A stretch of DNA of 64,000 nt, taken from assembly GCA_019671135.1 (NCBI GenBank), contig JAHRHY010000035.1, forward strand, positions 1 to 64,000. Reading direction: 5' to 3'. Below are positions 1-64,000 of this stretch, piece by piece. The DNA comes from Linnemannia hyalina. Its lineage: Eukaryota > Mortierellomycota > Mortierellomycetes > Mortierellales > Mortierellaceae. A program made the position numbers and the translations under genes. Position 1 is the first letter of the stretch; each line of letters starts with the position of its first letter. The notes under the pieces are model-generated. The model had not been told where the DNA came from. It did not search any database and was given only the letters and a program-made list of their open reading frames with translations.

Positions 1-2
1 AT

Positions 3-410
3 AACATCCGCTCACAAACCCCGACCTCCAACTCAGCCCCAACCTCCGCCCCCGCCTTCGACCCAATGGCGATGGAGATTGATAACATCAGTGTCGACCC
101 CACCACCCGCGCACTCATGTCCTCGGTCCAGTCCCTCACTATCGCTGTCAACGCTATGGCATCTCAGTTCAACAACCAGCAACAGCAACAAAACCGCCCG
201 CGCCTTGCCCGCCTCACCGATGAAGAAAGACTATACTTGGAGAACAACAACGGCTGTTTCAAGTGCCGCCGACCCAATGCCGGACATTACTCCTGGGACT
301 GTGGGAAAAACCGCAATACGCCCCGACCTCCCAGGTCCCAGGCCGTCAACAACATTGCTTACGTGGGCAACCCCCCAACAGACCAGTCGGGAAATGCCCC
401 CAGCAACTAG
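3..410 (+). CDS. Gypsy A Gag, C-terminal part (chromovirus nucleocapsid)
   Basis: The frame is open from the window edge and ends at TAG 408-410, so the N-terminus lies outside. The part seen ends in a zinc knuckle, CFKCRRPNAGHYSWDC, which binds retrotransposon RNA in the capsid. The spacing is CX2CX6HX4C, two residues longer than the canonical CX2CX4HX4C kept in the related Gag at 33.3 kb. A Gln/Asn-rich linker precedes it. Pol opens in the -1 frame just before this stop, suggesting Gag-Pol is made by frameshifting over the C-run near 394-400. The element is decayed downstream, so this copy is probably inactive. Confidence 0.75.
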   Translation, partial: NIRSQTPTSNSAPTSAPAFDPMAMEIDNISVDPTTRALMSSVQSLTIAVNAMASQFNNQQQQQNRPRLARLTDEERLYLENNNGCFKCRRPNAGHYSWDCGKNRNTPRPPRSQAVNNIAYVGNPPTDQSGNAPSN

Positions 411-3400
411 GTGCAGTCCAGGACCCAGTTGCTGAAACCCCCTCCTTTTACCCCAGCGGTGAAGGGAGTGCTCACACACCAGAGTTAAGTTCAAAAGAAA
501 AAATAAAAAAGTCGCCAGATCTATCAGTTGAAAGTACTTCTAGCCAAACTCAGATTTCAAACTCAATTCGTGATGCTCACTCCCCCCCCACCCTGGCACC
601 TTCACTGGACCAGACCCCAACCTTTGACTCGTCCCATATTGTGTCTAGAACTTCAGATGGCCCAGACCTGGACCTGACCGCCCCTGTTGTGTCGACCACA
701 CCGCCTACGAAGCGACAGTTGAGAAGACGGAGACAAAAGCAATTGCGTCTCTGTTCATTTTCTATCGCCGAGGCTGAGCGCCAACTGCTCACTTTTAATT
801 GCCTTGTCAGCGGCTTTCCGGCTCGCGTGCTGATTGATGGCGGTGCTGAAGGTAACGTGATCAGTACCTCATTTCAAAAGAAAAACAATTTGTCACGAAC
901 CGTCATCAACCCCATTCCTGTCCTCCTTCCCGACGGCTCATCCTCCATCACCAACCATACTGTCAACATCACCATCGAACGCAACGGCTACTCCGACACT
1001 CTCGACCCCATTCTCTACCCACTCAAGAAATACGACCTGATTCTGGGAAAACCATGGCTCACACACATCAACCCTCAAATCAACTGGCGTACAAATGCTC
1101 TACACTTCACCCACAACAACACATCCATCAAATGGGACTGCACAGGATTTAAATCAAACAGCATCCAAACCCGCACCAAAGGTCTCCTCCTCTCCCACCT
1201 ACACTTTCATACCATGGCTACCCTCCCCGGCTCGGACATATTCTTGGCTCTGGTCAAGTCCTCGAAGGATCTGCAGAAGGACAAGGACAGGAATGACAAG
1301 GACTCACCATCGCCACCCAAGCGCCCTCTTATGACACCTGAGATCAGGTCAATCGTCGAAGATGAGTTTAAGGACGTATTCCCCGACACACTTCCCAGCG
1401 GCCTCCCACCAGACAGAGGCGATGCGATGAAAATCGAGACAGACCCCACAGCAGACCCACCATTCAAGCCAGTCATTCGCCTCTCCATTGCAGAACTCGA
1501 CGAACTCAGGAAGCAGCTGGATGAATTACTCGCCAAAAAATTCATCAAGCCCAGTACATCACCTTACGGCGCTCCAGTACTTTTCGTTCGGAAAAAGGAT
1601 GGCACCCTGCGTATGTGCGTGGACTACCGAGCTTTGAACGGGATCACCAAGAAAAATCGGCATCCACTCCCCAGGATCGACGAGCTAATTGACCGTTTTC
1701 GTGGCGCACGTTATTTCAGTAAACTGGATCTACTCTCAGGATACCACCAACAGAGGATCTACGAACCACACACACACAAAACAGCATTCCGATGCAGATA
1801 TGGACACTTTGAATTTAACGTCGTCCCATTTGGCCTCACCAACGCACCCGCCTCCTTCTCCAACATGATGCTAAGGGTACTCGACCCGGTTTTGGATAAA
1901 TGGGTTGTTGTCTATCTAGACGATATTCTTATCTACTCTAAAACTAAGGCCGAGCATCTAAAGCACCTTCGCAGCGTCCTCGCCCTCCTTCGACAACATG
2001 GACTTTACGCCAAACTCAGCAAGTGTTCGTTTATGCAGGAGGAAACCGAATTTCTTGGACACACCATCTCCAAGGACGGGATCTCAACTTCAGCAGGACT
2101 TGTCAAAGCCATTCGGGAATGGCCACGCCCCACCAGCATCAAAGACGTCCAACAGTTCCTGGGCTTGGCACAATTCTACCAGACTTACATCGACAAGTTC
2201 GCCCAGATCGCCCTTCCGCTCTCTCAGCTTCTAGCAGGCGGCGCAACTTTTTCATGGGATAATGACAAGGAACAGGCATTTCTCTCCCTTAAAACCGCCA
2301 TCAGCTCTGCCCCGGTCCTACGCATATTCGATCCCGACTTGCTAACAACCGTCGAGACCGACGCATCCGGATTTGCTATCGGCGCTGTTCTCTTTCAGAC
2401 GGACGCATCAGGAGTATCCCGACCCGTTGCTTTCACTTCACGGAAACTTCAACCGGCAGAGAGAAACTACCCAACCCATGAGCAGGAGCTACTGGCAGTT
2501 GTGCATGCCCTCAGGACGTGGCGATACTACCTGGATGGATCCCACTTTGTCGTGTACACGGATCATGCAACCCTCCGCCATTTTCCGACACAACCAAAAC
2601 TCACCCGCCGCCAGGCCCGATGGATGGAGCTACTGCAGAATATGACTCGACTTCAAGTACAAGCGCGGAGCCGACAACACAGTACCCGACGCCCTATTCT
2701 CGCGACCCGCCATCGTGCAGAAGATCCTGTCAGCCCAACAACGACACAGTCGAATCCATTCAATCGATATCCACTTGAACCAGGTGTGAGGCGCGCCTGC
2801 TGATAGAAGACTACCAGAGCAGCCCCAGGCTCAGTCTCGTCTACAAAGCTGCCTCGAGGGAAGTGCCCCCCTGGTTACTGCTTTTCATAATGGTCTTCTC
2901 TACTATGATCGCCGTGGTACCACCGTCCTTGCCATACCACAGAAAGCTGACATTTGCCGCTCTCTTTTACATGACTGCCACGATACCCCATAGCTGGTCA
3001 CTTCGGGTTCAGGAAGACATACGACAAACTGCGACGGATGGCATACTGGCCCAACATGGCCAAGGAGACTCAACTCTACGTCGACTCATGCGAGAAGTGT
3101 CAACGCAATAAGCCAAGTCAGGAGCGACCTGCAGGACTCCTCCAACCTCTCCCCATCCCCGCCAGTCGCTGGGAGGTTGTGACCATGGACTTTATGACCC
3201 ACCTACCCAAGACACCCCGCAACCATGATGCCATTACCGTCTTTGTCGATAAATTATCGAAGCATGTCCACTTCGTTCCCAGCACCACCACCGCTACCGC
3301 CACCGACGTTGCTCGCCAGTTTTTCGACAATGTCTTCCGCCATCATGGAATGCCAACGACAATCGTCTCGGATCGCGACAGCAAATTCACCAGTCACTTT

Positions 3401-4250
3401 GGCAGGAACTTCATCGACTCATGGATGTCAAGCTTGCAATGTCAACAGCCTATCACCCACAAACGGACGGACAGACGGAGGTCATGAACAAGACACTAGG
3501 AGTTATGCTACGCGCTTTCATCGACGAAAAACAGACCAACTGGGATACCCTCCTTCCAGCCGCGGAATTTGCATATAATAACTCCGTCAACCACTCGACC
3601 GCTATTCACCTTTTTTCCTCAACACCGGCCAACATCCCCGCATCCCCGCCAGTCTCCTCTCCCACACCGACAGCAACGTACCCAGCGTTCACAACTATCT
3701 TGATCAACAGTCGACAGCACTACTTTTCGCACAAGACGCACTACAACGAGCCCAGGATCATCAGAAGGAACAGGCCGACAAGAGAAGACGCGACCACGAC
3801 TACAAGGTCGGCGACAAGATCCTCCTTAGTGCAGAGAACATCACCATGCCAGCCGACAGTGGACTCAGCTCGGATAAACTCAAACCTCGCTTCATCGGAC
3901 CCTTTACATTGCTGGAGCAGCGATCACCAGTCACTTTTCTAGTCGACCTACCGCCCTCCTACAACATCCACAATGTCTTCCACGTCGACCTCTTCCGCCA
4001 TCACATCGAGTCACCACTTGCATTTGGCCGCCGAACATTAGCACCACCACCACCAGTTGTCATCGAGGGCAATGAAGAATACGAGGTCGAGTCCATTTTG
4101 CGTTACAGGAAATACCGACGGCAACACCAGTTCCTTGTGTCATGGAAAGGGTACGGACGGGAGGACCAAACGTGGGAGCCCGTCGCCAACCTGGAGAACT
4201 GCCGCGACCTAGTTGACGCGTTCAAAAAGGACCAGGGGATCGTTTTTTAA
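384..4250 (+). pseudogene. Gypsy A Pol with chromodomain (Ty3/gypsy chromovirus), frameshifted
   Basis: Domain order is protease (LIDGGAEGN, near 829), reverse transcriptase (VVYLDDILIY, near 1908), RNase H (TVETDASGFA, near 2350), integrase (TMDFMTHLPK near 3183; IVSDRDSKF near 3361; QTDGQTE near 3460) and a C-terminal chromodomain (YEVESILRY to ENCRDLVDAF, 4081-4215). This order identifies a chromovirus. The frame breaks after MELLQ (about 2637), near 3415 and between about 3600 and 3845, each time against an otherwise colinear homologue at 49-52 kb. The protease has DGG where DSG or DTG is usual. It is a dead copy whose 5' half extends beyond the window. Confidence 0.88.
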
Positions 4251-4260
4251 AAGGGGAAGG

Positions 4261-4359
4261 TGCAACAGTTGAACCTCCGATCAGAGTAGCTTTAGATAAA
4301 TAGACACACACTACCATAATACATCCACATCTCTTACTTCCACTCCTCCTAAAGTTGCA
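4261..4359 (+). repeat. 3' LTR of gypsy A (short, 99 bp)
   Basis: A purine tract (AAAAGGGGAAGG) directly after the Pol stop is the expected polypurine primer site. It is followed by a TG...CA block with matching ends, TGCAAC...GTTGCA. The 207-bp LTR of the related element at 32.85 kb starts the same way. At 99 bp this LTR is short and may be internally deleted. Right after it the reading frame of gypsy B resumes in antisense, so the LTR end marks the insertion point of A into B. Confidence 0.6.
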
Positions 4360-6102
4360 GGCGATCTGGTTGGAAATGCCGAAGGACGGGGCCAGACATG
4401 AAGCGTGACTTGAGCTCCGTGAAAGCGGCTTGTGCGATAGCGGTCCAGACAAAGTTAGTATTTTTCTTGAGTAACGCGGTGAGAGGCGCGGCGATATGGG
4501 AGTATTTCCGTACAAAACGACGGTAGAAGTTGGAGAAACCCAGAAAGCACTGGACATCCGAAACGGAAGAGGGAGTGGGCCAATCGCGAATGGCGGCAAC
4601 CTTGGCGGGGTCCATAGAAATACCGTCAGTTCCGATCACAAAGCCGAGGAATTCGACTTTGTCCTTGTCGAACGAGCATTTCTCGAGTTTTAAGCATAGA
4701 CCAGCGTCTTGGAGCTTGCTGAGAACTTTGCGGACATGCGCGGTATGTTCCTCAAGGGTGTCGGAGTAGATGAGAATGTCGTCAATGTATAGCACGACAA
4801 AGTCATCTAGGTAATCGCGGAGGACGTCGTTGGCGAAAGCTTGGAAAGTTCCGGGAGCGTTCATTAGTCCGAAGGGCATGACTGTATACTCGAAGTGGCC
4901 ATAGCGGCAGCGGAATGCAGTCTTCCATTCGTCGCCCTCCTTGATGCGGAGAAGATTGTATGCTCCTCGCATGTCGAGCTTGGTGAAATACTTGGCTTTG
5001 CCTAGTCGGTCGAAAGTTTCGGAGATCAGTGGCAGAGGGCATCGATTGGGGACAGTCACCTTGTTGAGGCCTCGATAGTCGACACAGAGGCGGAGAGAAC
5101 CGTCTTTCTTTTTAACAAAAAGGACGGGGGCGCCAGCTGGAGACTCGGATCGACGGATGAACCCTTTTGCAAGGTTTTCTTGAATATATTCGCGTAGAAC
5201 TTGCAGTTCCGTTTGTGATAGGTTGTACACTGGTCCAAATGGCACGGTGGCTCCTTCGACCACAGGGATATTGTGATCATAGGGTCGATGTGGCGGTAGC
5301 TTGTCGGCTTGCATCTTGGAGAATACCTGAGCATATTCGGCATATTTCTCGGGCAGTTGGACTGTGGGTTTTGATTCAGGGATAGAGTTGTCGTTGGTGG
5401 TTGCGCTGGCGAGTTCTTCGATTCGGGAGACGTCGAGCATGTATCCGACTCCTTGATTGGTCTTGAGGATCTGACGGAGTTGTGTATTGCTAATAATGGA
5501 GATGTTGGTTGCTGATCGGTTCTTGGCGGATTTGGATAGTTGGTTGGATCCTGAGGTGTACTTGGTGGGAACCAAAGTGGATTTGGGTTTGGAAGGTGGC
5601 AGAAGGATTCGGTCTTGTTCCTGGAAGGAAGGGATGGATCGAGGCATTGTTGATTGTGCAAGGGGGGAAAGCTTGTCGAGTGTGTGCTGATGGAGGCATG
5701 GCATAGTAATGGTTCGTTTCTCCCAGTCGATATATGGGTTGTGTGAGCGGAGCCAGTCCATGCCAAGAATAATGGCATAATTGCCAAGTGCAATGAGTTG
5801 AAAAGTGTGTGTGGAAAAGTGTTGTGAGTGGGATTGCATAACCAATGTGGTGGCGTGATGAGAGGTATGTGTTGAACCATTGGCAAGAGAGATTTGTAAT
5901 AAGTGTTGTGCTAGTGGAAGATTGTGCTGTTGTGCTAGATTTTGATGAATGAATGAGATGGTTGCTCCTGAGTCGATCATTGCATGGACTGGTAGTGAGG
6001 AGTTTTGGAAGTGAAGAGTAATTGGAATAGTAATAGGGGATAGCAGAGGATCATTTGGAGATTTGTTATACAGCTCGCCCAGACACACTCCAACTTTACT
6101 GT
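4360..6102 (-). pseudogene. Gypsy B Pol, protease-RT-start of RNase H, cut by gypsy A
   Basis: Read on the minus strand it has a retropepsin motif (AMIDSGATISF, near 5975), a full reverse transcriptase (FVKKKDGSLRLCVDYRGLN near 5070-5125; LYIDDILIYS near 4770-4800) and the start of RNase H (GPVLRHFQPDR), where it stops at the LTR of gypsy A. RNase H, integrase and the 3' LTR should lie left of the window. Pol opens in a different frame overlapping the Gag stop near 6103. The protease keeps canonical DSG, unlike elements A and C, so B is a separate gypsy lineage. Nested insertion explains the truncation. Confidence 0.85.
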
Positions 6103-7397
6103 CTAGGCTGAATCTTTTTCCAATTGGAAAGAGATTGCATCGGGCTGGTCGCTAGTCTGTGTAGGCTGAAGGGCCGAGATCGAGGCTGTTGCCTTTGGGG
6201 CGTTCTTGAACGAGGGCTTTGCAGGTTTCTTGGGGCAGTCGTCAAGCCAATGATCTGCTGAACCACAGTAGGTGCACAGTCCTTCCTTTGACGACGAAGA
6301 CGCTCAGACGGTGGCAAAGGACCATGGCGAGCATGCGAGAGATCCATGTCCATCGAAGTGGTCGCGGGAGCTGAGGTAGCAGGGGTGGACGCGGTAGTTG
6401 GGGTGGATGAGGCTTGAGTGGTAGTAGAAGTGTGGGCAGTGGTGGAACGGGACGGAGTGCTGGAAGATTTGTTGCCGGAACGGGTCACTGCATAGCCGTA
6501 CTGTCGGTTGTCGATGTCGATAGCCAATTGTGAAAACTCGGCAAAGGTAGGTGGCTCGGGGTAGTTTGCCATGGCTTCTTGAACAGACTCCTTCAGGCCG
6601 AGGCGGAACTGTGAAATCATTGCGCTATCATTCCATGCTGTATCCGCTGCAAGGTTGACGAAACGGTTTGTATAGTCGATGGCAGAACCGCGCTGTCTAA
6701 GTTGACGGAGTTGGGTTTCTGCTAGGACGTGAGCATTGGAGACTCCAAAGTTCTTACTCATAAGAGCAAAGAACTGATCCAGGTTAGAAATACATGCGGG
6801 TCTCTCCTCGACAGGCAACTTGAAGGACGGAACGTATCTCTGCATGTACTTGAACGCTGCAGTATCACCGAGGCGCGAGATAGCCAGCACAATGCGGTCG
6901 TGGTCGTTCGGATAGAGGGTCTCGTTTGCAACGAAGAAGAGTTCCAGCTGAGCCTGAAACCCTTTCCAATCTTCACGCTTGCCGGAGAAGACTGCGGGGG
7001 GTGCTACTTTTGGCCTCGAAGGGGAGCTATTACTGGAGTGAGGTGTAGTTGATTGGAAGATGGCACTCACTGTGTTGGTGACATCGGTCTTGTGATCATA
7101 AAATAGTTTGCCTAGTTCTGCGCGAGTGATGGGTGGTAATTGTGACGTCATCTTCTGGACGTTGGATTCGAGGCTGAGTAATCGAGGGTTGAGGTTGACG
7201 GTCAGGCTTGTGAAGAAATCTTCGTTCGAAAGAATGAAGTCCAGCATATCACGGTACTTCTGAACAGTCTCCTCGAGTTCGGTGACTTTGGCTTGCAAGG
7301 GAGTGACCGTCTGAACTATTTGTTCAAGTGTGGCTACTCGGTCCATCAGTGCTTGGAAGCGCGCGTTGGCTGTAAGGATCTCACTATCGGGTAGCAT
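6103..7397 (-). pseudogene. Gypsy B Gag with a frameshift before its zinc knuckle
   Basis: The start is at 7397. An N-terminal coiled-coil stretch (residues about 15-50) is followed by a retrotransposon Gag core (AVFSGKREDWKGFQAQLELFF; FRLGLKESVQEAMA). Near 6290 the long frame loses the nucleocapsid, but the neighbouring frame reads GLCTYCGSADHWLDDCPKK, a perfect CX2CX4HX4C knuckle, and runs to a stop at 6103-6105. One indel therefore separates the two halves. Gag packages the RNA; with this lesion the copy cannot make a normal nucleocapsid. Ser/Thr repeats link the core and the knuckle. Confidence 0.82.
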
Positions 7398-7521
7398 TGT
7401 AGTTGATACGGAAAGTGAAGAGTTGTTGTAGTTTCTGAGGGTTGTGGGTTGTGTACGGAAGATGGTAGTAAAAGAGGAAAGAACTTGAAGAAGATAGGGT
7501 TTGGTTTTGTTGTGGAAAAGG

Positions 7522-7522
<1 letters not shown>

Positions 7523-7553
<31 letters not shown>
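7523..7553. repeat. Poly(T) tract, 31 nt
   Basis: Homopolymer in the leader of gypsy B between its LTR and Gag (poly(A) in the sense of the element). The exact length is likely to vary and may be a sequencing estimate. Confidence 0.9.
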
Positions 7554-7554
<1 letters not shown>

Positions 7555-7624
7555 AGCGCTGAAGTATATCAATAGAAAACAGACAAAGTTTGATCCAAGG
7601 TTCTTTAGGTGTATGACTTGGTAT

Positions 7625-7821
7625 TGTCAAGAAAGCAGACCAAGCAATAGAATGAAGTAGATAAAGAGAACCTTGATCAAGGACTAAGAAATGAGTATAA
7701 GGAATAGGTTAAAGAGTATGTTGTATTGGCGATACCAAGTAAAGAGCTATAGATTTGCTATCTAAGGCCCTTTTATACTCGTTAGGGCGAAGTCACAAGA
7801 GCAAGCTCTTGTCTCGTGACA
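7625..7821 (-). repeat. 5' LTR of gypsy B (197 bp)
   Basis: On the minus strand the block begins TGTCACGAGAC and ends TTCTTGACA, giving TGTCA...TGACA ends. It contains GAGTATAAAAGGGCC, a good TATA box for the element's promoter. It lies upstream of Gag, as expected. Just outside it the sequence TCACCATTATTGCATTACCC matches, with few differences, the D-element tail at 24.83 kb, so gypsy B inserted into a copy of element D. No obvious primer binding site was found. Confidence 0.65.
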
Positions 7822-7865
7822 TCACCATTATTGCATTACCCATATTTTTTTAAAACATTCACCTA
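7822..7865 (+). other. Tail remnant of a D element (D0) next to S1
   Basis: These 44 bp match the sequence preceding S4 (24832-24876), including the run TTTTTTTAAAA and CACCTA just before GGAGGCC. They show that S1 is the right end of a D element whose body is displaced by gypsy B or lies beyond the window. Confidence 0.7.
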
Positions 7866-8360
7866 GGAGGCCTTTCAGGTCCAAGTTATCATATGGTGAT
7901 TGTTACATCTCTGTAGATCTCGACAATATCCATAGCGACTATGGGATGAGAATGTATATATGATACCAAGCATATAAGACAACCATTGTAACATTTTTTG
8001 TTCAACTATCCTACTAAACACCAACCTATTCTCCAAACAACAAAGTCTTCTTATTTTTCGCACACCACACTCTTGAATATGTCCATCTACTATTAACCTG
8101 TAACCCTCACTGCAAGATTCGCCAGAGTAGTTCTTGTATGTCATCATCTAAAGCACTTGTACTCTCAACTGTATCTTTGGGGCGAAATACAGGGGAGAGA
8201 TTACATTTTAAAAAAACATGTGCTATCTATTGCTATTTTATTCTGTGTTCTGTTGCCCACTATGAAGAGATATGTCAGTTATGGAAGTAAACACTCCGTT
8301 CCTTGGGCTTTGGATATTTTTTATATGCCTTTTTATATCCTCTGCACATGAAGGGGCCGC
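7866..8360 (+). repeat. S1, 495-bp terminal repeat of element D
   Basis: S runs from GGAGGCC to GGCCGC and occurs eight times in the window, seven of them exactly 495 bp. S1 is preceded by CTA (D interior) and followed by GTA within a broken zinc-finger gene, so its GGCCGC edge is the outer end of a D element. It carries the ACATG variant after its TTTTAAAA motif, shared with S6 and S7. Two short divergent frames (about 90 and 64 codons) stay open in most copies, but nothing shows that they are translated. Confidence 0.85.
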
Positions 8361-8414
8361 GTAAATCAAGAGGAAGAATTAGATACAGCCAATGTTGTCG
8401 AGCTATCGGAATAA
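8361..8414 (+). pseudogene. 3' remnant of the zinc-finger gene, cut by S1
   Basis: The 17 codons after S1 read VNQEEELDTANVVELSE and stop, identical to the C-terminus of the intact gene at 12413-12805. S1 replaced everything upstream of the GTA codon. Confidence 0.85.
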
Positions 8415-9363
8415 ACTTTTAAAATGTGCAATATATATACCTTCCATAAGTAGTATTATGGGAATTATTCCCAGGGAATTCATGTACTGTCAACCAAGCT
8501 GGTACCATTATCATCATGCTGTATATGCATGAGATTCACCGTGGACACACGTATAAATGCTATATATGTTATATGAACGTAGGTGTTTTAAAATGGTGGG
8601 CATAGCTTAACAAAAGACGAGAAAACAGGTGTACTCCCTCGCCCAAAAAAAAGCGCTCCAACCTTTTTGTCCTGCCCGATTACCGATATGTAAAATATGT
8701 TTATGTTGATACTCTCTCCTTACGTTTTGCTCTTGTAATACTGCTAGATAACTATGTCCATTTGGATTCTTTTGCTTTTGTATATGTACTCTTTGGAGGC
8801 CATCCATGTTCGGCTCCACCAACCATAGACTACAGTATAAAAATATCTGTCAACACCTATTAAAACAGTGTGTTCCTTGAGAGTACAACAAATCTCATCA
8901 GCTTTTTCCTTCCACCAGTCTCCATTTTCTACATTCACCACCACTACTTTGTAACATCATCTACTTTAGCTGAGAAAGCCTTGGACATGATCATCTCATA
9001 TTGGATCCTGGATATTACAGAGTGTAATTTCCTTTCCAATATGAGATGATCATGTCCAAGGCTTTCTCAGCTAAAGTAGATGATGTTACAAAGTAGTGGT
9101 GGTGAATGTAGAAAATGGAGACTGGTGGAAGGAAAAAGCTGATGAGATTTGTTGTACTCTCAAGGAACACACTGTTTTAATAGGTGTTGACAGATATTTT
9201 TATACTGTAGTCTATGGTTGGTGGAGCCGAACATGGATGGCCTCCTTTATAGATGTATTTGTTATCTTTTTAAAAACTCCTTCCATAATTGTCTGTACAA
9301 ATTCTTGCAACCTCCATTGGTATTCCATAACATATTCATCTATTTCGACCCAAGACGATTCCC
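8415..9363 (+). repeat. R repeat copy a, split by hairpin P1
   Basis: Apart from P1 (8795-9245) this matches 12806-13299 throughout. It ends TTTCGACCCAAGACGATTCCC and then joins a transposase fragment. The same end is joined to unrelated sequences in copies b, c and d. No coding potential is evident. It contains TTTTTAAAAA near 9268. Confidence 0.75.
8795..9245. mobile_element. P1, solo 451-bp hairpin element with TSD TTT
   Basis: Two perfect-looking 210-bp inverted arms (GGAGGCCATCCATG...CCTCC at the ends) flank a 31-nt unpaired centre containing a small ATTAC/GTAAT stem. TTT precedes and follows it. The paralogous empty site near 13173-13185 reads GTACTCTTTATAGAT with a single TTT, proving insertion with a 3-bp duplication. 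It behaves as a non-autonomous foldback element or a solo terminal repeat of element L. Confidence 0.92.
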
Positions 9364-10158
9364 AAGCATGTAACTCTCTACTTGGATGGTCATGACTCTC
9401 GAGCAACATATGGGGAAGATAAAGCAGCAATGTATTCTTATAAGCTAAAGAAATCGGGTTTGAGAACGCAAGTGGCCATTGATGCCAATGGAATGGTTCT
9501 CTTTGTATCCAAATCAGCGTCATGTCGTGATAACAACGATGGGAAAATGTTACAAGAGATGGGCATTGGTAAGAAGATCAACAACATGGACTGTATTGCT
9601 CTCGATGGAGGATATACACAATACATTGGCGATATTGTGGAAAAAGAAAAGTTGGACGAGCGTAACTTCTGTTTTCCCATCCGTAAGAAACGACTACAGC
9701 AACTCCACGAAGAGGAATCCAACTTTAATGCTATGTTTGGTGGATTTCGATCTACGTCAGAGGCTGTCTTTGGTGATCTCATGAAAACATTCGCCAAGTT
9801 TAATAACAAGGAGATTGTTCGAGTTGGATCCAAAAAGGAGTTTAATCTTACATTCCGCCTTTGTCTTCTGTTGCTAAATATTCGCAACTTTGTTAAAGCA
9901 GTGGACATCGAAGAGCAGCCACATCATCGTGGATGGATGGAAGAAGGAGTAGATTATCCACGAGAAAGGCAACTTGTCCCAGAGTTAACACAAACCGTTA
10001 CAGTACAAAACAAACTGGAAAATGGTCTTGAGTTACAAAGAATGCAAGAGAAATTTGTAGGAATAGATGTTGCTTCAGATGATGATGATGAACAAACGTC
10101 AAATAAGGATGATGACGAGGAAATGTCAAACCACGAAGATGATAATACCAGTCTATAA
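9364..10158 (+). pseudogene. DDE transposase, C-terminal two thirds (element B)
   Basis: 265 codons starting inside the catalytic domain: first acidic motif HVTLYLDGHDSR, second DCIALDGGYTQY, third FRSTSEAVFGDL, with Glu in the E position. This is the PIF/Harbinger-like (DDE_4) signature, homologous to the full-length proteins at 17.2, 42.6, 46.8 and 52.7 kb. About 155 N-terminal residues are missing; the R repeat abuts directly. An acidic tail of Asp/Glu repeats ends the protein. It converges on the Rep-like gene, the same arrangement as in L1 and L2. Confidence 0.82.
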
Positions 10159-10179
10159 TTAACAAAAGTCTTTCCAAAG

Positions 10180-10189
10180 TTTTTAAAAA
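10180..10189. terminator. TTTTTAAAAA palindrome between convergent genes
   Basis: It lies in the 35-bp gap between the stops of the transposase (10158) and the Rep-like gene (10194). The same palindrome sits in the equivalent gap of L1 and L2 and shortly after most genes of these elements, suggesting a bidirectional 3'-end signal. The function is inferred. Confidence 0.5.
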
Positions 10190-10193
10190 CCTC

Positions 10194-11898
10194 TCAAACG
10201 CGCTCGCACTTCATATCAAGTATATTATGTGAATTAACCACTCTAATCGCTCGAAATGTCATGAACGGCACACCTTGCACACTACCAATTCTCTGTAGAC
10301 CTTGAAGATGCTCCACACGCCATGGTCTCCAAATCTTTGCCAACGATTTTCCTTCGCGCACCTTTATGCCACATGCTGTAATAAAATGCCAACGACGTTC
10401 AGAACGAAATTCTTTGAGACCGGCCGCCACAATGGTATACTCTTCATCAGGCTCTAAAATTTGGTGGGCTGCAGTATACATCGAAACATGAATAGTTTTC
10501 AGATGTAATACATTTGTGTCTACTGTATTTTCATCATATTCGAAGATATCTGCAAGTGGGGCACTATACCTGTTATGAACACGCTTTGGCCAGGCAATAG
10601 AGATGTTGTCAACTTCCACAATTCCAACTTTGCTAAATTTACGAATGACATTAGGAGATGCATCCCTTGAAGGAAACATTCCTTTTTGCGAGCCAGCAAC
10701 TAGCGTGATGGCAGTACATCCAGGCTCGCGCTTAAATGTCCTTATTTCGCCCAAAATAACTTTCTCTTTCCCATTTACCTCTTCTACATGTCCTTCCACA
10801 AAGTATATAGGTCTATCGTTAAAGGAATAGTTAGCCAGCAAAAGTGTAATAAGCTCGGGGTTCTTAAAGTTTTTGCCACATATATCCATACTTCTTAGAG
10901 GTTACCGAATTCCACCAGTGACAATAAGCAAACAGTTTCTCATGTGGAAAATGTACAGCCACCATCGAGGTAATGCATTTTGCACGTTCCTCCCACTGCA
11001 TCTCAAAGGAACATTTAAATGTTTTACATTTCTTCAAGAGATTCTTTGTCTCGTCCATTTCGTCTTGATATGACTGAAGAGATCTCAAAGATGAACCTTC
11101 AAACGTCAGCTCGATACGACTATAACCATGCTTTTTATATTTTTTAACTCGTCGTCCAAATGCTGTTTCTTTCTCCACCAAATCCTCCAAACGTGAACCA
11201 AGGCTCTTTCGCACCTCGGCACTTTCCAAAATCTGAACAAATTTGTTATACACCTTATATCGGATATTCTTTCTATCATCTTCTAAACTTCTCCATGAAA
11301 TGCAATGATGTCCAACTCTTCCTAAATCATCTACAATTTCCGTATTATTACCTTCTTTTAGTAATTTCTCTACATAAAACCGTGTGGTAATACGCGTACA
11401 ATCATAGGCGAAGTCTATGTCATGTAAAGCAATGCCACTCTCGTTCAAGATAGGCAACATGCCGTCCAAAATTGGCACAACAATCTTAGCTCGTGAAAAA
11501 TCTAGAGAAATCTTAATGGTAATAAAGCCATGCTGGTATTCCTTTCCAACAAACAGCCTTCTATGGCGTTTGACCATGCGTGCAGAAAAATAGTTGTCAT
11601 CCATTTTAACAGCCCTAGCATCCAAAAACTTTACGGATTCCACATCTAAATCCATGTGGTTAAATGCATCGCGCAGTTCCGCAATGTACTTTCCAATTGC
11701 CGTACCTTTAGTGGAATTGTCAGCAAAATTATATATACCCCAAAAGATGATGGAATCGCAGAAGAGCTTCGAAAACTTAGTAAACCCTTTTCTCTCTATA
11801 CTTCCAGGTGGAGCAGACTTTAGGCTACCCACATTTGACAGCAAGTGGGAAACTTCGTTGAAAGCTGTATTTACAATAGATTCTTTTGTTAGCGACAT
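10194..11898 (-). pseudogene. Rep-like protein of element B, one frameshift
   Basis: Homologous along its length to the 550-aa protein of L1/L2. Conserved blocks are ALHDIDFAYDC, IRYKVYNKFVQILESAEV, YSRIELTFEG and LFAYCHWWNSVTSKKYG. Directly after the last block the frame stops (TAA at 10864-10866) and the homologous continuation (LANYSFNDRPIYF) lies in another frame up to 10194, so a single indel near 10880 splits it. The start chosen (11898, MSLTKES) matches the start in L1. The order of an Asp-x-Asp strand, a Y-x-K motif and an R-x-E-L strand loosely resembles Rep_trans-type replication initiators. No HUH motif is visible, so the function is only suggested. Confidence 0.6.
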
Positions 11899-11944
11899 AA
11901 TAAAAGGTATACTTAAGGTTTTAAAAAGTGTAAGATTTAGGTTG

Positions 11945-12217
11945 TCAGTTTCTTCTAAGCATGTATTCACCAGCATCCTTATTTGTAAGCAATCCCGCAT
12001 TACGTATTTTCTCACGGATGAGTTGATAGGATGCCTCCAATAGTTTCTTTATGCCGTTTGTCCCAAATGTAGTGGCGTCTTGTGGAAAGAGATTACGATG
12101 ATAGTCCAGAAATTCATCCAAATAGATAAACATACACAATTCCAGATTCTTTGCATAGATAAAATCGGCAACAACTTCCCGCTGGCGCGATTTAGTTAAA
12201 CGTGATGGCCTGGGCAT
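11945..12217 (-). CDS. Small protein upstream of Rep-like gene (90 aa), element B
   Basis: ATG at 12217. The predicted protein is basic at the N-terminus (MPRPSRLTKSRQREVV) and mostly helical in character, with no family recognised. It sits 46 bp upstream of the Rep-like gene in the same orientation, exactly where L1 and L2 have their 81-aa ORF, and a TTTTAAAAA motif lies between. The shared position rather than sequence similarity supports it as a real gene of the cassette. It diverges from the zinc-finger gene across 195 bp, which should hold both promoters. Confidence 0.5.
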   Translation of the reverse strand: MPRPSRLTKSRQREVVADFIYAKNLELCMFIYLDEFLDYHRNLFPQDATTFGTNGIKKLLEASYQLIREKIRNAGLLTNKDAGEYMLRRN

Positions 12218-12412
12218 AATAATTACGGAGTTAAGACTTTAAGATCCGTGTTCCATAATGTACTGCTTTGTCAATTACTCCCTTGAATAGATACAACTTG
12301 ACATCTATATTAGATATTGTTGTATATGGCCCTCAAACACAAACATTGAGAGAAATATTCCCGGGAAAAAACGTGGTATATCAAGTATCAAGAGATCACC
12401 ATTCCGCCTAAT

Positions 12413-12805
12413 ATGCCAAAAAGGATTTGCAACAGATGTGACCAAAAGAAGCCTTCATATGATTTCTACGATGATTCCAGAAATACATGTAAGGAATGCA
12501 AGATAAAGTCTTCCAAGGAGAGCTATCAGGCAAAAAAGAATGGTGGAAAGCATGTGAAATCTGGGAGATGTAAGAAAGATGAGGATGTGCAACAATCCGA
12601 TGATGATTTACAGTATGAGAATAAGAAGTTAAAGAAACGTGTCAGAAAATTAGAGAAAGGAATGGATAAGATGAACCAAATTATTTCCCAGCAGAAGAGG
12701 GAGATTTATATAATAAATGCCTTGATCAAAGGATTTGCCAGTGGTCTTATGGTAAATCAAGAGGAAGAATTAGATACAGCCAATGTTGTTGAGCTATCGG
12801 AATAA
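12413..12805 (+). CDS. Zinc-finger/coiled-coil protein (130 aa), element B
   Basis: ATG at 12413. Residues 5-25 hold four cysteines, CNRCDQKKP...NTCKEC, a treble-clef-like zinc ribbon of the kind often seen in proteins of large DNA viruses and phages. Residues about 65-105 form a Lys/Glu-rich coiled coil (ENKKLKKRVRKLEKGMDKM). The tail is acidic. A DNA-binding or packaging role is possible but unproven. A second, truncated copy of its 3' end at 8361 shows this gene is part of a repeated element. TTTTAAAA follows the stop within a few bases. Confidence 0.6.
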   Translation: MPKRICNRCDQKKPSYDFYDDSRNTCKECKIKSSKESYQAKKNGGKHVKSGRCKKDEDVQQSDDDLQYENKKLKKRVRKLEKGMDKMNQIISQQKREIYIINALIKGFASGLMVNQEEELDTANVVELSE

Positions 12806-13299
12806 ACTTTTAAAATGTGCAATATATATACCTTCCATAAGTAGTATTATGGGAATTATTCCCAGGAAATTCATGTACTGTCAACCAAGCTGGTACCATT
12901 ATCATCATGATGTATATGCATGAGATTCACCGGGGACACACGTATAAATGCTATATATGTTATATGAACGTAGGTGTTTTAAAATGGTGGGCATAGCTTA
13001 ACAAAAGACGAGAAAATAGGTGTACTCCCTCGCCCAAAAAAAGCTTTCCAACCTTTTGTCCTCCTCGAAAACCGAGATGTAAAATATGTTTATGTTGATA
13101 CTCTTTACCTACGTTTTGCTCTTATAATACTGCTAGATAACTATGTCCATTTGGATCCTTTTGCTTTTGTATATGTACTCTTTATAGATATATTTGTTAT
13201 CTTTTTAAAAACTCCTTCCATAATTGTCTGTACAAATTCTTGCAACTTCCATTGGTATTCCATAACATATTACCTATTTCGACCCAAGACGATTCCCAT
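12806..13299 (+). repeat. R repeat copy b (3' flank of zinc-finger gene)
   Basis: Uninterrupted copy of 8415-9363. It supplies the empty site for P1 near 13173-13185. It ends CGACCCAAGACGATTCCCA and changes abruptly into 13300-13430. Confidence 0.75.
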
Positions 13300-13430
13300 T
13301 TAGATGTGTATTTTGTTTTACAGATTGGCTTTGATATCCGCGACAAATATATTCCCCACGTTGACCTATTATGTATCTCTTATTTTATAATCTACTCTTG
13401 ATCTACTTTAATATTCCACTGCGTGGGTTG
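13300..13430. other. Short unique stretch between two R copies
   Basis: AT-rich, with no coding frame and no match elsewhere in the window. It separates R copies b and c. Confidence 0.4.
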
Positions 13431-13709
13431 GGTACTCCCTCGCCCAAAAAAAAGCTTTCCAACCTTTTGTCCTCCTCGAAAACCGAGATGTAAAATATGT
13501 TTATGTTGATACTCTTTACCTACGTTTTGCTCTTATAATACTGCTAGATAACTATGTCCATTTGGATCCTTTTGCTTTTGTATATGTACTCTTTATAGAT
13601 ATATTTGTTATCTTTTTAAAAACTCCTTCCATAATTGTCTGTACAAATTCTTGCAACTTCCATTGGTATTCCATAACATATTTACCTATTTCGACCCAAG
13701 ACGATTCCC
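13431..13709 (+). repeat. R repeat copy c (partial)
   Basis: Matches copy b from TACTCCCTCGCCC to GACGATTCCC and then abuts the truncated left arm of element L1 at ACTGGTGATG. Confidence 0.75.
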
Positions 13710-15078
13710 ACTGGTGATGATGTAGTGGTAGTTTTAAAAAAAAGTTGGATCCCATTTTTTAAAAAAGTAGCATAGTGGCTTTAACAAACATTGGTTGTTG
13801 GAAAGAAAGGGTAGCTGATACGTTTTTAATGGCGTTATTGCTACACTTTCTCAACAATATTCGACATTCGACATTTGACATTCGGCATTCGATTCGACAG
13901 CTGACAAACTGTAGTTATTACCACAGTTATGATATTTGATATGAACGCATTTTGGATTACCTCGTGATTATTGTGATGTTTAATTTTAATACATTCTTGA
14001 TAAACTCGTAAGTATTACAATGTTTAATGTTGACATACTTTAGGTAAGCCCACGATTTGCACGACGTTTAATATTATTACACTTTGGTTAACTTACAATT
14101 GTTATAGCATTTATTGTTATACAGATTGTAGGTAATTACGACAATGGTAAAAACAGAGATATCGCAATTAGACCATGTATTGTGGGTAGTTGTAGATATA
14201 ACAATTATATCGTTTAAAATAGACGTTCTTAAAACACATCACATATTTTATAATGCAAATGGCTATTATATTACAACGTTTCTATTGCATTTTGTGTGAT
14301 AACAAGATAGAAAAAATGTGTTGTTAATAGAGTAATTATATCGTTAAAAATAGACGTTTCTTAAAACACATCACATATTTCGTGATGCAAATGGGTATGA
14401 ACATTGTAACATTTCTATCGCATTTTGTATGATAATAAGGTAGAGAAAATGTGTTGTTTAAAGAGCAATTATGTCGTTAAAAATAGACGTTTCTTAAAAC
14501 ACATCACATATTTCGTGATGCAAATGGGTATGAACATTGTAACATTTCTATCGCATTTTGTGTGATAACAAGACAGAAAAAAGAAGTTGTTAACAGAATA
14601 ATTATGTCGTTTAAAATAGACGTTTCTTAAAACGTATCCCATATTTCGTGATGCAAATGGGTATGAACATCGTGGCGTTTCTATCGCATTTTGTGTGATA
14701 ATAAGGTAGAGAAAATGTGTTGTTAACAGAGTAATTATGTCGTTTAAAATGGACGTTTCTTAAAACGTATCACATATTTCGTGATGCAAATGGGTATGAA
14801 CATTGTGACATTTCTATCGCATTTTGTGTGATAACAAGACAGAAAAAAGAAGTTGTATAAATAAAAGTTATGTAGACTTAGGAAATGTCTATAAAATATC
14901 GTTTGTATACTTTGGTGGTTGGGAGAAAATTGGTGGTTACAAAAAAGTGGTCGCAAAACCGCCATGATGAAGTACTTTAACATCTGGTTGAGGGGCTTGC
15001 TCCCCTATCGTGTTTATCGTTAATAGTTTTAAAAAATCCAAAAGTGTGTTATATAAAGGAATTTTTGCTAATAGTTTA
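13710..15078 (+). repeat. L1 left inverted arm with about five 133-bp tandem units
   Basis: Reverse complement of 18496-19864. Units recur about every 132-133 bp between 14220 and 14880, each with GACGTTTCTTAAAAC, ATCACATATTTCGTGAT (an ATCAC/GTGAT dyad) and TGTGTGATAA. An AT-rich run of CATTCGACATTTGACATTC-like steps lies further out. Iteron-like or protein-binding arrays are possible; no gene is present. Confidence 0.85.
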
Positions 15079-15225
15079 CGTTTAAATTCTGTTGAAATAG
15101 ATGATATATGCATTATATTTCTATCCAATCTATCATGGAATATGAGATAACTTCTTTTATAGTGCAACAAATCTAAAAGTGTATTGTAGTATAGGCATTC
15201 TTCCTAATGGTTTACTAGTTATGCA

Positions 15226-15471
15226 ATGCCAACACTTAAAGAAATTAAGCAAATAATAGCCATTTATATACATGAGCATCATATGCATCCTACAATGGCA
15301 ATGTACTTGAGAGCTGTTTTGTTACGTGGTAAGTCTCTGCAAGAACTTAATGGTATGTCAAAGGAAGAACTGTGGGGATTAGTAGACTTTTTTGCACCAG
15401 ATTTACAAAAACATATGCATACAATTGGTGCATTATCATGGTCAGCATACCAAAAATTTGCTTCAGAGTAA
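15226..15471 (+). CDS. Small protein upstream of Rep-like gene (81 aa), L1
   Basis: ATG at 15226; an out-of-frame ATG at 15221 lies just upstream. The product (MPTLKEIKQIIAIYIHEHH..., ending KFASE) looks helical, and no family is recognised. The L2 copy at 40631 keeps the frame with four changes (H/D, L/Q, T/A and YQ/HR), so it may be translated. It ends 55 bp before the Rep-like start, with TTTTTAAAAA in the gap. Confidence 0.55.
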   Translation: MPTLKEIKQIIAIYIHEHHMHPTMAMYLRAVLLRGKSLQELNGMSKEELWGLVDFFAPDLQKHMHTIGALSWSAYQKFASE

Positions 15472-15526
15472 AGTGGTTTTTAAAAAGTTTGTAGTACATA
15501 TCTCTGCAAACAGTAAGCTTTTCAAC

Positions 15527-17179
15527 ATGTCCGCTATACCTAAATCCATTAACAAGGCGCTGAACTCATATGCCCATCTTATCTCTGATGTGGGCAAAGA
15601 GATTGCATTGCCTGGCAAACCGAAGACTGGCTGGAAAAAGTACTCAGAGATATTCTGCGATAGTTTAATACTCTGGGGATTGCACAACCGGGCTGCACTT
15701 GTTGACGAGCAGCGCAAAAACACCACTTCCAATATTCGCGAAGCTTTTAAAGACCTCGATGTTAGCCACTCCATGGTTAAAGTTGTTAACGAGGGTTATA
15801 TCAAAGACAATAGTTTTTTTAGCTCTAAACTACTAGAAAAACATAGAAAAAAGTTTAGAAGTACGGCCTTATACCATGCAGGATATTTCAGCATTAAGGT
15901 AACGCTCAATGAACTGGAGGCCATCTCTTTAATTTCCGAGTTACCACCAATATTTCATGAGCTTGAGGTTGACTATGTTATTCTCCATGATATAGACATT
16001 GCTACGGATTGTAGATATGTTACAAGCCGTCCAATTCTTCAGCAATACCTTCAAGAGAGATTTGGAGAAGATTTGGATATTGCCGACGATCTCCATAAGG
16101 TTGGTAACCACTGTCTCTCTTGGTTTGGAGTTACCGAAAAAGACCAAAAGGTCCGTTGTAAGGTTTATAACAAACTTGTACAGATGTTGGAGAGTGCTGA
16201 AGTAAAAATGTCGTTGGGTTCAAGAATGGAAAATTTTGTTATGGATGTGGATAAGGACCTACATAAGAGACTTCGAAAGGCGAAGAAAACAGGTCTAACA
16301 AGACTTGAACTTACCTTTTATGGACAGGAGATATATACATTCTCCTATTATAAAGGAGTCTTGGATGCCATAAAGGAAGAGATCCAAGAATGTCCCACCT
16401 TCTGCGTAAAACACAAGGCATATTGGAAGTATATAGTTGGTAATATATCATCCATGGTAGGTATTCATGTAACAATGGGTGAAAAATCGGCATTCGCATA
16501 TTGCCATTGGTGGAACTCTGTTACAGGTAAGAAGTATGGTTCATATCGTAACAATGTCGAGAAAGAGGAAGCAATGACGTTGTTAGCCAACTATAGCTTC
16601 AACGATAGACCAATATACTTTTTGGAGGTTGAGATGGATGAGAATAGCATTAAGGATATTACAGTTACCAAGTACAAACGGCCTGACGAATGTACAGCAA
16701 TAACACTTGTTGCAGGAGCACATAAAGGCATGTACCCATACATTTACGATGATGACGTTTTACAATTCGAGGATATGGGTATAGTGGAGGTGGATAATGT
16801 AAAGATCCAATGGCCTGAGAGAAGAATCCGCAAAGGTGCACCACCAATTGTTGATATTCATCTAGAAAACATGAATGGTGAGAATTTTATACAAGTCCAT
16901 GATAGAGCTATCCACAAAGCAACATACAAAGCTGGATATAATGTACTTGAAATAAATACCAGCTATACAGTCATAGCAATTGCAATGGATATGTATCACA
17001 ACAAAGAATATATTTTTGCAACATTGTCCAATGGTATTAAAGTACGATGTGGACTTAGTTTAGAAACAAAGATCGTTGCATGGCTGGAAGAATATCCCGA
17101 TGGCCAAGTTCCGTATATGAATTTCACCACATTGCAATGCAGAACTGTTCGCGGGTTCAAGGATATTTATGTACGTTAA
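15527..17179 (+). CDS. Rep-like protein (550 aa), element L1
   Basis: The start MSAIPKS at 15527 was chosen because similarity to the element B homologue begins there; the frame is open further upstream (to 15392), but that part overlaps the 81-aa gene. Motifs: HDIDIATDC (residues 154-162), RCKVYNK (210-216), SLGSRMENF (229-237), TRLELTF (258-264) and FAYCHWWNS (323-331). The first three resemble, in order and spacing, strands of Rep_trans-type replication initiators; there is no HUH pair or P-loop, so this is only a weak lead. The C-terminal 200 residues look like beta-rich nucleic-acid-binding domains. It converges on the transposase over 37 bp. It might nick or bind the element arms; unproven. 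Confidence 0.6.
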   Translation: MSAIPKSINKALNSYAHLISDVGKEIALPGKPKTGWKKYSEIFCDSLILWGLHNRAALVDEQRKNTTSNIREAFKDLDVSHSMVKVVNEGYIKDNSFFSSKLLEKHRKKFRSTALYHAGYFSIKVTLNELEAISLISELPPIFHELEVDYVILHDIDIATDCRYVTSRPILQQYLQERFGEDLDIADDLHKVGNHCLSWFGVTEKDQKVRCKVYNKLVQMLESAEVKMSLGSRMENFVMDVDKDLHKRLRKAKKTGLTRLELTFYGQEIYTFSYYKGVLDAIKEEIQECPTFCVKHKAYWKYIVGNISSMVGIHVTMGEKSAFAYCHWWNSVTGKKYGSYRNNVEKEEAMTLLANYSFNDRPIYFLEVEMDENSIKDITVTKYKRPDECTAITLVAGAHKGMYPYIYDDDVLQFEDMGIVEVDNVKIQWPERRIRKGAPPIVDIHLENMNGENFIQVHDRAIHKATYKAGYNVLEINTSYTVIAIAMDMYHNKEYIFATLSNGIKVRCGLSLETKIVAWLEEYPDGQVPYMNFTTLQCRTVRGFKDIYVR

Positions 17180-17195
17180 GAATGCTAATAGATAG

Positions 17196-17205
17196 TTTTT
17201 AAAAA
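17196..17205. terminator. TTTTTAAAAA palindrome between Rep-like and transposase genes
   Basis: Sits in the 37-bp gap between two convergent stops (17179 and 17217). Same position in L2 (about 42601-42610) and in element B. Confidence 0.5.
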
Positions 17206-17216
17206 TTACAATGGGC

Positions 17217-18476
17217 TTACTTTGTACGCTTATATGATGGAATCTCTACTCCTGCAAAAATTTCACGTCGCTTATTAGTCGGCTCTTCCCGTTGTTTATC
17301 CTCGACATCCATAGTAGTCATCTCCAAGAACTGCTCTTGTAACTTTGTTATATCTCGTGCATTATGCAACATCTCATCCACTGGAATATAATCCAAGATT
17401 TGTTCCATTGCACCATTGGCATATGGAAAGTCGAAGCCATCTCTAATCCAGGCACTATGAATGGGTTCCAGATTTAACTGCAGTAGTGCCACCATCTTCT
17501 TGATGTTCATAAGTAAGAGACACAATCGCAATTGCAAATTATATGTTTCTATCTTGGTTACCAACACTGGTTTCCTATTGTTGTGCTTCTCAAAGGTTGC
17601 TCCAAGATCTCCAAATTCGGCTTCTATCTGAGAGCGGAAACTGCCGAAAATCTTATTGTAGTTAGTTTCATCTTGTGCAAGATCTTTCCCACGGCTTTTG
17701 CGAATTGGATAACAAAAGTTTTTCTTGCTCATGCTTGTTTCTTCTACTATTTTCTTAATGTATTGTGTGTACCCTCCATCCAATGCAATACAATCTAGCT
17801 CGTGGATGTGCTTATGTATCTTCATACCAACCAACATAGTACCATCGTTGTTATCCTTGCAAGGTAGCGATTTAGAGACTAGTATTGCCATGCCATTGCA
17901 ATCGACACACACTTGCGTTCTTACACCAGATTTCTTCAGCTTGTAAGAGTACATATCTGAGCTAGACTTTTCTTCACATGAAAGACGTGTATCATGACCA
18001 TCCAAATGCAATGTTACATGTGGGAATAGTGGTGGATTCCTGAGTTTAGCAGAAATCAAGCGTATAGGAAATGTGGAGAACATATTCGCAAGTGCATGGT
18101 TAATATGCTTCGAATGCACATTATAGTTAGTCTTGTAGAACTCTGTATGAATGGAGTGGAAACTACTTTTTGGTATGTGGGTTGACATTCCATCCATTGC
18201 CAAGCCTGCAACTAAGTGGTACAATATCAACAATCCTTTGTCGACTTCTCTGTATGGACCTGGATACTGCTTGAGAGACCAAATAACTACAAGAAAGTAG
18301 AATACAGGAATTGCACCTAATCTTCTTATAAGTAAGTCTTTAACAGTTTTCATGTGTGCTACTAGCTTCAACGCAGTCCTATGATTATTGGATGGTTCTT
18401 GCGTAGGCCATTCTGCATCCAAAAAAGTCCATTCATCCTCTAACAACCGTTGAAATAGGCGCTTTAAGTTTGCCAT
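17217..18476 (-). CDS. PIF/Harbinger-like DDE transposase (419 aa), L1
   Basis: The start MANLKRLFQ at 18476 aligns with MDLTKHFQQ of the D transposase. Catalytic motifs: HVTLHLDGHDTR (first D), DCIALDGGYTQY (second D) and FGSFRSQIEAEFGDLG (E). The R-x-x-E-x-x-F-G block is characteristic of DDE_4/HARBI1-type enzymes, and the 3-bp duplications found for these elements fit that superfamily. It should cut and join element ends in the nucleus. No separate Myb-like partner, normal for Harbinger, was found; the Rep-like protein takes that place. The gene begins just inside the right arm, so the promoter is probably in the arm. Confidence 0.8.
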   Translation of the reverse strand: MANLKRLFQRLLEDEWTFLDAEWPTQEPSNNHRTALKLVAHMKTVKDLLIRRLGAIPVFYFLVVIWSLKQYPGPYREVDKGLLILYHLVAGLAMDGMSTHIPKSSFHSIHTEFYKTNYNVHSKHINHALANMFSTFPIRLISAKLRNPPLFPHVTLHLDGHDTRLSCEEKSSSDMYSYKLKKSGVRTQVCVDCNGMAILVSKSLPCKDNNDGTMLVGMKIHKHIHELDCIALDGGYTQYIKKIVEETSMSKKNFCYPIRKSRGKDLAQDETNYNKIFGSFRSQIEAEFGDLGATFEKHNNRKPVLVTKIETYNLQLRLCLLLMNIKKMVALLQLNLEPIHSAWIRDGFDFPYANGAMEQILDYIPVDEMLHNARDITKLQEQFLEMTTMDVEDKQREEPTNKRREIFAGVEIPSYKRTK

Positions 18477-18495
18477 GACTGTAATTACAACCTGG

Positions 18496-19864
18496 TAAAC
18501 TATTAGCAAAAATTCCTTTATATAACACACTTTTGGATTTTTTAAAACTATTAACGATAAACACGATAGGGGAGCAAGCCCCTCAACCAGATGTTAAAGT
18601 ACTTCATCATGGCGGTTTTGCGACCACTTTTTTGTAACCACCAATTTTCTCCCAACCACCAAAGTATACAAACGATATTTTATAGACATTTCCTAAGTCT
18701 ACATAACTTTTATTTATACAACTTCTTTTTTCTGTCTTGTTATCACACAAAATGCGATAGAAATGTCACAATGTTCATACCCATTTGCATCACGAAATAT
18801 GTGATACGTTTTAAGAAACGTCTATTTTAAACGACATAATTACTCTGTTAACAACACATTTTCTCTACCTTATTATCACACAAAATGCGATAGAAACGCC
18901 ACGATGTTCATACCCATTTGCATCACGAAATATGGGATACGTTTTAAGAAACGTCTATTTTAAACGACATAATTATTCTGTTAACAACTTCTTTTTTCTG
19001 TCTTGTTATCACACAAAATGCGATAGAAATGTTACAATGTTCATACCCATTTGCATCACGAAATATGTGATGTGTTTTAAGAAACGTCCATTTTTAACGA
19101 CATAATTGCTCTTTAAACAACACATTTTCTCTACCTTATTATCATACAAAATGCGATAGAAATGTTACAATGTTCATACCCATTTGCATCACGAAATATG
19201 TGATGTGTTTTAAGAAACGTCTATTTTTAACGATATAATTACTCTATTAACAACACATTTTTTCTATCTTGTTATCACACAAAATGCAATAGAAACGTTG
19301 TAATATAATAGCCATTTGCATTATAAAATATGTGATGTGTTTTAAGAACGTCTATTTTAAACGATATAATTGTTATATCTACAACTACCCACAATACATG
19401 GTCTAATTGCGATATCTCTGTTTTTACCATTGTCGTAATTACCTACAATCTGTATAACAATAAATGCTATAACAATTGTAAGTTAACCAAAGTGTAATAA
19501 TATTAAACGTCGTGCAAATCGTGGGCTTACCTAAAGTATGTCAACATTAAACATTGTAATACTTACGAGTTTATCAAGAATGTATTAAAATTAAACATCA
19601 CAATAATCACGAGGTAATCCAAAATGCGTTCATATCAAATATCATAACTGTGGTAATAACTACAGTTTGTCAGCTGTCGAATCGAATGCCGAATGTCAAA
19701 TGTCGAATGTCGAATATTGTTGAGAAAGTGTAGCAATAACGCCATTAAAAACGTATCAGCTACCCTTTCTTTCCAACAACCAATGTTTGTTAAAGCCACT
19801 ATGCTACTTTTTTAAAAAATGGGATCCAACTTTTTTTTAAAACTACCACTACATCATCACCAGT
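18496..19864 (-). repeat. L1 right inverted arm
   Basis: Mirror of 13710-15078 with the same number of 133-bp units. Ends CATCATCACCAGT. A further 101 bp (19865-19965), present at both ends of L2, leads to CTACTA and hairpin P2. Confidence 0.85.
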
Positions 19865-19965
19865 ATCACGAGTGCTATATTGGATATACACATAGGATAT
19901 ATCATGAAAAGGAGATATTAGTAACCATCGCTAATTATATAAACACGAAAACAAATGCTCTACTA

Positions 19966-20416
19966 GGAGGCCATCCATGTTCGGCTCCACCAACCATAGA
20001 CTACAGTATAAAAATATCTGTCAACACCTATTAAAACAGTGTGTTCCTTGAGAGTACAACAAATCTCATCAGCTTTTTCCTTCCACCAGTCTCCATTTTC
20101 TACATTCACCACCACTACTTTGTAACATCATCTACTTTAGCTGAGAAAGCCTTGGACATGATCATCTCATATTGGATCCTAGATATTACAGATAGTAATT
20201 TCCTTTCCAATATGAGATGATCATGTCCAAGGCTTTCTCAGCTAAAGTAGATGATGTTACAAAGTAGTGGTGGTGAATGTAGAAAATGGAGACTGGTGGA
20301 AGGAAAAAGCTGATGAGATTTGTTGTACTCTCAAGGAACACACTGTTTTAATAGGTGTTGACAGATATTTTTATACTGTAGTCTATGGTTGGTGGAGCCG
20401 AACATGGATGGCCTCC
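19966..20416. repeat. P2, 451-bp hairpin at the right end of L1
   Basis: Same 210-bp arms as P1. The central loop reads ATCCTAGATATTACAGATAG, the opposite orientation to P4, which sits at the equivalent position of L2. The left flank is CTA and the right flank ATA, so it is not a solo insertion but the edge of L1 where it entered another gene. Confidence 0.88.
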
Positions 20417-20686
20417 ATAGATAAAGACGAAATTAAATGGACAACATGTTCGTTTGACAAGAAGCATGAATATGCAACCAACTACCTTTTCGACGGATGT
20501 CATCTGCTCAAGAGGTACGAAGAGGACATTATTGTTGGACTGCTGTATAAGATACCTGCAAACGGTGACAGTAACTATAGTCGAGACAAATTTACCAACA
20601 ACAAACAAAAGCAGAAGTTAATTGCCATGGGGTTCACGATCGAGGAATTGCCTAAATTGTACTCTCCAGATGTAAAGTTTTGGTAG
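20417..20686 (+). pseudogene. Fragment related to the 753-aa protein (D4)
   Basis: The frame from P2 reads DEIKWTTCSFDKKHEYATNY... to VKFW, then stop. It carries one copy of the roughly 70-residue module repeated three times in the 753-aa protein: YATN...G...LK...IIVGL...KLIAMGF. It is too diverged to be a recent copy of that gene, so a paralogous D element is implied. Its N-terminal part was removed by L1. TTTTAAAAAC follows the stop, and S2 follows 123 bp later in the usual CACCTA context. Confidence 0.65.
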
Positions 20687-20809
20687 TTGTTGAGACAGAT
20701 GAAGAGTAGATATTTTAAAAACTATCCAATTGTCAACAGTTGGCATTTGTGGTTGTATATATAGCATGAACTTTTTAAAAATGTAACATGTCTTCAACAC
20801 TTCCACCTA

Positions 20810-21304
20810 GGAGGCCTTTCAAGTCCAAATTATCATATGGTGTTTGTTACATCTCTGCAGATCTTGACGATATCCACCGCGTCCATTAGAGGAGAGTGTA
20901 TGTATGATATCAACCATTTAAAACAACCACTGTAACATTCCTTGCGCGATTATCCTACTAAACACAACTACATTCTCCAAACAACAAAGTCTTCTTATTT
21001 TTCGCTCACCAATATCTTGAATGTGTTCATCTACTATTAAACTGTAACCCTCACTGCAAGATTCGACAGAGTAGTTCTTGTATGTGATCATCTAAAGCAC
21101 TTGTATTCTCAACTGTATCTTTGTCGTGAAATACAGGGGAGAGATTACATTTTAAAAATTCTTGTGCTGTCTATTGCTATTTTATTCTGTGTTCTGTTGC
21201 CCACTATGAAGAGATATGCCAGTTATGGAAGTCAACACTCCGTTCCTTGGACTTTGGATATTTTTTATATGCCTTTTTATATCCTCTGCACATGAAGGGG
21301 CCGC
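20810..21304 (+). repeat. S2, 495-bp terminal repeat of D4
   Basis: GGAGGCC...GGCCGC with several substitutions relative to the other copies, so this copy is older. Both flanks are CTA, but the left CTA belongs to the conserved CACCTA that precedes S in D elements. The right CTA begins a coding frame for a Tc1-like transposase. Confidence 0.85.
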
Positions 21305-21904
21305 CTAGAGGACTTCAAGTTCAGTCTGCGGCCGTTTTACAACTTCCCAGAACAATTGGTCTTTGTGGACGAGACAAGCAAGGATGGAAGAGACGCTGTT
21401 CGGAGGTATGCCTGGGCGCCTATCGGGACTCCAGCAATTGTCTCGCTTCCGTTCTCACGGGGCAAGCCTGTGTCTGCTCTGGCTGCTTTCAATTACCATG
21501 GATTTTTTGCATGGTCGTTCACCCCAGACACTTTTACTCGACAAACATTCCACGACGCATTTGTTGGATCCATTCTCCCCCATCTCAATTGTTACCCAAT
21601 GCCCAACTCGATTGTTATCATTGATAATGCCCGTATTCACATGTACAAACAATTTCAAGACGCTATTGAGCGTCGCGGTGCTTTGCTTTTCTTTTTACCC
21701 CCTTATTCTCCTCACCTCAACCCCATCGAGACGGGTTTCTCCTTGGTCAAAAAATATATTCAAAAAGAAGGTTACCTTGCTTTTCACCATCTCCCCGAGC
21801 CAGTTCTGGACTTGGCATTCCGTCAGTGCGCAAGCAAAGAGGATTTGGCCATCCATTTATTTTCGCATAGCGGATATGAACGCCATACGTTGGCATTCAA
21901 GTGA
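21305..21904 (+). pseudogene. Tc1/IS630-like DDE transposase, N-terminally truncated by S2
   Basis: The frame is open from the first base after S2 (LEDFKFSLRPFYNF). Motifs: LVFVDETSKDG (first D), SIVIIDNARIHM (second D) and LPPYSPHLNPIETGFSLVKKYI (E), typical of the DDE_3 domain of Tc1/mariner-related proteins. The DNA-binding N-terminal half is absent. It stops 17 bp before the convergent gene on the other strand. The catalytic triad is intact, but the truncation makes activity unlikely. Confidence 0.82.
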
Positions 21905-21921
21905 TAATAAAAGTGTATATA

Positions 21922-23173
21922 CTAGTCGTCGTCTTCGTGGTCAACATCTCTCATATCAAACTCTGGATTGGCAATATCGCCAGTGTCGAAGTTGACGATC
22001 CCGCTTAAATCGATGTTAGGTATACCAAGTGCTTGTCGTAACTGCGACTTTTTAAAGCTAATTTTGCAGTCAAGAAGGAAGGAGTCGTTTTGTCGTTCCT
22101 TGTTCTGTGCTGCACTGCGTTGGTGGAAGGCTTCTGCTTCGTTATCCAGATGTTGAAATTGGCGAAATGTCGCTGTCTGAGGCAATTGTAGATCAGCAGC
22201 TGTTGTCGGCTGAACCCTCTTGGCCAGATGCCTTGCCAAATGCGACGTTGTCATCTGGCCCAGTGGAGGAATAACTCCTTGATCGATCGCACTCCCAATA
22301 AGCCGTTCGGCTTCGAGAATTCCGCGTTTGGACGACCTTCTGATCTGATCTTGCCTTCCAGTAGCGGCGGCTTGAGTTTGAGCCTGGTCAGTCGTAAGAT
22401 AGGCGAAGACATCGACAGTTACTTGATCGGGGTCATTCAATCGCCTAGCTTCAGTCGTCCATGCACGCTTGAGTTTGTTCTCGCAGTCCTCTGGATCCAA
22501 CCTCAAGAAGTACTGCTGGGGGGTGTTGTGTGTTGGTTTAACATACAGCGTCTCATTCGATGGCCACTTGAAGCCTTTCAATGCTGGCAGAGTCGTTCGG
22601 CGTCGAACCTTGGCGAGTAAGGATCCCAGATCGTCTTCATCCCATTGAAAACTCCAAACAACAGGAACAGGCCAGCTCTTGCGGACTCGGCAATGAGTGA
22701 AGGGTACACCATGACGAAGGTTGATTCGCAGAGATATAAAATCTGAGACCTCTATATTGTGGCGACCAGGAGTGGCGAGACGAGGAGGAGGGTTGGGAGA
22801 GGGAGAAAGAGAATGGAAAGTGGGAGAAGAAGAATGGGGAGGAGAATAAGAAGAGGGAGGAAAGGGTGGTGAAGGAGTGGGCTCTAAAGACACAGATGAC
22901 TCGGCTGTTTGGCGGACCGAATGTGCTTTGGAGCTTCCAGCAATCGTAGCTGTGGAGGGTGCGGCCAAGACTGACGGGTTCCCCTTACGATGCCGGATCA
23001 GTGGTTCGCTTTCTGTTGACGACGAACGAGCGCGACGTTTGTGAGAACGGTCATAAGAAAGAGAGACTAAGGGTGTGTTGGGGTCCGCACTCTGGCGGGT
23101 AAGGATACGTTTCTTTGAAGGATTTGTTTCTTGGACATGGTGGTAAGGTGGAAGAACGATGCCTTTTTTTTTT
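21922..23173 (-). CDS. Hypothetical protein (at least 348 aa), function unknown
   Basis: A long open frame ending at 21922; it is open up to about 23173 and no convincing ATG in frame was found, so the start may be in another exon. It has a Ser/Pro-rich N-terminal region (residues about 60-110 of the open frame), then a conserved-looking globular part (FISLRINLRHGVPFTHC; KSWPVPVVWSFQW; YFLRLDPEDCENKLKRAW) and an acidic end (RDVDHEDDD). It looks like a fungal gene by composition. No domain recognised. It may belong to the same locus or transposon as the convergent Tc1-like gene. Confidence 0.5.
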
Positions 23174-23308
23174 GCGAGAGCAATGAAAATGAAAAATTTT
23201 CTTGATGGTGTCAGATTAGCATCCGAAACAGTTCGAATAAGAATTCTCCGATTAGAGACTATTCTCCCATTAGACAGAAAAAACCTACATCATTTTATTT
23301 GAAACGCG
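23174..23308. other. Intergenic, no gene seen
   Basis: AT-rich sequence with two near-copies of a short phrase around ATTAGA. No frame or repeat that I can assign. Confidence 0.3.
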
Positions 23309-23683
23309 CAATAGTACATGTTTTTTTAAAATGTAATCTCTCCCCTGTATTTCACGACAAAATACAGCTGAGGGTACAGGTGCTTTAGATGATCACATAC
23401 AAGAAGTACTACCCTTAATCTTGCAGTGAGGGTTACAGTTTAATAGTAGACGGACACATTCAAGAGATTAGTGTGCGAAAAATAAGAGGACTTTGTTGTT
23501 TGGAGAATAGGTTGGTGTTTAGCAGGATAGTTATGCAAGGAATGTTACAGTGGTTGTTTTACATGGTGGATATTATATATACACTCTCCTCTAATGGTCG
23601 CTGTAGATATTGTCAAGGTCTGCAGAGATGTAACATATACTATATTACAATTTGGACTTGAAAGGCCTCCTTGAAAGGCCTCC
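23309..23683 (-). repeat. S3, truncated and diverged S copy
   Basis: Inverted copy lacking about 120 bp at its GCGGCC side. The GGCCTCC end is followed by a 13-bp tandem duplication (TTGAAAGGCCTCC twice). It abuts the 753-aa gene in its middle at TTG. It is the most diverged S copy. Confidence 0.75.
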
Positions 23684-24415
23684 TTGGAGTATTCCAAGAA
23701 TGTACTTGTAAATGGAAAGCACATTCTCAAGATCCACAAGCAAAACATTGTAGTTGGCTTGGTGACTGATGACCACATTGGTGCAGAGAATGCAGACTAT
23801 GATAATCTTAACCAAAAGGAAAAAGAAAAGATCTTTGCCATGGGCTTTAAGCTACAAATGTTTGAGGATAGGTTGACAGAGAAAGATAAACCGGTAGAAA
23901 AAATAGATGATGAGGTGCAAGAGTCGAATGTTAAGGAAACTTTAGATGAACTTGTAGAAAAAGTAGATGATGAGGTGCAAGAGTCGGATGTTAAGAAAAC
24001 TCTAGAAGATGGTGGACCTATGGAAAGCGAAAATGTAAATGCCTCAAGTGTTTACACTACAAAAGACCATCATGATTTTCTAAAGGCAATGGGAGAAGTA
24101 TGTAGCAAAATAACAGCTATCGAAGAAGAACTCCGCGAGGAATACGTTTCGGCAGATGGTAATGCAGAAGAAAAAGAACTAATTTCTCACCTAGATTTGT
24201 TGGAGAAAGATTATTCCAACTACGAAACATGGCACATGGATAAGTTTGGTTCCCGCGAACCACATACCGATATATTATATAAGTTCGCAAAAGAAGGATC
24301 TAACAACAGAAAAACCATAGTGCAAAGTGTATTAGATAGTATTCAAGCCAAAGAGAAAAATACAATGGAAGAAAAGAAGCCTCTTGAAGTAACATTTGAG
24401 ACCACAGAAGAGTAG
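23684..24415 (+). pseudogene. C-terminal third of the 753-aa protein (D3), cut by S3
   Basis: 243 codons beginning LEYSKNVLVNGKHIL and matching the C-terminus of the full protein to the stop, with scattered substitutions. It contains the third copy of the internal module and the Glu/Lys-rich tail with its duplicated KIDDEVQES/KVDDEVQES phrase. The upstream part is missing at S3. Confidence 0.85.
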
Positions 24416-24876
24416 ATCAAGAATTTTAAAAACTGTAGATATACTACTTGCACAAATAAAGCTTTTATATATGGAATACACATGTAGTAATATCCTCGTC
24501 CCTTCCAATGAGATTCACCAGATATATCACCCATCTTTTTAAAAACTTCCACCATCCTTTGCACAATTTACAATATTTCTTTCTTGACCACAGTGGTGTT
24601 TATCCGCAATCTGCTTATATTTAACATCACGAAAATTGCAATAACTATATCTAAGATGTTCTACAATGCATGCACTCTTTATGACATTTATTTTTTCACC
24701 ATTGGCATGTTTACCAACGATCTGTATATCAACAAATATCATAACAATCGTAACTTCCAACAAAGTATGTTATATCAAACATTATGAAAACCACGATGAC
24801 TTCATCTGAGAAGTTCCACAATGCATGCACCCTCACCACTATTGCATTATCCATATTTTTTTAAAACATTCACCTA
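24416..24876 (+). repeat. D element 3' flank (copy in D3)
   Basis: Non-coding stretch after the 753-aa gene, shared with 34824-35296 (inverted) and 56902-57214. It contains three TTTTAAAA-type motifs and ends CACCTA before S4. Around 24723 it shows the uninterrupted CTGTATATCAAC where D1 and D2 carry a 9-bp GGAGGCCGC scar. Confidence 0.75.
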
Positions 24877-25371
24877 GGAGGCCTTTCAGGTCCAAGTTAT
24901 CATATGGTGTTTGTTACATCTCTGTAGATCTCGACAATATCCATAGCGACTATGGGATGAGAATGTATATATGATACCAAGCATATAAGACAACCATTGT
25001 AACATTTTTTGTTTAACTATCCTACTAAACACCAACCTATTCTCCAAACAATAAAGTCTTCTTATTTTTCGCACACCAAACTCTTAAATATGTCCATCTA
25101 CTACTAACCTGTAACCCTCACTGCAAGATTCGCCAGAGTAGTTCTTGTATGTGATCACCTAAAGCGCTTGTACTCTCAACTGTATCTTTGGGGCGAAATA
25201 CAGTGGAGAGATTACATTTTAAAAATTCTTGTGCTGTCTATTGCTATTTTATTCCGTGTTCTGTTGCCCACTATAAAGAGATATGTCAGCTATGAAAGTC
25301 AACACTCCGTTCCTTGGGCTTTGGATATTTTTTATATGCCTTTTTATATCCTCTGCACATGAAGGGGCCGC
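24877..25371 (+). repeat. S4, 495-bp terminal repeat of D3
   Basis: Follows the D tail at CACCTA. Its GGCCGC end is followed by ATA inside a Rep-like gene fragment, the presumed insertion target. Confidence 0.85.
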
Positions 25372-25613
25372 ATAGATAAGAAACTTCATAAGCGCTTAAG
25401 AAAGGCTAAGATGCATGGATTAACTCGTCTTGAGCTGACTTTCTATGGATCACAGTTGCATGATTATTCCTACTATGTGAAATGTTTGGATCAAGTTAAG
25501 GAACAGATCCAAGATTGTACAACTTACAAAGTGCCATTTAAGAACTATTGGGAGTATATGACATCTAAAATTTCATCCATGATTGGAGTATTTGTTAAGA
25601 ATGTTACCAATGG
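25372..25613 (+). pseudogene. Rep-like gene fragment
   Basis: About 80 codons reading IDKKLHKRLRKAKMHG, LTRLELTFYG and ISSMIGVFVKNV, colinear with residues 242-320 of the L1 Rep-like protein at roughly half identity. It is cut on the left by S4 and on the right by an inverted R repeat. It shows a third Rep-like lineage besides L and B. Confidence 0.75.
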
Positions 25614-25826
25614 GAAATGTCTTGGGTCGAAATAGTTAAATATGTTATGGAGTACCAATGGAAGTTGCAAGAATTTGTACAGACGATTATGGAAGAAGTT
25701 TTTAAAAAGACAACAGATATATCTATAAAGAATACATATACAAAAGCAAAAGAATCCAAATGGACATAGTTATCTAGCAGTATTACAAGAGCAAAACGTA
25801 AGGAAAGAGTATCAACATATAAAAAT
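25614..25826 (-). repeat. R repeat copy d (inverted, partial)
   Basis: The reverse complement matches the distal part of R copies a-c from about TGTTGATACTC to CGACCCAAGAC. It ends the Rep fragment abruptly. Confidence 0.7.
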
Positions 25827-26300
25827 GGTTCAAAAATACAAGACACAGTAGGCCCATGCAAAATTGAACAGACACAAATGTGGGGTGTATTTGTAGAACA
25901 TACAAAATGAACAAGGCCATAAGGAGACGCCGGCCCTGCATTCTCGTACTGGGACCCTGAAGATTATATCGCATAATAATGTGGATGCGCGGCAGCGCGG
26001 TTCTAAAAACAAGCCTGGGGCGTCTTTTAATAAATGTTTGGTGCTGTGCATTACACGGCGTAGATCCAATTTCTAAGACATAATATACTCGAGTTATATC
26101 GGGTCTGGAATTGAACTGTTTTTTTTGACCGCAGGCAGTGTGCACAAACGACATGTAATGTGTGGCATTGGTTCAATTCTCACCCCCTTTTTTTTTTTTT
26201 TGCCCTTATGCAGTCTTCTGTTTTTCTTTTTCTTTTCCATGAATACACAAACAAACACTCATGTCCATGCTCTCTTCTCTTATCCATCTCCTCCCTTCGT
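25827..26300. other. Boundary region, no gene seen
   Basis: AT-rich element-like DNA grades into GC-richer host DNA. A T-run lies near 26190. A TC-rich leader precedes the Crypton start codon. Confidence 0.35.
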
Positions 26301-28926
26301 ATGCCGCCAGACGGCTCCAACCCCCTCAACAACGCGGCTGCCACCTCGTCTTCCGCATTAATGGCCAAGGACAGGATTACTACTGGCAGGAACACTACTA
26401 CCACCCCTGTCTCCCCCGCCGTCCCTGCCTCCCCTTCCCCTCCAACTGTCGACACTGAAGTCAAAGGCAAAGGCAAGGAACCCAAAGTCCTCGTCTCCAA
26501 CGCCAAAGAAGCCCTAACAGGAGCAGCACAAACCACCGAAGATCATCTGTACTCCAAGAAGACCAAGACCAACTACAAGGGCCAAGTTACGCGAGCGTTG
26601 GCGTATGCTGCAGCACAAACCGAGCCTGGATGGAGAAATGCATTCACCAAGATCTCTAGTCTTATGCCCACTGTCTTGATGGCCTACGTTGCGTCCAAGT
26701 GCCAGGGCCAGGAAGGAGACGGACTGTCGTACAAGACCGCCGAGGGCATCAAAAGCGGGTTAAAGCACTATTTCAAGACCGAGCTAGGATGCCTAACGGA
26801 TTCATGGTCCTGTGACAGTGACGGCAACTGCACCGGAAACCCTGTTCATGAGGTGGCCTTCGATCGATACCTTCAGTCTCTCAAGAATCGTGACGGGCGA
26901 GCCGGTACTAGCCGGCAGAGTTTGGCTATGTTCTACAGTGACATTGTAACACTCATGGAGCACCTTCAGAACCCAGCGACTATCGCGGAGAGAACCGAGG
27001 GTCTTTGTTTGTTGTTCCAGGCCTTCGCAGCCACTGGGTTCGCCTTATGGACCAGGTAATCCGTAATCATAACTCTACTCTATGTTTTCGTTCGTTCTAG
27101 TTTGTGATTTTACTGTAACTAACAGTCAACTGCTTGTCACTAGGGCTTCTATTCGAATCCATTCGAACTCGCCTTGGTTTAAGTAGATATAGTGCCTTCA
27201 ACTCGATTTAAACGCATTGCAATAGTGCGCCTATTTGAACAAAAATTTCGAATCAGATTCGAATTCGAATGCGCACAAACCGAATGCAAACCATAGTGGA
27301 TTCGAATGGATTCGAATAGAAGCCCTACTTGTCACGCTTCTAGAAACGAGGAGCTCACTCGTTTACAAATGAAGGACATTGAGCTGGATCTATCCACAGG
27401 TACTGGTTCACCCTTCTTCACCATCACGCTGACGTTCCGCAAAACAAACCAAGCAGATGCCTCGAAGGGTAAGAAGCTTTTTTTTATTATCTTTCTTGCC
27501 GTATGCCGCCGAACAAAGATCACGAACTGACAATGCACACACCATTACCACCTTCACCTTACCTTCTCTTCTATTAGCCAATGTTTACCAAATACACCCA
27601 CAGCCAGACTACAAGGCTGTTTGCTGTTACACCAAACTGAAGGCCTGGCTGCAGTGGATGGAAAGGAGTGGACGAAAGCTTCGTTCCGAGGACTACGTGT
27701 TTCCGGCATTGGATGCACAAGGGCGCATCAAGTTTCAAGAAGCCCTGTCGCAGACTCGCGTGCAAGGTTGGTTGGACCAGCTCACCAACCAGACAGGTCT
27801 TCTTGCAAAACGCAACGGTCGATTCACCACGTATTGTTTTCGTCGAGGCGGCGCTCAGTTCCGGTTTATGTTTGCCAAGGAGAAGTGGTCTCTCAAGGCG
27901 GTGAAATGGTGGGGAGGATGGTCTGAAGGCGAGGGGACAGGTACCATCATGCGGTACTTGTTGGAGGAGTTCACTTGTTACGAGTATGGCTTTAGCGACA
28001 TGCTGTCACCGTCTCGGCAGAACAGCCGGCACGCCGTTTTCATGGGCGAGACGGACACACCCGGCGCTGCTCCCATCACGCAATACAGTCTGGATGTCTC
28101 GCTTCAGTCTCTAAAGGAAGCAATCAGCGTCGAGATGAACCATCGGTCTTCAATCCAGGAGCAAGAGCTCAATCACAAACAGGAGGTGGCGAACAAGGCA
28201 CTTATAGACTCAGTTATGGAATTGAACAAGGCCCTCCAGGAGTCGTTCCTTGCTGCGATTCGAGGGTTGGGGGTAGCTCAGTGACAGCACCAAGGCTTAC
28301 TAGAACAGCAAGCGCATCAGCAGCATGAACCCGCTCCAGCTCTAGCTACAATCCCTGTTCTTCCTATTCTTCCTATTCTCCCTGTTCCCGCTATCCTCCC
28401 AGTCTCCGTCCCTGCCCCTGCTCCTACTCCAGCAAGAAAGCAACCACAGCAGGGGGATGTTGAGCCGCCGCCTGCCCCTTGCATTCCTACCATCAAACTA
28501 TGGAAAGAGGCTGTCAAGCAGTGGGAAGTTGGAGACCATGCGAAGGGATTAACGATTCCTCTCAGAGACTGGACAGGATCTATGCGAAAGACAGACCCTA
28601 CCAAGTATTCGCAGAGGAAGCTGATCGCAAAGGAGTTAGACCGTGTTGGAAGGAACGAGGGCAACATGAACGACATCCATGGTGAGCATACGAAGAGTGT
28701 CAGGTATCTGATTTAGTCTATCCGCTGGGGTAATTTGAGAAGAAAAGCTGAGGTGGCGAATAAGAGAGTGAAGGCCACGGGTGTTGCCCTGGATGAGAGC
28801 GAGGATGTTAACGAGGTTGAGGTGGTTGAGGAAGACGATTCAGAGGAGATGGAAGAGGAGGAGTCAGAGGAGTCAGAGGAGGAGTGCTTGATCCGACGCA
28901 AAACTTGTTACACCTGTGACCCTTAG
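26301..28926 (+). pseudogene. Crypton-type tyrosine recombinase with GCR1_C-like tail, three exons, dead
   Basis: Exons 26301-27055, 27344-27468 and 27578-28284 join in frame at GT/AG sites. The recombinase core has RNEELTRLQ (first Arg), FRKTNQ, YCFRRGGAQFRF (box II) and KWWGGWSEG...IMRYLL (Tyr). Most relatives have His at the Tyr before CFRRGG, so CAT has probably become TAT. The frame is stopped by TGA at 28282-28284, yet the same frame continues through a Pro-rich linker into a GCR1_C-like domain (LWKEAVKQWEVGD; YSQRKLIAKELDR), then TAG at 28714-28716, an acidic tail and the final stop at 28926. All three lesions fit C-to-T changes. Confidence 0.82.
27141..27327. mobile_element. hAT-type MITE, 187 bp, in the first Crypton intron
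   Basis: TAGGGCTTCTATTCGAATCC at one end and its complement at the other, flanked by an 8-bp duplication CTTGTCAC (27133-27140 and 27328-27335). An 8-bp duplication and TAGGG ends are typical of hAT elements. No coding capacity. Removal leaves a shorter intron with normal GT/AG ends. Confidence 0.88.
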
Positions 28927-29290
28927 TGCCAATCAAGCGGCTCCCAAGCCCTTCAAGGTTGCGGTCCCTCGTGTTACCAGAAGCCAAAGCATCACCCCAG
29001 CATTAGTCCAAACAGCTTCTGACCGCTTCACTCCATCCAAGCAACGACTGAGGAGCATGAGCGTTTGCCATACTAGAGAAAAGCGGCGTTGATAGACATA
29101 AACATAAACAAAGATATAGACAAATGCATGCACAACCCCTCCCCAACTCCCAAAATTAAGTGACTGCGAAGTCAGTTTTTGAACCAAATTGTTCACAAGA
29201 TGTGAACAATCAGAGTTATGGCCCACATACTTAGAGGACGTTTTGTTCTAAAATACATATTTTTTTAAAACCAATAGTAAGCGACCTTTT
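28927..29290. other. Intergenic, no gene seen
   Basis: Mixed-composition DNA after the Crypton. TTTTTTTAAAACC near 29261-29273 resembles the element motif but has no gene beside it. Confidence 0.3.
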
Positions 29291-30864
29291 ATGTTATTTA
29301 TTACTGGTTTCCTCATATGTATTGGTAATGTCAACCATTTGGTACTTGAAGAGGTCGCAATTCCCTCCTGTGATGGAGAAGAGGAGGAGGAGGAAAAGGA
29401 GGAGGAGAACGGCGATGAATTTCGGGATGTAGCGGAGGAGACCACCAATAAGTCCGACAAGATTGTCTTCGAGGCCGGTCACATCAAGACCTGGTGGGAC
29501 GAGATGCTCCGACTCCCATACGACCAGAGACCGCGCTTCTGTATTAGTACGCAGTTGGGTGACTCGTTTCTGGACATCAGCAAGGAAGCTCTTCTGGCGA
29601 TTTTCTGGGGAGAGTCATCGGGAGGCCTTTCACGTCCAAGTTATCATATGGTGTTTGTTACATCTCTGTAGATCTCGACAATATCCATAGCGACTATGGG
29701 ATGAGAATGTATATATGATACCAAGCATATAAGACAACCATTGTAACATTTTTTGTTTAACTATCCTACTAAACACCAACCTATTCTCCAAACAATAAAG
29801 TCTTCTTATTTTTCGCACACCACACTCTTGAATGTGTCCATCTACTATTAACCTGTAACCCTCACTGCAAGATTCGCCAGAGTAGTTCTTGTATGTGATC
29901 ATCTAAAGCACTTGTACTCTCAACTGTATCTTTGGGGCGAAATACAGGGGAGAGATAACATTTTAAAAATTCTTGTGCTGTCTACTGCTATTTTATTCTG
30001 TGTTCTGTTGCCCACTATGAAGAGATATGCCAGTTATGGAAGTCAACACTCCGTTCCTTGGGCTTTGGATATTTTTTATATGCCTTTTTATATCCTCTGC
30101 ACATGAAGGGGCCGCTTGGCAAACAGGAGTATCAACTTGGCGTTGTTATTTACCATGGACAGTTTCATTTTTGCTCGGTGGTGATGGTGGAAGGGAGACG
30201 ACTTTTGTACGATGGAGCGATGAAGAGGAAGTGTCAGTTTATTTCCGAGAACGATATAACAAGACTGCTGGCAAACAGGAATTTCTACGCAGCCGAGGCT
30301 TGGTACTTGAAGTATCCAGTAACGTCGCATGTGGGCCAGGAGTTGGAGGATCAGGCACTGTCTGCCGACAAGGAGTTCGATGAACTATCCGATGACGAGC
30401 AGGTGAGGTCATGGTCCCCACCTCCGCTTGCACCCAATACGCCTGCACCACCCAAGATCACAAACATGCCTATGCCCAAGGACACGAACACGCCTGCACC
30501 CGTAACGTTGTTGGACGATGAAGATCTACCAGACGTGCATGAGTTGTTGCATAAACGTCGCCTCTCAGACGATTCGACAGGTTCTTCGCCTATGGGTCCG
30601 ACCGAGCAATCCTCGCCCTTACAGCCACCAGCCACTCCCCCACGAAAGAAGCCTCATTATGAGATAGGATTCTCCAAGTGTCTTGTTGCAACAAAGGGTC
30701 CGTTACCACAGTGTGCAGGGTGCCATACCCCGATTTTGCGAACTCTTCACAGAACAAGAATGGTTCACAAGTATATTATCAGGCAGTCTTGGATGGCAGG
30801 CGGGATGCGTAGCAATGTACGGTCGTACCATTATCAACGCTCTTGTATCAACAAGGGTTACTGA
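29291..30864 (+). pseudogene. Hypothetical gene split by S5
   Basis: The left part (29291-29620) reads an acidic run, then HIKTWWDEMLRLPYDQRPRF and ALLAIFWGE. The right part (30116-30864) reads EYQLGVVIYHGQFHFCSV, RLLYDG, a Pro-rich acidic linker and QCAGCHTPI, then stop. The two parts look like one protein of a fungal repetitive-gene type, but joining the flanks at S5 leaves them one base out of frame, so an extra indel is present or two exons are involved. The GVVIYHG...HF...LLYDG pattern is reminiscent of small cysteine-protease-like folds; I cannot name a family. The 5' end is undefined. Confidence 0.45.
29621..30115 (+). mobile_element. S5, solo S repeat in a host-like gene
   Basis: A full 495-bp S with no D sequence on either side, analogous to a solo LTR. 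Flanks are TCG (left) and TTG (right), an imperfect 3-bp duplication compatible with one C-to-T change. Confidence 0.8.
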
Positions 30865-31344
30865 CGGTAGAGGATCTGGAAGATGCGAGGTCTGTCTTCG
30901 CCGAAGACGCAGAGGTGACAGATAATTCGATTTAGTAGAGTTGGAGTTGGAAGGAACTACGAGTCGCGGTGGATTGGGAAAAATAAAAAATGACAAAAGT
31001 GACCTTTTCGTTTCAGGCACATCGGAGTTGAAGAAGAGGATCACGTGCACTTTCTCAAAAGCGACCTTTTCAAATAGGTCACTTTCCCCTGGGTCGCTTA
31101 TTTCTTATTCACCCCGAAAAAGGGCAGCTTCGAATTCACTTTTGGGCGACATAGTTGAGAGAAAGTGGAGAGCTTTTTTTTTTTTTTTTTTCAAAAGTGA
31201 CCTAATGACTATTTTTGTTTATTTTTTGGTCGAGTTGACATTCTTAAGGGTCACGTGCAGTTGCCCAAAAGTGGAGAACCCTTATTTCATGGACACAGGC
31301 CATCTCCTTCTCTTTTAAAAAATAGCCAAAAAAGTTAAATCACG
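30865..31344. other. Intergenic, no gene seen
   Basis: Contains a T-run near 31174 and several near-copies of the phrase AAAAGTGACCT. No supported gene. Confidence 0.3.
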
Positions 31345-31930
31345 TGAGGGCGGAGCCCGAACTAAAAAAAAGTATCTTGCGCGTAGCGCCAGCGCGAAGC
31401 GCCAGTATTTTGTGAGCGAAGCGAGCGATGGTCACGGGCAAGGCCATCAAGAGTATCTTGCGCGAAGCGCGCCAGTATCCTGTGAGCGCAGCGAGCGTAC
31501 GGGCACGGGCTAAGAGGATATGAGGGCGTAGCCCGAATCAAGGGGCTTTGAAGAGGATGTGAGCGCAGCGAGCAATGGTCACGGGCGCGCGCCCTGGCGC
31601 GACAATCGAAAGTATCTTGCGCGAAGCGCCAGTATGTTGTGAGCGCACGGGTACGAAAGGGAGAAGATCATGTGAGGGCGTAGCCCGAACCAGAGGACCT
31701 TTTTTGCGCCAAGCGCCCGTACTCTGTGAGCGAAGCGAGCAATGGTCACGGGCAAGGCCATCAAGAGTATCTTGCGCAAAGCGCGCCAGTATCCTGTGAG
31801 CGCAGCGAGCGTACAGGCACGGGCTAAGAGGATATGAGGATATGAGGGCGTAGCCCAAATCAAGGGGCTTTGAAGAGGATGTGAGGGCGTAGCCCGAACC
31901 AGAGAAACTTTCTTGCGCAAAGCCCCAATA
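31345..31930. repeat. Cluster of GC-rich mini-hairpins
   Basis: Dozens of short imperfect palindromes repeat here: GCGCGAAGCGC, GAGCGAAGCGAGC and GGGCGTAGCCC, separated by shared spacers such as AGTATCTTGC and AATGGTCACGGGC. Long segments are duplicated (31430-31545 and 31750-31875 are near copies). No protein frame is credible. Confidence 0.7.
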
Positions 31931-32636
31931 TTTAGTAAGGGCAAAGCTGTAGCTGTCAGATACCTGTTGCCGCCTGCGGCAAAAGGAAGCGACCGCTGGA
32001 GCGTGGCCGTCTGGGCCATCTAGCGCGAAGCACCAGTGTGCTGTGAACGAGCCTTTTTGCAAGCCTACTAAAAAGCAAGAAATCCTCTGGCGTGATGTAG
32101 AGCAAAGGGTAGTCAAGGATATCTTGAATATACTGCGAGTGAGGGTGATCCGAGAGAATAATGAATACAAACAAGGCCAGGGGGATGGCTCCCCAGCTAC
32201 TAAGATGGCTATCTAATAAGGGAGGTCAGCTGGGCCCAGCTGGGACCAGGGATATTATTCTTTATGGCTCAACAGGAAACTCGACAGGTAAGAGCTCTAC
32301 ATTCCCCAAGCGTGCCATTGGCCACAGGTAGTTGTGAAAAATTTACAGTCACACTACACTTGAAAAAGGAAAAAGGTAATAGGCAAGTGGCACCCGTATC
32401 TTTAAACGAGTCTTCTTCAAAGACCCTTCAAACACCCTTCAAAGACCCACACCTCTCACCCCAGATCCCCTTACAGCAACTTCCGGCACCCGTGGCATCG
32501 CCCACGGGCAACCTTTCTAGTGCGATTACACTTAATCATTTATACAGTCACTTAATGTCACATGATTATGAGCATACAAACAACCAACGACGCGTTATTC
32601 CTCCTTTCCGCCCTTCCTCTCACTCATCCTTCCACC
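31931..32636. other. Intergenic, no gene seen
   Basis: Some residual GC-hairpin units at the left, then ordinary host-like sequence with tandem TTCAAACACCCTTCAAAGAC-like steps near 32425. Confidence 0.3.
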
Positions 32637-32853
32637 ATGAAGCCGATTCCCTCTATTACTACCCAACTCATCGCCTCAGGAGTTTGCGCAGATGATCCTA
32701 TTTTAAACGACAAGCTTGCTCGCGGTCAAATAGAGCAAATGGTGGTTAATGTCCTGAATGAACTTGTAAGTGATGTTGAACAGTTGCATCTCTTGCAATT
32801 GTGGTCTATTTGTGTATACTAACCAGGTTAGCCTTTTGGTTTGTAGGGCCAGT
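32637..32853 (+). pseudogene. Host gene first exon interrupted by gypsy C
   Basis: ATG at 32637 opens 43 codons (MKPIPSITTQLIASG...QMVVNVLNEL) ending at a GTAAGTGAT donor (32766). An 81-bp intron ends TTTGTAG at 32846, and the next exon is only 7 bp (GGCCAGT) before the gypsy LTR begins. The gene model is inferred from splice signals and codon character. The remainder would lie beyond the 3' LTR of gypsy C, not found in this window. Confidence 0.4.
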
Positions 32854-33060
32854 TGCAACATATTAGGTTTATCATTGCTCTCTAGTTAGTCATTCCTTGT
32901 CACTCTCTATCATCTCTGACTCACTATGACACTACACCTAGAAACCTAGTTGGCGACTTTGTATATATATTTAGTTGTACCATAGTAATAACATCAATCA
33001 TCACTGCTTCAACTCTCGTCCCCGTTCTATACTTCTCTGTCCCAGTCTTCGCCTGTTGCA
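32854..33060 (+). repeat. 5' LTR of gypsy C (207 bp)
   Basis: TGCAACATATTAGG to CGCCTGTTGCA, ends TGCAACA/TGTTGCA. The same 207-bp sequence occurs inverted as a solo LTR at 63369-63575 with a perfect 5-bp duplication, confirming both ends. The presumed target duplication here is CCAGT. Confidence 0.92.
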
Positions 33061-33074
33061 TGGTAGCAAAGGTT
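33061..33074 (+). promoter_or_regulatory. Primer binding site of gypsy C
   Basis: TGGTAGCAAAGG directly follows the LTR. TGGTAGC is complementary to the 3' end of initiator methionine tRNA, the usual primer of Ty3/gypsy elements; the match weakens after seven bases. Confidence 0.55.
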
Positions 33075-33264
33075 CCCTCGTTCCACCGATCTCTTGATTT
33101 TTCCCTCCTCGTTTTCACTGCCCGCGTTTTACTTTAATTTTCCCTCGTCCCAGCTCTCTCTGCACACCAGCCCTGAATTTCATTCCCTGCCCCTATTTTC
33201 CTTCGTACCCTCTTACACTCTGGACATTTTTGACCTCTCCGCACTTCTATCTGCACTACCAGTC

Positions 33265-34266
33265 ATGGTTACCCCTGCCCGCCTTAACCCCCCTCCTGTC
33301 TTTACAGGCGCCCGCGACGGTTTCTCTGCCTTGGCCTGGCTCGTTGCGGTTAACCGCTACTTCAACCTTGCTAAGATAAGTGAGACTGAACGAACACCCC
33401 ACGCTCTCTCGTACTTGGGCACGCCTGGCCCTGCCCGATGGTTTGATGGATGTGGGCTCCCTGATACTTGCAACTTCGAGACCGAGTTTACTCCTGCTTT
33501 TAAGCTAGAGTACATTCCCAACAACTTTGCGGGCTCCTGTCGACGACACCTCACCAATCTTCGCATGACCAACAACTTTTCGACCTACTTATCTACATTC
33601 AAGGAACTTTTGGGCGCCCTCCTTGGTTATGCCTCCACCGACGCTGCCAAGACCACGGTCAACGAGTTTGCCCAAACATCCTTTATCGACAACTGCCCCT
33701 TGGTTCTTCAACAGATGATCGAAGGACACATTATTCAAAACCCCAATATCACCCTCATTCAGATCTTTCAATACGCCCAAGAGATGGACCGCATTTACTC
33801 CTTCAAACCCGACACCGGCCCCAAGACCAACTCGCTCGCCATCGCCTCCGCCCCCATTATTTCTTCCTTCACCTCTTCCTCCGCTCTCTCTCAAGCCACC
33901 CCCATGGAAATCGATAACATCCAGATCGCCCTCAACAATATCACCCAACGATTTAATCGCCTAGAGAGAAACATGGGTCATAACAATAACTACAACCGCA
34001 ACAACAATAACAACAACGGCCCCCGAAACAACAACAACAACGGTAATCCCCCTTCCCTGACCCCTCAGGAACGCGAATGGTGTAAAAACAACAATGCTTG
34101 CCGTCGCTGTCGCCAACCTGGACATTATGCAAAGGAGTGCCCCATCTACGGCGACAACAACAACACCAACCGTGGCAACAACAACAACCGCCAAGGACGA
34201 TGGGTTTATCAAGTAGCCGTGGGTGATTCCCCCGAGTCGGGAAAAGCCTCCGACGATCAGGCTTAG
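33265..34266 (+). CDS. Gypsy C Gag (333 aa)
   Basis: ATG at 33265 (MVTPARLNPPPVFTGARDG). Gag core: LAWLVAVNRYFNLAKI, WFDGCGLP and NLRMTNNFSTYLSTFKELL. An Asn-rich linker leads to a canonical CX2CX4HX4C knuckle, CRRCRQPGHYAKEC. The stop lies 62 bp before the D1 insertion. Pol overlaps in the -1 frame (GLVQDLIVDV), as in gypsy A, so ribosomal frameshifting is the likely expression mode. The frame is intact, so the copy was probably young when D1 inserted. Confidence 0.88.
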   Translation: MVTPARLNPPPVFTGARDGFSALAWLVAVNRYFNLAKISETERTPHALSYLGTPGPARWFDGCGLPDTCNFETEFTPAFKLEYIPNNFAGSCRRHLTNLRMTNNFSTYLSTFKELLGALLGYASTDAAKTTVNEFAQTSFIDNCPLVLQQMIEGHIIQNPNITLIQIFQYAQEMDRIYSFKPDTGPKTNSLAIASAPIISSFTSSSALSQATPMEIDNIQIALNNITQRFNRLERNMGHNNNYNRNNNNNNGPRNNNNNGNPPSLTPQEREWCKNNNACRRCRQPGHYAKECPIYGDNNNTNRGNNNNRQGRWVYQVAVGDSPESGKASDDQA

Positions 34267-34328
34267 TCCAGGACTTGATCGTCGACGTTCCCTCCCTTTC
34301 TCCTCTGGACAAAGGGAGTGTTTCCTTA

Positions 34329-34823
34329 GCGGCCCCTTCATGTGCAGAGGATATAAAAAGGCATATAAAAAATATCCAAAGCCCAAGGAACGGAGTGTTT
34401 ACTTCCATAACTGACATATCTCTTCATAGTGGGCAACAGAACACAGAATAAAATAGCAATAGACAGCACATGTTTTTTTAAAATGTAATCTCTCCCCTGT
34501 ATTTCGCCCCAAAGATACAGTTGAGAGTACAAGTGCTTTAGATGATGACATACAAGAACTACTCTGGCGAATCTTGCAGTGAGGGTTACAGGTTAATAGT
34601 AGATGGACATATTCAAGAGTGTGGTGTGCGAAAAATAAGAAGACTTTATTGTTTGGAGAATAGGTTGGTGTTTAGTAGGATAGTTAAACAAAAAATGTTA
34701 CAATGGTTGTCTTATATGCTTGGTATCATATATACATTCTCATCCCATAGTCGCTATGGATATTGTCGAGATCTACAGAGATGTAACAAACACCATATGA
34801 TAACTTGGACGTGAAAGGCCTCC
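34329..34823 (-). repeat. S6, terminal repeat of D1
   Basis: 495 bp. Its GCGGCC edge touches the TTA duplication; its other edge leads into the D tail (TAGGTGAATGTTTT). Confidence 0.9.
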
Positions 34824-34974
34824 TAGGTGAATGTTTTAAAAAAATATGGGTAATGCAATAATGGTGAGGGTGCATGCATTGTGGAACGTCTCAGATGAAG
34901 TTATCGTGGTTTTTATAATGTTTGATGTAACATACTTTGTAGGAAGTTACGATTGTTATAATATTTGTTGATAT

Positions 34975-34983
34975 GCGGCCTCC
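34975..34983 (-). other. 9-bp scar (GCGGCCTCC) with TAT duplication in D1
   Basis: Flanked by TAT on both sides. D3 has the uninterrupted site. The 9 bp equal the two ends of S fused at their shared GGCC, as expected if a solo S inserted with TSD and then collapsed by recombination at GGCC. The same scar is in D2 at 57215-57223, so it predates the split of D1 and D2. Confidence 0.7.
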
Positions 34984-35296
34984 TATACAGATCGTTGGTA
35001 AATATGCCAATGGTGAAAAAATAAATGTCATAAAGAGTGCATGCATTGTAGAACATATTAGATATAGTTATTGTAATTTTCGTAATGTTAAATATAAGTA
35101 GATTGTGGATAAACACCACTGTGATCAAGAAAGAAATATTGTAAATTGTGCAAAGGATGGTGGAAGTTTTTAAAAAGATGGGTAATATATCTGGTGAATC
35201 TCATTGGAAGGGACGACGATAATATTACATGTGTATTCCATATATAAAAGCTTTATTTGTGCAAGTGGTATATCTACAGTTTTTAAAATTCTTGAT

Positions 35297-37558
35297 CTAC
35301 TCTTCTGCGGTCTCAAATGTTACTTCAAGAGGCTTCTTTTCTTCCATCGTACTTTTCTCTTTGGCTTGAATACTATCTAATACACTTTGCACTATGGTTT
35401 TTCTGTTGTTAGATCCTTCTTTTGCAAACTTACATAATATATCGGAATGTGGTTCGCGGGAACCAAACTTATCCATGTGCCATGTTTCGTAGTTGGAATA
35501 ATCTTTCTCCAACAAACCTAGGTGAAAAATTAGTTCTTTTTCTTCTGCATTACCATCTGCCGAAACGTATTCCTCGCGGAGTTCTTCTTCGATAGCTGTT
35601 ATTTTGCTATATACTTCTCCCATTGCCTTCAGAAAATCATGATGGTCTTTTGTAGTGTAAACACTTGAGGCATTCACATTTTCGCTTTCCATAGGTCCAC
35701 CATCTTCTAGAGTTTTCTTAACATCCGACTCTTGCACCTCATCATCTACTTTTTCTACAAGTTCATCTAAAGTTTCCTTAATATTCGACTCTTGCACCTC
35801 ATCATCTATTTTTTCTACCGGTTCACCTTTCTCTGTCGACCTATCCTTAGACCATTGTGGCTTAAAGCCCATAGCAAAGATCTTTTCTTTTTCCTTTTGG
35901 TTAAGATTATCATAGTCGACATTCTCTGCACCAATGTGGTCATCAGTCACCAAGCCAACTACAATGTTTTGCTTGCGGATCTTGAGAATGTGCTTTCCAT
36001 TTACAAGTACATTCTTGGAATACTCCAATTGCTGCTTGTGAAACCTTTTCCATTTCATCTTGGATATATCTGTCGGTCCTTCCACTGGTAGTTCCTCTTC
36101 TACTTCGACCTCCTCGTTGAAAAGCATCTTTCTCTCTTCATCAGACATTTCTTGAAGTTTCATCTTGCTAAGCATGGAGCGTTCCAAGATATCCATCTCT
36201 GGAACATCACCACCGCCACGCAGATGATCAAGCGTAAACAGGCCAACGTATGTATTCTTTCCACATAGCTTGACAATGTACTTAGCCTTCATCGTAAAGT
36301 TAGTTGCATACTCAAGCATGTCGTTATTAGGATGAACCATCCATCCTCCATCCTTTGCAAGTGGTATGTCTTTCTCTGATCTAATGTTACGCACCGTTGT
36401 GGCCAGTGCAAATGTGTGTTCATCTTTTTCATCCTTAGAAACATCTACATTAGAAGATGGCTCTGCATTTTTGGGCATCTCTGAATGCCTTTTCTTTCGA
36501 GAAGTCTTCTTCTCATCATCCTTAGATGGCTTTTTATGAGATAGTTTTTCATCAGGGTTATCCTTAGAGGTATCATCTCCAGATTCTACATCAGGTCTGT
36601 TATTGGACTTGCCATCATCAGAGTCTTTATCTTTAGAGGAATCATCGTCAGAGTCAGCATTATCAGACGTATCACCATCATCTGTATCATCGTCAGAATT
36701 CTCATCAGCAGAAGACTCTTCTATTTTTTCTACATCTGCTGAAGTTGCCTCTTGAAGACCCATCTTGGCCAATATGCGTGCCTCTTTCTCAGATATTTCT
36801 GGCGCAGGGAGATTCTTGCCCATGAGCTTAGGTGGACACAATGCAATGTAGAGATTCTTTTCCTTTAGCCTAATAATGTACTTGCCATTTACAGTAAAGC
36901 TTTTTGCATACAGGAAAGCTGGATTAGTTGCATAACGCGTCCATATACATGTATTAGCGAGTGGTACATTTTTCTTGGACGTTATGTCAACTACCTTTGG
37001 ACTCAACGGAAAGGAGACGGCAATTATATCTTCTTCATCATCATCATTGGACGGCTCTTCATCCGATGACTCCTGCTTGTTTCTCTTTCGCTTCTTTGGT
37101 TCTTCATCCTCGGAAGTCATATCGTCATCGGAAGACACAAACTTAGAAGTATGTGTCTTCTTTAAAGCCTTGGAAGACTTGGTACGCTTGTCGACAGGTG
37201 CGTTGTTGTTACTACGTTTTATATAACCTCTATCTTGATCTTGATGACGTCCACAGTATGTTTGACCAAGTTTGGCTACACTACCACAATTAGCACCCTT
37301 AATAGTTGTGCCTTGACACTTGCGCGCAGGATCGTGGACATAACAATGCATGCCTTCATCATCAACTTCCTTCATGCATTTGCGCTTGGACTTGGTGCAC
37401 TTTTCTCCACAAAAGTAGTATCTCTCTACTTCCTCATCCTCATCAAGCGCCTTAAAGATCTTATTTGCATCTTTCTTGTTAAACTCCACTCCCTTCTTAG
37501 AGGAGAATGTCTCAAAGGCCTTGGTGATGAGCTCGATTGTAAGCTGAACGTACTTCAT
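35297..37558 (-). CDS. 753-aa protein of element D1 (zinc-binding, repeated module)
   Basis: ATG at 37558. Residues about 45-110 contain Cys/His clusters (YYFCGEKC...KRKC; HCYVHDPARKCQG; NCGSV...TYCGRHQ), probably two zinc-binding motifs of a type common in large DNA viruses. Three diverged copies of a roughly 70-residue module follow at about 205-275, 410-480 and 505-575, with pattern Y-A-x-(N/S)...G-K-Y-I-(V/I)-(K/R)-L...K-N-x-Y-(I/V)-(G/A)-L...K-M-(G/K)-L. Between them lie long acidic Ser/Asp runs. The C-terminus is Glu/Lys-rich. No enzymatic motif is seen; a DNA-binding or structural role is a guess. The D2 copy differs at only two residues. Confidence 0.78.
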   Translation of the reverse strand: MKYVQLTIELITKAFETFSSKKGVEFNKKDANKIFKALDEDEEVERYYFCGEKCTKSKRKCMKEVDDEGMHCYVHDPARKCQGTTIKGANCGSVAKLGQTYCGRHQDQDRGYIKRSNNNAPVDKRTKSSKALKKTHTSKFVSSDDDMTSEDEEPKKRKRNKQESSDEEPSNDDDEEDIIAVSFPLSPKVVDITSKKNVPLANTCIWTRYATNPAFLYAKSFTVNGKYIIRLKEKNLYIALCPPKLMGKNLPAPEISEKEARILAKMGLQEATSADVEKIEESSADENSDDDTDDGDTSDNADSDDDSSKDKDSDDGKSNNRPDVESGDDTSKDNPDEKLSHKKPSKDDEKKTSRKKRHSEMPKNAEPSSNVDVSKDEKDEHTFALATTVRNIRSEKDIPLAKDGGWMVHPNNDMLEYATNFTMKAKYIVKLCGKNTYVGLFTLDHLRGGGDVPEMDILERSMLSKMKLQEMSDEERKMLFNEEVEVEEELPVEGPTDISKMKWKRFHKQQLEYSKNVLVNGKHILKIRKQNIVVGLVTDDHIGAENVDYDNLNQKEKEKIFAMGFKPQWSKDRSTEKGEPVEKIDDEVQESNIKETLDELVEKVDDEVQESDVKKTLEDGGPMESENVNASSVYTTKDHHDFLKAMGEVYSKITAIEEELREEYVSADGNAEEKELIFHLGLLEKDYSNYETWHMDKFGSREPHSDILCKFAKEGSNNRKTIVQSVLDSIQAKEKSTMEEKKPLEVTFETAEE

Positions 37559-37768
37559 GTTTTTGGATATGAATAATATGGATTGTACTTGTGGTATGGT
37601 GGGTGTGAATGAGTTTTCAGTTTATGTGTGGTAGATTGCAGCTGCTTAGTACACTGATATAAAGAATTGCAATAAAAGATGGTTGTATAGGTATGGATGG
37701 TTGTATAGATATGGATAATTGTTGGTTGGTTACTAGATAAAGATTAAGCAAGAGGGAAGTGGACTCCT

Positions 37769-37778
37769 TTATTTATAC
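37769..37778 (-). promoter_or_regulatory. TATA box of the 753-aa gene (D1)
   Basis: TATAAATAAA on the minus strand, about 210 bp upstream of the start codon, followed by a leader with repeated TATACAACCATCCAT units. Identical in D2. Confidence 0.5.
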
Positions 37779-38160
37779 TAATTCAGGAACACTGCCACAA
37801 TGGACATTAATAGCGCTTGCTTATTAGCACTGCTTGGCGCTTAGTAACAAAAGAGTTTTAAAAAGGCATCTAAGTGGTTAATAATGTAGTGTTCCTCGTA
37901 TGACGTAGATCTTGCTTATTAAGACTGCTTGGCATTAAAGACGGGGTTTAAAAATGGTTAAGAATGTAGTATTATTTTATGACGTAGGTTTGTACATGTG
38001 TTTATCCTCTTTGTTAAATAAAAAGGAATGCTGTAGAATAGCATAGAATAGCATCCGATCTACTACAATAATACCATGGCTTTTAATAATAGATACCGGT
38101 GCATATTAGCGTCTTGGCAGTTAATACCGTATCTTAAAGCTGACTAAATAGGCCATGTAT

Positions 38161-38611
38161 GGAGGCCATCCATGTTCGGCTCCACCAACCATAGACTACA
38201 GTATAAAAATATCTGTCAACACCTATTAAAACAGTGTGTTCCTTGAGAGTACAACAAATCTCATCAGCTTTTTCCTTCCACCAGTCTCCATTTTCTACAT
38301 TCACCACCACTACTTTGTAACATCATCTACTTTAGCTGAGAAAGCCTTGGACATGATCATCTCATATTGGAAAGGAAATTACTATCTGTAATATCCAGGA
38401 TCCAATATGAGATGATCATGTCCAAGGCTTTCTCAGCTAAAGTAGATGATGTTACAAAGTAGTGGTGGTGAATGTAGAAAATGGAGACTGGTGGAAGGAA
38501 AAAGCTGATGAGATTTGTTGTACTCTCAAGGAACACACTGTTTTAATAGGTGTTGACAGATATTTTTATACTGTAGTCTATGGTTGGTGGAGCCGAACAT
38601 GGATGGCCTCC
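38161..38611. repeat. P3, left terminal hairpin of L2
   Basis: 451 bp, 210-bp arms; loop AAAGGAAATTACTATCTG... in the orientation opposite to P1 and P2. Confidence 0.92.
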
Positions 38612-40483
38612 TAGTAGAGCATTTGTTTTCGTGTTTATATAATTAGCGATGGTTACTAATATCTCCTTTTCATGATATATCCTATGTGTATATCCAATAT
38701 AGCACTCGTGATACTGGTGATGATGTAGTGGTAGTTTTAAAAAAAAAGTTGGATCCCGATTTTTTTAAAAAGTAGCATAGTGGCTTTAACAAACATTGGT
38801 TGTTGGAAAGAAAGGGTAGCTGATACGTTTTTAATGGCGTTATTGCTACACTTTCTCAACAATATTCGACATTCGACATTTGACATTCGGCATTCGATTC
38901 GACAGCTGACAAACTGTAGTTATTACCATAGTTATGATATTTGATATGAACGCATTTTGGATGACCTCGTGATTATCGTGATGTTTAATTTTAATACATT
39001 CTTGATAAACTCGTAAGTATTACAATGTTTAATGTTGACATACTTTAGGTAAGCCCACGATTTGCACGACGTTTAATATTATTACACTTTGGTTAACTTA
39101 CAATTGTTATAGCATTTATTGTTATACAGATTGTAGGTAATTACGACAATGGTAAAAACAGAGATATCGCAATTAGACCATGCATTGTGGGTAGTTGTAG
39201 ATATAACAATTATATCGTTTAAAATAGACGTTTCTTAAAACACATCACATATTTTATAATGCAAATGGCTATTATATTACAACGTTTCTATTGCATTTTG
39301 TGTGATAACAAGATAGAAAAAATGTATTGTTAATAGAGTAATTATGTCGTTAAAAATAGACGTTTCTTAAAACTTATCACATATTTCGTGATGCAAATGG
39401 ATATAAACATCGTGGCGTTTCTATCGCATTTTGTGTGATAATAAGGTAGAGAAAATGTGTTGTTAACAGAGTAATTATGTCGTTTAAAATGGACGTTTCT
39501 TAAAACGTATCACATATTTCGTGATGCCAATGGGTATAAACATTGTGACATTTCTATCGCATTTTGTGTGATAATAAGATAGAAAAAATGTGTTGTTAAC
39601 AGAGTAATTATGTCGTTTAAAATAGACGTTTCTTAAAACTTATCACATATTTCGTGATGCAAATGGGTATGAACATTGTGACATTTCTATCGCATTTTGT
39701 GTGATAATAAGGTAGAGAAAATGTGTTGTTAACAGAGTAATTATGTCGTTTAAAATGGACGTTTCTTAAAACTTATCACATATTTCGTGATGCAAATGGG
39801 TATGAACATTGTGACATTTCTATCGCATTTTGTGTGATAATAAGGTAGAGAAAATGTGTTGTTAACAGAGTAATTATGTCGTTTAAAATGGACGTTTCTT
39901 AAAACGTATCACATATTTCGTGATGCAAATGGGTATGAATATTGTGACATTTCTATCGCATTTTGTGTGATAACAAGACAGAAAAAAGAAGTTGTTAACA
40001 GAATAGTTATGTCGTTTAAAATAGACGTTTCTTAAAACACATTACATATTTCGTGATGCAAATGGGTATGAACATTGTGACATTTCTATTGCATTTTGTG
40101 TAATAATAAGGTAGAGAAAATGTGTTGTTTAAAGAGCAACTATGTCTTTAAAAATAGACGTTTCTTAAAACGTACCCCATATTTCGTGATGCAAATGGGT
40201 ATGAACATTGTGACATTTCTATCGCATTTTGTATGATAACAAGACAGAAAAAAGAAGTTGTATAAATAAAAGTTATGTAGACTTAGGAAATGTCTATAAA
40301 ATATCGTTTGTATACTTTGGTGGTTGGGAGAAAATTGGTGGTTACAAAAAAGTTGTCGCAAAACCGCCATGATGAAATACTTTGACATCTGGTTGAGGGG
40401 CTTGTTCCCCTATCGTGTTTATCGTTAATAGTTTTAAAAAATCCAAAAGTGTGTTATATAAAGGAATTTTTGCTAATAGTTTA
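38612..40483 (+). repeat. L2 left arm with about eight 133-bp units
   Basis: GACGTTTCTTAAAAC recurs at about 39227, 39359, 39492, 39625, 39758, 39891, 40024 and 40157, a spacing of 132-133 bp. Outer extension from TAGTAGAGCATTTG to CACTCGTGAT, then ACTGGTGATG as in L1. It is 532 bp, four units, shorter than the right arm. Confidence 0.88.
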
Positions 40484-40630
40484 CGTTTAAATTCTCTTGA
40501 AATAGATGATATATGCATTATATTTCTATCCAATCTATCATGGAATATGAGATAACTTCTTTTATAGTGCAACAAATCTAAAAGTGTATTGTAGTATAGG
40601 CATTTTTCCTAATGGTTTACTAGTTATGCA

Positions 40631-40876
40631 ATGCCAACACTTAAAGAAATTAAGCAAATAATAGCCATTTATATACATGAGCATCATATGGATCCTACAA
40701 TGGCAATGTACTTGAGAGCTGTTTTGTTACGTGGTAAGTCTCAGCAAGAACTAAATGGTATGTCAAAGGAAGAACTGTGGGGATTGGTAGACTTTTTTGC
40801 ACCAGATTTACAAAAACATATGCATGCAATTGGAGCATTATCATGGTCAGCACACAGAAAATTTGCTTCAGAGTAA
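40631..40876 (+). CDS. Small protein upstream of Rep-like gene (81 aa), L2
   Basis: Second copy of the L1 small ORF with the same start, length and 55-bp spacing to the Rep-like gene. It differs at a few positions (for example HMDPT for HMHPT and GKSQQE for GKSLQE) without breaking the frame. Confidence 0.55.
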   Translation: MPTLKEIKQIIAIYIHEHHMDPTMAMYLRAVLLRGKSQQELNGMSKEELWGLVDFFAPDLQKHMHAIGALSWSAHRKFASE

Positions 40877-40931
40877 AGTGGTTTTTAAAAAGTTTGTAGT
40901 ACATATCTCTGCAAACAGTAAGCTATTCAAC

Positions 40932-42584
40932 ATGTCCGCTATACCTAAATCCATTAACAAGGCGCTGAACTCATATGCCCATCTTATCTCTGATGTGGGC
41001 AAAGAGATTGCATTGCCTGGCAAACCGAAGACGGGCTGGAAAAAGTACTCAGAGATATTCTGCGATAGTTTAATACTCTGGGGATTGCACAACCGGGCTG
41101 CACTTGTTGACGAGCAGCGCAAAAACACCACTTCCAATATTCGCGAAGCTTTTAAAGGCCTCGATGTTAGCCACTCCATGGTTAAAGTTGTTAACGAGGG
41201 TTATATCAAAGACAATAGTTTTTTTAGCTCTAAACTACTAGAAAAACATAGAAAAAAGTTTAGAAGTTCGGCCTTATACCATGCTGGTTACTTTAGCATT
41301 AAGGTAACGCTCCATGAACTAGAGGCCATATCTCTAATATCCGAGATAATACCAATACTTGATGAACTGGAGGTTGACTACGTTATCCTTCATGATATAG
41401 ATATTGCTACGGATTGTAGATATGTCACAAGCCGTCCAATTCTTCAACAGTACCTTCAAGAGAGATTTGGAGAAAATTTAGATATTGCCAACGATCTCCA
41501 TAAGGTTGGTAACCACTGTCTTTCTTGGTTTGGAGTCACCGAAAAAGACCAAAAGGTCCGTTGTAAGGTCTACAACAAACTTGTACAGATGTTGGAGAGT
41601 GCTGAAGTAAAAATGTCGTTGGGTTCAAGAATGGAGAATTTTGTCATGGATGTGGATAAGGACCTACATAAGAGACTTCGAAAGGCAAAGAAAACAGGTC
41701 TAACAAGACTTGAACTTACCTTTTATGGACAGGAGATATATACATTCTCCTATTATAAAGGAGTTTTGGATGCCATAAAGGAAGAGATCCAAGAATGTCC
41801 CACCTTCTGCGTAAAGCACAAGGCATATTGGAAGTACATAGTTGGCAATATATCATCCATGGTAGGTATTCATGTAACAATGGGTGAAAAATCGGCATTC
41901 GCATATTGCCATTGGTGGAACTCTGTTACAGGTAAGAAGTATGGTTCATATCGTAACAATGTCGAGAAAGAGGAAGCAATGACGTTGTTAGCCAACTATA
42001 GCTTCAACGATAGACCAATATACTTTTTGGAGGTTGAGATGGATGAGAATAGCATCAAGGATATTACAGTTACCAAGTACAAACGGCCTGACGAATGTAC
42101 AGCAATAACACTTGTTGCAGGAGCACATAAAGGCATGTACCCATACATTTACGATGATGATGTTTTACAATTCGAGGATATGGGTATAGTGGAGGTAGAT
42201 AATGTAAAGATCCAATGGCCTGAGAGAAGAATCCGCAAAGGTGCACCACCAATTGTTGATATTCATCTAGAAAACATGAATGGTGAGAATTTTATACAAG
42301 TCCATGATAGAGCTATCCACAAAGCAACATATAAAGCTGGATATAATGTACTTGAAATAAATACCAGCTATACAGTCATAGCAATTGCAATGGATATGTA
42401 TCACAACAAAGAATATATTTTTGCAACATTGTCCAATGGTATTAAAGTACGATGTGGACTTAGTTTAGAAATAAAGATCGTTGCATGGCTGGAAGAATAT
42501 CCCGATGGCCAAGTTCCGTATATGAATTTCACCACATTGCAATGCAGAACTGTTCGCGGGTTCAAGGATATTTATATACGTTAA
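40932..42584 (+). CDS. Rep-like protein (550 aa), element L2
   Basis: Same start and length as in L1. Differences cluster at residues 125-190 (for example SEIIPILDELEVDY for SELPPIFHELEVDY; ENLDIAND for EDLDIADD), while HDIDIATDC, RCKVYNK and TRLELTF are unchanged. That patch may reflect gene conversion from another lineage. Convergent with the transposase; TTTTTAAAAA lies in the 37-bp gap. The same limits on functional assignment apply as for L1. Confidence 0.6.
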   Translation: MSAIPKSINKALNSYAHLISDVGKEIALPGKPKTGWKKYSEIFCDSLILWGLHNRAALVDEQRKNTTSNIREAFKGLDVSHSMVKVVNEGYIKDNSFFSSKLLEKHRKKFRSSALYHAGYFSIKVTLHELEAISLISEIIPILDELEVDYVILHDIDIATDCRYVTSRPILQQYLQERFGENLDIANDLHKVGNHCLSWFGVTEKDQKVRCKVYNKLVQMLESAEVKMSLGSRMENFVMDVDKDLHKRLRKAKKTGLTRLELTFYGQEIYTFSYYKGVLDAIKEEIQECPTFCVKHKAYWKYIVGNISSMVGIHVTMGEKSAFAYCHWWNSVTGKKYGSYRNNVEKEEAMTLLANYSFNDRPIYFLEVEMDENSIKDITVTKYKRPDECTAITLVAGAHKGMYPYIYDDDVLQFEDMGIVEVDNVKIQWPERRIRKGAPPIVDIHLENMNGENFIQVHDRAIHKATYKAGYNVLEINTSYTVIAIAMDMYHNKEYIFATLSNGIKVRCGLSLEIKIVAWLEEYPDGQVPYMNFTTLQCRTVRGFKDIYIR

Positions 42585-42621
42585 GAATGCTAATAGATAG
42601 TTTTTAAAAATTACAATGGGC

Positions 42622-43881
42622 TTACTTTGTACGCTTATATGATGGAATCTCCACTCCTGCAAAAATTTCACGTCGCTTATTAGTCGGCTCTTCCCGTTGT
42701 TTATCCTCGACATCCATAGTAGTCATCTCCAAGAACTGCTCTTGTAACTTTGTTATATCTCGTGCATCATGCAACATCTCATCCACTGGAATATAATCCA
42801 AGATTTGTTCCATTGCACCATTGGCATATGGAAAGTCGAAGCCATCTCTAATCCAGGCACTATGAATGGGTTCCAGATTTAACTGCAGTAGTGCCACCAT
42901 CTTCTTGATGTTCATAAGTAAGAGACACAATCGCAATTGCAAATTATATGTTTCTATCTTGGTTACCAACACTGGTTTCCTATTGTTGTGCTTCTCAAAG
43001 GTTGCTCCAAGATCTCCAAATTCGGCTTCTATCTGAGAGCGGAAACTGCCGAAAATCTTATTGTAGTTAGTTTCATCTTGTGCAAGATCTTTCCCACGGC
43101 TTTTGCGAATTGGATAACAAAAGTTTTTCTTGCTCATGCTTGTTTCTTCTACTATTTTCTTAATGTATTGTGTGTACCCTCCATCCAATGCAATACAATC
43201 TAGCTCGTGGATGTGCTTATGTATCTTCATACCAACCAACATAGTACCATCGTTGTTATCCTTGCAAGGTAGCGATTTAGAGACTAGTATTGCCATGCCA
43301 TTGCAATCGACACACACTTGCGTTCTTACACCAGATTTCTTCAGCTTGTAAGAGTACATGTCTGAGCTAGACTTTTCTTCACATGAAAGACGTGTATCAT
43401 GACCATCCAAATGCAATGTTACATGTGGGAATAGTGGTGGATTCCTGAGTTTAGCAGACATCAAGCGTATAGGAAATGTGGAGAACATATTCGCAAGTGC
43501 ATGGTTAATATGCTTCGAATGCACATTATAGTTAGTCTTGTAGAACTCTGTATGAATGGAGTGGAAACTACTTTTTGGTATGTGGGTTGACATTCCATCC
43601 ATTGCCAAGCCTGCAACTAAGTGGTACAATATCAACAATCCTTTGTCGACTTCTCTGTATGGACCTGGATACTGCTTGAGAGACCAAATAACTACAAGAA
43701 AGTAGAATACAGGAATTGCACCTAATCTTCTTATAAGTAAGTCTTTAACAGTTTTCATATGTGCTACTAGCTTCAACGCAGTCCTATGATTATTAGATGG
43801 TTCTTGCGTAGGCCATTCTACATCCAAAAAAGTCCATTCATCCTCTAACAACCGTTGAAATAGGCGCTTTAAGTTTGCCAT
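42622..43881 (-). CDS. PIF/Harbinger-like DDE transposase (419 aa), L2
   Basis: Start MANLKRLFQ at 43881. All three catalytic motifs (LDGHDTR, LDGGYTQY and RSQIEAEFGDL) are intact. Three residues differ from L1 (LDVEW, IRLMSAK, LHDARD). Because L2 has complete ends, a fresh target duplication and intact genes, this is the likeliest active enzyme of the family in the window. Confidence 0.82.
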   Translation of the reverse strand: MANLKRLFQRLLEDEWTFLDVEWPTQEPSNNHRTALKLVAHMKTVKDLLIRRLGAIPVFYFLVVIWSLKQYPGPYREVDKGLLILYHLVAGLAMDGMSTHIPKSSFHSIHTEFYKTNYNVHSKHINHALANMFSTFPIRLMSAKLRNPPLFPHVTLHLDGHDTRLSCEEKSSSDMYSYKLKKSGVRTQVCVDCNGMAILVSKSLPCKDNNDGTMLVGMKIHKHIHELDCIALDGGYTQYIKKIVEETSMSKKNFCYPIRKSRGKDLAQDETNYNKIFGSFRSQIEAEFGDLGATFEKHNNRKPVLVTKIETYNLQLRLCLLLMNIKKMVALLQLNLEPIHSAWIRDGFDFPYANGAMEQILDYIPVDEMLHDARDITKLQEQFLEMTTMDVEDKQREEPTNKRREIFAGVEIPSYKRTK

Positions 43882-43900
43882 GACTGTAATTACAACCTGG

Positions 43901-46304
43901 TAAACTATTAGCAAAAATTCCTTTATATAACACACTTTTGGATTTTTTAAAACTATTAACGATAAACACGATAGGGGAACAAGCCCCTCAACCAGATGTC
44001 AAAGTATTTCATCATGGCGGTTTTGCGACAACTTTTTTGTAACCACCAATTTTCTCCCAACCACCAAAGTATACAAACGATATTTTATAGACATTTCCTA
44101 AGTCTACATAACTTTTATTTATACAACTTCTTTTTTCTGTCTTGTTATCATACAAAATGCGATAGAAATGTCACAATGTTCATACCCATTTGCATCACGA
44201 AATATGGGGTACGTTTTAAGAAACGTCTATTTTTAAAGACATAGTTGCTCTTTAAACAACACATTTTCTCTACCTTATTATTACACAAAATGCAATAGAA
44301 ATGTCACAATGTTCATACCCATTTGCATCACGAAATATGTAATGTGTTTTAAGAAACGTCTATTTTAAACGACATAACTATTCTGTTAACAACTTCTTTT
44401 TTCTGTCTTGTTATCACACAAAATGCGATAGAAATGTCACAATATTCATACCCATTTGCATCACGAAATATGTGATACGTTTTAAGAAACGTCCATTTTA
44501 AACGACATAATTACTCTGTTAACAACACATTTTCTCTACCTTATTATCACACAAAATGCGATAGAAATGTCACAATGTTCATACCCATTTGCATCACGAA
44601 ATATGTGATAAGTTTTAAGAAACGTCCATTTTAAACGACATAATTACTCTGTTAACAACACATTTTCTCTACCTTATTATCACACAAAATGCGATAGAAA
44701 TGTCACAATGTTCATACCCATTTGCATCACGAAATATGTGATAAGTTTTAAGAAACGTCTATTTTAAACGACATAATTACTCTGTTAACAACACATTTTT
44801 TCTATCTTATTATCACACAAAATGCGATAGAAATGTCACAATGTTTATACCCATTGGCATCACGAAATATGTGATACGTTTTAAGAAACGTCCATTTTAA
44901 ACGACATAATTACTCTGTTAACAACACATTTTCTCTACCTTATTATCACACAAAATGCGATAGAAACGCCACGATGTTTATATCCATTTGCATCACGAAA
45001 TATGTGATGTGTTTTAAGAAACGTCTATTTTTAACGACATAATTACTCTGTTAACAACACATTTTTTCTATCTTATTATCACACAAAATGCGATAGAAAT
45101 GTCACAATGTTTATACCCATTGGCATCACGAAATATGTGATACGTTTTAAGAAACGTCCATTTTAAACGACATAATTACTCTGTTAACAACACATTTTCT
45201 CTACCTTATTATCACACAAAATGCGATAGAAATGTCACAATGTTCATACCCATTTGCATCACGAAATATGTGATAAGTTTTAAGAAACGTCTATTTTAAA
45301 CGACATAATTACTCTGTTAACAACACATTTTTTCTATCTTATTATCACACAAAATGCGATAGAAATGTCACAATGTTTATACCCATTGGCATCACGAAAT
45401 ATGTGATACGTTTTAAGAAACGTCCATTTTAAACGACATAATTACTCTGTTAACAACACATTTTCTCTACCTTATTATCACACAAAATGCGATAGAAACG
45501 CCACGATGTTTATATTCATTTGCATCACGAAATATGTGATAAGTTTTAAGAAACGTCTATTTTTAACGACATAATTACTCTATTAACAATACATTTTTTC
45601 TATCTTGTTATCACACAAAATGCAATAGAAACGTTGTAATATAATAGCCATTTGCATTATAAAATATGTGATGTGTTTTAAGAAACGTCTATTTTAAACG
45701 ATATAATTGTTATATCTACAACTACCCACAATGCATGGTCTAATTGCGATATCTCTGTTTTTACCATTGTCGTAATTACCTACAATCTGTATAACAATAA
45801 ATGCTATAACAATTGTAAGTTAACCAAAGTGTAATAATATTAAACGTCGTGCAAATCGTGGGCTTACCTAAAGTATGTCAACATTAAACATTGTAATACT
45901 TACGAGTTTATCAAGAATGTATTAAAATTAAACATCACGATAATCACGAGGTCATCCAAAATGCGTTCATATCAAATATCATAACTATGGTAATAACTAC
46001 AGTTTGTCAGCTGTCGAATCGAATGCCGAATGTCAAATGTCGAATGTCGAATATTGTTGAGAAAGTGTAGCAATAACGCCATTAAAAACGTATCAGCTAC
46101 CCTTTCTTTCCAACAACCAATGTTTGTTAAAGCCACTATGCTACTTTTTAAAAAAATCGGGATCCAACTTTTTTTTTAAAACTACCACTACATCATCACC
46201 AGTATCACGAGTGCTATATTGGATATACACATAGGATATATCATGAAAAGGAGATATTAGTAACCATCGCTAATTATATAAACACGAAAACAAATGCTCT
46301 ACTA
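43901..46304 (-). repeat. L2 right arm with about twelve 133-bp units
   Basis: Inverted relative to the left arm but with four more tandem units, showing expansion or contraction by unequal exchange. Ends CAAATGCTCTACTA before P4. Confidence 0.88.
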
Positions 46305-46755
46305 GGAGGCCATCCATGTTCGGCTCCACCAACCATAGACTACAGTATAAAAATATCTGTCAACACCTATTAAAACAGTGTGTTCCTTGAGAGTACAACA
46401 AATCTCATCAGCTTTTTCCTTCCACCAGTCTCCATTTTCTACATTCACCACCACTACTTTGTAACATCATCTACTTTAGCTGAGAAAGCCTTGGACATGA
46501 TCATCTCATATTGGAAAGGAAATTACTATCTGTAATATCCAGGATCCAATATGAGATGATCATGTCCAAGGCTTTCTCAGCTAAAGTAGATGATGTTACA
46601 AAGTAGTGGTGGTGAATGTAGAAAATGGAGACTGGTGGAAGGAAAAAGCTGATGAGATTTGTTGTACTCTCAAGGAACACACTGTTTTAATAGGTGTTGA
46701 CAGATATTTTTATACTGTAGTCTATGGTTGGTGGAGCCGAACATGGATGGCCTCC
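46305..46755. repeat. P4, right terminal hairpin of L2
   Basis: 451 bp; the loop has the same orientation as P3 and the opposite orientation to P2 at the equivalent end of L1. Followed by TAT. Confidence 0.92.
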
Positions 46756-46787
46756 TATGTCTATTCTTTTAAAAACCTGCAATAAGT

Positions 46788-48071
46788 CTACAGATTACCA
46801 TTAACATCCATTTGTCGATTCGTACTTCTAAGCTCAATGGAAAGGCCGGGTTGCATTATTACTGCTTGATCCATTGGTGTGTCCTCATCAACATCAACAT
46901 CACCATGAAGTTTAATACCAAGAAATTCGTTCTGGAGTTGTGCCATTGTATTTCCATCCTCCACTAGCGCACCAACATCAACATATCCCATTGGTTGCTC
47001 AACGTCGTTCTCTGTTGTCGGATACTCGAATCCTTCGCGAAGCCAAGCTGTATGAATTGGTTCTGCAGAAATCTTCAACAAAGCAACCATCTTTTTCATG
47101 TTTAAGAGTAACAAAGATAACTTCAACTGCAAATTATATGTTTGTTTCTTATCCACCAACACAGGAGTACGATTGTTGTGTTTCTCAAATGTGGAACCAA
47201 GGTCTGCAAACAGAGATTCCATCTGCGAGCGGAAACTACCAAAGGTGGTATTGTATAACGCTTCTTCCTGTGTAAGTTCCTTGTTCTTCTGTTTACGGTA
47301 TGGATGAGCGAAATTTTGGACTCTAAGAATATCAGACTCATCTATAAGCCTCCTTAAGAACTGTGGATACCCTCCATCGAGAGCAATGCAATCCATCTCA
47401 TGCACTCTCTTGTCCAACTTCATCGTAAGCAGCATTGTTCCATCAGCATTGTTCTTGCAAGATGCAGATTTGGAGACAAATAAAGCCATGCCATTACAAT
47501 CCATTGCTACCTGTGTGCGTAATCCAGACTTTTTCAGCTTGTAAGAGTACATATCAGCACTACTCTCACCTTTGTATGTTGCTCTTGTATCATGACCATC
47601 AAGATGCAATGTAACATGCTTAAATAATGGAGGATTCTTTTCCTTTGCAGACAATAGGCGTATTTTAATTGTGGAGAACATTGTTGCAATACAGTTGGTG
47701 ATGTACTTGTTGTGCAAAGTATATTCTTTCTTATAAAACACAGAGTGCATTGCATGAAAACTACTTTTTGGCATGTGTGGTTCCATTGCTTCCATAGACA
47801 GTCCTTTGACAAGATGATAGAGCATTAAAAGACCTTTCTCCACTTCTTTGTATGGACCAGGATACTTAACCTTTGGCCAGATGTCAACAAGAAAGAAGTA
47901 CACTGGAATAGGACCAAGGCGTCGATTTAGGGTTTCTTTTATTTCTGGCATATACCCAATTTCCTTGCTTACAGTACGATGATTATTACGTGGTGTAATT
48001 GTTGGCCATCCAGCGTTGAGGAAAGTCCAATGGTCATCAAGCAGTTGTTGGAAGTGTTTTGTTAGATCCAT
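46788..48071 (-). CDS. PIF/Harbinger-like DDE transposase (427 aa), D1
   Basis: Start MDLTKHFQQ at 48071, matching the L transposase start; the frame is open to 48161. Predicted catalytic residues are Asp158 (LHLDGHDTR), Asp232 (IALDGGYPQ) and Glu285 (FRSQMESLFADL). It is clearly related to, but distinct from, the L enzyme. It is followed by TTTTAAAAAC. L2 sits beyond its 3' end, between it and the 753-aa gene, leaving both D genes intact. Expected role: cutting and joining D ends at 3-bp AT-rich targets. Confidence 0.82.
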   Translation of the reverse strand: MDLTKHFQQLLDDHWTFLNAGWPTITPRNNHRTVSKEIGYMPEIKETLNRRLGPIPVYFFLVDIWPKVKYPGPYKEVEKGLLMLYHLVKGLSMEAMEPHMPKSSFHAMHSVFYKKEYTLHNKYITNCIATMFSTIKIRLLSAKEKNPPLFKHVTLHLDGHDTRATYKGESSADMYSYKLKKSGLRTQVAMDCNGMALFVSKSASCKNNADGTMLLTMKLDKRVHEMDCIALDGGYPQFLRRLIDESDILRVQNFAHPYRKQKNKELTQEEALYNTTFGSFRSQMESLFADLGSTFEKHNNRTPVLVDKKQTYNLQLKLSLLLLNMKKMVALLKISAEPIHTAWLREGFEYPTTENDVEQPMGYVDVGALVEDGNTMAQLQNEFLGIKLHGDVDVDEDTPMDQAVIMQPGLSIELRSTNRQMDVNGNL

Positions 48072-48232
48072 AATAATATTTATGTATTGGATTGTCATGA
48101 CGTTAACCAACAATAACAATTTTTTAAAAAGGCTTATACTTAACTGCATACACAACAGCATGTAGGATGGTATCTATCATATAGCAAGCACATAGTTGAG
48201 AATACAAATATATTTTTATATTTTTTTCGGTA

Positions 48233-48727
48233 GCGGCCCCTTCATGTGCAGAGGATATAAAAAGGCATATAAAAAATATCCAAAGCCCAAGGAACGGAGT
48301 GTTTACTTCCATAACTGACATATCTCTTCATAGTGGGCAACAGAACACAGAATAAAATAGCAATAGACAGCACATGTTTTTTTAAAATGTAATCTCTCCC
48401 CTGTATTTCGCCCCAAAGATACAGTTGAGAGTACAAGTGCTTTAGATGATGACATACAAGAACTACTCTGGCGAATCTTGCAGTGAGGGTTACAGGTTAA
48501 TAGTAGATGGACATATTCAAGAGTGTGGTGTGCGAAAAATAAGAAGACTTTGTTGTTTGGAGAATAGGTTGGTGTTTAGTAGGATAGTTAAACAAAAAAT
48601 GTTACAATGGTTGTCTTATATGCTTGGTATCATATATACATTCTCATCCCATAGTCGCTATGGATATTGTCGAGATCTACAGAGATGTAACAAACACCAT
48701 ATGATAACTTGGACGTGAAAGGCCTCC
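48233..48727 (-). repeat. S7, terminal repeat of D1
   Basis: 495 bp; its GGCCTCC edge touches the TTA duplication, and its GCGGCC edge leads to GGTA and the leader of the D1 transposase. Confidence 0.9.
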
Positions 48728-48730
48728 TTA

Positions 48731-51700
48731 CCAGAGTTAAGTTACAGTTCCAAGAATAAAAATTCTGCTATCAAAAACACTCCCCCCTCTGTATCCATTA
48801 TTCGCACTACCACATCCGCACCTCGTAGCCTACACAAACTCTCCTTCTCTCCTCCTCCACTCTCCCTTTTTCCCTCATCCATCCCTGCCTCGCCTCGTAC
48901 TCCCTCCTCAATTGCCATCGACTCGACCACCACTGCCCCCAACACTCACTCCACCACGGTACCCTTTGACGATGAGTTACAACTCACCGACGACGTATCT
49001 GATACCTCGTCTGTTGGTCTTAGCCCATCAGAAGAAGTGGACCTGGACCCACTCTCCTCTCCTGCTGCTTTAGACCAACCCATGTCCAAGCGCAGGACCA
49101 AACGCTTGCGACACAAATCCGTCCGCCTGCACGCTTTTACGGCCGAGAAAGCCTCCCGTACGCTCTTGTCGTTTATTGGTAATGTGGCTGGTGCCCCTGG
49201 GCGTATTTTAATCGATTGCGGTGCGGAAGGGAACGTCATCAGTTCTTCTTTTTGCAAACAACACTCCCTCACTCGCACTCCTGGCCCCTCCATCCCCATC
49301 ATCCTTCCAAACGGTTCCTCTTCCATTTCATCATCCACCTCCACCTTTACCATCGACCGCGACCACTACTCCGACAAACTGGAAGCACTCGTTTACCCCC
49401 TCTCCAACTACGACCTCATCCTTGGAAAACCCTGGCTAACGACCATCAACCCTTTCATCAACTGGCGAAACAACGACCTTCACTTCACCCACAATGGACA
49501 CACTGTTCTCTGGCGCTGTCGTGGTGCCAACGCCAACTCCATCTCCGCTCGCACACAAGGGAAACTCCTCTCTCACCTTCACTTTCACTCCCTTGCTACC
49601 CAACCTGGAAACGCTGTCTACCTCGCCCTCGTCAAAATCGCTAAAAAGACCAACGACAACAACAGTAACGACAACAAGCCGACCTCCCCTCCACTCTCAC
49701 CCGACATTCACAACATCGTCCACAACGAGTTCCCCGACGTTTTCCCTTCCTCCCTCCCCTCTGGCCTTCCCCCTGACAGAGGCGATGCAATGAAGATCGA
49801 AACTGATCCGAGCGCTGATCCCCCCTTTCGCCCTGTTATACGTCTCTCGATTGCTGAATTGGATGAACTACGGAAGCAACTCGACGACCTACTTGGCAAA
49901 GGCTTTATCAAACCCTCTACCTCCCCTTATGGTGGCCCTGTGTTGTTTGTAAAAAAGAAGGATGGTTCCTTGCGTATGTGTGTTGATTACAGAGGGTTAA
50001 ACCGGATTACAAAAAAGAACAGACACCCCCTTCCCCGCATTGATGAACTTATCGACCGTTTCCGCGGGGCACGCTACTTTACCAAACTTGACCTCCTCTC
50101 CGGTTACCATCAGCAACGTATAGCAGAAGAGGACACACACAAGACAGCCTTCCGTTGCCGCTACGGCCATTTCGAATTTAATGTGGTCCCTTTCGGGTTA
50201 ACGAATGCACCGGCGTCCTTCTCCAATATGATGCTACGAGTATTAGACCCTGTTCTCGACAAGTGGGTTGTTGTTTACCTCGACGACATTCTTATCTACT
50301 CGCGCACCGAGGCCGAACATCTACAACATCTCCGATCCGTCCTCACGCTCCTCCGCAAGTACGGTCTCTACGCCAAGTTGAGCAAGTGCTCCTTTATGCA
50401 GGAAGAGACCGAGTTCCTCGGCCACGTCATCTCCAAGGACGGTATCCACACGAGCGGCGGTCTCGTTCGTGCCATCCGTGAATGGCCCCGTCCCCAGAAG
50501 CAGAAAGATGTTCAGCAGTTTGTTGGTCTTGCACAGTTCTATCATCAGTACATCGCTAACTTTGCCTCGATCGCCCTACCGTTGACCGCTCTCTTAGGTG
50601 AAGGCGTTCCTTTCTCTTGGTCTCAGGAGCAGGAAGTAGCGTTTACGACTCTGAAGGAGGCCATCAGTAAAGCACCTGTTCTACGTATCTTCGACCCCGA
50701 CCTTCTAACAACCGTCGAAACCGATGCCTCCGGCTTTGCTCTCGGTGCCGTTCTCTTTCAGACCGATGAGCATGGCGAGTCGCGCCCCGTCGCCTTCACC
50801 TCCCGCAAGCTGAACTCTGCCGAACGCAACTACCCAACACACGAACAGGAACTGTTGGCTGTTGTACATGCATTGAAGACATGGCGCTACTATCTGGACG
50901 GATCCCACTTCATTGTATACACCGACCATGCCACCCTCCAACACTTCCCCACTCAACCCAAACTCACCCGCCGTCAGGCCCGCTGGATGGAACTGTTGCA
51001 GGAATACAACTTCACCTTCAAGTATAAGAAAGGAGCCGACAACATTGTCCCAGATGCCCTGTCTCGCCGACCGGACCATAGAGAGATTAACACACTCTCA
51101 GTACAGCTCGACCCCAGGCTCCGGCAGCGCCTGATGGATGGTTACAAAGAGGATCACCGCCTCAAACCGATCTATGAAAGCTGCCTCCAGGGAAGTCCAC
51201 CGTCTAATTACTCTCTTGTTGATGGTGTTCTTTGCATTCAACGTAATGATCTTTTACTTGTTTGTATCCCCTCGAACTCTGACCTTCGGCTTTCTCTTCT
51301 TCACGATGCACACGACTCCGCTATAGCTGGTCACTTCGGTTTCGAGAAGACGTACGGTCATCTCCACTCGCGGTTCTTCTGGCCATCTATGGCGAAGGAC
51401 ACCCGGCTGTATGTGCAGACCTGTGAGTCGTGCCAAAGGACTAAGCCCAGCAACCAACCACCTGCTGGCCTCCTCCAGCCCCTACCCATTCCCGATCGAC
51501 CCTGGCAAACGGTGACAATGGACTTTGTCGGCCCCCTACCCAAGACCCCACGCGGCTTTGACTCCATTACGGTCTTTGTTGACAAACTCACAAAGCAAGT
51601 GCACTTTGCCCCCTGCCACACCACCGACTCCGCCTCGCAAGTTGCACGCATTTTTTTCGACCATGTTTTCCGCTTGCACGGCATGCCGACCACTATTGTC

Positions 51701-52068
51701 TCCGACCGCGATACCAAGTTCACGAGCCGCTTTTGGAAAGAATTGAGCCGTCTGATGGACGTCCACCTTGCCATGTCGACTGCCTTCCACCCTCAGACCG
51801 ATGGCCAGACCGAGCGTGCCAACCGCACCCTTATCACCATGCTCCGTAACTTTGTCGACCAACGGCAGTCTAACTGGGACCTCCTACTTTCCGCCGCCGA
51901 ATTTGCCACGAACAACGCCACCAATGCCTCCACTGGAGTCTCCCCGTTCTTCTTGAACTCCGGAGCCCATCCCAACATGCCCATGTCATTGTTGACCCCT
52001 ACTCCCGGCCCCAACCCATCGGTTAACGAGTTCGTGCAATCTCGAAGCGAAGCCCTCACCCTCGCTAA
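48731..52068 (+). pseudogene. Gypsy C Pol, intact frame up to the D2 insertion in integrase
   Basis: Open from the D1 junction: acidic linker, protease (LIDCGAEGNVIS, near 49208), RT (VVYLDDILIYS, near 50272), RNase H (TVETDASGFALG, near 50713), integrase zinc finger (H...H...CESCQ, 51302-51435) and core (TMDFVGPLPK, IVSDRDTKF, QTDGQTERANR). It ends at SEALTLAK where D2 begins; the chromodomain is lost from view. It is about 85% similar to gypsy A Pol and free of stops. The protease has DCG instead of DSG. The upstream part, including Gag, is 14.4 kb away across D1. Confidence 0.88.
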
Positions 52069-52563
52069 GGAGGCCTTTCAGGTCCAAGTTATCATATGGT
52101 GTTTGTTACATCTCTGTAGATCTCGACAATATCCATAGCGACTATGGGATGAGAATGTATATATGATACCAAGCATATAAGACAACCATTGTAACATTTT
52201 TTGTTCAACTATCCTACTAAACACCAACCTATTCTCCAAACAACAAAGTCTTCTTATTTTTCGCACACCACACTCTTGAATATGTCCATCTACTATTAAC
52301 CTGTAACCCTCACTGCAAGATTCGCCAGAGTAGTTCTTGTATGTCATCATCTAAAGCACTTGTACTCTCAACTGTATCTTTGGGGCGAAATACAGGGGAG
52401 AGATTACATTTTAAAAATTCTTGTGCTGTCTATTGCTATTTTATTCTGTGTTCTGTTGCCCACTATGAAGAGATATGTCAGTTATGGAAGTAAACACTCC
52501 GTTCCTTGGGCTTTGGATATTTTTTATATGCCTTTTTATATCCTCTGCACATGAAGGGGCCGC
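52069..52563 (+). repeat. S8, left terminal repeat of D2
   Basis: 495 bp, with the ATTCTTG variant after TTTTAAAA (shared with S2, S4 and S5) rather than the ACATG variant of S1, S6 and S7. Followed by TACCG and the transposase leader. Confidence 0.9.
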
Positions 52564-52724
52564 TACCGAAAAAAATATAAAAATATATTTGTATTCTCAA
52601 CTATGTGCTTGCTATATGATAGATACCATCCTACATGCTGTTGTGTATGCAGTTAAGTATAAGCCTTTTTAAAAAATTGTTATTGTTGGTTAACGTCATG
52701 ACAATCCAATACATAAATATTATT

Positions 52725-54008
52725 ATGGATCTAACAAAACACTTCCAACAACTGCTTGATGACCATTGGACTTTCCTCAACGCTGGATGGCCAACAATTA
52801 CACCACGTAATAATCATCGTACTGTAAGCAAGGAAATTGGGTATATGCCAGAAATAAAAGAAACCCTAAATCGACGCCTTGGTCCTATTCCAGTGTACTT
52901 CTTTCTTGTTGACATCTGGCCAAAGGTTAAGTATCCTGGTCCATACAAAGAAGTGGAGAAAGGTCTTTTAATGCTCTATCATCTTGTCAAAGGACTGTCT
53001 ATGGAAGCAATGGAACCACACATGCCAAAAAGTAGTTTTCATGCAATGCACTCTGTGTTTTATAAGAAAGAATATACTTTGCACAACAAGTACATCACCA
53101 ACTGTATTGCAACAATGTTCTCCACAATTAAAATACGCCTATTGTCTGCAAAGGAAAAGAATCCTCCATTATTTAAGCATGTTACATTGCATCTTGATGG
53201 TCATGATACAAGAGCAACATACAAAGGTGAGAGTAGTGCTGATATGTACTCTTACAAGCTGAAAAAGTCTGGATTACGCACACAGGTAGCAATGGATTGT
53301 AATGGCATGGCTTTATTTGTCTCCAAATCTGCATCTTGCAAGAACAATGCTGACGGAACAATGCTGCTAACGATGAAGTTGGACAAGAGAGTGCATGAGA
53401 TGGATTGCATTGCTCTCGATGGAGGGTATCCACAGTTCTTAAGGAGGCTTATAGATGAGTCTGATATTCTTAGAGTCCAAAATTTCGCTCATCCATACCG
53501 TAAACAGAAGAACAAGGAACTTACACAGGAAGAAGCGTTATACAATACCACCTTTGGTAGTTTCCGCTCGCAGATGGAATCTCTGTTTGCAGACCTTGGT
53601 TCCACATTTGAGAAACACAACAATCGTACTCCTGTGTTGGTGGATAAGAAACAAACATATAATTTGCAGTTGAAGTTATCTTTATTACTCTTAAACATGA
53701 AAAAGATGGTTGCTTTGTTGAAGATTTCTGCAGAACCAATTCATACAGCTTGGCTTCGCGAAGGCTTCGAGTATCCGACGACAGAGAACGACGTTGAGCA
53801 ACCAATGGGATATGTTGATGTTGGTGCGCTAGTGGAGGATGGAAATACCATGGCAGAACTCCAGAGCAAATTTCTTGGTATTAAACTTCATGGTGATGTT
53901 AATGTTGATGAGGACACACCAATGGATCAAGCAGTAATAATGCAACCCGGCCTTTCCATTGAGCTTAGAAGTACGAATCGACAAATGGATGTTAATGGTA
54001 ATCTGTAG
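52725..54008 (+). CDS. PIF/Harbinger-like DDE transposase (427 aa), D2
   Basis: Four residues differ from the D1 copy, clustered in the acidic C-terminal tail (MAELQSKF for MAQLQNEF; DVNVDED for DVDVDED). Catalytic motifs are identical. The start MDLTK at 52725 is preceded by TTTTTAAAAAA at 52665-52675. The stop is followed by TTTTTAAAAG at 54021-54030. Confidence 0.82.
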   Translation: MDLTKHFQQLLDDHWTFLNAGWPTITPRNNHRTVSKEIGYMPEIKETLNRRLGPIPVYFFLVDIWPKVKYPGPYKEVEKGLLMLYHLVKGLSMEAMEPHMPKSSFHAMHSVFYKKEYTLHNKYITNCIATMFSTIKIRLLSAKEKNPPLFKHVTLHLDGHDTRATYKGESSADMYSYKLKKSGLRTQVAMDCNGMALFVSKSASCKNNADGTMLLTMKLDKRVHEMDCIALDGGYPQFLRRLIDESDILRVQNFAHPYRKQKNKELTQEEALYNTTFGSFRSQMESLFADLGSTFEKHNNRTPVLVDKKQTYNLQLKLSLLLLNMKKMVALLKISAEPIHTAWLREGFEYPTTENDVEQPMGYVDVGALVEDGNTMAELQSKFLGIKLHGDVNVDEDTPMDQAVIMQPGLSIELRSTNRQMDVNGNL

Positions 54009-54420
54009 ACTTATTGCAGGTTTTTAAAAGAATAGACATACATGGCCTATTTAGTCAGCTTTAAGATACGGTATTAACTGCCAAGACGCTAATATGCACC
54101 GGTATCTATTATTAAAAGCCATGGTATTATTGTAGTAGATCGGATGCTATTCTATGCTATTCTACAGCATTCCTTTTTATTTAACAAAGAGGATAAACAC
54201 ATGTACAAACCTACGTCATAAAATAATACTACATTCTTAACCATTTTTAAACCCCGTCTTTAATGCCAAGCAGTCTTAATAAGCAAGATCTACGTCATAC
54301 GAGGAACACTACATTATTAACCACTTAGATGCCTTTTTAAAACTCTTTTGTTACTAAGCGCCAAGCAGTGCTAATAAGCAAGCGCTATTAATGTCCATTG
54401 TGGCAGTGTTCCTGAATTAG

Positions 54421-54430
54421 TATAAATAAA
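54421..54430 (+). promoter_or_regulatory. TATA box of the 753-aa gene (D2)
   Basis: TATAAATAAA about 210 bp before the start codon; same sequence as in D1. Confidence 0.5.
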
Positions 54431-54639
54431 GGAGTCCACTTCCCTCTTGCTTAATCTTTATCTAGTAACCAACCAACAATTATCCATATCTATACAACCA
54501 TCCATACCTATACAACCATCTTTTATTGCAATTCTTTATATCAGTGTACTAAGCAGCTGCAATCTACCACACATAAACTGAAAACTCATTCACACCCACC
54601 ATACCACAAGTACAATCCATATTATTCATATCCAAAAAC

Positions 54640-56901
54640 ATGAAGTACGTTCAGCTTACAATCGAGCTCATCACCAAGGCCTTTGAGACATTCTCCTCTA
54701 AGAAGGGAGTGGAGTTTAACAAGAAAGATGCAAATAAGATCTTTAAGGCGCTTGATGAGGATGAGGAAGTAGAGAGATACTACTTTTGTGGAGAAAAGTG
54801 CACCAAGTCCAAGCGCAAATGCATGAAGGAAGTTGATGATGAAGGCATGCATTGTTATGTCCACGATCCTGCGCGCAAGTGTCAAGGCACAACTATTAAG
54901 GGTGCTAATTGTGGTAGTGTAGCCAAACTTGGTCAAACATACTGTGGACGTCATCAAGATCAAGATAGAGGTTATATAAAACGTAGTAACAACAACGCAC
55001 CTGTCGACAAGCGTACCAAGTCTTCCAAGGCTTTAAAGAAGACACATACTTCTAAGTTTGTGTCTTCCGATGACGATATGACTTCCGAGGATGAAGAACC
55101 AAAGAAGCGAAAGAGAAACAAGCAGGAGTCATCGGATGAAGAGCCGTCCAATGATGATGATGAAGAAGATATAATTGCCGTCTCCTTTCCGTTGAGTCCA
55201 AAGGTAGTTGACATAACGTCCAAGAAAAATGTACCACTCGCTAATACATGTATATGGACGCGTTATGCAACTAATCCAGCTTTCCTGTATGCAAAAAGCT
55301 TTACTGTAAATGGCAAGTACATTATTAGGCTAAAGGAAAAGAATCTCTACATTGCATTGTGTCCACCTAAGCTCATGGGCAAGAATCTCCCTGCGCCAGA
55401 AATATCTGAGAAAGAGGCACGCATATTGGCCAAGATGGGTCTTCAAGAGGCAACTTCAGCAGATGTAGAAAAAATAGAAGAGTCTTCTGCTGATGAGAAT
55501 TCTGACGATGATACAGATGATGGTGATACGTCTGATAATGCTGACTCTGACGATGATTCCTCTAAAGATAAAGACTCTGATGATGGCAAGTCCAATAACA
55601 GACCTGATGTAGAATCTGGAGATGATACCTCTAAGGATAACCCTGATGAAAAACTATCTCATAAAAAGCCATCTAAGGATGATGAGAAGAAGACTTCTCG
55701 AAAGAAAAGGCATTCAGAGATGCCCAAAAATGCAGAGCCATCTTCTAATGTAGATGTTTCTAAGGATGAAAAAGATGAACACACATTTGCACTGGTCACA
55801 ACGGTGCGTAACATTAGATCAGAGAAAGACATACCACTTGCAAAGGATGGAGGATGGATGGTTCATCCTAATAACGACATGCTTGAGTATGCAACTAACT
55901 TTACGATGAAGGCTAAGTACATTGTCAAGCTATGTGGAAAGAATACATACGTTGGCCTGTTTACGCTTGATCATCTGCGTGGCGGTGGTGATGTTCCAGA
56001 GATGGATATCTTGGAACGCTCCATGCTTAGCAAGATGAAACTTCAAGAAATGTCTGATGAAGAGAGAAAGATGCTTTTCAACGAGGAGGTCGAAGTAGAA
56101 GAGGAACTACCAGTGGAAGGACCGACAGATATATCCAAGATGAAATGGAAAAGGTTTCACAAGCAGCAATTGGAGTATTCCAAGAATGTACTTGTAAATG
56201 GAAAGCACATTCTCAAGATCCGCAAGCAAAACATTGTAGTTGGCTTGGTGACTGATGACCACATTGGTGCAGAGAATGTCGACTATGATAATCTTAACCA
56301 AAAGGAAAAAGAAAAGATCTTTGCTATGGGCTTTAAGCCACAATGGTCTAAGGATAGGTCGACAGAGAAAGGTGAACCGGTAGAAAAAATAGATGATGAG
56401 GTGCAAGAGTCGAATATTAAGGAAACTTTAGATGAACTTGTAGAAAAAGTAGATGATGAGGTGCAAGAGTCGGATGTTAAGAAAACTCTAGAAGATGGTG
56501 GACCTATGGAAAGCGAAAATGTGAATGCCTCAAGTGTTTACACTACAAAAGACCATCATGATTTTCTGAAGGCAATGGGAGAAGTATATAGCAAAATAAC
56601 AGCTATCGAAGAAGAACTCCGCGAGGAATACGTTTCGGCAGATGGTAATGCAGAAGAAAAAGAACTAATTTTTCACCTAGGTTTGTTGGAGAAAGATTAT
56701 TCCAACTACGAAACATGGCACATGGATAAGTTTGGTTCCCGCGAACCACATTCCGATATATTATGTAAGTTCGCAAAAGAAGGATCTCACAACAGAAAAA
56801 CCATAGTGCAAAGTGTATTAGATAGTATTCAAGCCAAAGAGAAAAGTACGATGGAAGAAAAGAAGCCTCTTGAAGTAACATTTGAGACCGCAGAAGAGTA
56901 G
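54640..56901 (+). CDS. 753-aa protein of element D2
   Basis: ATG at 54640. Same architecture as the D1 copy: N-terminal Cys/His clusters, three diverged modules, acidic Ser/Asp linkers and a Glu/Lys-rich C-terminus. Only two residues differ (ALVTTV for ALATTV; SHNRK for SNNRK). TTTTAAAAAC follows the stop by 8 bp. It lies 631 bp downstream of the transposase with its own TATA box, so it is transcribed separately. Function unknown. Confidence 0.78.
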   Translation: MKYVQLTIELITKAFETFSSKKGVEFNKKDANKIFKALDEDEEVERYYFCGEKCTKSKRKCMKEVDDEGMHCYVHDPARKCQGTTIKGANCGSVAKLGQTYCGRHQDQDRGYIKRSNNNAPVDKRTKSSKALKKTHTSKFVSSDDDMTSEDEEPKKRKRNKQESSDEEPSNDDDEEDIIAVSFPLSPKVVDITSKKNVPLANTCIWTRYATNPAFLYAKSFTVNGKYIIRLKEKNLYIALCPPKLMGKNLPAPEISEKEARILAKMGLQEATSADVEKIEESSADENSDDDTDDGDTSDNADSDDDSSKDKDSDDGKSNNRPDVESGDDTSKDNPDEKLSHKKPSKDDEKKTSRKKRHSEMPKNAEPSSNVDVSKDEKDEHTFALVTTVRNIRSEKDIPLAKDGGWMVHPNNDMLEYATNFTMKAKYIVKLCGKNTYVGLFTLDHLRGGGDVPEMDILERSMLSKMKLQEMSDEERKMLFNEEVEVEEELPVEGPTDISKMKWKRFHKQQLEYSKNVLVNGKHILKIRKQNIVVGLVTDDHIGAENVDYDNLNQKEKEKIFAMGFKPQWSKDRSTEKGEPVEKIDDEVQESNIKETLDELVEKVDDEVQESDVKKTLEDGGPMESENVNASSVYTTKDHHDFLKAMGEVYSKITAIEEELREEYVSADGNAEEKELIFHLGLLEKDYSNYETWHMDKFGSREPHSDILCKFAKEGSHNRKTIVQSVLDSIQAKEKSTMEEKKPLEVTFETAEE

Positions 56902-57214
56902 ATCAAGAATTTTAAAAACTGTAGATATACCACTTGCACAAATAAAGCTTTTATATATGGAATACACATGTAATATTATCCTCGTCCCTTCCAATGAGAT
57001 TCACCAGATATATTACCCATCTTTTTAAAAACTTCCACCATCCTTTGCACAATTTACAATATTTCTTTCTTGATCACAGTGGTGTTTATCCACAATCTAC
57101 TTATATTTAACATTACGAAAATTACAATAACTATATCTAATATGTTCTACAATGCATGCACTCTTTATGACATTTATTTTTTCACCATTGGCATGTTTAC
57201 CAACGATCTGTATA

Positions 57215-57223
57215 GGAGGCCGC
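57215..57223 (+). other. 9-bp scar (GGAGGCCGC) with ATA duplication in D2
   Basis: Identical to the D1 scar. D2 homology ends four bases after the second ATA, so the D2 right breakpoint lies at or beside this scar. Confidence 0.7.
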
Positions 57224-57299
57224 ATATCTACTAATACAAAATCGTTATCTCCATCACCTGACTTATCGTAAATCATGTGATGTTCCCTCTTTCTCTTTC

Positions 57300-57420
57300 T
57301 CACGGTGTTGTGGTGTGTGTGGTGTTGTGGTGTGTATATGGTGTGTATGGTGTATGTGTAGTGTGTGTGTAAGTGTTTGTGTGTGTTGTGTGTGTTGTGT
57401 GTGCTGTGTGCGTTTTTTTT
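57300..57420. repeat. GT-rich microsatellite
   Basis: Irregular TGTG/GTGT steps (for example GTGTGTTGTG) at the start of host DNA. Confidence 0.8.
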
Positions 57421-57465
57421 AGTTTAAAGTTAATTAAATTAAAATGAGAGATGGATGGGGGTTGC

Positions 57466-57585
57466 AATCAGAGCCATACCGGTAAGCAGATCTGCCGGTA
57501 ACCATGTTAAAATGCGACTGCGGAATGAGAGCCACGCCGGTAAGAAGATCTGCCGGTAAGCAGTAAGCATGTTAAGATGCGAAAA
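57466..57585. repeat. Two-copy short tandem duplication
   Basis: GAGCCATACCGGTAAGCAG and GAGCCACGCCGGTAAGAAG, each followed by ATCTGCCGGTAA and CATGTTAA. No gene. Confidence 0.55.
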
Positions 57586-58266
57586 TGGAGAATGGAGAGA
57601 GTAGAGCCGATGGCTTTTCTTTCTCTTTCACGGACAAGCATATTTTCTTTCCTTCCTTTCTCTTTTTTTTTTTTTTTTTTTTTTTATCTGTCAGTAGCCA
57701 GCATGCCTTCCACTCGCTCTCACCGTGTCACTCTTACTACCACTTCCACCCCTGATGTCTCTCCTTCTGCGACCTTTACAGGATACAGACGGGCCAAGGC
57801 GACCAACTTAACAAGGTCGCTCTACTGCTAGCGCTCCCTCTACTTCCTCCACTCTCCACTTCCTTTCCACCAAATGTACCACCACTATCACCGCCAAACT
57901 CAATGCCATCACCCCTTACTCTTCCTCCTCATTCCTCCTCTTCTTCCTCCTCTTCTTCTTCCTCCTCTTCTTCTTTTCCCTCTTTCCCCCCTTTTACCTC
58001 CTCTTCCTCCTCCATCAGAAGGTGTGCCAAGCATTGTGGACGTGGGAACGGCCAACAAAGGTCGACAAGTTGTTACTGTCCCTACTATAAAGGAAAACAA
58101 ACGGTATTTTAGAGTACACAGACCACAATTGCTCAGATTGCCGCCTCTTTACAGCACAACTCCTAAGTTATAATGGTAACAACTGCGAAGCAAGCTTTGA
58201 TGCCATTTCAGACGGGGATGCTTACGTTGCAATTGCTGACGTGGTTCAATAGTTCGAGACTACAAG
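57586..58266. other. Low-complexity host DNA, no gene supported
   Basis: Contains a long T-run near 57662 and a TC-rich block (TCCTCTTCTTCC steps near 57920-58010). Frames here are driven by low complexity. Confidence 0.3.
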
Positions 58267-58411
58267 TAGAGCGTCTAATCGAATTTATTCGAATTTCCTA
58301 TGTTTTGCTTAGGATTTGTGCGCATTCGAAACGGATTAAAAATTTCGACTCGAATGCGCACAAACCCAATGCAAACCATAGGGAATTCAAATAAATCGAT
58401 TAGATTGGCTA
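58267..58411. mobile_element. hAT-type MITE, 145 bp
   Basis: Begins TAGAGCGTCTAATCG and ends GATTAGATTGGCTA, flanked by a perfect 8-bp duplication ACTACAAG (58259-58266 and 58412-58419). The interior shares AATGCGCACAAACC and CAATGCAAACCATAG with the MITE at 27141, so the two belong to one family with diverged ends. Confidence 0.85.
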
Positions 58412-58693
58412 ACTACAAGTCAGACAACGATTGAGTGGGAGGGTGAGGGGAGTGAGGATGGGTCATCGATCAGGCGGCGGAGGCACTGGTACCGGGAGAA
58501 TGCTTCCAGCCTGAGGCCTACCATTCCGACCCATTTAGGTAACATAAGCGACAACGACGACCTGCTGAAGGAGAAAAGCCGGTTGTCCCAGTCACGCATG
58601 ATTGTAGCAGCCACGCATGGCTCCAGCCCAACGCCAACCATTCCGACCCATTCCGGCCCATTTAGGTAACGTGAGCGAGCTATTGCCATCGCA

Positions 58694-59038
58694 TTGCATA
58701 GTGCTCCTCAGTCCTCTGCTACGAGATGTAATGCTTGCAGACATCTTGGTCACCGTTGTACAACTCATGCGGATTGCCTTTTGAGCAGGAAGCGCATAAT
58801 CGTTGCAGAATCTCTTGCTTCTACTCCTTCCACGGTCCTTGCTACTCCAGCCGCTTCTGCCGCTCCTGTTGCCCCTGCTGCTTATGTTACCCCTGCTACT
58901 CATGTTTCCTTTGTTGCTCATGTTTCCTTTGTTGCCCATGTTTCCTTTGTTGCTCATGTTGCTCCCGCTGATCTACGTGTTTTTGGGAATAGAGTAGCTG
59001 CTGTTAAGGAGCAGGACGACACAGTGTACATGATCTAG
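58694..59038 (+). CDS. Possible zinc-knuckle protein fragment
   Basis: An open frame with CNACRHLGHRCTTHADC near its start, a Cys/His pattern seen in several fungal transposon proteins, followed by an Ala/Pro-rich tail and tandem CATGTTTCCTTTGTTG units (58896-58960). Upstream, two copies of CCATTCCGACCCATT occur (58519 and 58637). It may be a relic of a larger element; weak support. Confidence 0.25.
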   Translation: MHSAPQSSATRCNACRHLGHRCTTHADCLLSRKRIIVAESLASTPSTVLATPAASAAPVAPAAYVTPATHVSFVAHVSFVAHVSFVAHVAPADLRVFGNRVAAVKEQDDTVYMI

Positions 59039-60449
59039 GAATTGATGAGCGTGGTCTGCTCTCATTGGGGTGCTTTACATTGGACAGAGGTAACCAGGTA
59101 CGATAACACCTACAACTATTCTACATTCTTCTTTCTTTTTATTGATGCGCGATTTAATTATTTATTTTGAATACGCAGGAGCGTGTCGGACGTACAGTCG
59201 CTAATCCACGCTTCTCTGTATGCTGCCTATGAGTCAAAATACCAGCCATCGAAGCTTCCCTTGCTGAATTGCAAAGCCTTTTCAGAGGTATTTCTTGCAA
59301 CCACCCGGACCTTCAACAGTGTCTTTGCCTTTACATTACATCCTTTGGTACCAGTACAAAGTACCGTGACATTCGACATGCGTTGACCGCCTGGCAGAGG
59401 GAAAGCGAAAAGAAAAAAAGGTATTGTGAGTGCGATAGAGGACTTTGGGAGGATGGAGATATGGCACGTGCGTTACAAGGGCGACGGTCGAATAGGGAAT
59501 GACCCAAGGAATAACTCCTCGAGAGAGGAAGGCAGGTTTGAGCAAAGGAGGAAAACCGACAGGATTTAGCCCGCCAAGGCAACGAGTCGATTTGTCAAAC
59601 AAAGTCTGAATGAGGCGGACGAGAGGGTTGTACAGTACGTTCATGGCAAGACGGTGTTGTATTTGATGGAAAGAAAGGAGACTGCTGCATAAAATCTTTG
59701 ACCGAGATCTCGACTGACAGAGGGCTCATCAGACACGACAGGTCGCATTGGGGATGCGGAGGGCTGGCTCGGTGCTCGCCACTTCATGGCATTCATGCGA
59801 CCCAAGTTGTGTATCTATAGGCATTCGAGCTCCCAGGGATCCCGTCTGACACCTCCTCCCCGCGGCTGTGGCTTGGATTAGTCAGGCCTGGCACGCTGGC
59901 ACGATTTGTGGAATCTGACAAAGAAAAAAAGGAAGGGAGGGCAAAACGAAAAAAAAAAGTGAGGACAGAAATAGAAAAGTGAGAGAGAAATGAGGAACTG
60001 CCAAACACAAATAAACTTTGCAATATTCAACCACCACCACTTTTTTATCAATTCACACTTGCTCCACACCTCCGCGAGCGAAGCCGCGGGTACTATTCTA
60101 GTATCATATATTCTCCTAGGACTCAATAAAGACCCCAGCTCCTTTCTCACCATTTTTCTCTCCCCAGCTGTTCATATCACAGTAGACATGCATGCGAGCG
60201 ATATTGATCGAGATATCGAGATAATTCACAAAACCATACATTTGTGAACGCCGACGATGACGCCGACAGGGTATGCATGCCTGCTCAACGGGATTGACTT
60301 TGACATTCCAATTGACATCCAATGATGGTAGTTCGATGTCCATTGAACAAAACTGATCGACTTGTACAATGGTCAAAAATGGCTAATTTGGATCGGCGAT
60401 GACGTGACATTGTACATAATAAAATCTGGTTCTCTTGTACTCGATCACG
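59039..60449. other. Host-like DNA, no supported gene
   Basis: Several short frames but no convincing coding signal or repeat. A short open segment near 59260-59460 could be an exon remnant. A-rich runs lie near 59925-59960. Confidence 0.25.
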
Positions 60450-61390
60450 ACGAAAATATCACCTTGAATTTTCGCAACATGAGTTACATGTACTTGGCAT
60501 GGTTTTCAAGCCAAAAGGTGCACCTTGAGAGGCATACTGCACATATCTCCAAGTGAAAGCTGTCTTGTGAATGTCTTGTACAGCTCTAAAATGACGGTAC
60601 ACTTTTTTGAGATCAATAGTAGAAAGTATCCTACTACCAGGCAATTCAGATTTTTCATCTTCAAGAAACACGTTGAGATGGCAAAAATCATGGCACGGTC
60701 GAAAATCAGTCCTCTTGCCGTTATCGTGCCAAAATTAATGGTGTAAAGGACGAGCGTGTCAATGGTGCCAACAAGTAACCATTTTTTGTCGCTTCATCAA
60801 CAAACTGCCCATGGTGAAAGGCAATAGGGTACTGTCTTTTCCATGCCGTAACACCATCAGGCGTTTTCAACCGCACTGGAGCCTCATCCAGAGTACAAAA
60901 ACTCTGCTGCGAAATTGCTGCATTCTCATCAAGCAAACCACGAATGGATTGAAGAAAACCATCCCTCAATGAATGAAGGCAGGGGTTTCTCGGCTTCTGG
61001 AGGTTGGGTTGGTATAAGAGCTTCATACCTGTCCTCCAATGGACGCGGAACACAAACTTTTGCATCCTTACCAAGTCCTGGCAATCCAAGGATTCCAAAT
61101 CAAAACGTAAATAAAGTATCCAAACCAATTAGCAAGTCATAGCCATGAGGCATGTCTAAGTCTTCACATGCATGCATACTCTTTCTGAAGTATCAAGTGC
61201 TAAGGGTACAGTGGCACCAATACGAGGTACAGTGATGCTGGCATGTGCTAATTGAATGGGGTCATCGTTCTTGTCTGCATAAATGATCATTGCCTTCAAT
61301 GTTTTAACAAGTCTGGTAGATACACATGTAATCGTAGAACCAGTATCAGTCATAGCAAGACATCTCTGATCATTCACCCACATACATGTA
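60450..61390 (-). pseudogene. Relic of a gypsy-type Pol (protease to RT)
   Basis: Read on the minus strand: retropepsin strand CLAMTDTGSTITCVS near 61340-61370, a degraded linker with VRLKTPDGVTAWKRQYPI near 60820-60870, and reverse transcriptase pieces STIDLKKVYRHFRAVQD and HKTAFTWRYVQY...GAPFGLK near 60500-60630. The order fits Pol, but frames shift several times. Only about a third of Pol remains. DTG is canonical, unlike elements A and C. Confidence 0.65.
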
Positions 61391-61529
61391 ACTAATACTT
61401 CAACCCCTGTGCCGTCTTGACACTATTGAAAGACCTCGCCAGATCAGAGCGCAAACGAGTGTGTGCATATTTTGCATTGCCATTGTCAATCATGAAAGCT
61501 GTAGCATGCATGCCTTATAACGACTTTAT

Positions 61530-63350
61530 TCATGGATGCTCACGGGTAGAATGCCGCCGGTTTTTTTTGTAGTTTTTTGTTGGTGTTGTTGTCGTGGGCT
61601 CGATGGAGTTTACAATTTCCTGCAACATCTCGCGTATCTCGTGATCCACAGGCTTCGCCTCCTCCTCTCGCGCGGACACCTCTGCCTTGATACGCATCGC
61701 CAATAAGACTCCGTAAGATAGCCTCCTTGGTTTTCTTTCCGAACTCACCCTTCTTGAGAGGGATGAAGAATGTATCAAAGTGAAGGAGTCGAAAAACACC
61801 ACGGAAGTCGAGGCGCCAGAGGTTGGTCTCGTCGTTGAACGTGCTAGATCCGTATACAGCGATCCCACGCCAAGGAATCGAGTGCTTGGATGTGCCCTTC
61901 ACCTGACTGACCCAAGAATCCCTCATAGCCCTGGCAAGCTTGAACTCGTCTTGTCGCAACTTCTCAGCCTTGCCGTTGTGAATGGTCGACGCTTCTGAAA
62001 GGCAAAGCTGGCAGCCTTCCCATATCGTGACACCGTCAGCGAACTGGCCAATCTGCTTTGTATCTATTAGATCATTCCGTGCCCAGTTCTTGCGCTCCTG
62101 TACGCCTGTGATGAGGACTTCCAAGTACTGCGTCTCAAGTCCCGTCATGGTCATTGCACCTCTAATGAAGCACCACATCAGGTCTGCGAACCCTTGCCTT
62201 TCGTTGATGTTGGTCGGGACGGCGTCATGGAATGAGAAGTAGTGGGAGCTAGAAGATGATGGGAGGAAGTGTCAATCTGCTGATCTGCCAATTGCTTCAA
62301 AAGCATATAGAATGTGGGTGTATGTCCAGCACTTACTACGAGTGAATGATCGACATGATGTAGCGCGCGACAGGATCCCCCATGCTCTCCTCTGCAATCG
62401 CATCATTCACGCTGTCGTAGTGGCTATTCGCAAATATGCGCTCAAGGACATCTGTCAAAGTGGGCCAATGCTCGTGAAGGTTGCTAACGGGATCCACCCT
62501 ACTTGCAGCTCTACCAACGTTTGGAGCCAGACTCCTCCTGAATTTTGAGTTGATGGTCATATCAGCTATGCCATCGCGCGCAAGCGAAAAGTCCTGTAGG
62601 TTTTGCGCTCTGAACTCCCGGAACTTTCGAACAAGATCTTCTTCCTCTACAATCCACTTCACCTCTTGATTCAGCGCCACGAACTGCTCGAGATTGGCAG
62701 TGGGATCTGTCAATGAGCAGAAAAGAATGGAAAACCTTGTGAGTTGTTGCTGGTCAATACTGTGCGCAGACTGCACAATTTTCTCTACATCGCGTGAGTA
62801 CCTGGAAATTCAAGCTCTTCTGCGGTAATGGTTTCTCAACTACTTGTACTGGTGGCTCTGCTGTTGTCATGGTTCTCCGAGTCCTTGGTCGGATCCTTGA
62901 TGTGCTTGCAGCTGTTGACGCTGGCTTCACCGTCCACTGGCCGTGGTGTTCCCTATATGTTGGGGTCAGACCTGGAGAGTTACTACATAGTTTCTCAATC
63001 CATAATACCGGTCGCAGCCACTGTCAAGAAGATATTATACGTACAGAGTTCATTCTTCCTCGCTTTCCTGCTCTGGCATCCGATCGCACCTGAACATCGT
63101 CCAATTCAGCTTCTGTGAGTGTGGATTTGGGACTTGATGCAGGCTTGCCTGTGTCCAGGAAAGGGTTCTTCGGATTATAGAATTCTAGAAAATAAGCATG
63201 AAGCAATGAGTTAGAGCTTTTATATAACGTAAATTAGCCTAGCAGGCATCAAGGGCCGGTGCTTTGCCGCCCCGAAATGTACTCACCCGCGTTAAGACGT
63301 GTTTTCGGCGATGACTCGTCCAGTTCGCCCGAGGGATTACAGGGATGCAT
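61530..63350 (-). CDS. Multi-exon hypothetical gene, 3' exons
   Basis: A chain of exons on the minus strand has good splice signals: MHPCNPSGELDESSPKTRLNA (from 63350, donor GTGAGTAC); EFYNPKNPFLDTG...MNSVR (63185-63041); LTPTYREHHGQW...LNFQ; an exon from DPTANLEQF to YIMSIIHSY (lower end 62337, donor GTAAGT); then HYFSFHDAVPTNINERQGF (from 62248) onward. An 88-bp intron (62249-62336) is clear. Near 61700 the frame shifts and a charged tail (EVSAREEEAKPVDHEIREML) follows in another frame, so the last exon is damaged or spliced again. No domain recognised; it resembles large fungal families of unknown function. Confidence 0.45.
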
Positions 63351-63368
63351 ACCGCGACTACCTACTTG

Positions 63369-63575
63369 TGCAACAGGCGAAGACTGGGACAGAGAAGTAT
63401 AGAACGGGGACGAGAGTTGAAGCAGTGATGATTGATGTTATTATTATGATACAACTAAATATATATACAAAGTCACCAACTAGGTTTCTAGGTGTAGTGT
63501 CATACAAAGTCAGAGGTGACAGAGGGTGACAAGGAATGACTAACTAGAGAGCAATAGTAAACCTAATATGTTGCA
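63369..63575 (-). mobile_element. Solo LTR of a gypsy C-type element (TSD ACTTG)
   Basis: 207 bp, TGCAACAGGCGAAG to CTAATATGTTGCA, inverted relative to the LTR at 32854, flanked by ACTTG at 63364-63368 and 63576-63580. Internal sequence was lost by LTR-LTR recombination. It lies 18 bp upstream of a candidate start codon or within an intron of the minus-strand gene. Confidence 0.93.
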
Positions 63576-63615
63576 ACTTGCCACATCATAGCATGGATGC
63601 AGGTGTTATCATCTA

Positions 63616-64000
63616 CTACTCATACATCAAACATGGACGCCTTAAATCACAACAATGCAACTTGCCTGCCGTAACCTCCTCGCCTTCCGGAACGCCGGAT
63701 GATTGGTTCTCTGTACGATCACCTGAATCGTTTGGCTGAATTGTTGGCAGTGCGGCGGCGGTTGATGTCGAGCCCTCCCAAATCATCTCCTTGGCCACAG
63801 GAACACAACCAGCAACCAACTCGCTGGCTGTTCGTGTTTTTGATATCTTCACTACTCGAGTCGCCGAAAAGTTGTCGCCTTCGTTGCGTCTCCAGGTTGC
63901 ATACTTGGTCGATAGACTTTTCTTTACCGTGTTCGAAAGGAAGCTTTTTGAAATAAGAGCGGAGTAGGCTTCTTCCGCATCGCTCTTGCTAAAATATTCA
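63616..64000 (-). CDS. Hypothetical gene, 5' part (runs off the window)
   Basis: A minus-strand frame open from the window edge: EYFSKSDAEEAYSALISKSF, KYATWRRNEGDNFSATR, TASELVAGCVPVAKEMIW and a Ser/Glu-rich stretch up to about 63665, where a donor-like GCAAGT occurs. It is likely the upstream exon of the gene at 61530-63350, separated by an intron that now carries the solo LTR. The link is inferred, not shown. Confidence 0.4.
   Translation of the reverse strand, partial: EYFSKSDAEEAYSALISKSFLSNTVKKSLSTKYATWRRNEGDNFSATRVVKISKTRTASELVAGCVPVAKEMIWEGSTSTAAALPTIQPNDSGDRTENQSSGVPEGEEVTAGKLHCCDLRRPCLMYE

Follow-up and report, generated by a model that had tools for sequence, protein, structure and literature searches.

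Is the DNA between a pair of long palindromes in the fungus Linnemannia hyalina an ordinary transposon, or an element whose hairpin ends are copied with the help of a replication initiator of its own? The question was raised by an earlier note on the window analysed here (64,000 nucleotides of contig C29, in a genome of 51.5 Mb and 50 contigs), which described a mobile unit with a Rep-like gene, a convergent DDE transposase gene, inverted repeat arms and terminal hairpins, and suggested a replicative stage.

Architecture, relatives and chromosomal setting

The element, here called L2, consists of hairpin, body and hairpin and spans positions 38161–46755 (8595 bp), as delimited by its repeats, an empty site and the table of complete elements. 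It is flanked by a 3-bp target duplication, TAT at 38158–38160 and again at 46756–46758, and the paralogous empty site lies in the other D arm (54023–54052, minus strand); across it, this arm is identical to the joined flanks of L2 (200 of 200 bases), with one TAT at the join. According to the repeat search, both ends are the same 451-bp palindrome with perfect 211-bp arms and a 29-nt loop; on the plus strand, the left hairpin (38161–38611, loop 38372–38400) is in the flip state and the right one (46305–46755, loop 46516–46544) in the flop state. Inverted arms, likewise found by repeat search, occupy 38612–40484 (plus) and 43900–46304 (minus) of the body, with 38401–40278 and 44638–46515 pairing at 97%, and contain arrays of a 133-bp repeat, 7.8 copies on the left (39208–40243, plus) and 11.8 on the right (44141–45708, minus); the one left unit examined includes an inverted repeat, ATCAC and GTGAT separated by seven bases. 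The duplications, the empty paralogous site, the repeat-bearing arms and the identical terminal palindromes bear out the view that 38161–46755 moves as one unit. What the earlier note took as a structural feature, the direct orientation of its hairpins, is actually one of four states found across the genome, and the hairpins do stand at the termini of L2, but the same 451-bp sequence also occurs solo.

Between the arms lie a small ORF of 81 aa (40631–40876, plus) without a Pfam match, the gene for a 550-aa Rep_trans-like protein (40932–42584, plus) and, convergent to it, the gene for a 419-aa DDE_Tnp_4 transposase (42622–43881, minus), the gene pair that had been reported. The window holds a second copy, L1, with a right hairpin in the flip state (19966–20416, minus) and, at 15392–18530, a Rep-like gene on the plus strand and a convergent ORF on the minus strand where the DDE gene stands in L2. 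A related, B-type sequence occupies about 8361–13710 and has within it a solo hairpin (8795–9245, minus) bordered by a TTT duplication. An intact B copy (L121) encodes, in the same order as L, the small ORF (3819–4091, plus), the Rep-like protein (plus) and the DDE protein (minus). L1 and the B-type sequence are real relatives, and the cassette recurs, as had been proposed. The B elements carry arms of 413-bp repeats, and no L-type hairpin was seen at the arms of L121, the one copy read, for which reason B was dropped as an independent case of hairpin inversion.

A genome-wide survey of the cassette, suggested earlier as a check, extends this recurrence: at least 80 matches in the genome encode the Rep-like protein, 48 at 73–100% identity and 32 at 39–40%. 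In other fungi, 12 pairs of a Rep-like and a DDE protein share a contig, as judged by equal contig size and source (11 contigs in all), compared with a mean of 1.1 and a maximum of 7 in a shifted control, the input being 112 of 113 Rep-like matches and the best 120 of 278 DDE matches. In Haplosporangium bisporale, the two proteins have adjacent locus tags, BGZ52_005333 and BGZ52_005334.

The L/B family crowds at chromosome ends. The telomere repeat (TTTTTTAGGG)n is present on 8 of the 12 contig ends read; three units of TTAGGG proved the wrong pattern for the telomeres of this genome. Within 80 kb of contig ends, a zone comprising 7.9% of the bases in the 23 contigs considered, are 30 of 39 L places and 20 of 25 B places, a count in which three second pieces were merged with their elements (45 of 48 L entries) and six L and seven B places on short contigs or on contigs without a known length were left out.

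The two proteins

The transposase matches DDE_Tnp_4 at 31.0 bits, above the Pfam cut-off of 24.8, and PF13359 is found in 118 of 120 relatives (the best 120 of 278); no sequence relative of the protein was found in the PDB. By sequence, the enzyme is of the PHIS/DDE_Tnp_4-like type.

Structure prediction for the 550-aa protein had been named as a check that could expose an ordinary DNA-binding partner of Harbinger elements. It did not do so: the model (pLDDT 93) resembles Rep_trans rolling-circle initiators, a weak structural match, with the putative active-site set D44, D156, Y213, K215, R258 and E260 (numbered from the residue after Met) retained. Among 69 relatives, D44, R258 and E260 are conserved in 69 of 69, and D156, Y213 and K215 in 68 of 69 each (one gap each for Y213 and K215), all six occurring together in 67. 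The arrangement follows the Rep_trans pattern, with a D, D, E metal triad on separate strands, an R-x-E motif, and the putative tyrosine on a strand with a lysine two residues on, the residues having been assigned by motif and strand rather than by residue-level structural alignment. Thus, the protein is predicted to be a Rep_trans-like nicking nuclease.

Profile searches returned little beyond the family itself. PF02486 (Rep_trans) has no Pfam-profile match in the genome or, at E ≤ 0.03, in the 69 family members, and is absent from the best 25 of 53 families obtained at E ≤ 10 when the family was compared with Pfam. There is no credible match to Myb/SANT or YqaJ in the Rep-like protein, in its 69 relatives at E ≤ 0.03 or, against Pfam, in the small ORF; one of the 69 relatives has a SANT-type match at E 0.055. 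Pfam matches to an HUH endonuclease or SF3 helicase are likewise lacking in the proteins of the element and the 69 relatives, and the family profile found nothing among PDB sequences. At the sensitivity reached, scans of viral contigs, of contigs from prokaryote genomes, and of plasmids and phages detected no relatives, and a profile search of 5.8 billion proteins yielded 115 proteins, every one from this fungal family; those with names come from Mortierella-type or Mucorales fungi. Among the named relatives of the protein are some from Mortierella, Linnemannia, Podila, Haplosporangium and Actinomortierella and, in the Mucorales, from Apophysomyces and Rhizomucor. In one relative (P0021), a stretch similar to the small ORF precedes the Rep-like protein, and therefore the small ORF is possibly a 5' exon of the Rep-like gene.

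Orientation of the hairpins across the genome

A pattern scan allowing up to three mismatches found 101 copies of the loop; from the 100 listed, 92 hairpins were read and eight left out. As judged by body sequence adjoining the hairpin, 60 are at element ends, 30 are solo and two lie between two bodies. Measured against the body next to it, the loop is in the flip orientation at 28 element ends and in the flop orientation at 32; the 52 distinct outer flanks divide into 25 and 25, with two showing both. Adjacent ends form 21 pairs, that is, candidate elements, and the 3-bp duplications match in 16 of these, compared with 29 of 420 mismatched control pairs. The 16 elements, from which five pairs without a matching triplet were left out (among them C11:13270 and the C13 pair), include all four combinations of end states (5, 5, 4 and 2), and their triplets are ATG, CAT, TAG, ATA, TAT, AAA, TTT, TTA and TAA. 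A variable base in the loop is the same at both ends of 14 of the 16 elements (permutation p 0.0001), whereas loop orientation is shared in 10 (p 0.45), without detectable dependence between the ends. Thus, an element carries its loop sequence with it but not a loop orientation, which argues that foreign hairpins are not simply pasted in and that each palindrome inverts.

The inversion is fast compared with substitution. Seven elements at seven places (two each on C11 and C13, and one each on C29, C33 and C44) have an identical 3.4-kb core with 0 differences, and their end states are, in this order, flop/flop, flip/flip, flip/flop, flip/shared, flip/flop, flop/flip and flop/flop; matching triplets are missing from the first and fourth of these. 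In contrast, copies with the same flanks can hold their state, as do the four on C5, C6, C19 and C23 (the last three also all lying 8058 bases from the contig end) and the pair on C29 and C37, although the cores of this pair differ by 13 bases. Two further same-site groups differ in state: C12 versus C29, and C9, C13 and C16. The C12 and C29 copies are not plain duplicates because their cores differ by 260 bases plus gaps. The contrast between same-flank copies and copies at different sites, which rests on two groups and small numbers, favours inversion at transposition or replication.

These observations have to be weighed against explanations that do not involve replication. L might be an ordinary cut-and-paste transposon of PHIS type with palindromic ends, the loops of which the host inverts through extruded cruciforms, template switching or recombination between arms, either during excision repair or in place, the Rep-like protein serving as a DNA-binding helper. 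Perfect palindromes are generally unstable, which speaks for such host processes, as does the difference of state within two same-site groups; furthermore, a second DNA-binding protein of unclear role is what most known PHIS transposons encode, according to the parts of PMC4482050 that describe them. Against it stand the full putative nuclease active site kept throughout the Rep-like family and the same-flank duplicates that hold their state while copies with identical cores at other sites differ, a contrast that, with two groups, reaches at best p of about 1/16. On balance, we regard this explanation, the main rival, as less likely than not. Far less probable is that orientation is randomised by ectopic exchange, through gene conversion or crossing-over, with the numerous other hairpins, whether solo or terminal. 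Recombination does act on these sequences: three hairpins are flanked by a body on either side (the third, on C9, of a shorter kind), and some same-site copies have different bodies. Hairpin sequence also varies little across most of the 92 places read. However, random exchange would mix loop base and loop orientation alike, and only the orientation is mixed, while the matching duplications speak against crossovers between loci in the 16 elements. Two-body hairpins were also considered as replication dimers, an idea that was dropped for the one on C13, as its bodies differ and its outer triplets do not match.

A third alternative concerns origin rather than mechanism: the hairpin could be the original mobile element, a MITE, with L as a composite transposon formed from two copies flanking a body. 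The 30 solo hairpins, a number that includes three half palindromes (L062, L102 and L117) and one cut by a contig end (L089), lend it some weight, since 19 of the 29 whose flanks can be read are bordered by perfect 3-bp duplications, compared with 87 of 812 in the control, which shows that the palindrome moves alone or is left behind alone. Moreover, the targets of solo hairpins are unlike those of L, with ATA/ATG-type triplets in 0 of 19 as opposed to 8 of 16 (Fisher p 0.0005, with the grouping chosen post hoc), so that the solo copies are probably not merely remnants of present L elements. Against a composite, hairpin flanks at the 92 places are clearly of two kinds, with body sequence starting from the same base (similarity 0.97–1.0) or none (0.5 or less), and the adjoining 50 hairpin bases are present at all 40 body ends scored, out of 224 candidates; the unit has therefore long moved as a whole. 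This origin appears rather unlikely, and it would leave the inversions unexplained.

Proposed hairpin-primed copying and comparison with known systems

The flip/flop pattern next to a gene for a predicted nicking initiator is most simply read, taken together, as hairpin-primed copying with inversion at terminal resolution. We propose, with a probability of about 0.5, that L is a DDE_Tnp_4 mobile element in which the predicted Rep_trans-like nuclease drives parvovirus-like, rolling-hairpin copying of the ends, giving rise to the differences in orientation. The protein would bind the 133-bp arrays and nick at or near the foot or the tip of the hairpin, and the freed 3' end could then fold back or extend through the opened palindrome, turning the loop over. 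The DDE transposase would take hold of the resulting linear DNA at its GGAGGCC ends and insert it, for which the 3-bp duplications are a fitting trace; it might also move the hairpin alone, producing the solo copies, because the palindrome bears the same end sequence on both sides. Replication itself, nicking, strand displacement and an extrachromosomal stage of L are what we infer from this pattern; the replicative stage suggested in the earlier note thus keeps its conditional standing, with better support now that the ends are seen to flip and flop.

Ends that flip and flop in a chromosomal transposon keep a legible record of how they are copied. If the Rep-like nuclease is the cause, a eukaryotic element combines a DDE transposase with a replication initiator of plasmid type, which bears on the origin of hairpin-ended replicons such as parvoviruses and would open the role of the second proteins of PHIS transposons to direct tests. 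More tentatively, L could represent a new class of mobile DNA in eukaryotes: a linear replicon that ends in hairpins, has an initiator of Rep_trans type (which would be the first from a eukaryote) and integrates by means of a DDE transposase. Intermediate between parvovirus-like replicons and cut-and-paste transposons, it would seed fungal subtelomeres with flip and flop copies. In the one open-access library searched, no description of a Rep_trans-like second protein or of flip/flop palindromic transposon ends was found, and a word search of PMC12730594, on fungal DNA transposons, gave no mention of Mortierella-type fungi.

With the PHIS transposons (PIF/Harbinger-ISL2EU-Spy, Pangu and Nuwa), L shares the DDE_Tnp_4 transposase, AT-rich 3-bp duplications and two genes. 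It differs in the 451-bp palindromes at its ends, in arms of kilobase length that contain the 133-bp arrays, in having duplications without one fixed triplet, where the sections of PMC4482050 on these groups give group-specific ones (for example, ANT for Pangu and CWG for NuwaI), and in a Rep_trans-like second protein in place of the Myb/SANT or YqaJ proteins that, in the same sections, most PHIS groups carry. Its protein has in common with Rep_trans initiators (RepSTK1, and RepD/RepC of pT181-type plasmids) and MOBT relaxases the D, D, Y, K, R, E set, in unchanged order, and its predicted sheet fold, which matches theirs weakly, may correspond to the crescent-shaped sheet of their catalytic domain; unlike these, it comes from a eukaryotic transposon, is 550 aa long with an unassigned C-terminal half and has no PF02486 match. 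The Rep of parvovirus-type rolling-hairpin replicons combines an HUH endonuclease with an SF3 helicase, whereas L has neither a recognised Rep of this kind nor a capsid, and is inserted in the chromosome with a 3-bp duplication, presumably by its DDE enzyme. What it shares with parvoviruses and AAV is that the terminal palindromes flip and flop with no detectable dependence between ends; in AAV, the two ITR orientations, independent at each end, are taken as evidence of rolling-hairpin replication in the relevant part of PMC11575299. The predicted nuclease of L also differs in fold from that of the HUH transposons, and the L unit includes, in addition, a DDE transposase gene. With these transposons, the Helitrons and Replitrons, L shares the possession, by a eukaryotic transposon, of a rolling-circle-type nuclease, in L a predicted one.

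Element D and the L copies at one target base

The complete L copy in the window (38161-46755) is inserted within D, a larger element whose 3.2-kb arms (34962-38161 and 54037-57236) are perfectly complementary to each other. Each arm contains one 753-aa ORF, with no significant Pfam match in a scan of one of the two arm copies, and D also encompasses two DDE_Tnp_4 genes, the one compared showing 56% identity to the L transposase. Another L element, at 3784747-3791038 of contig C12, has a body unlike that of the window copy and occupies the same position in the same D target, which may reflect either an insertion hot spot or body exchange. Reverse transcriptase, RNase H, protease, integrase and gag genes of retrotransposons, detected by Pfam scan at 263-2803, 4349-7397 and 49037-52138, lie both around and within the DNA elements of the window.

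Hairpin variants, B elements and contig ends

A short variant of the terminal hairpin, derived from one hairpin arm and possessing a new 26-nt loop, is found in L135, L136, C9:2288 and five further places, and occurs in both orientations (one unambiguous end for each). The B elements, diverged relatives of L with 413-bp repeat arms and a Rep-like protein 39% identical to that of L, include L121 and those on contigs C12 (1.86-1.93 Mb), C16 (737-806 kb), C11, C19, C20, C33 and C49; they are clustered, frequently at contig ends. The telomere repeat of the host genome, the 10-mer TTTTTTAGGG, is present at eight of the 12 contig ends read (L122-L133). L and B elements are concentrated near contig ends.

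Transposase relatives with a chromodomain

Many relatives of the L transposase (P0179-P0237, among the 120 of 278 relatives listed) contain a chromodomain (PF00385). One such transposase gene is on a contig that matches, in length and source, the contig bearing a Rep-like gene (P0093/P0193).
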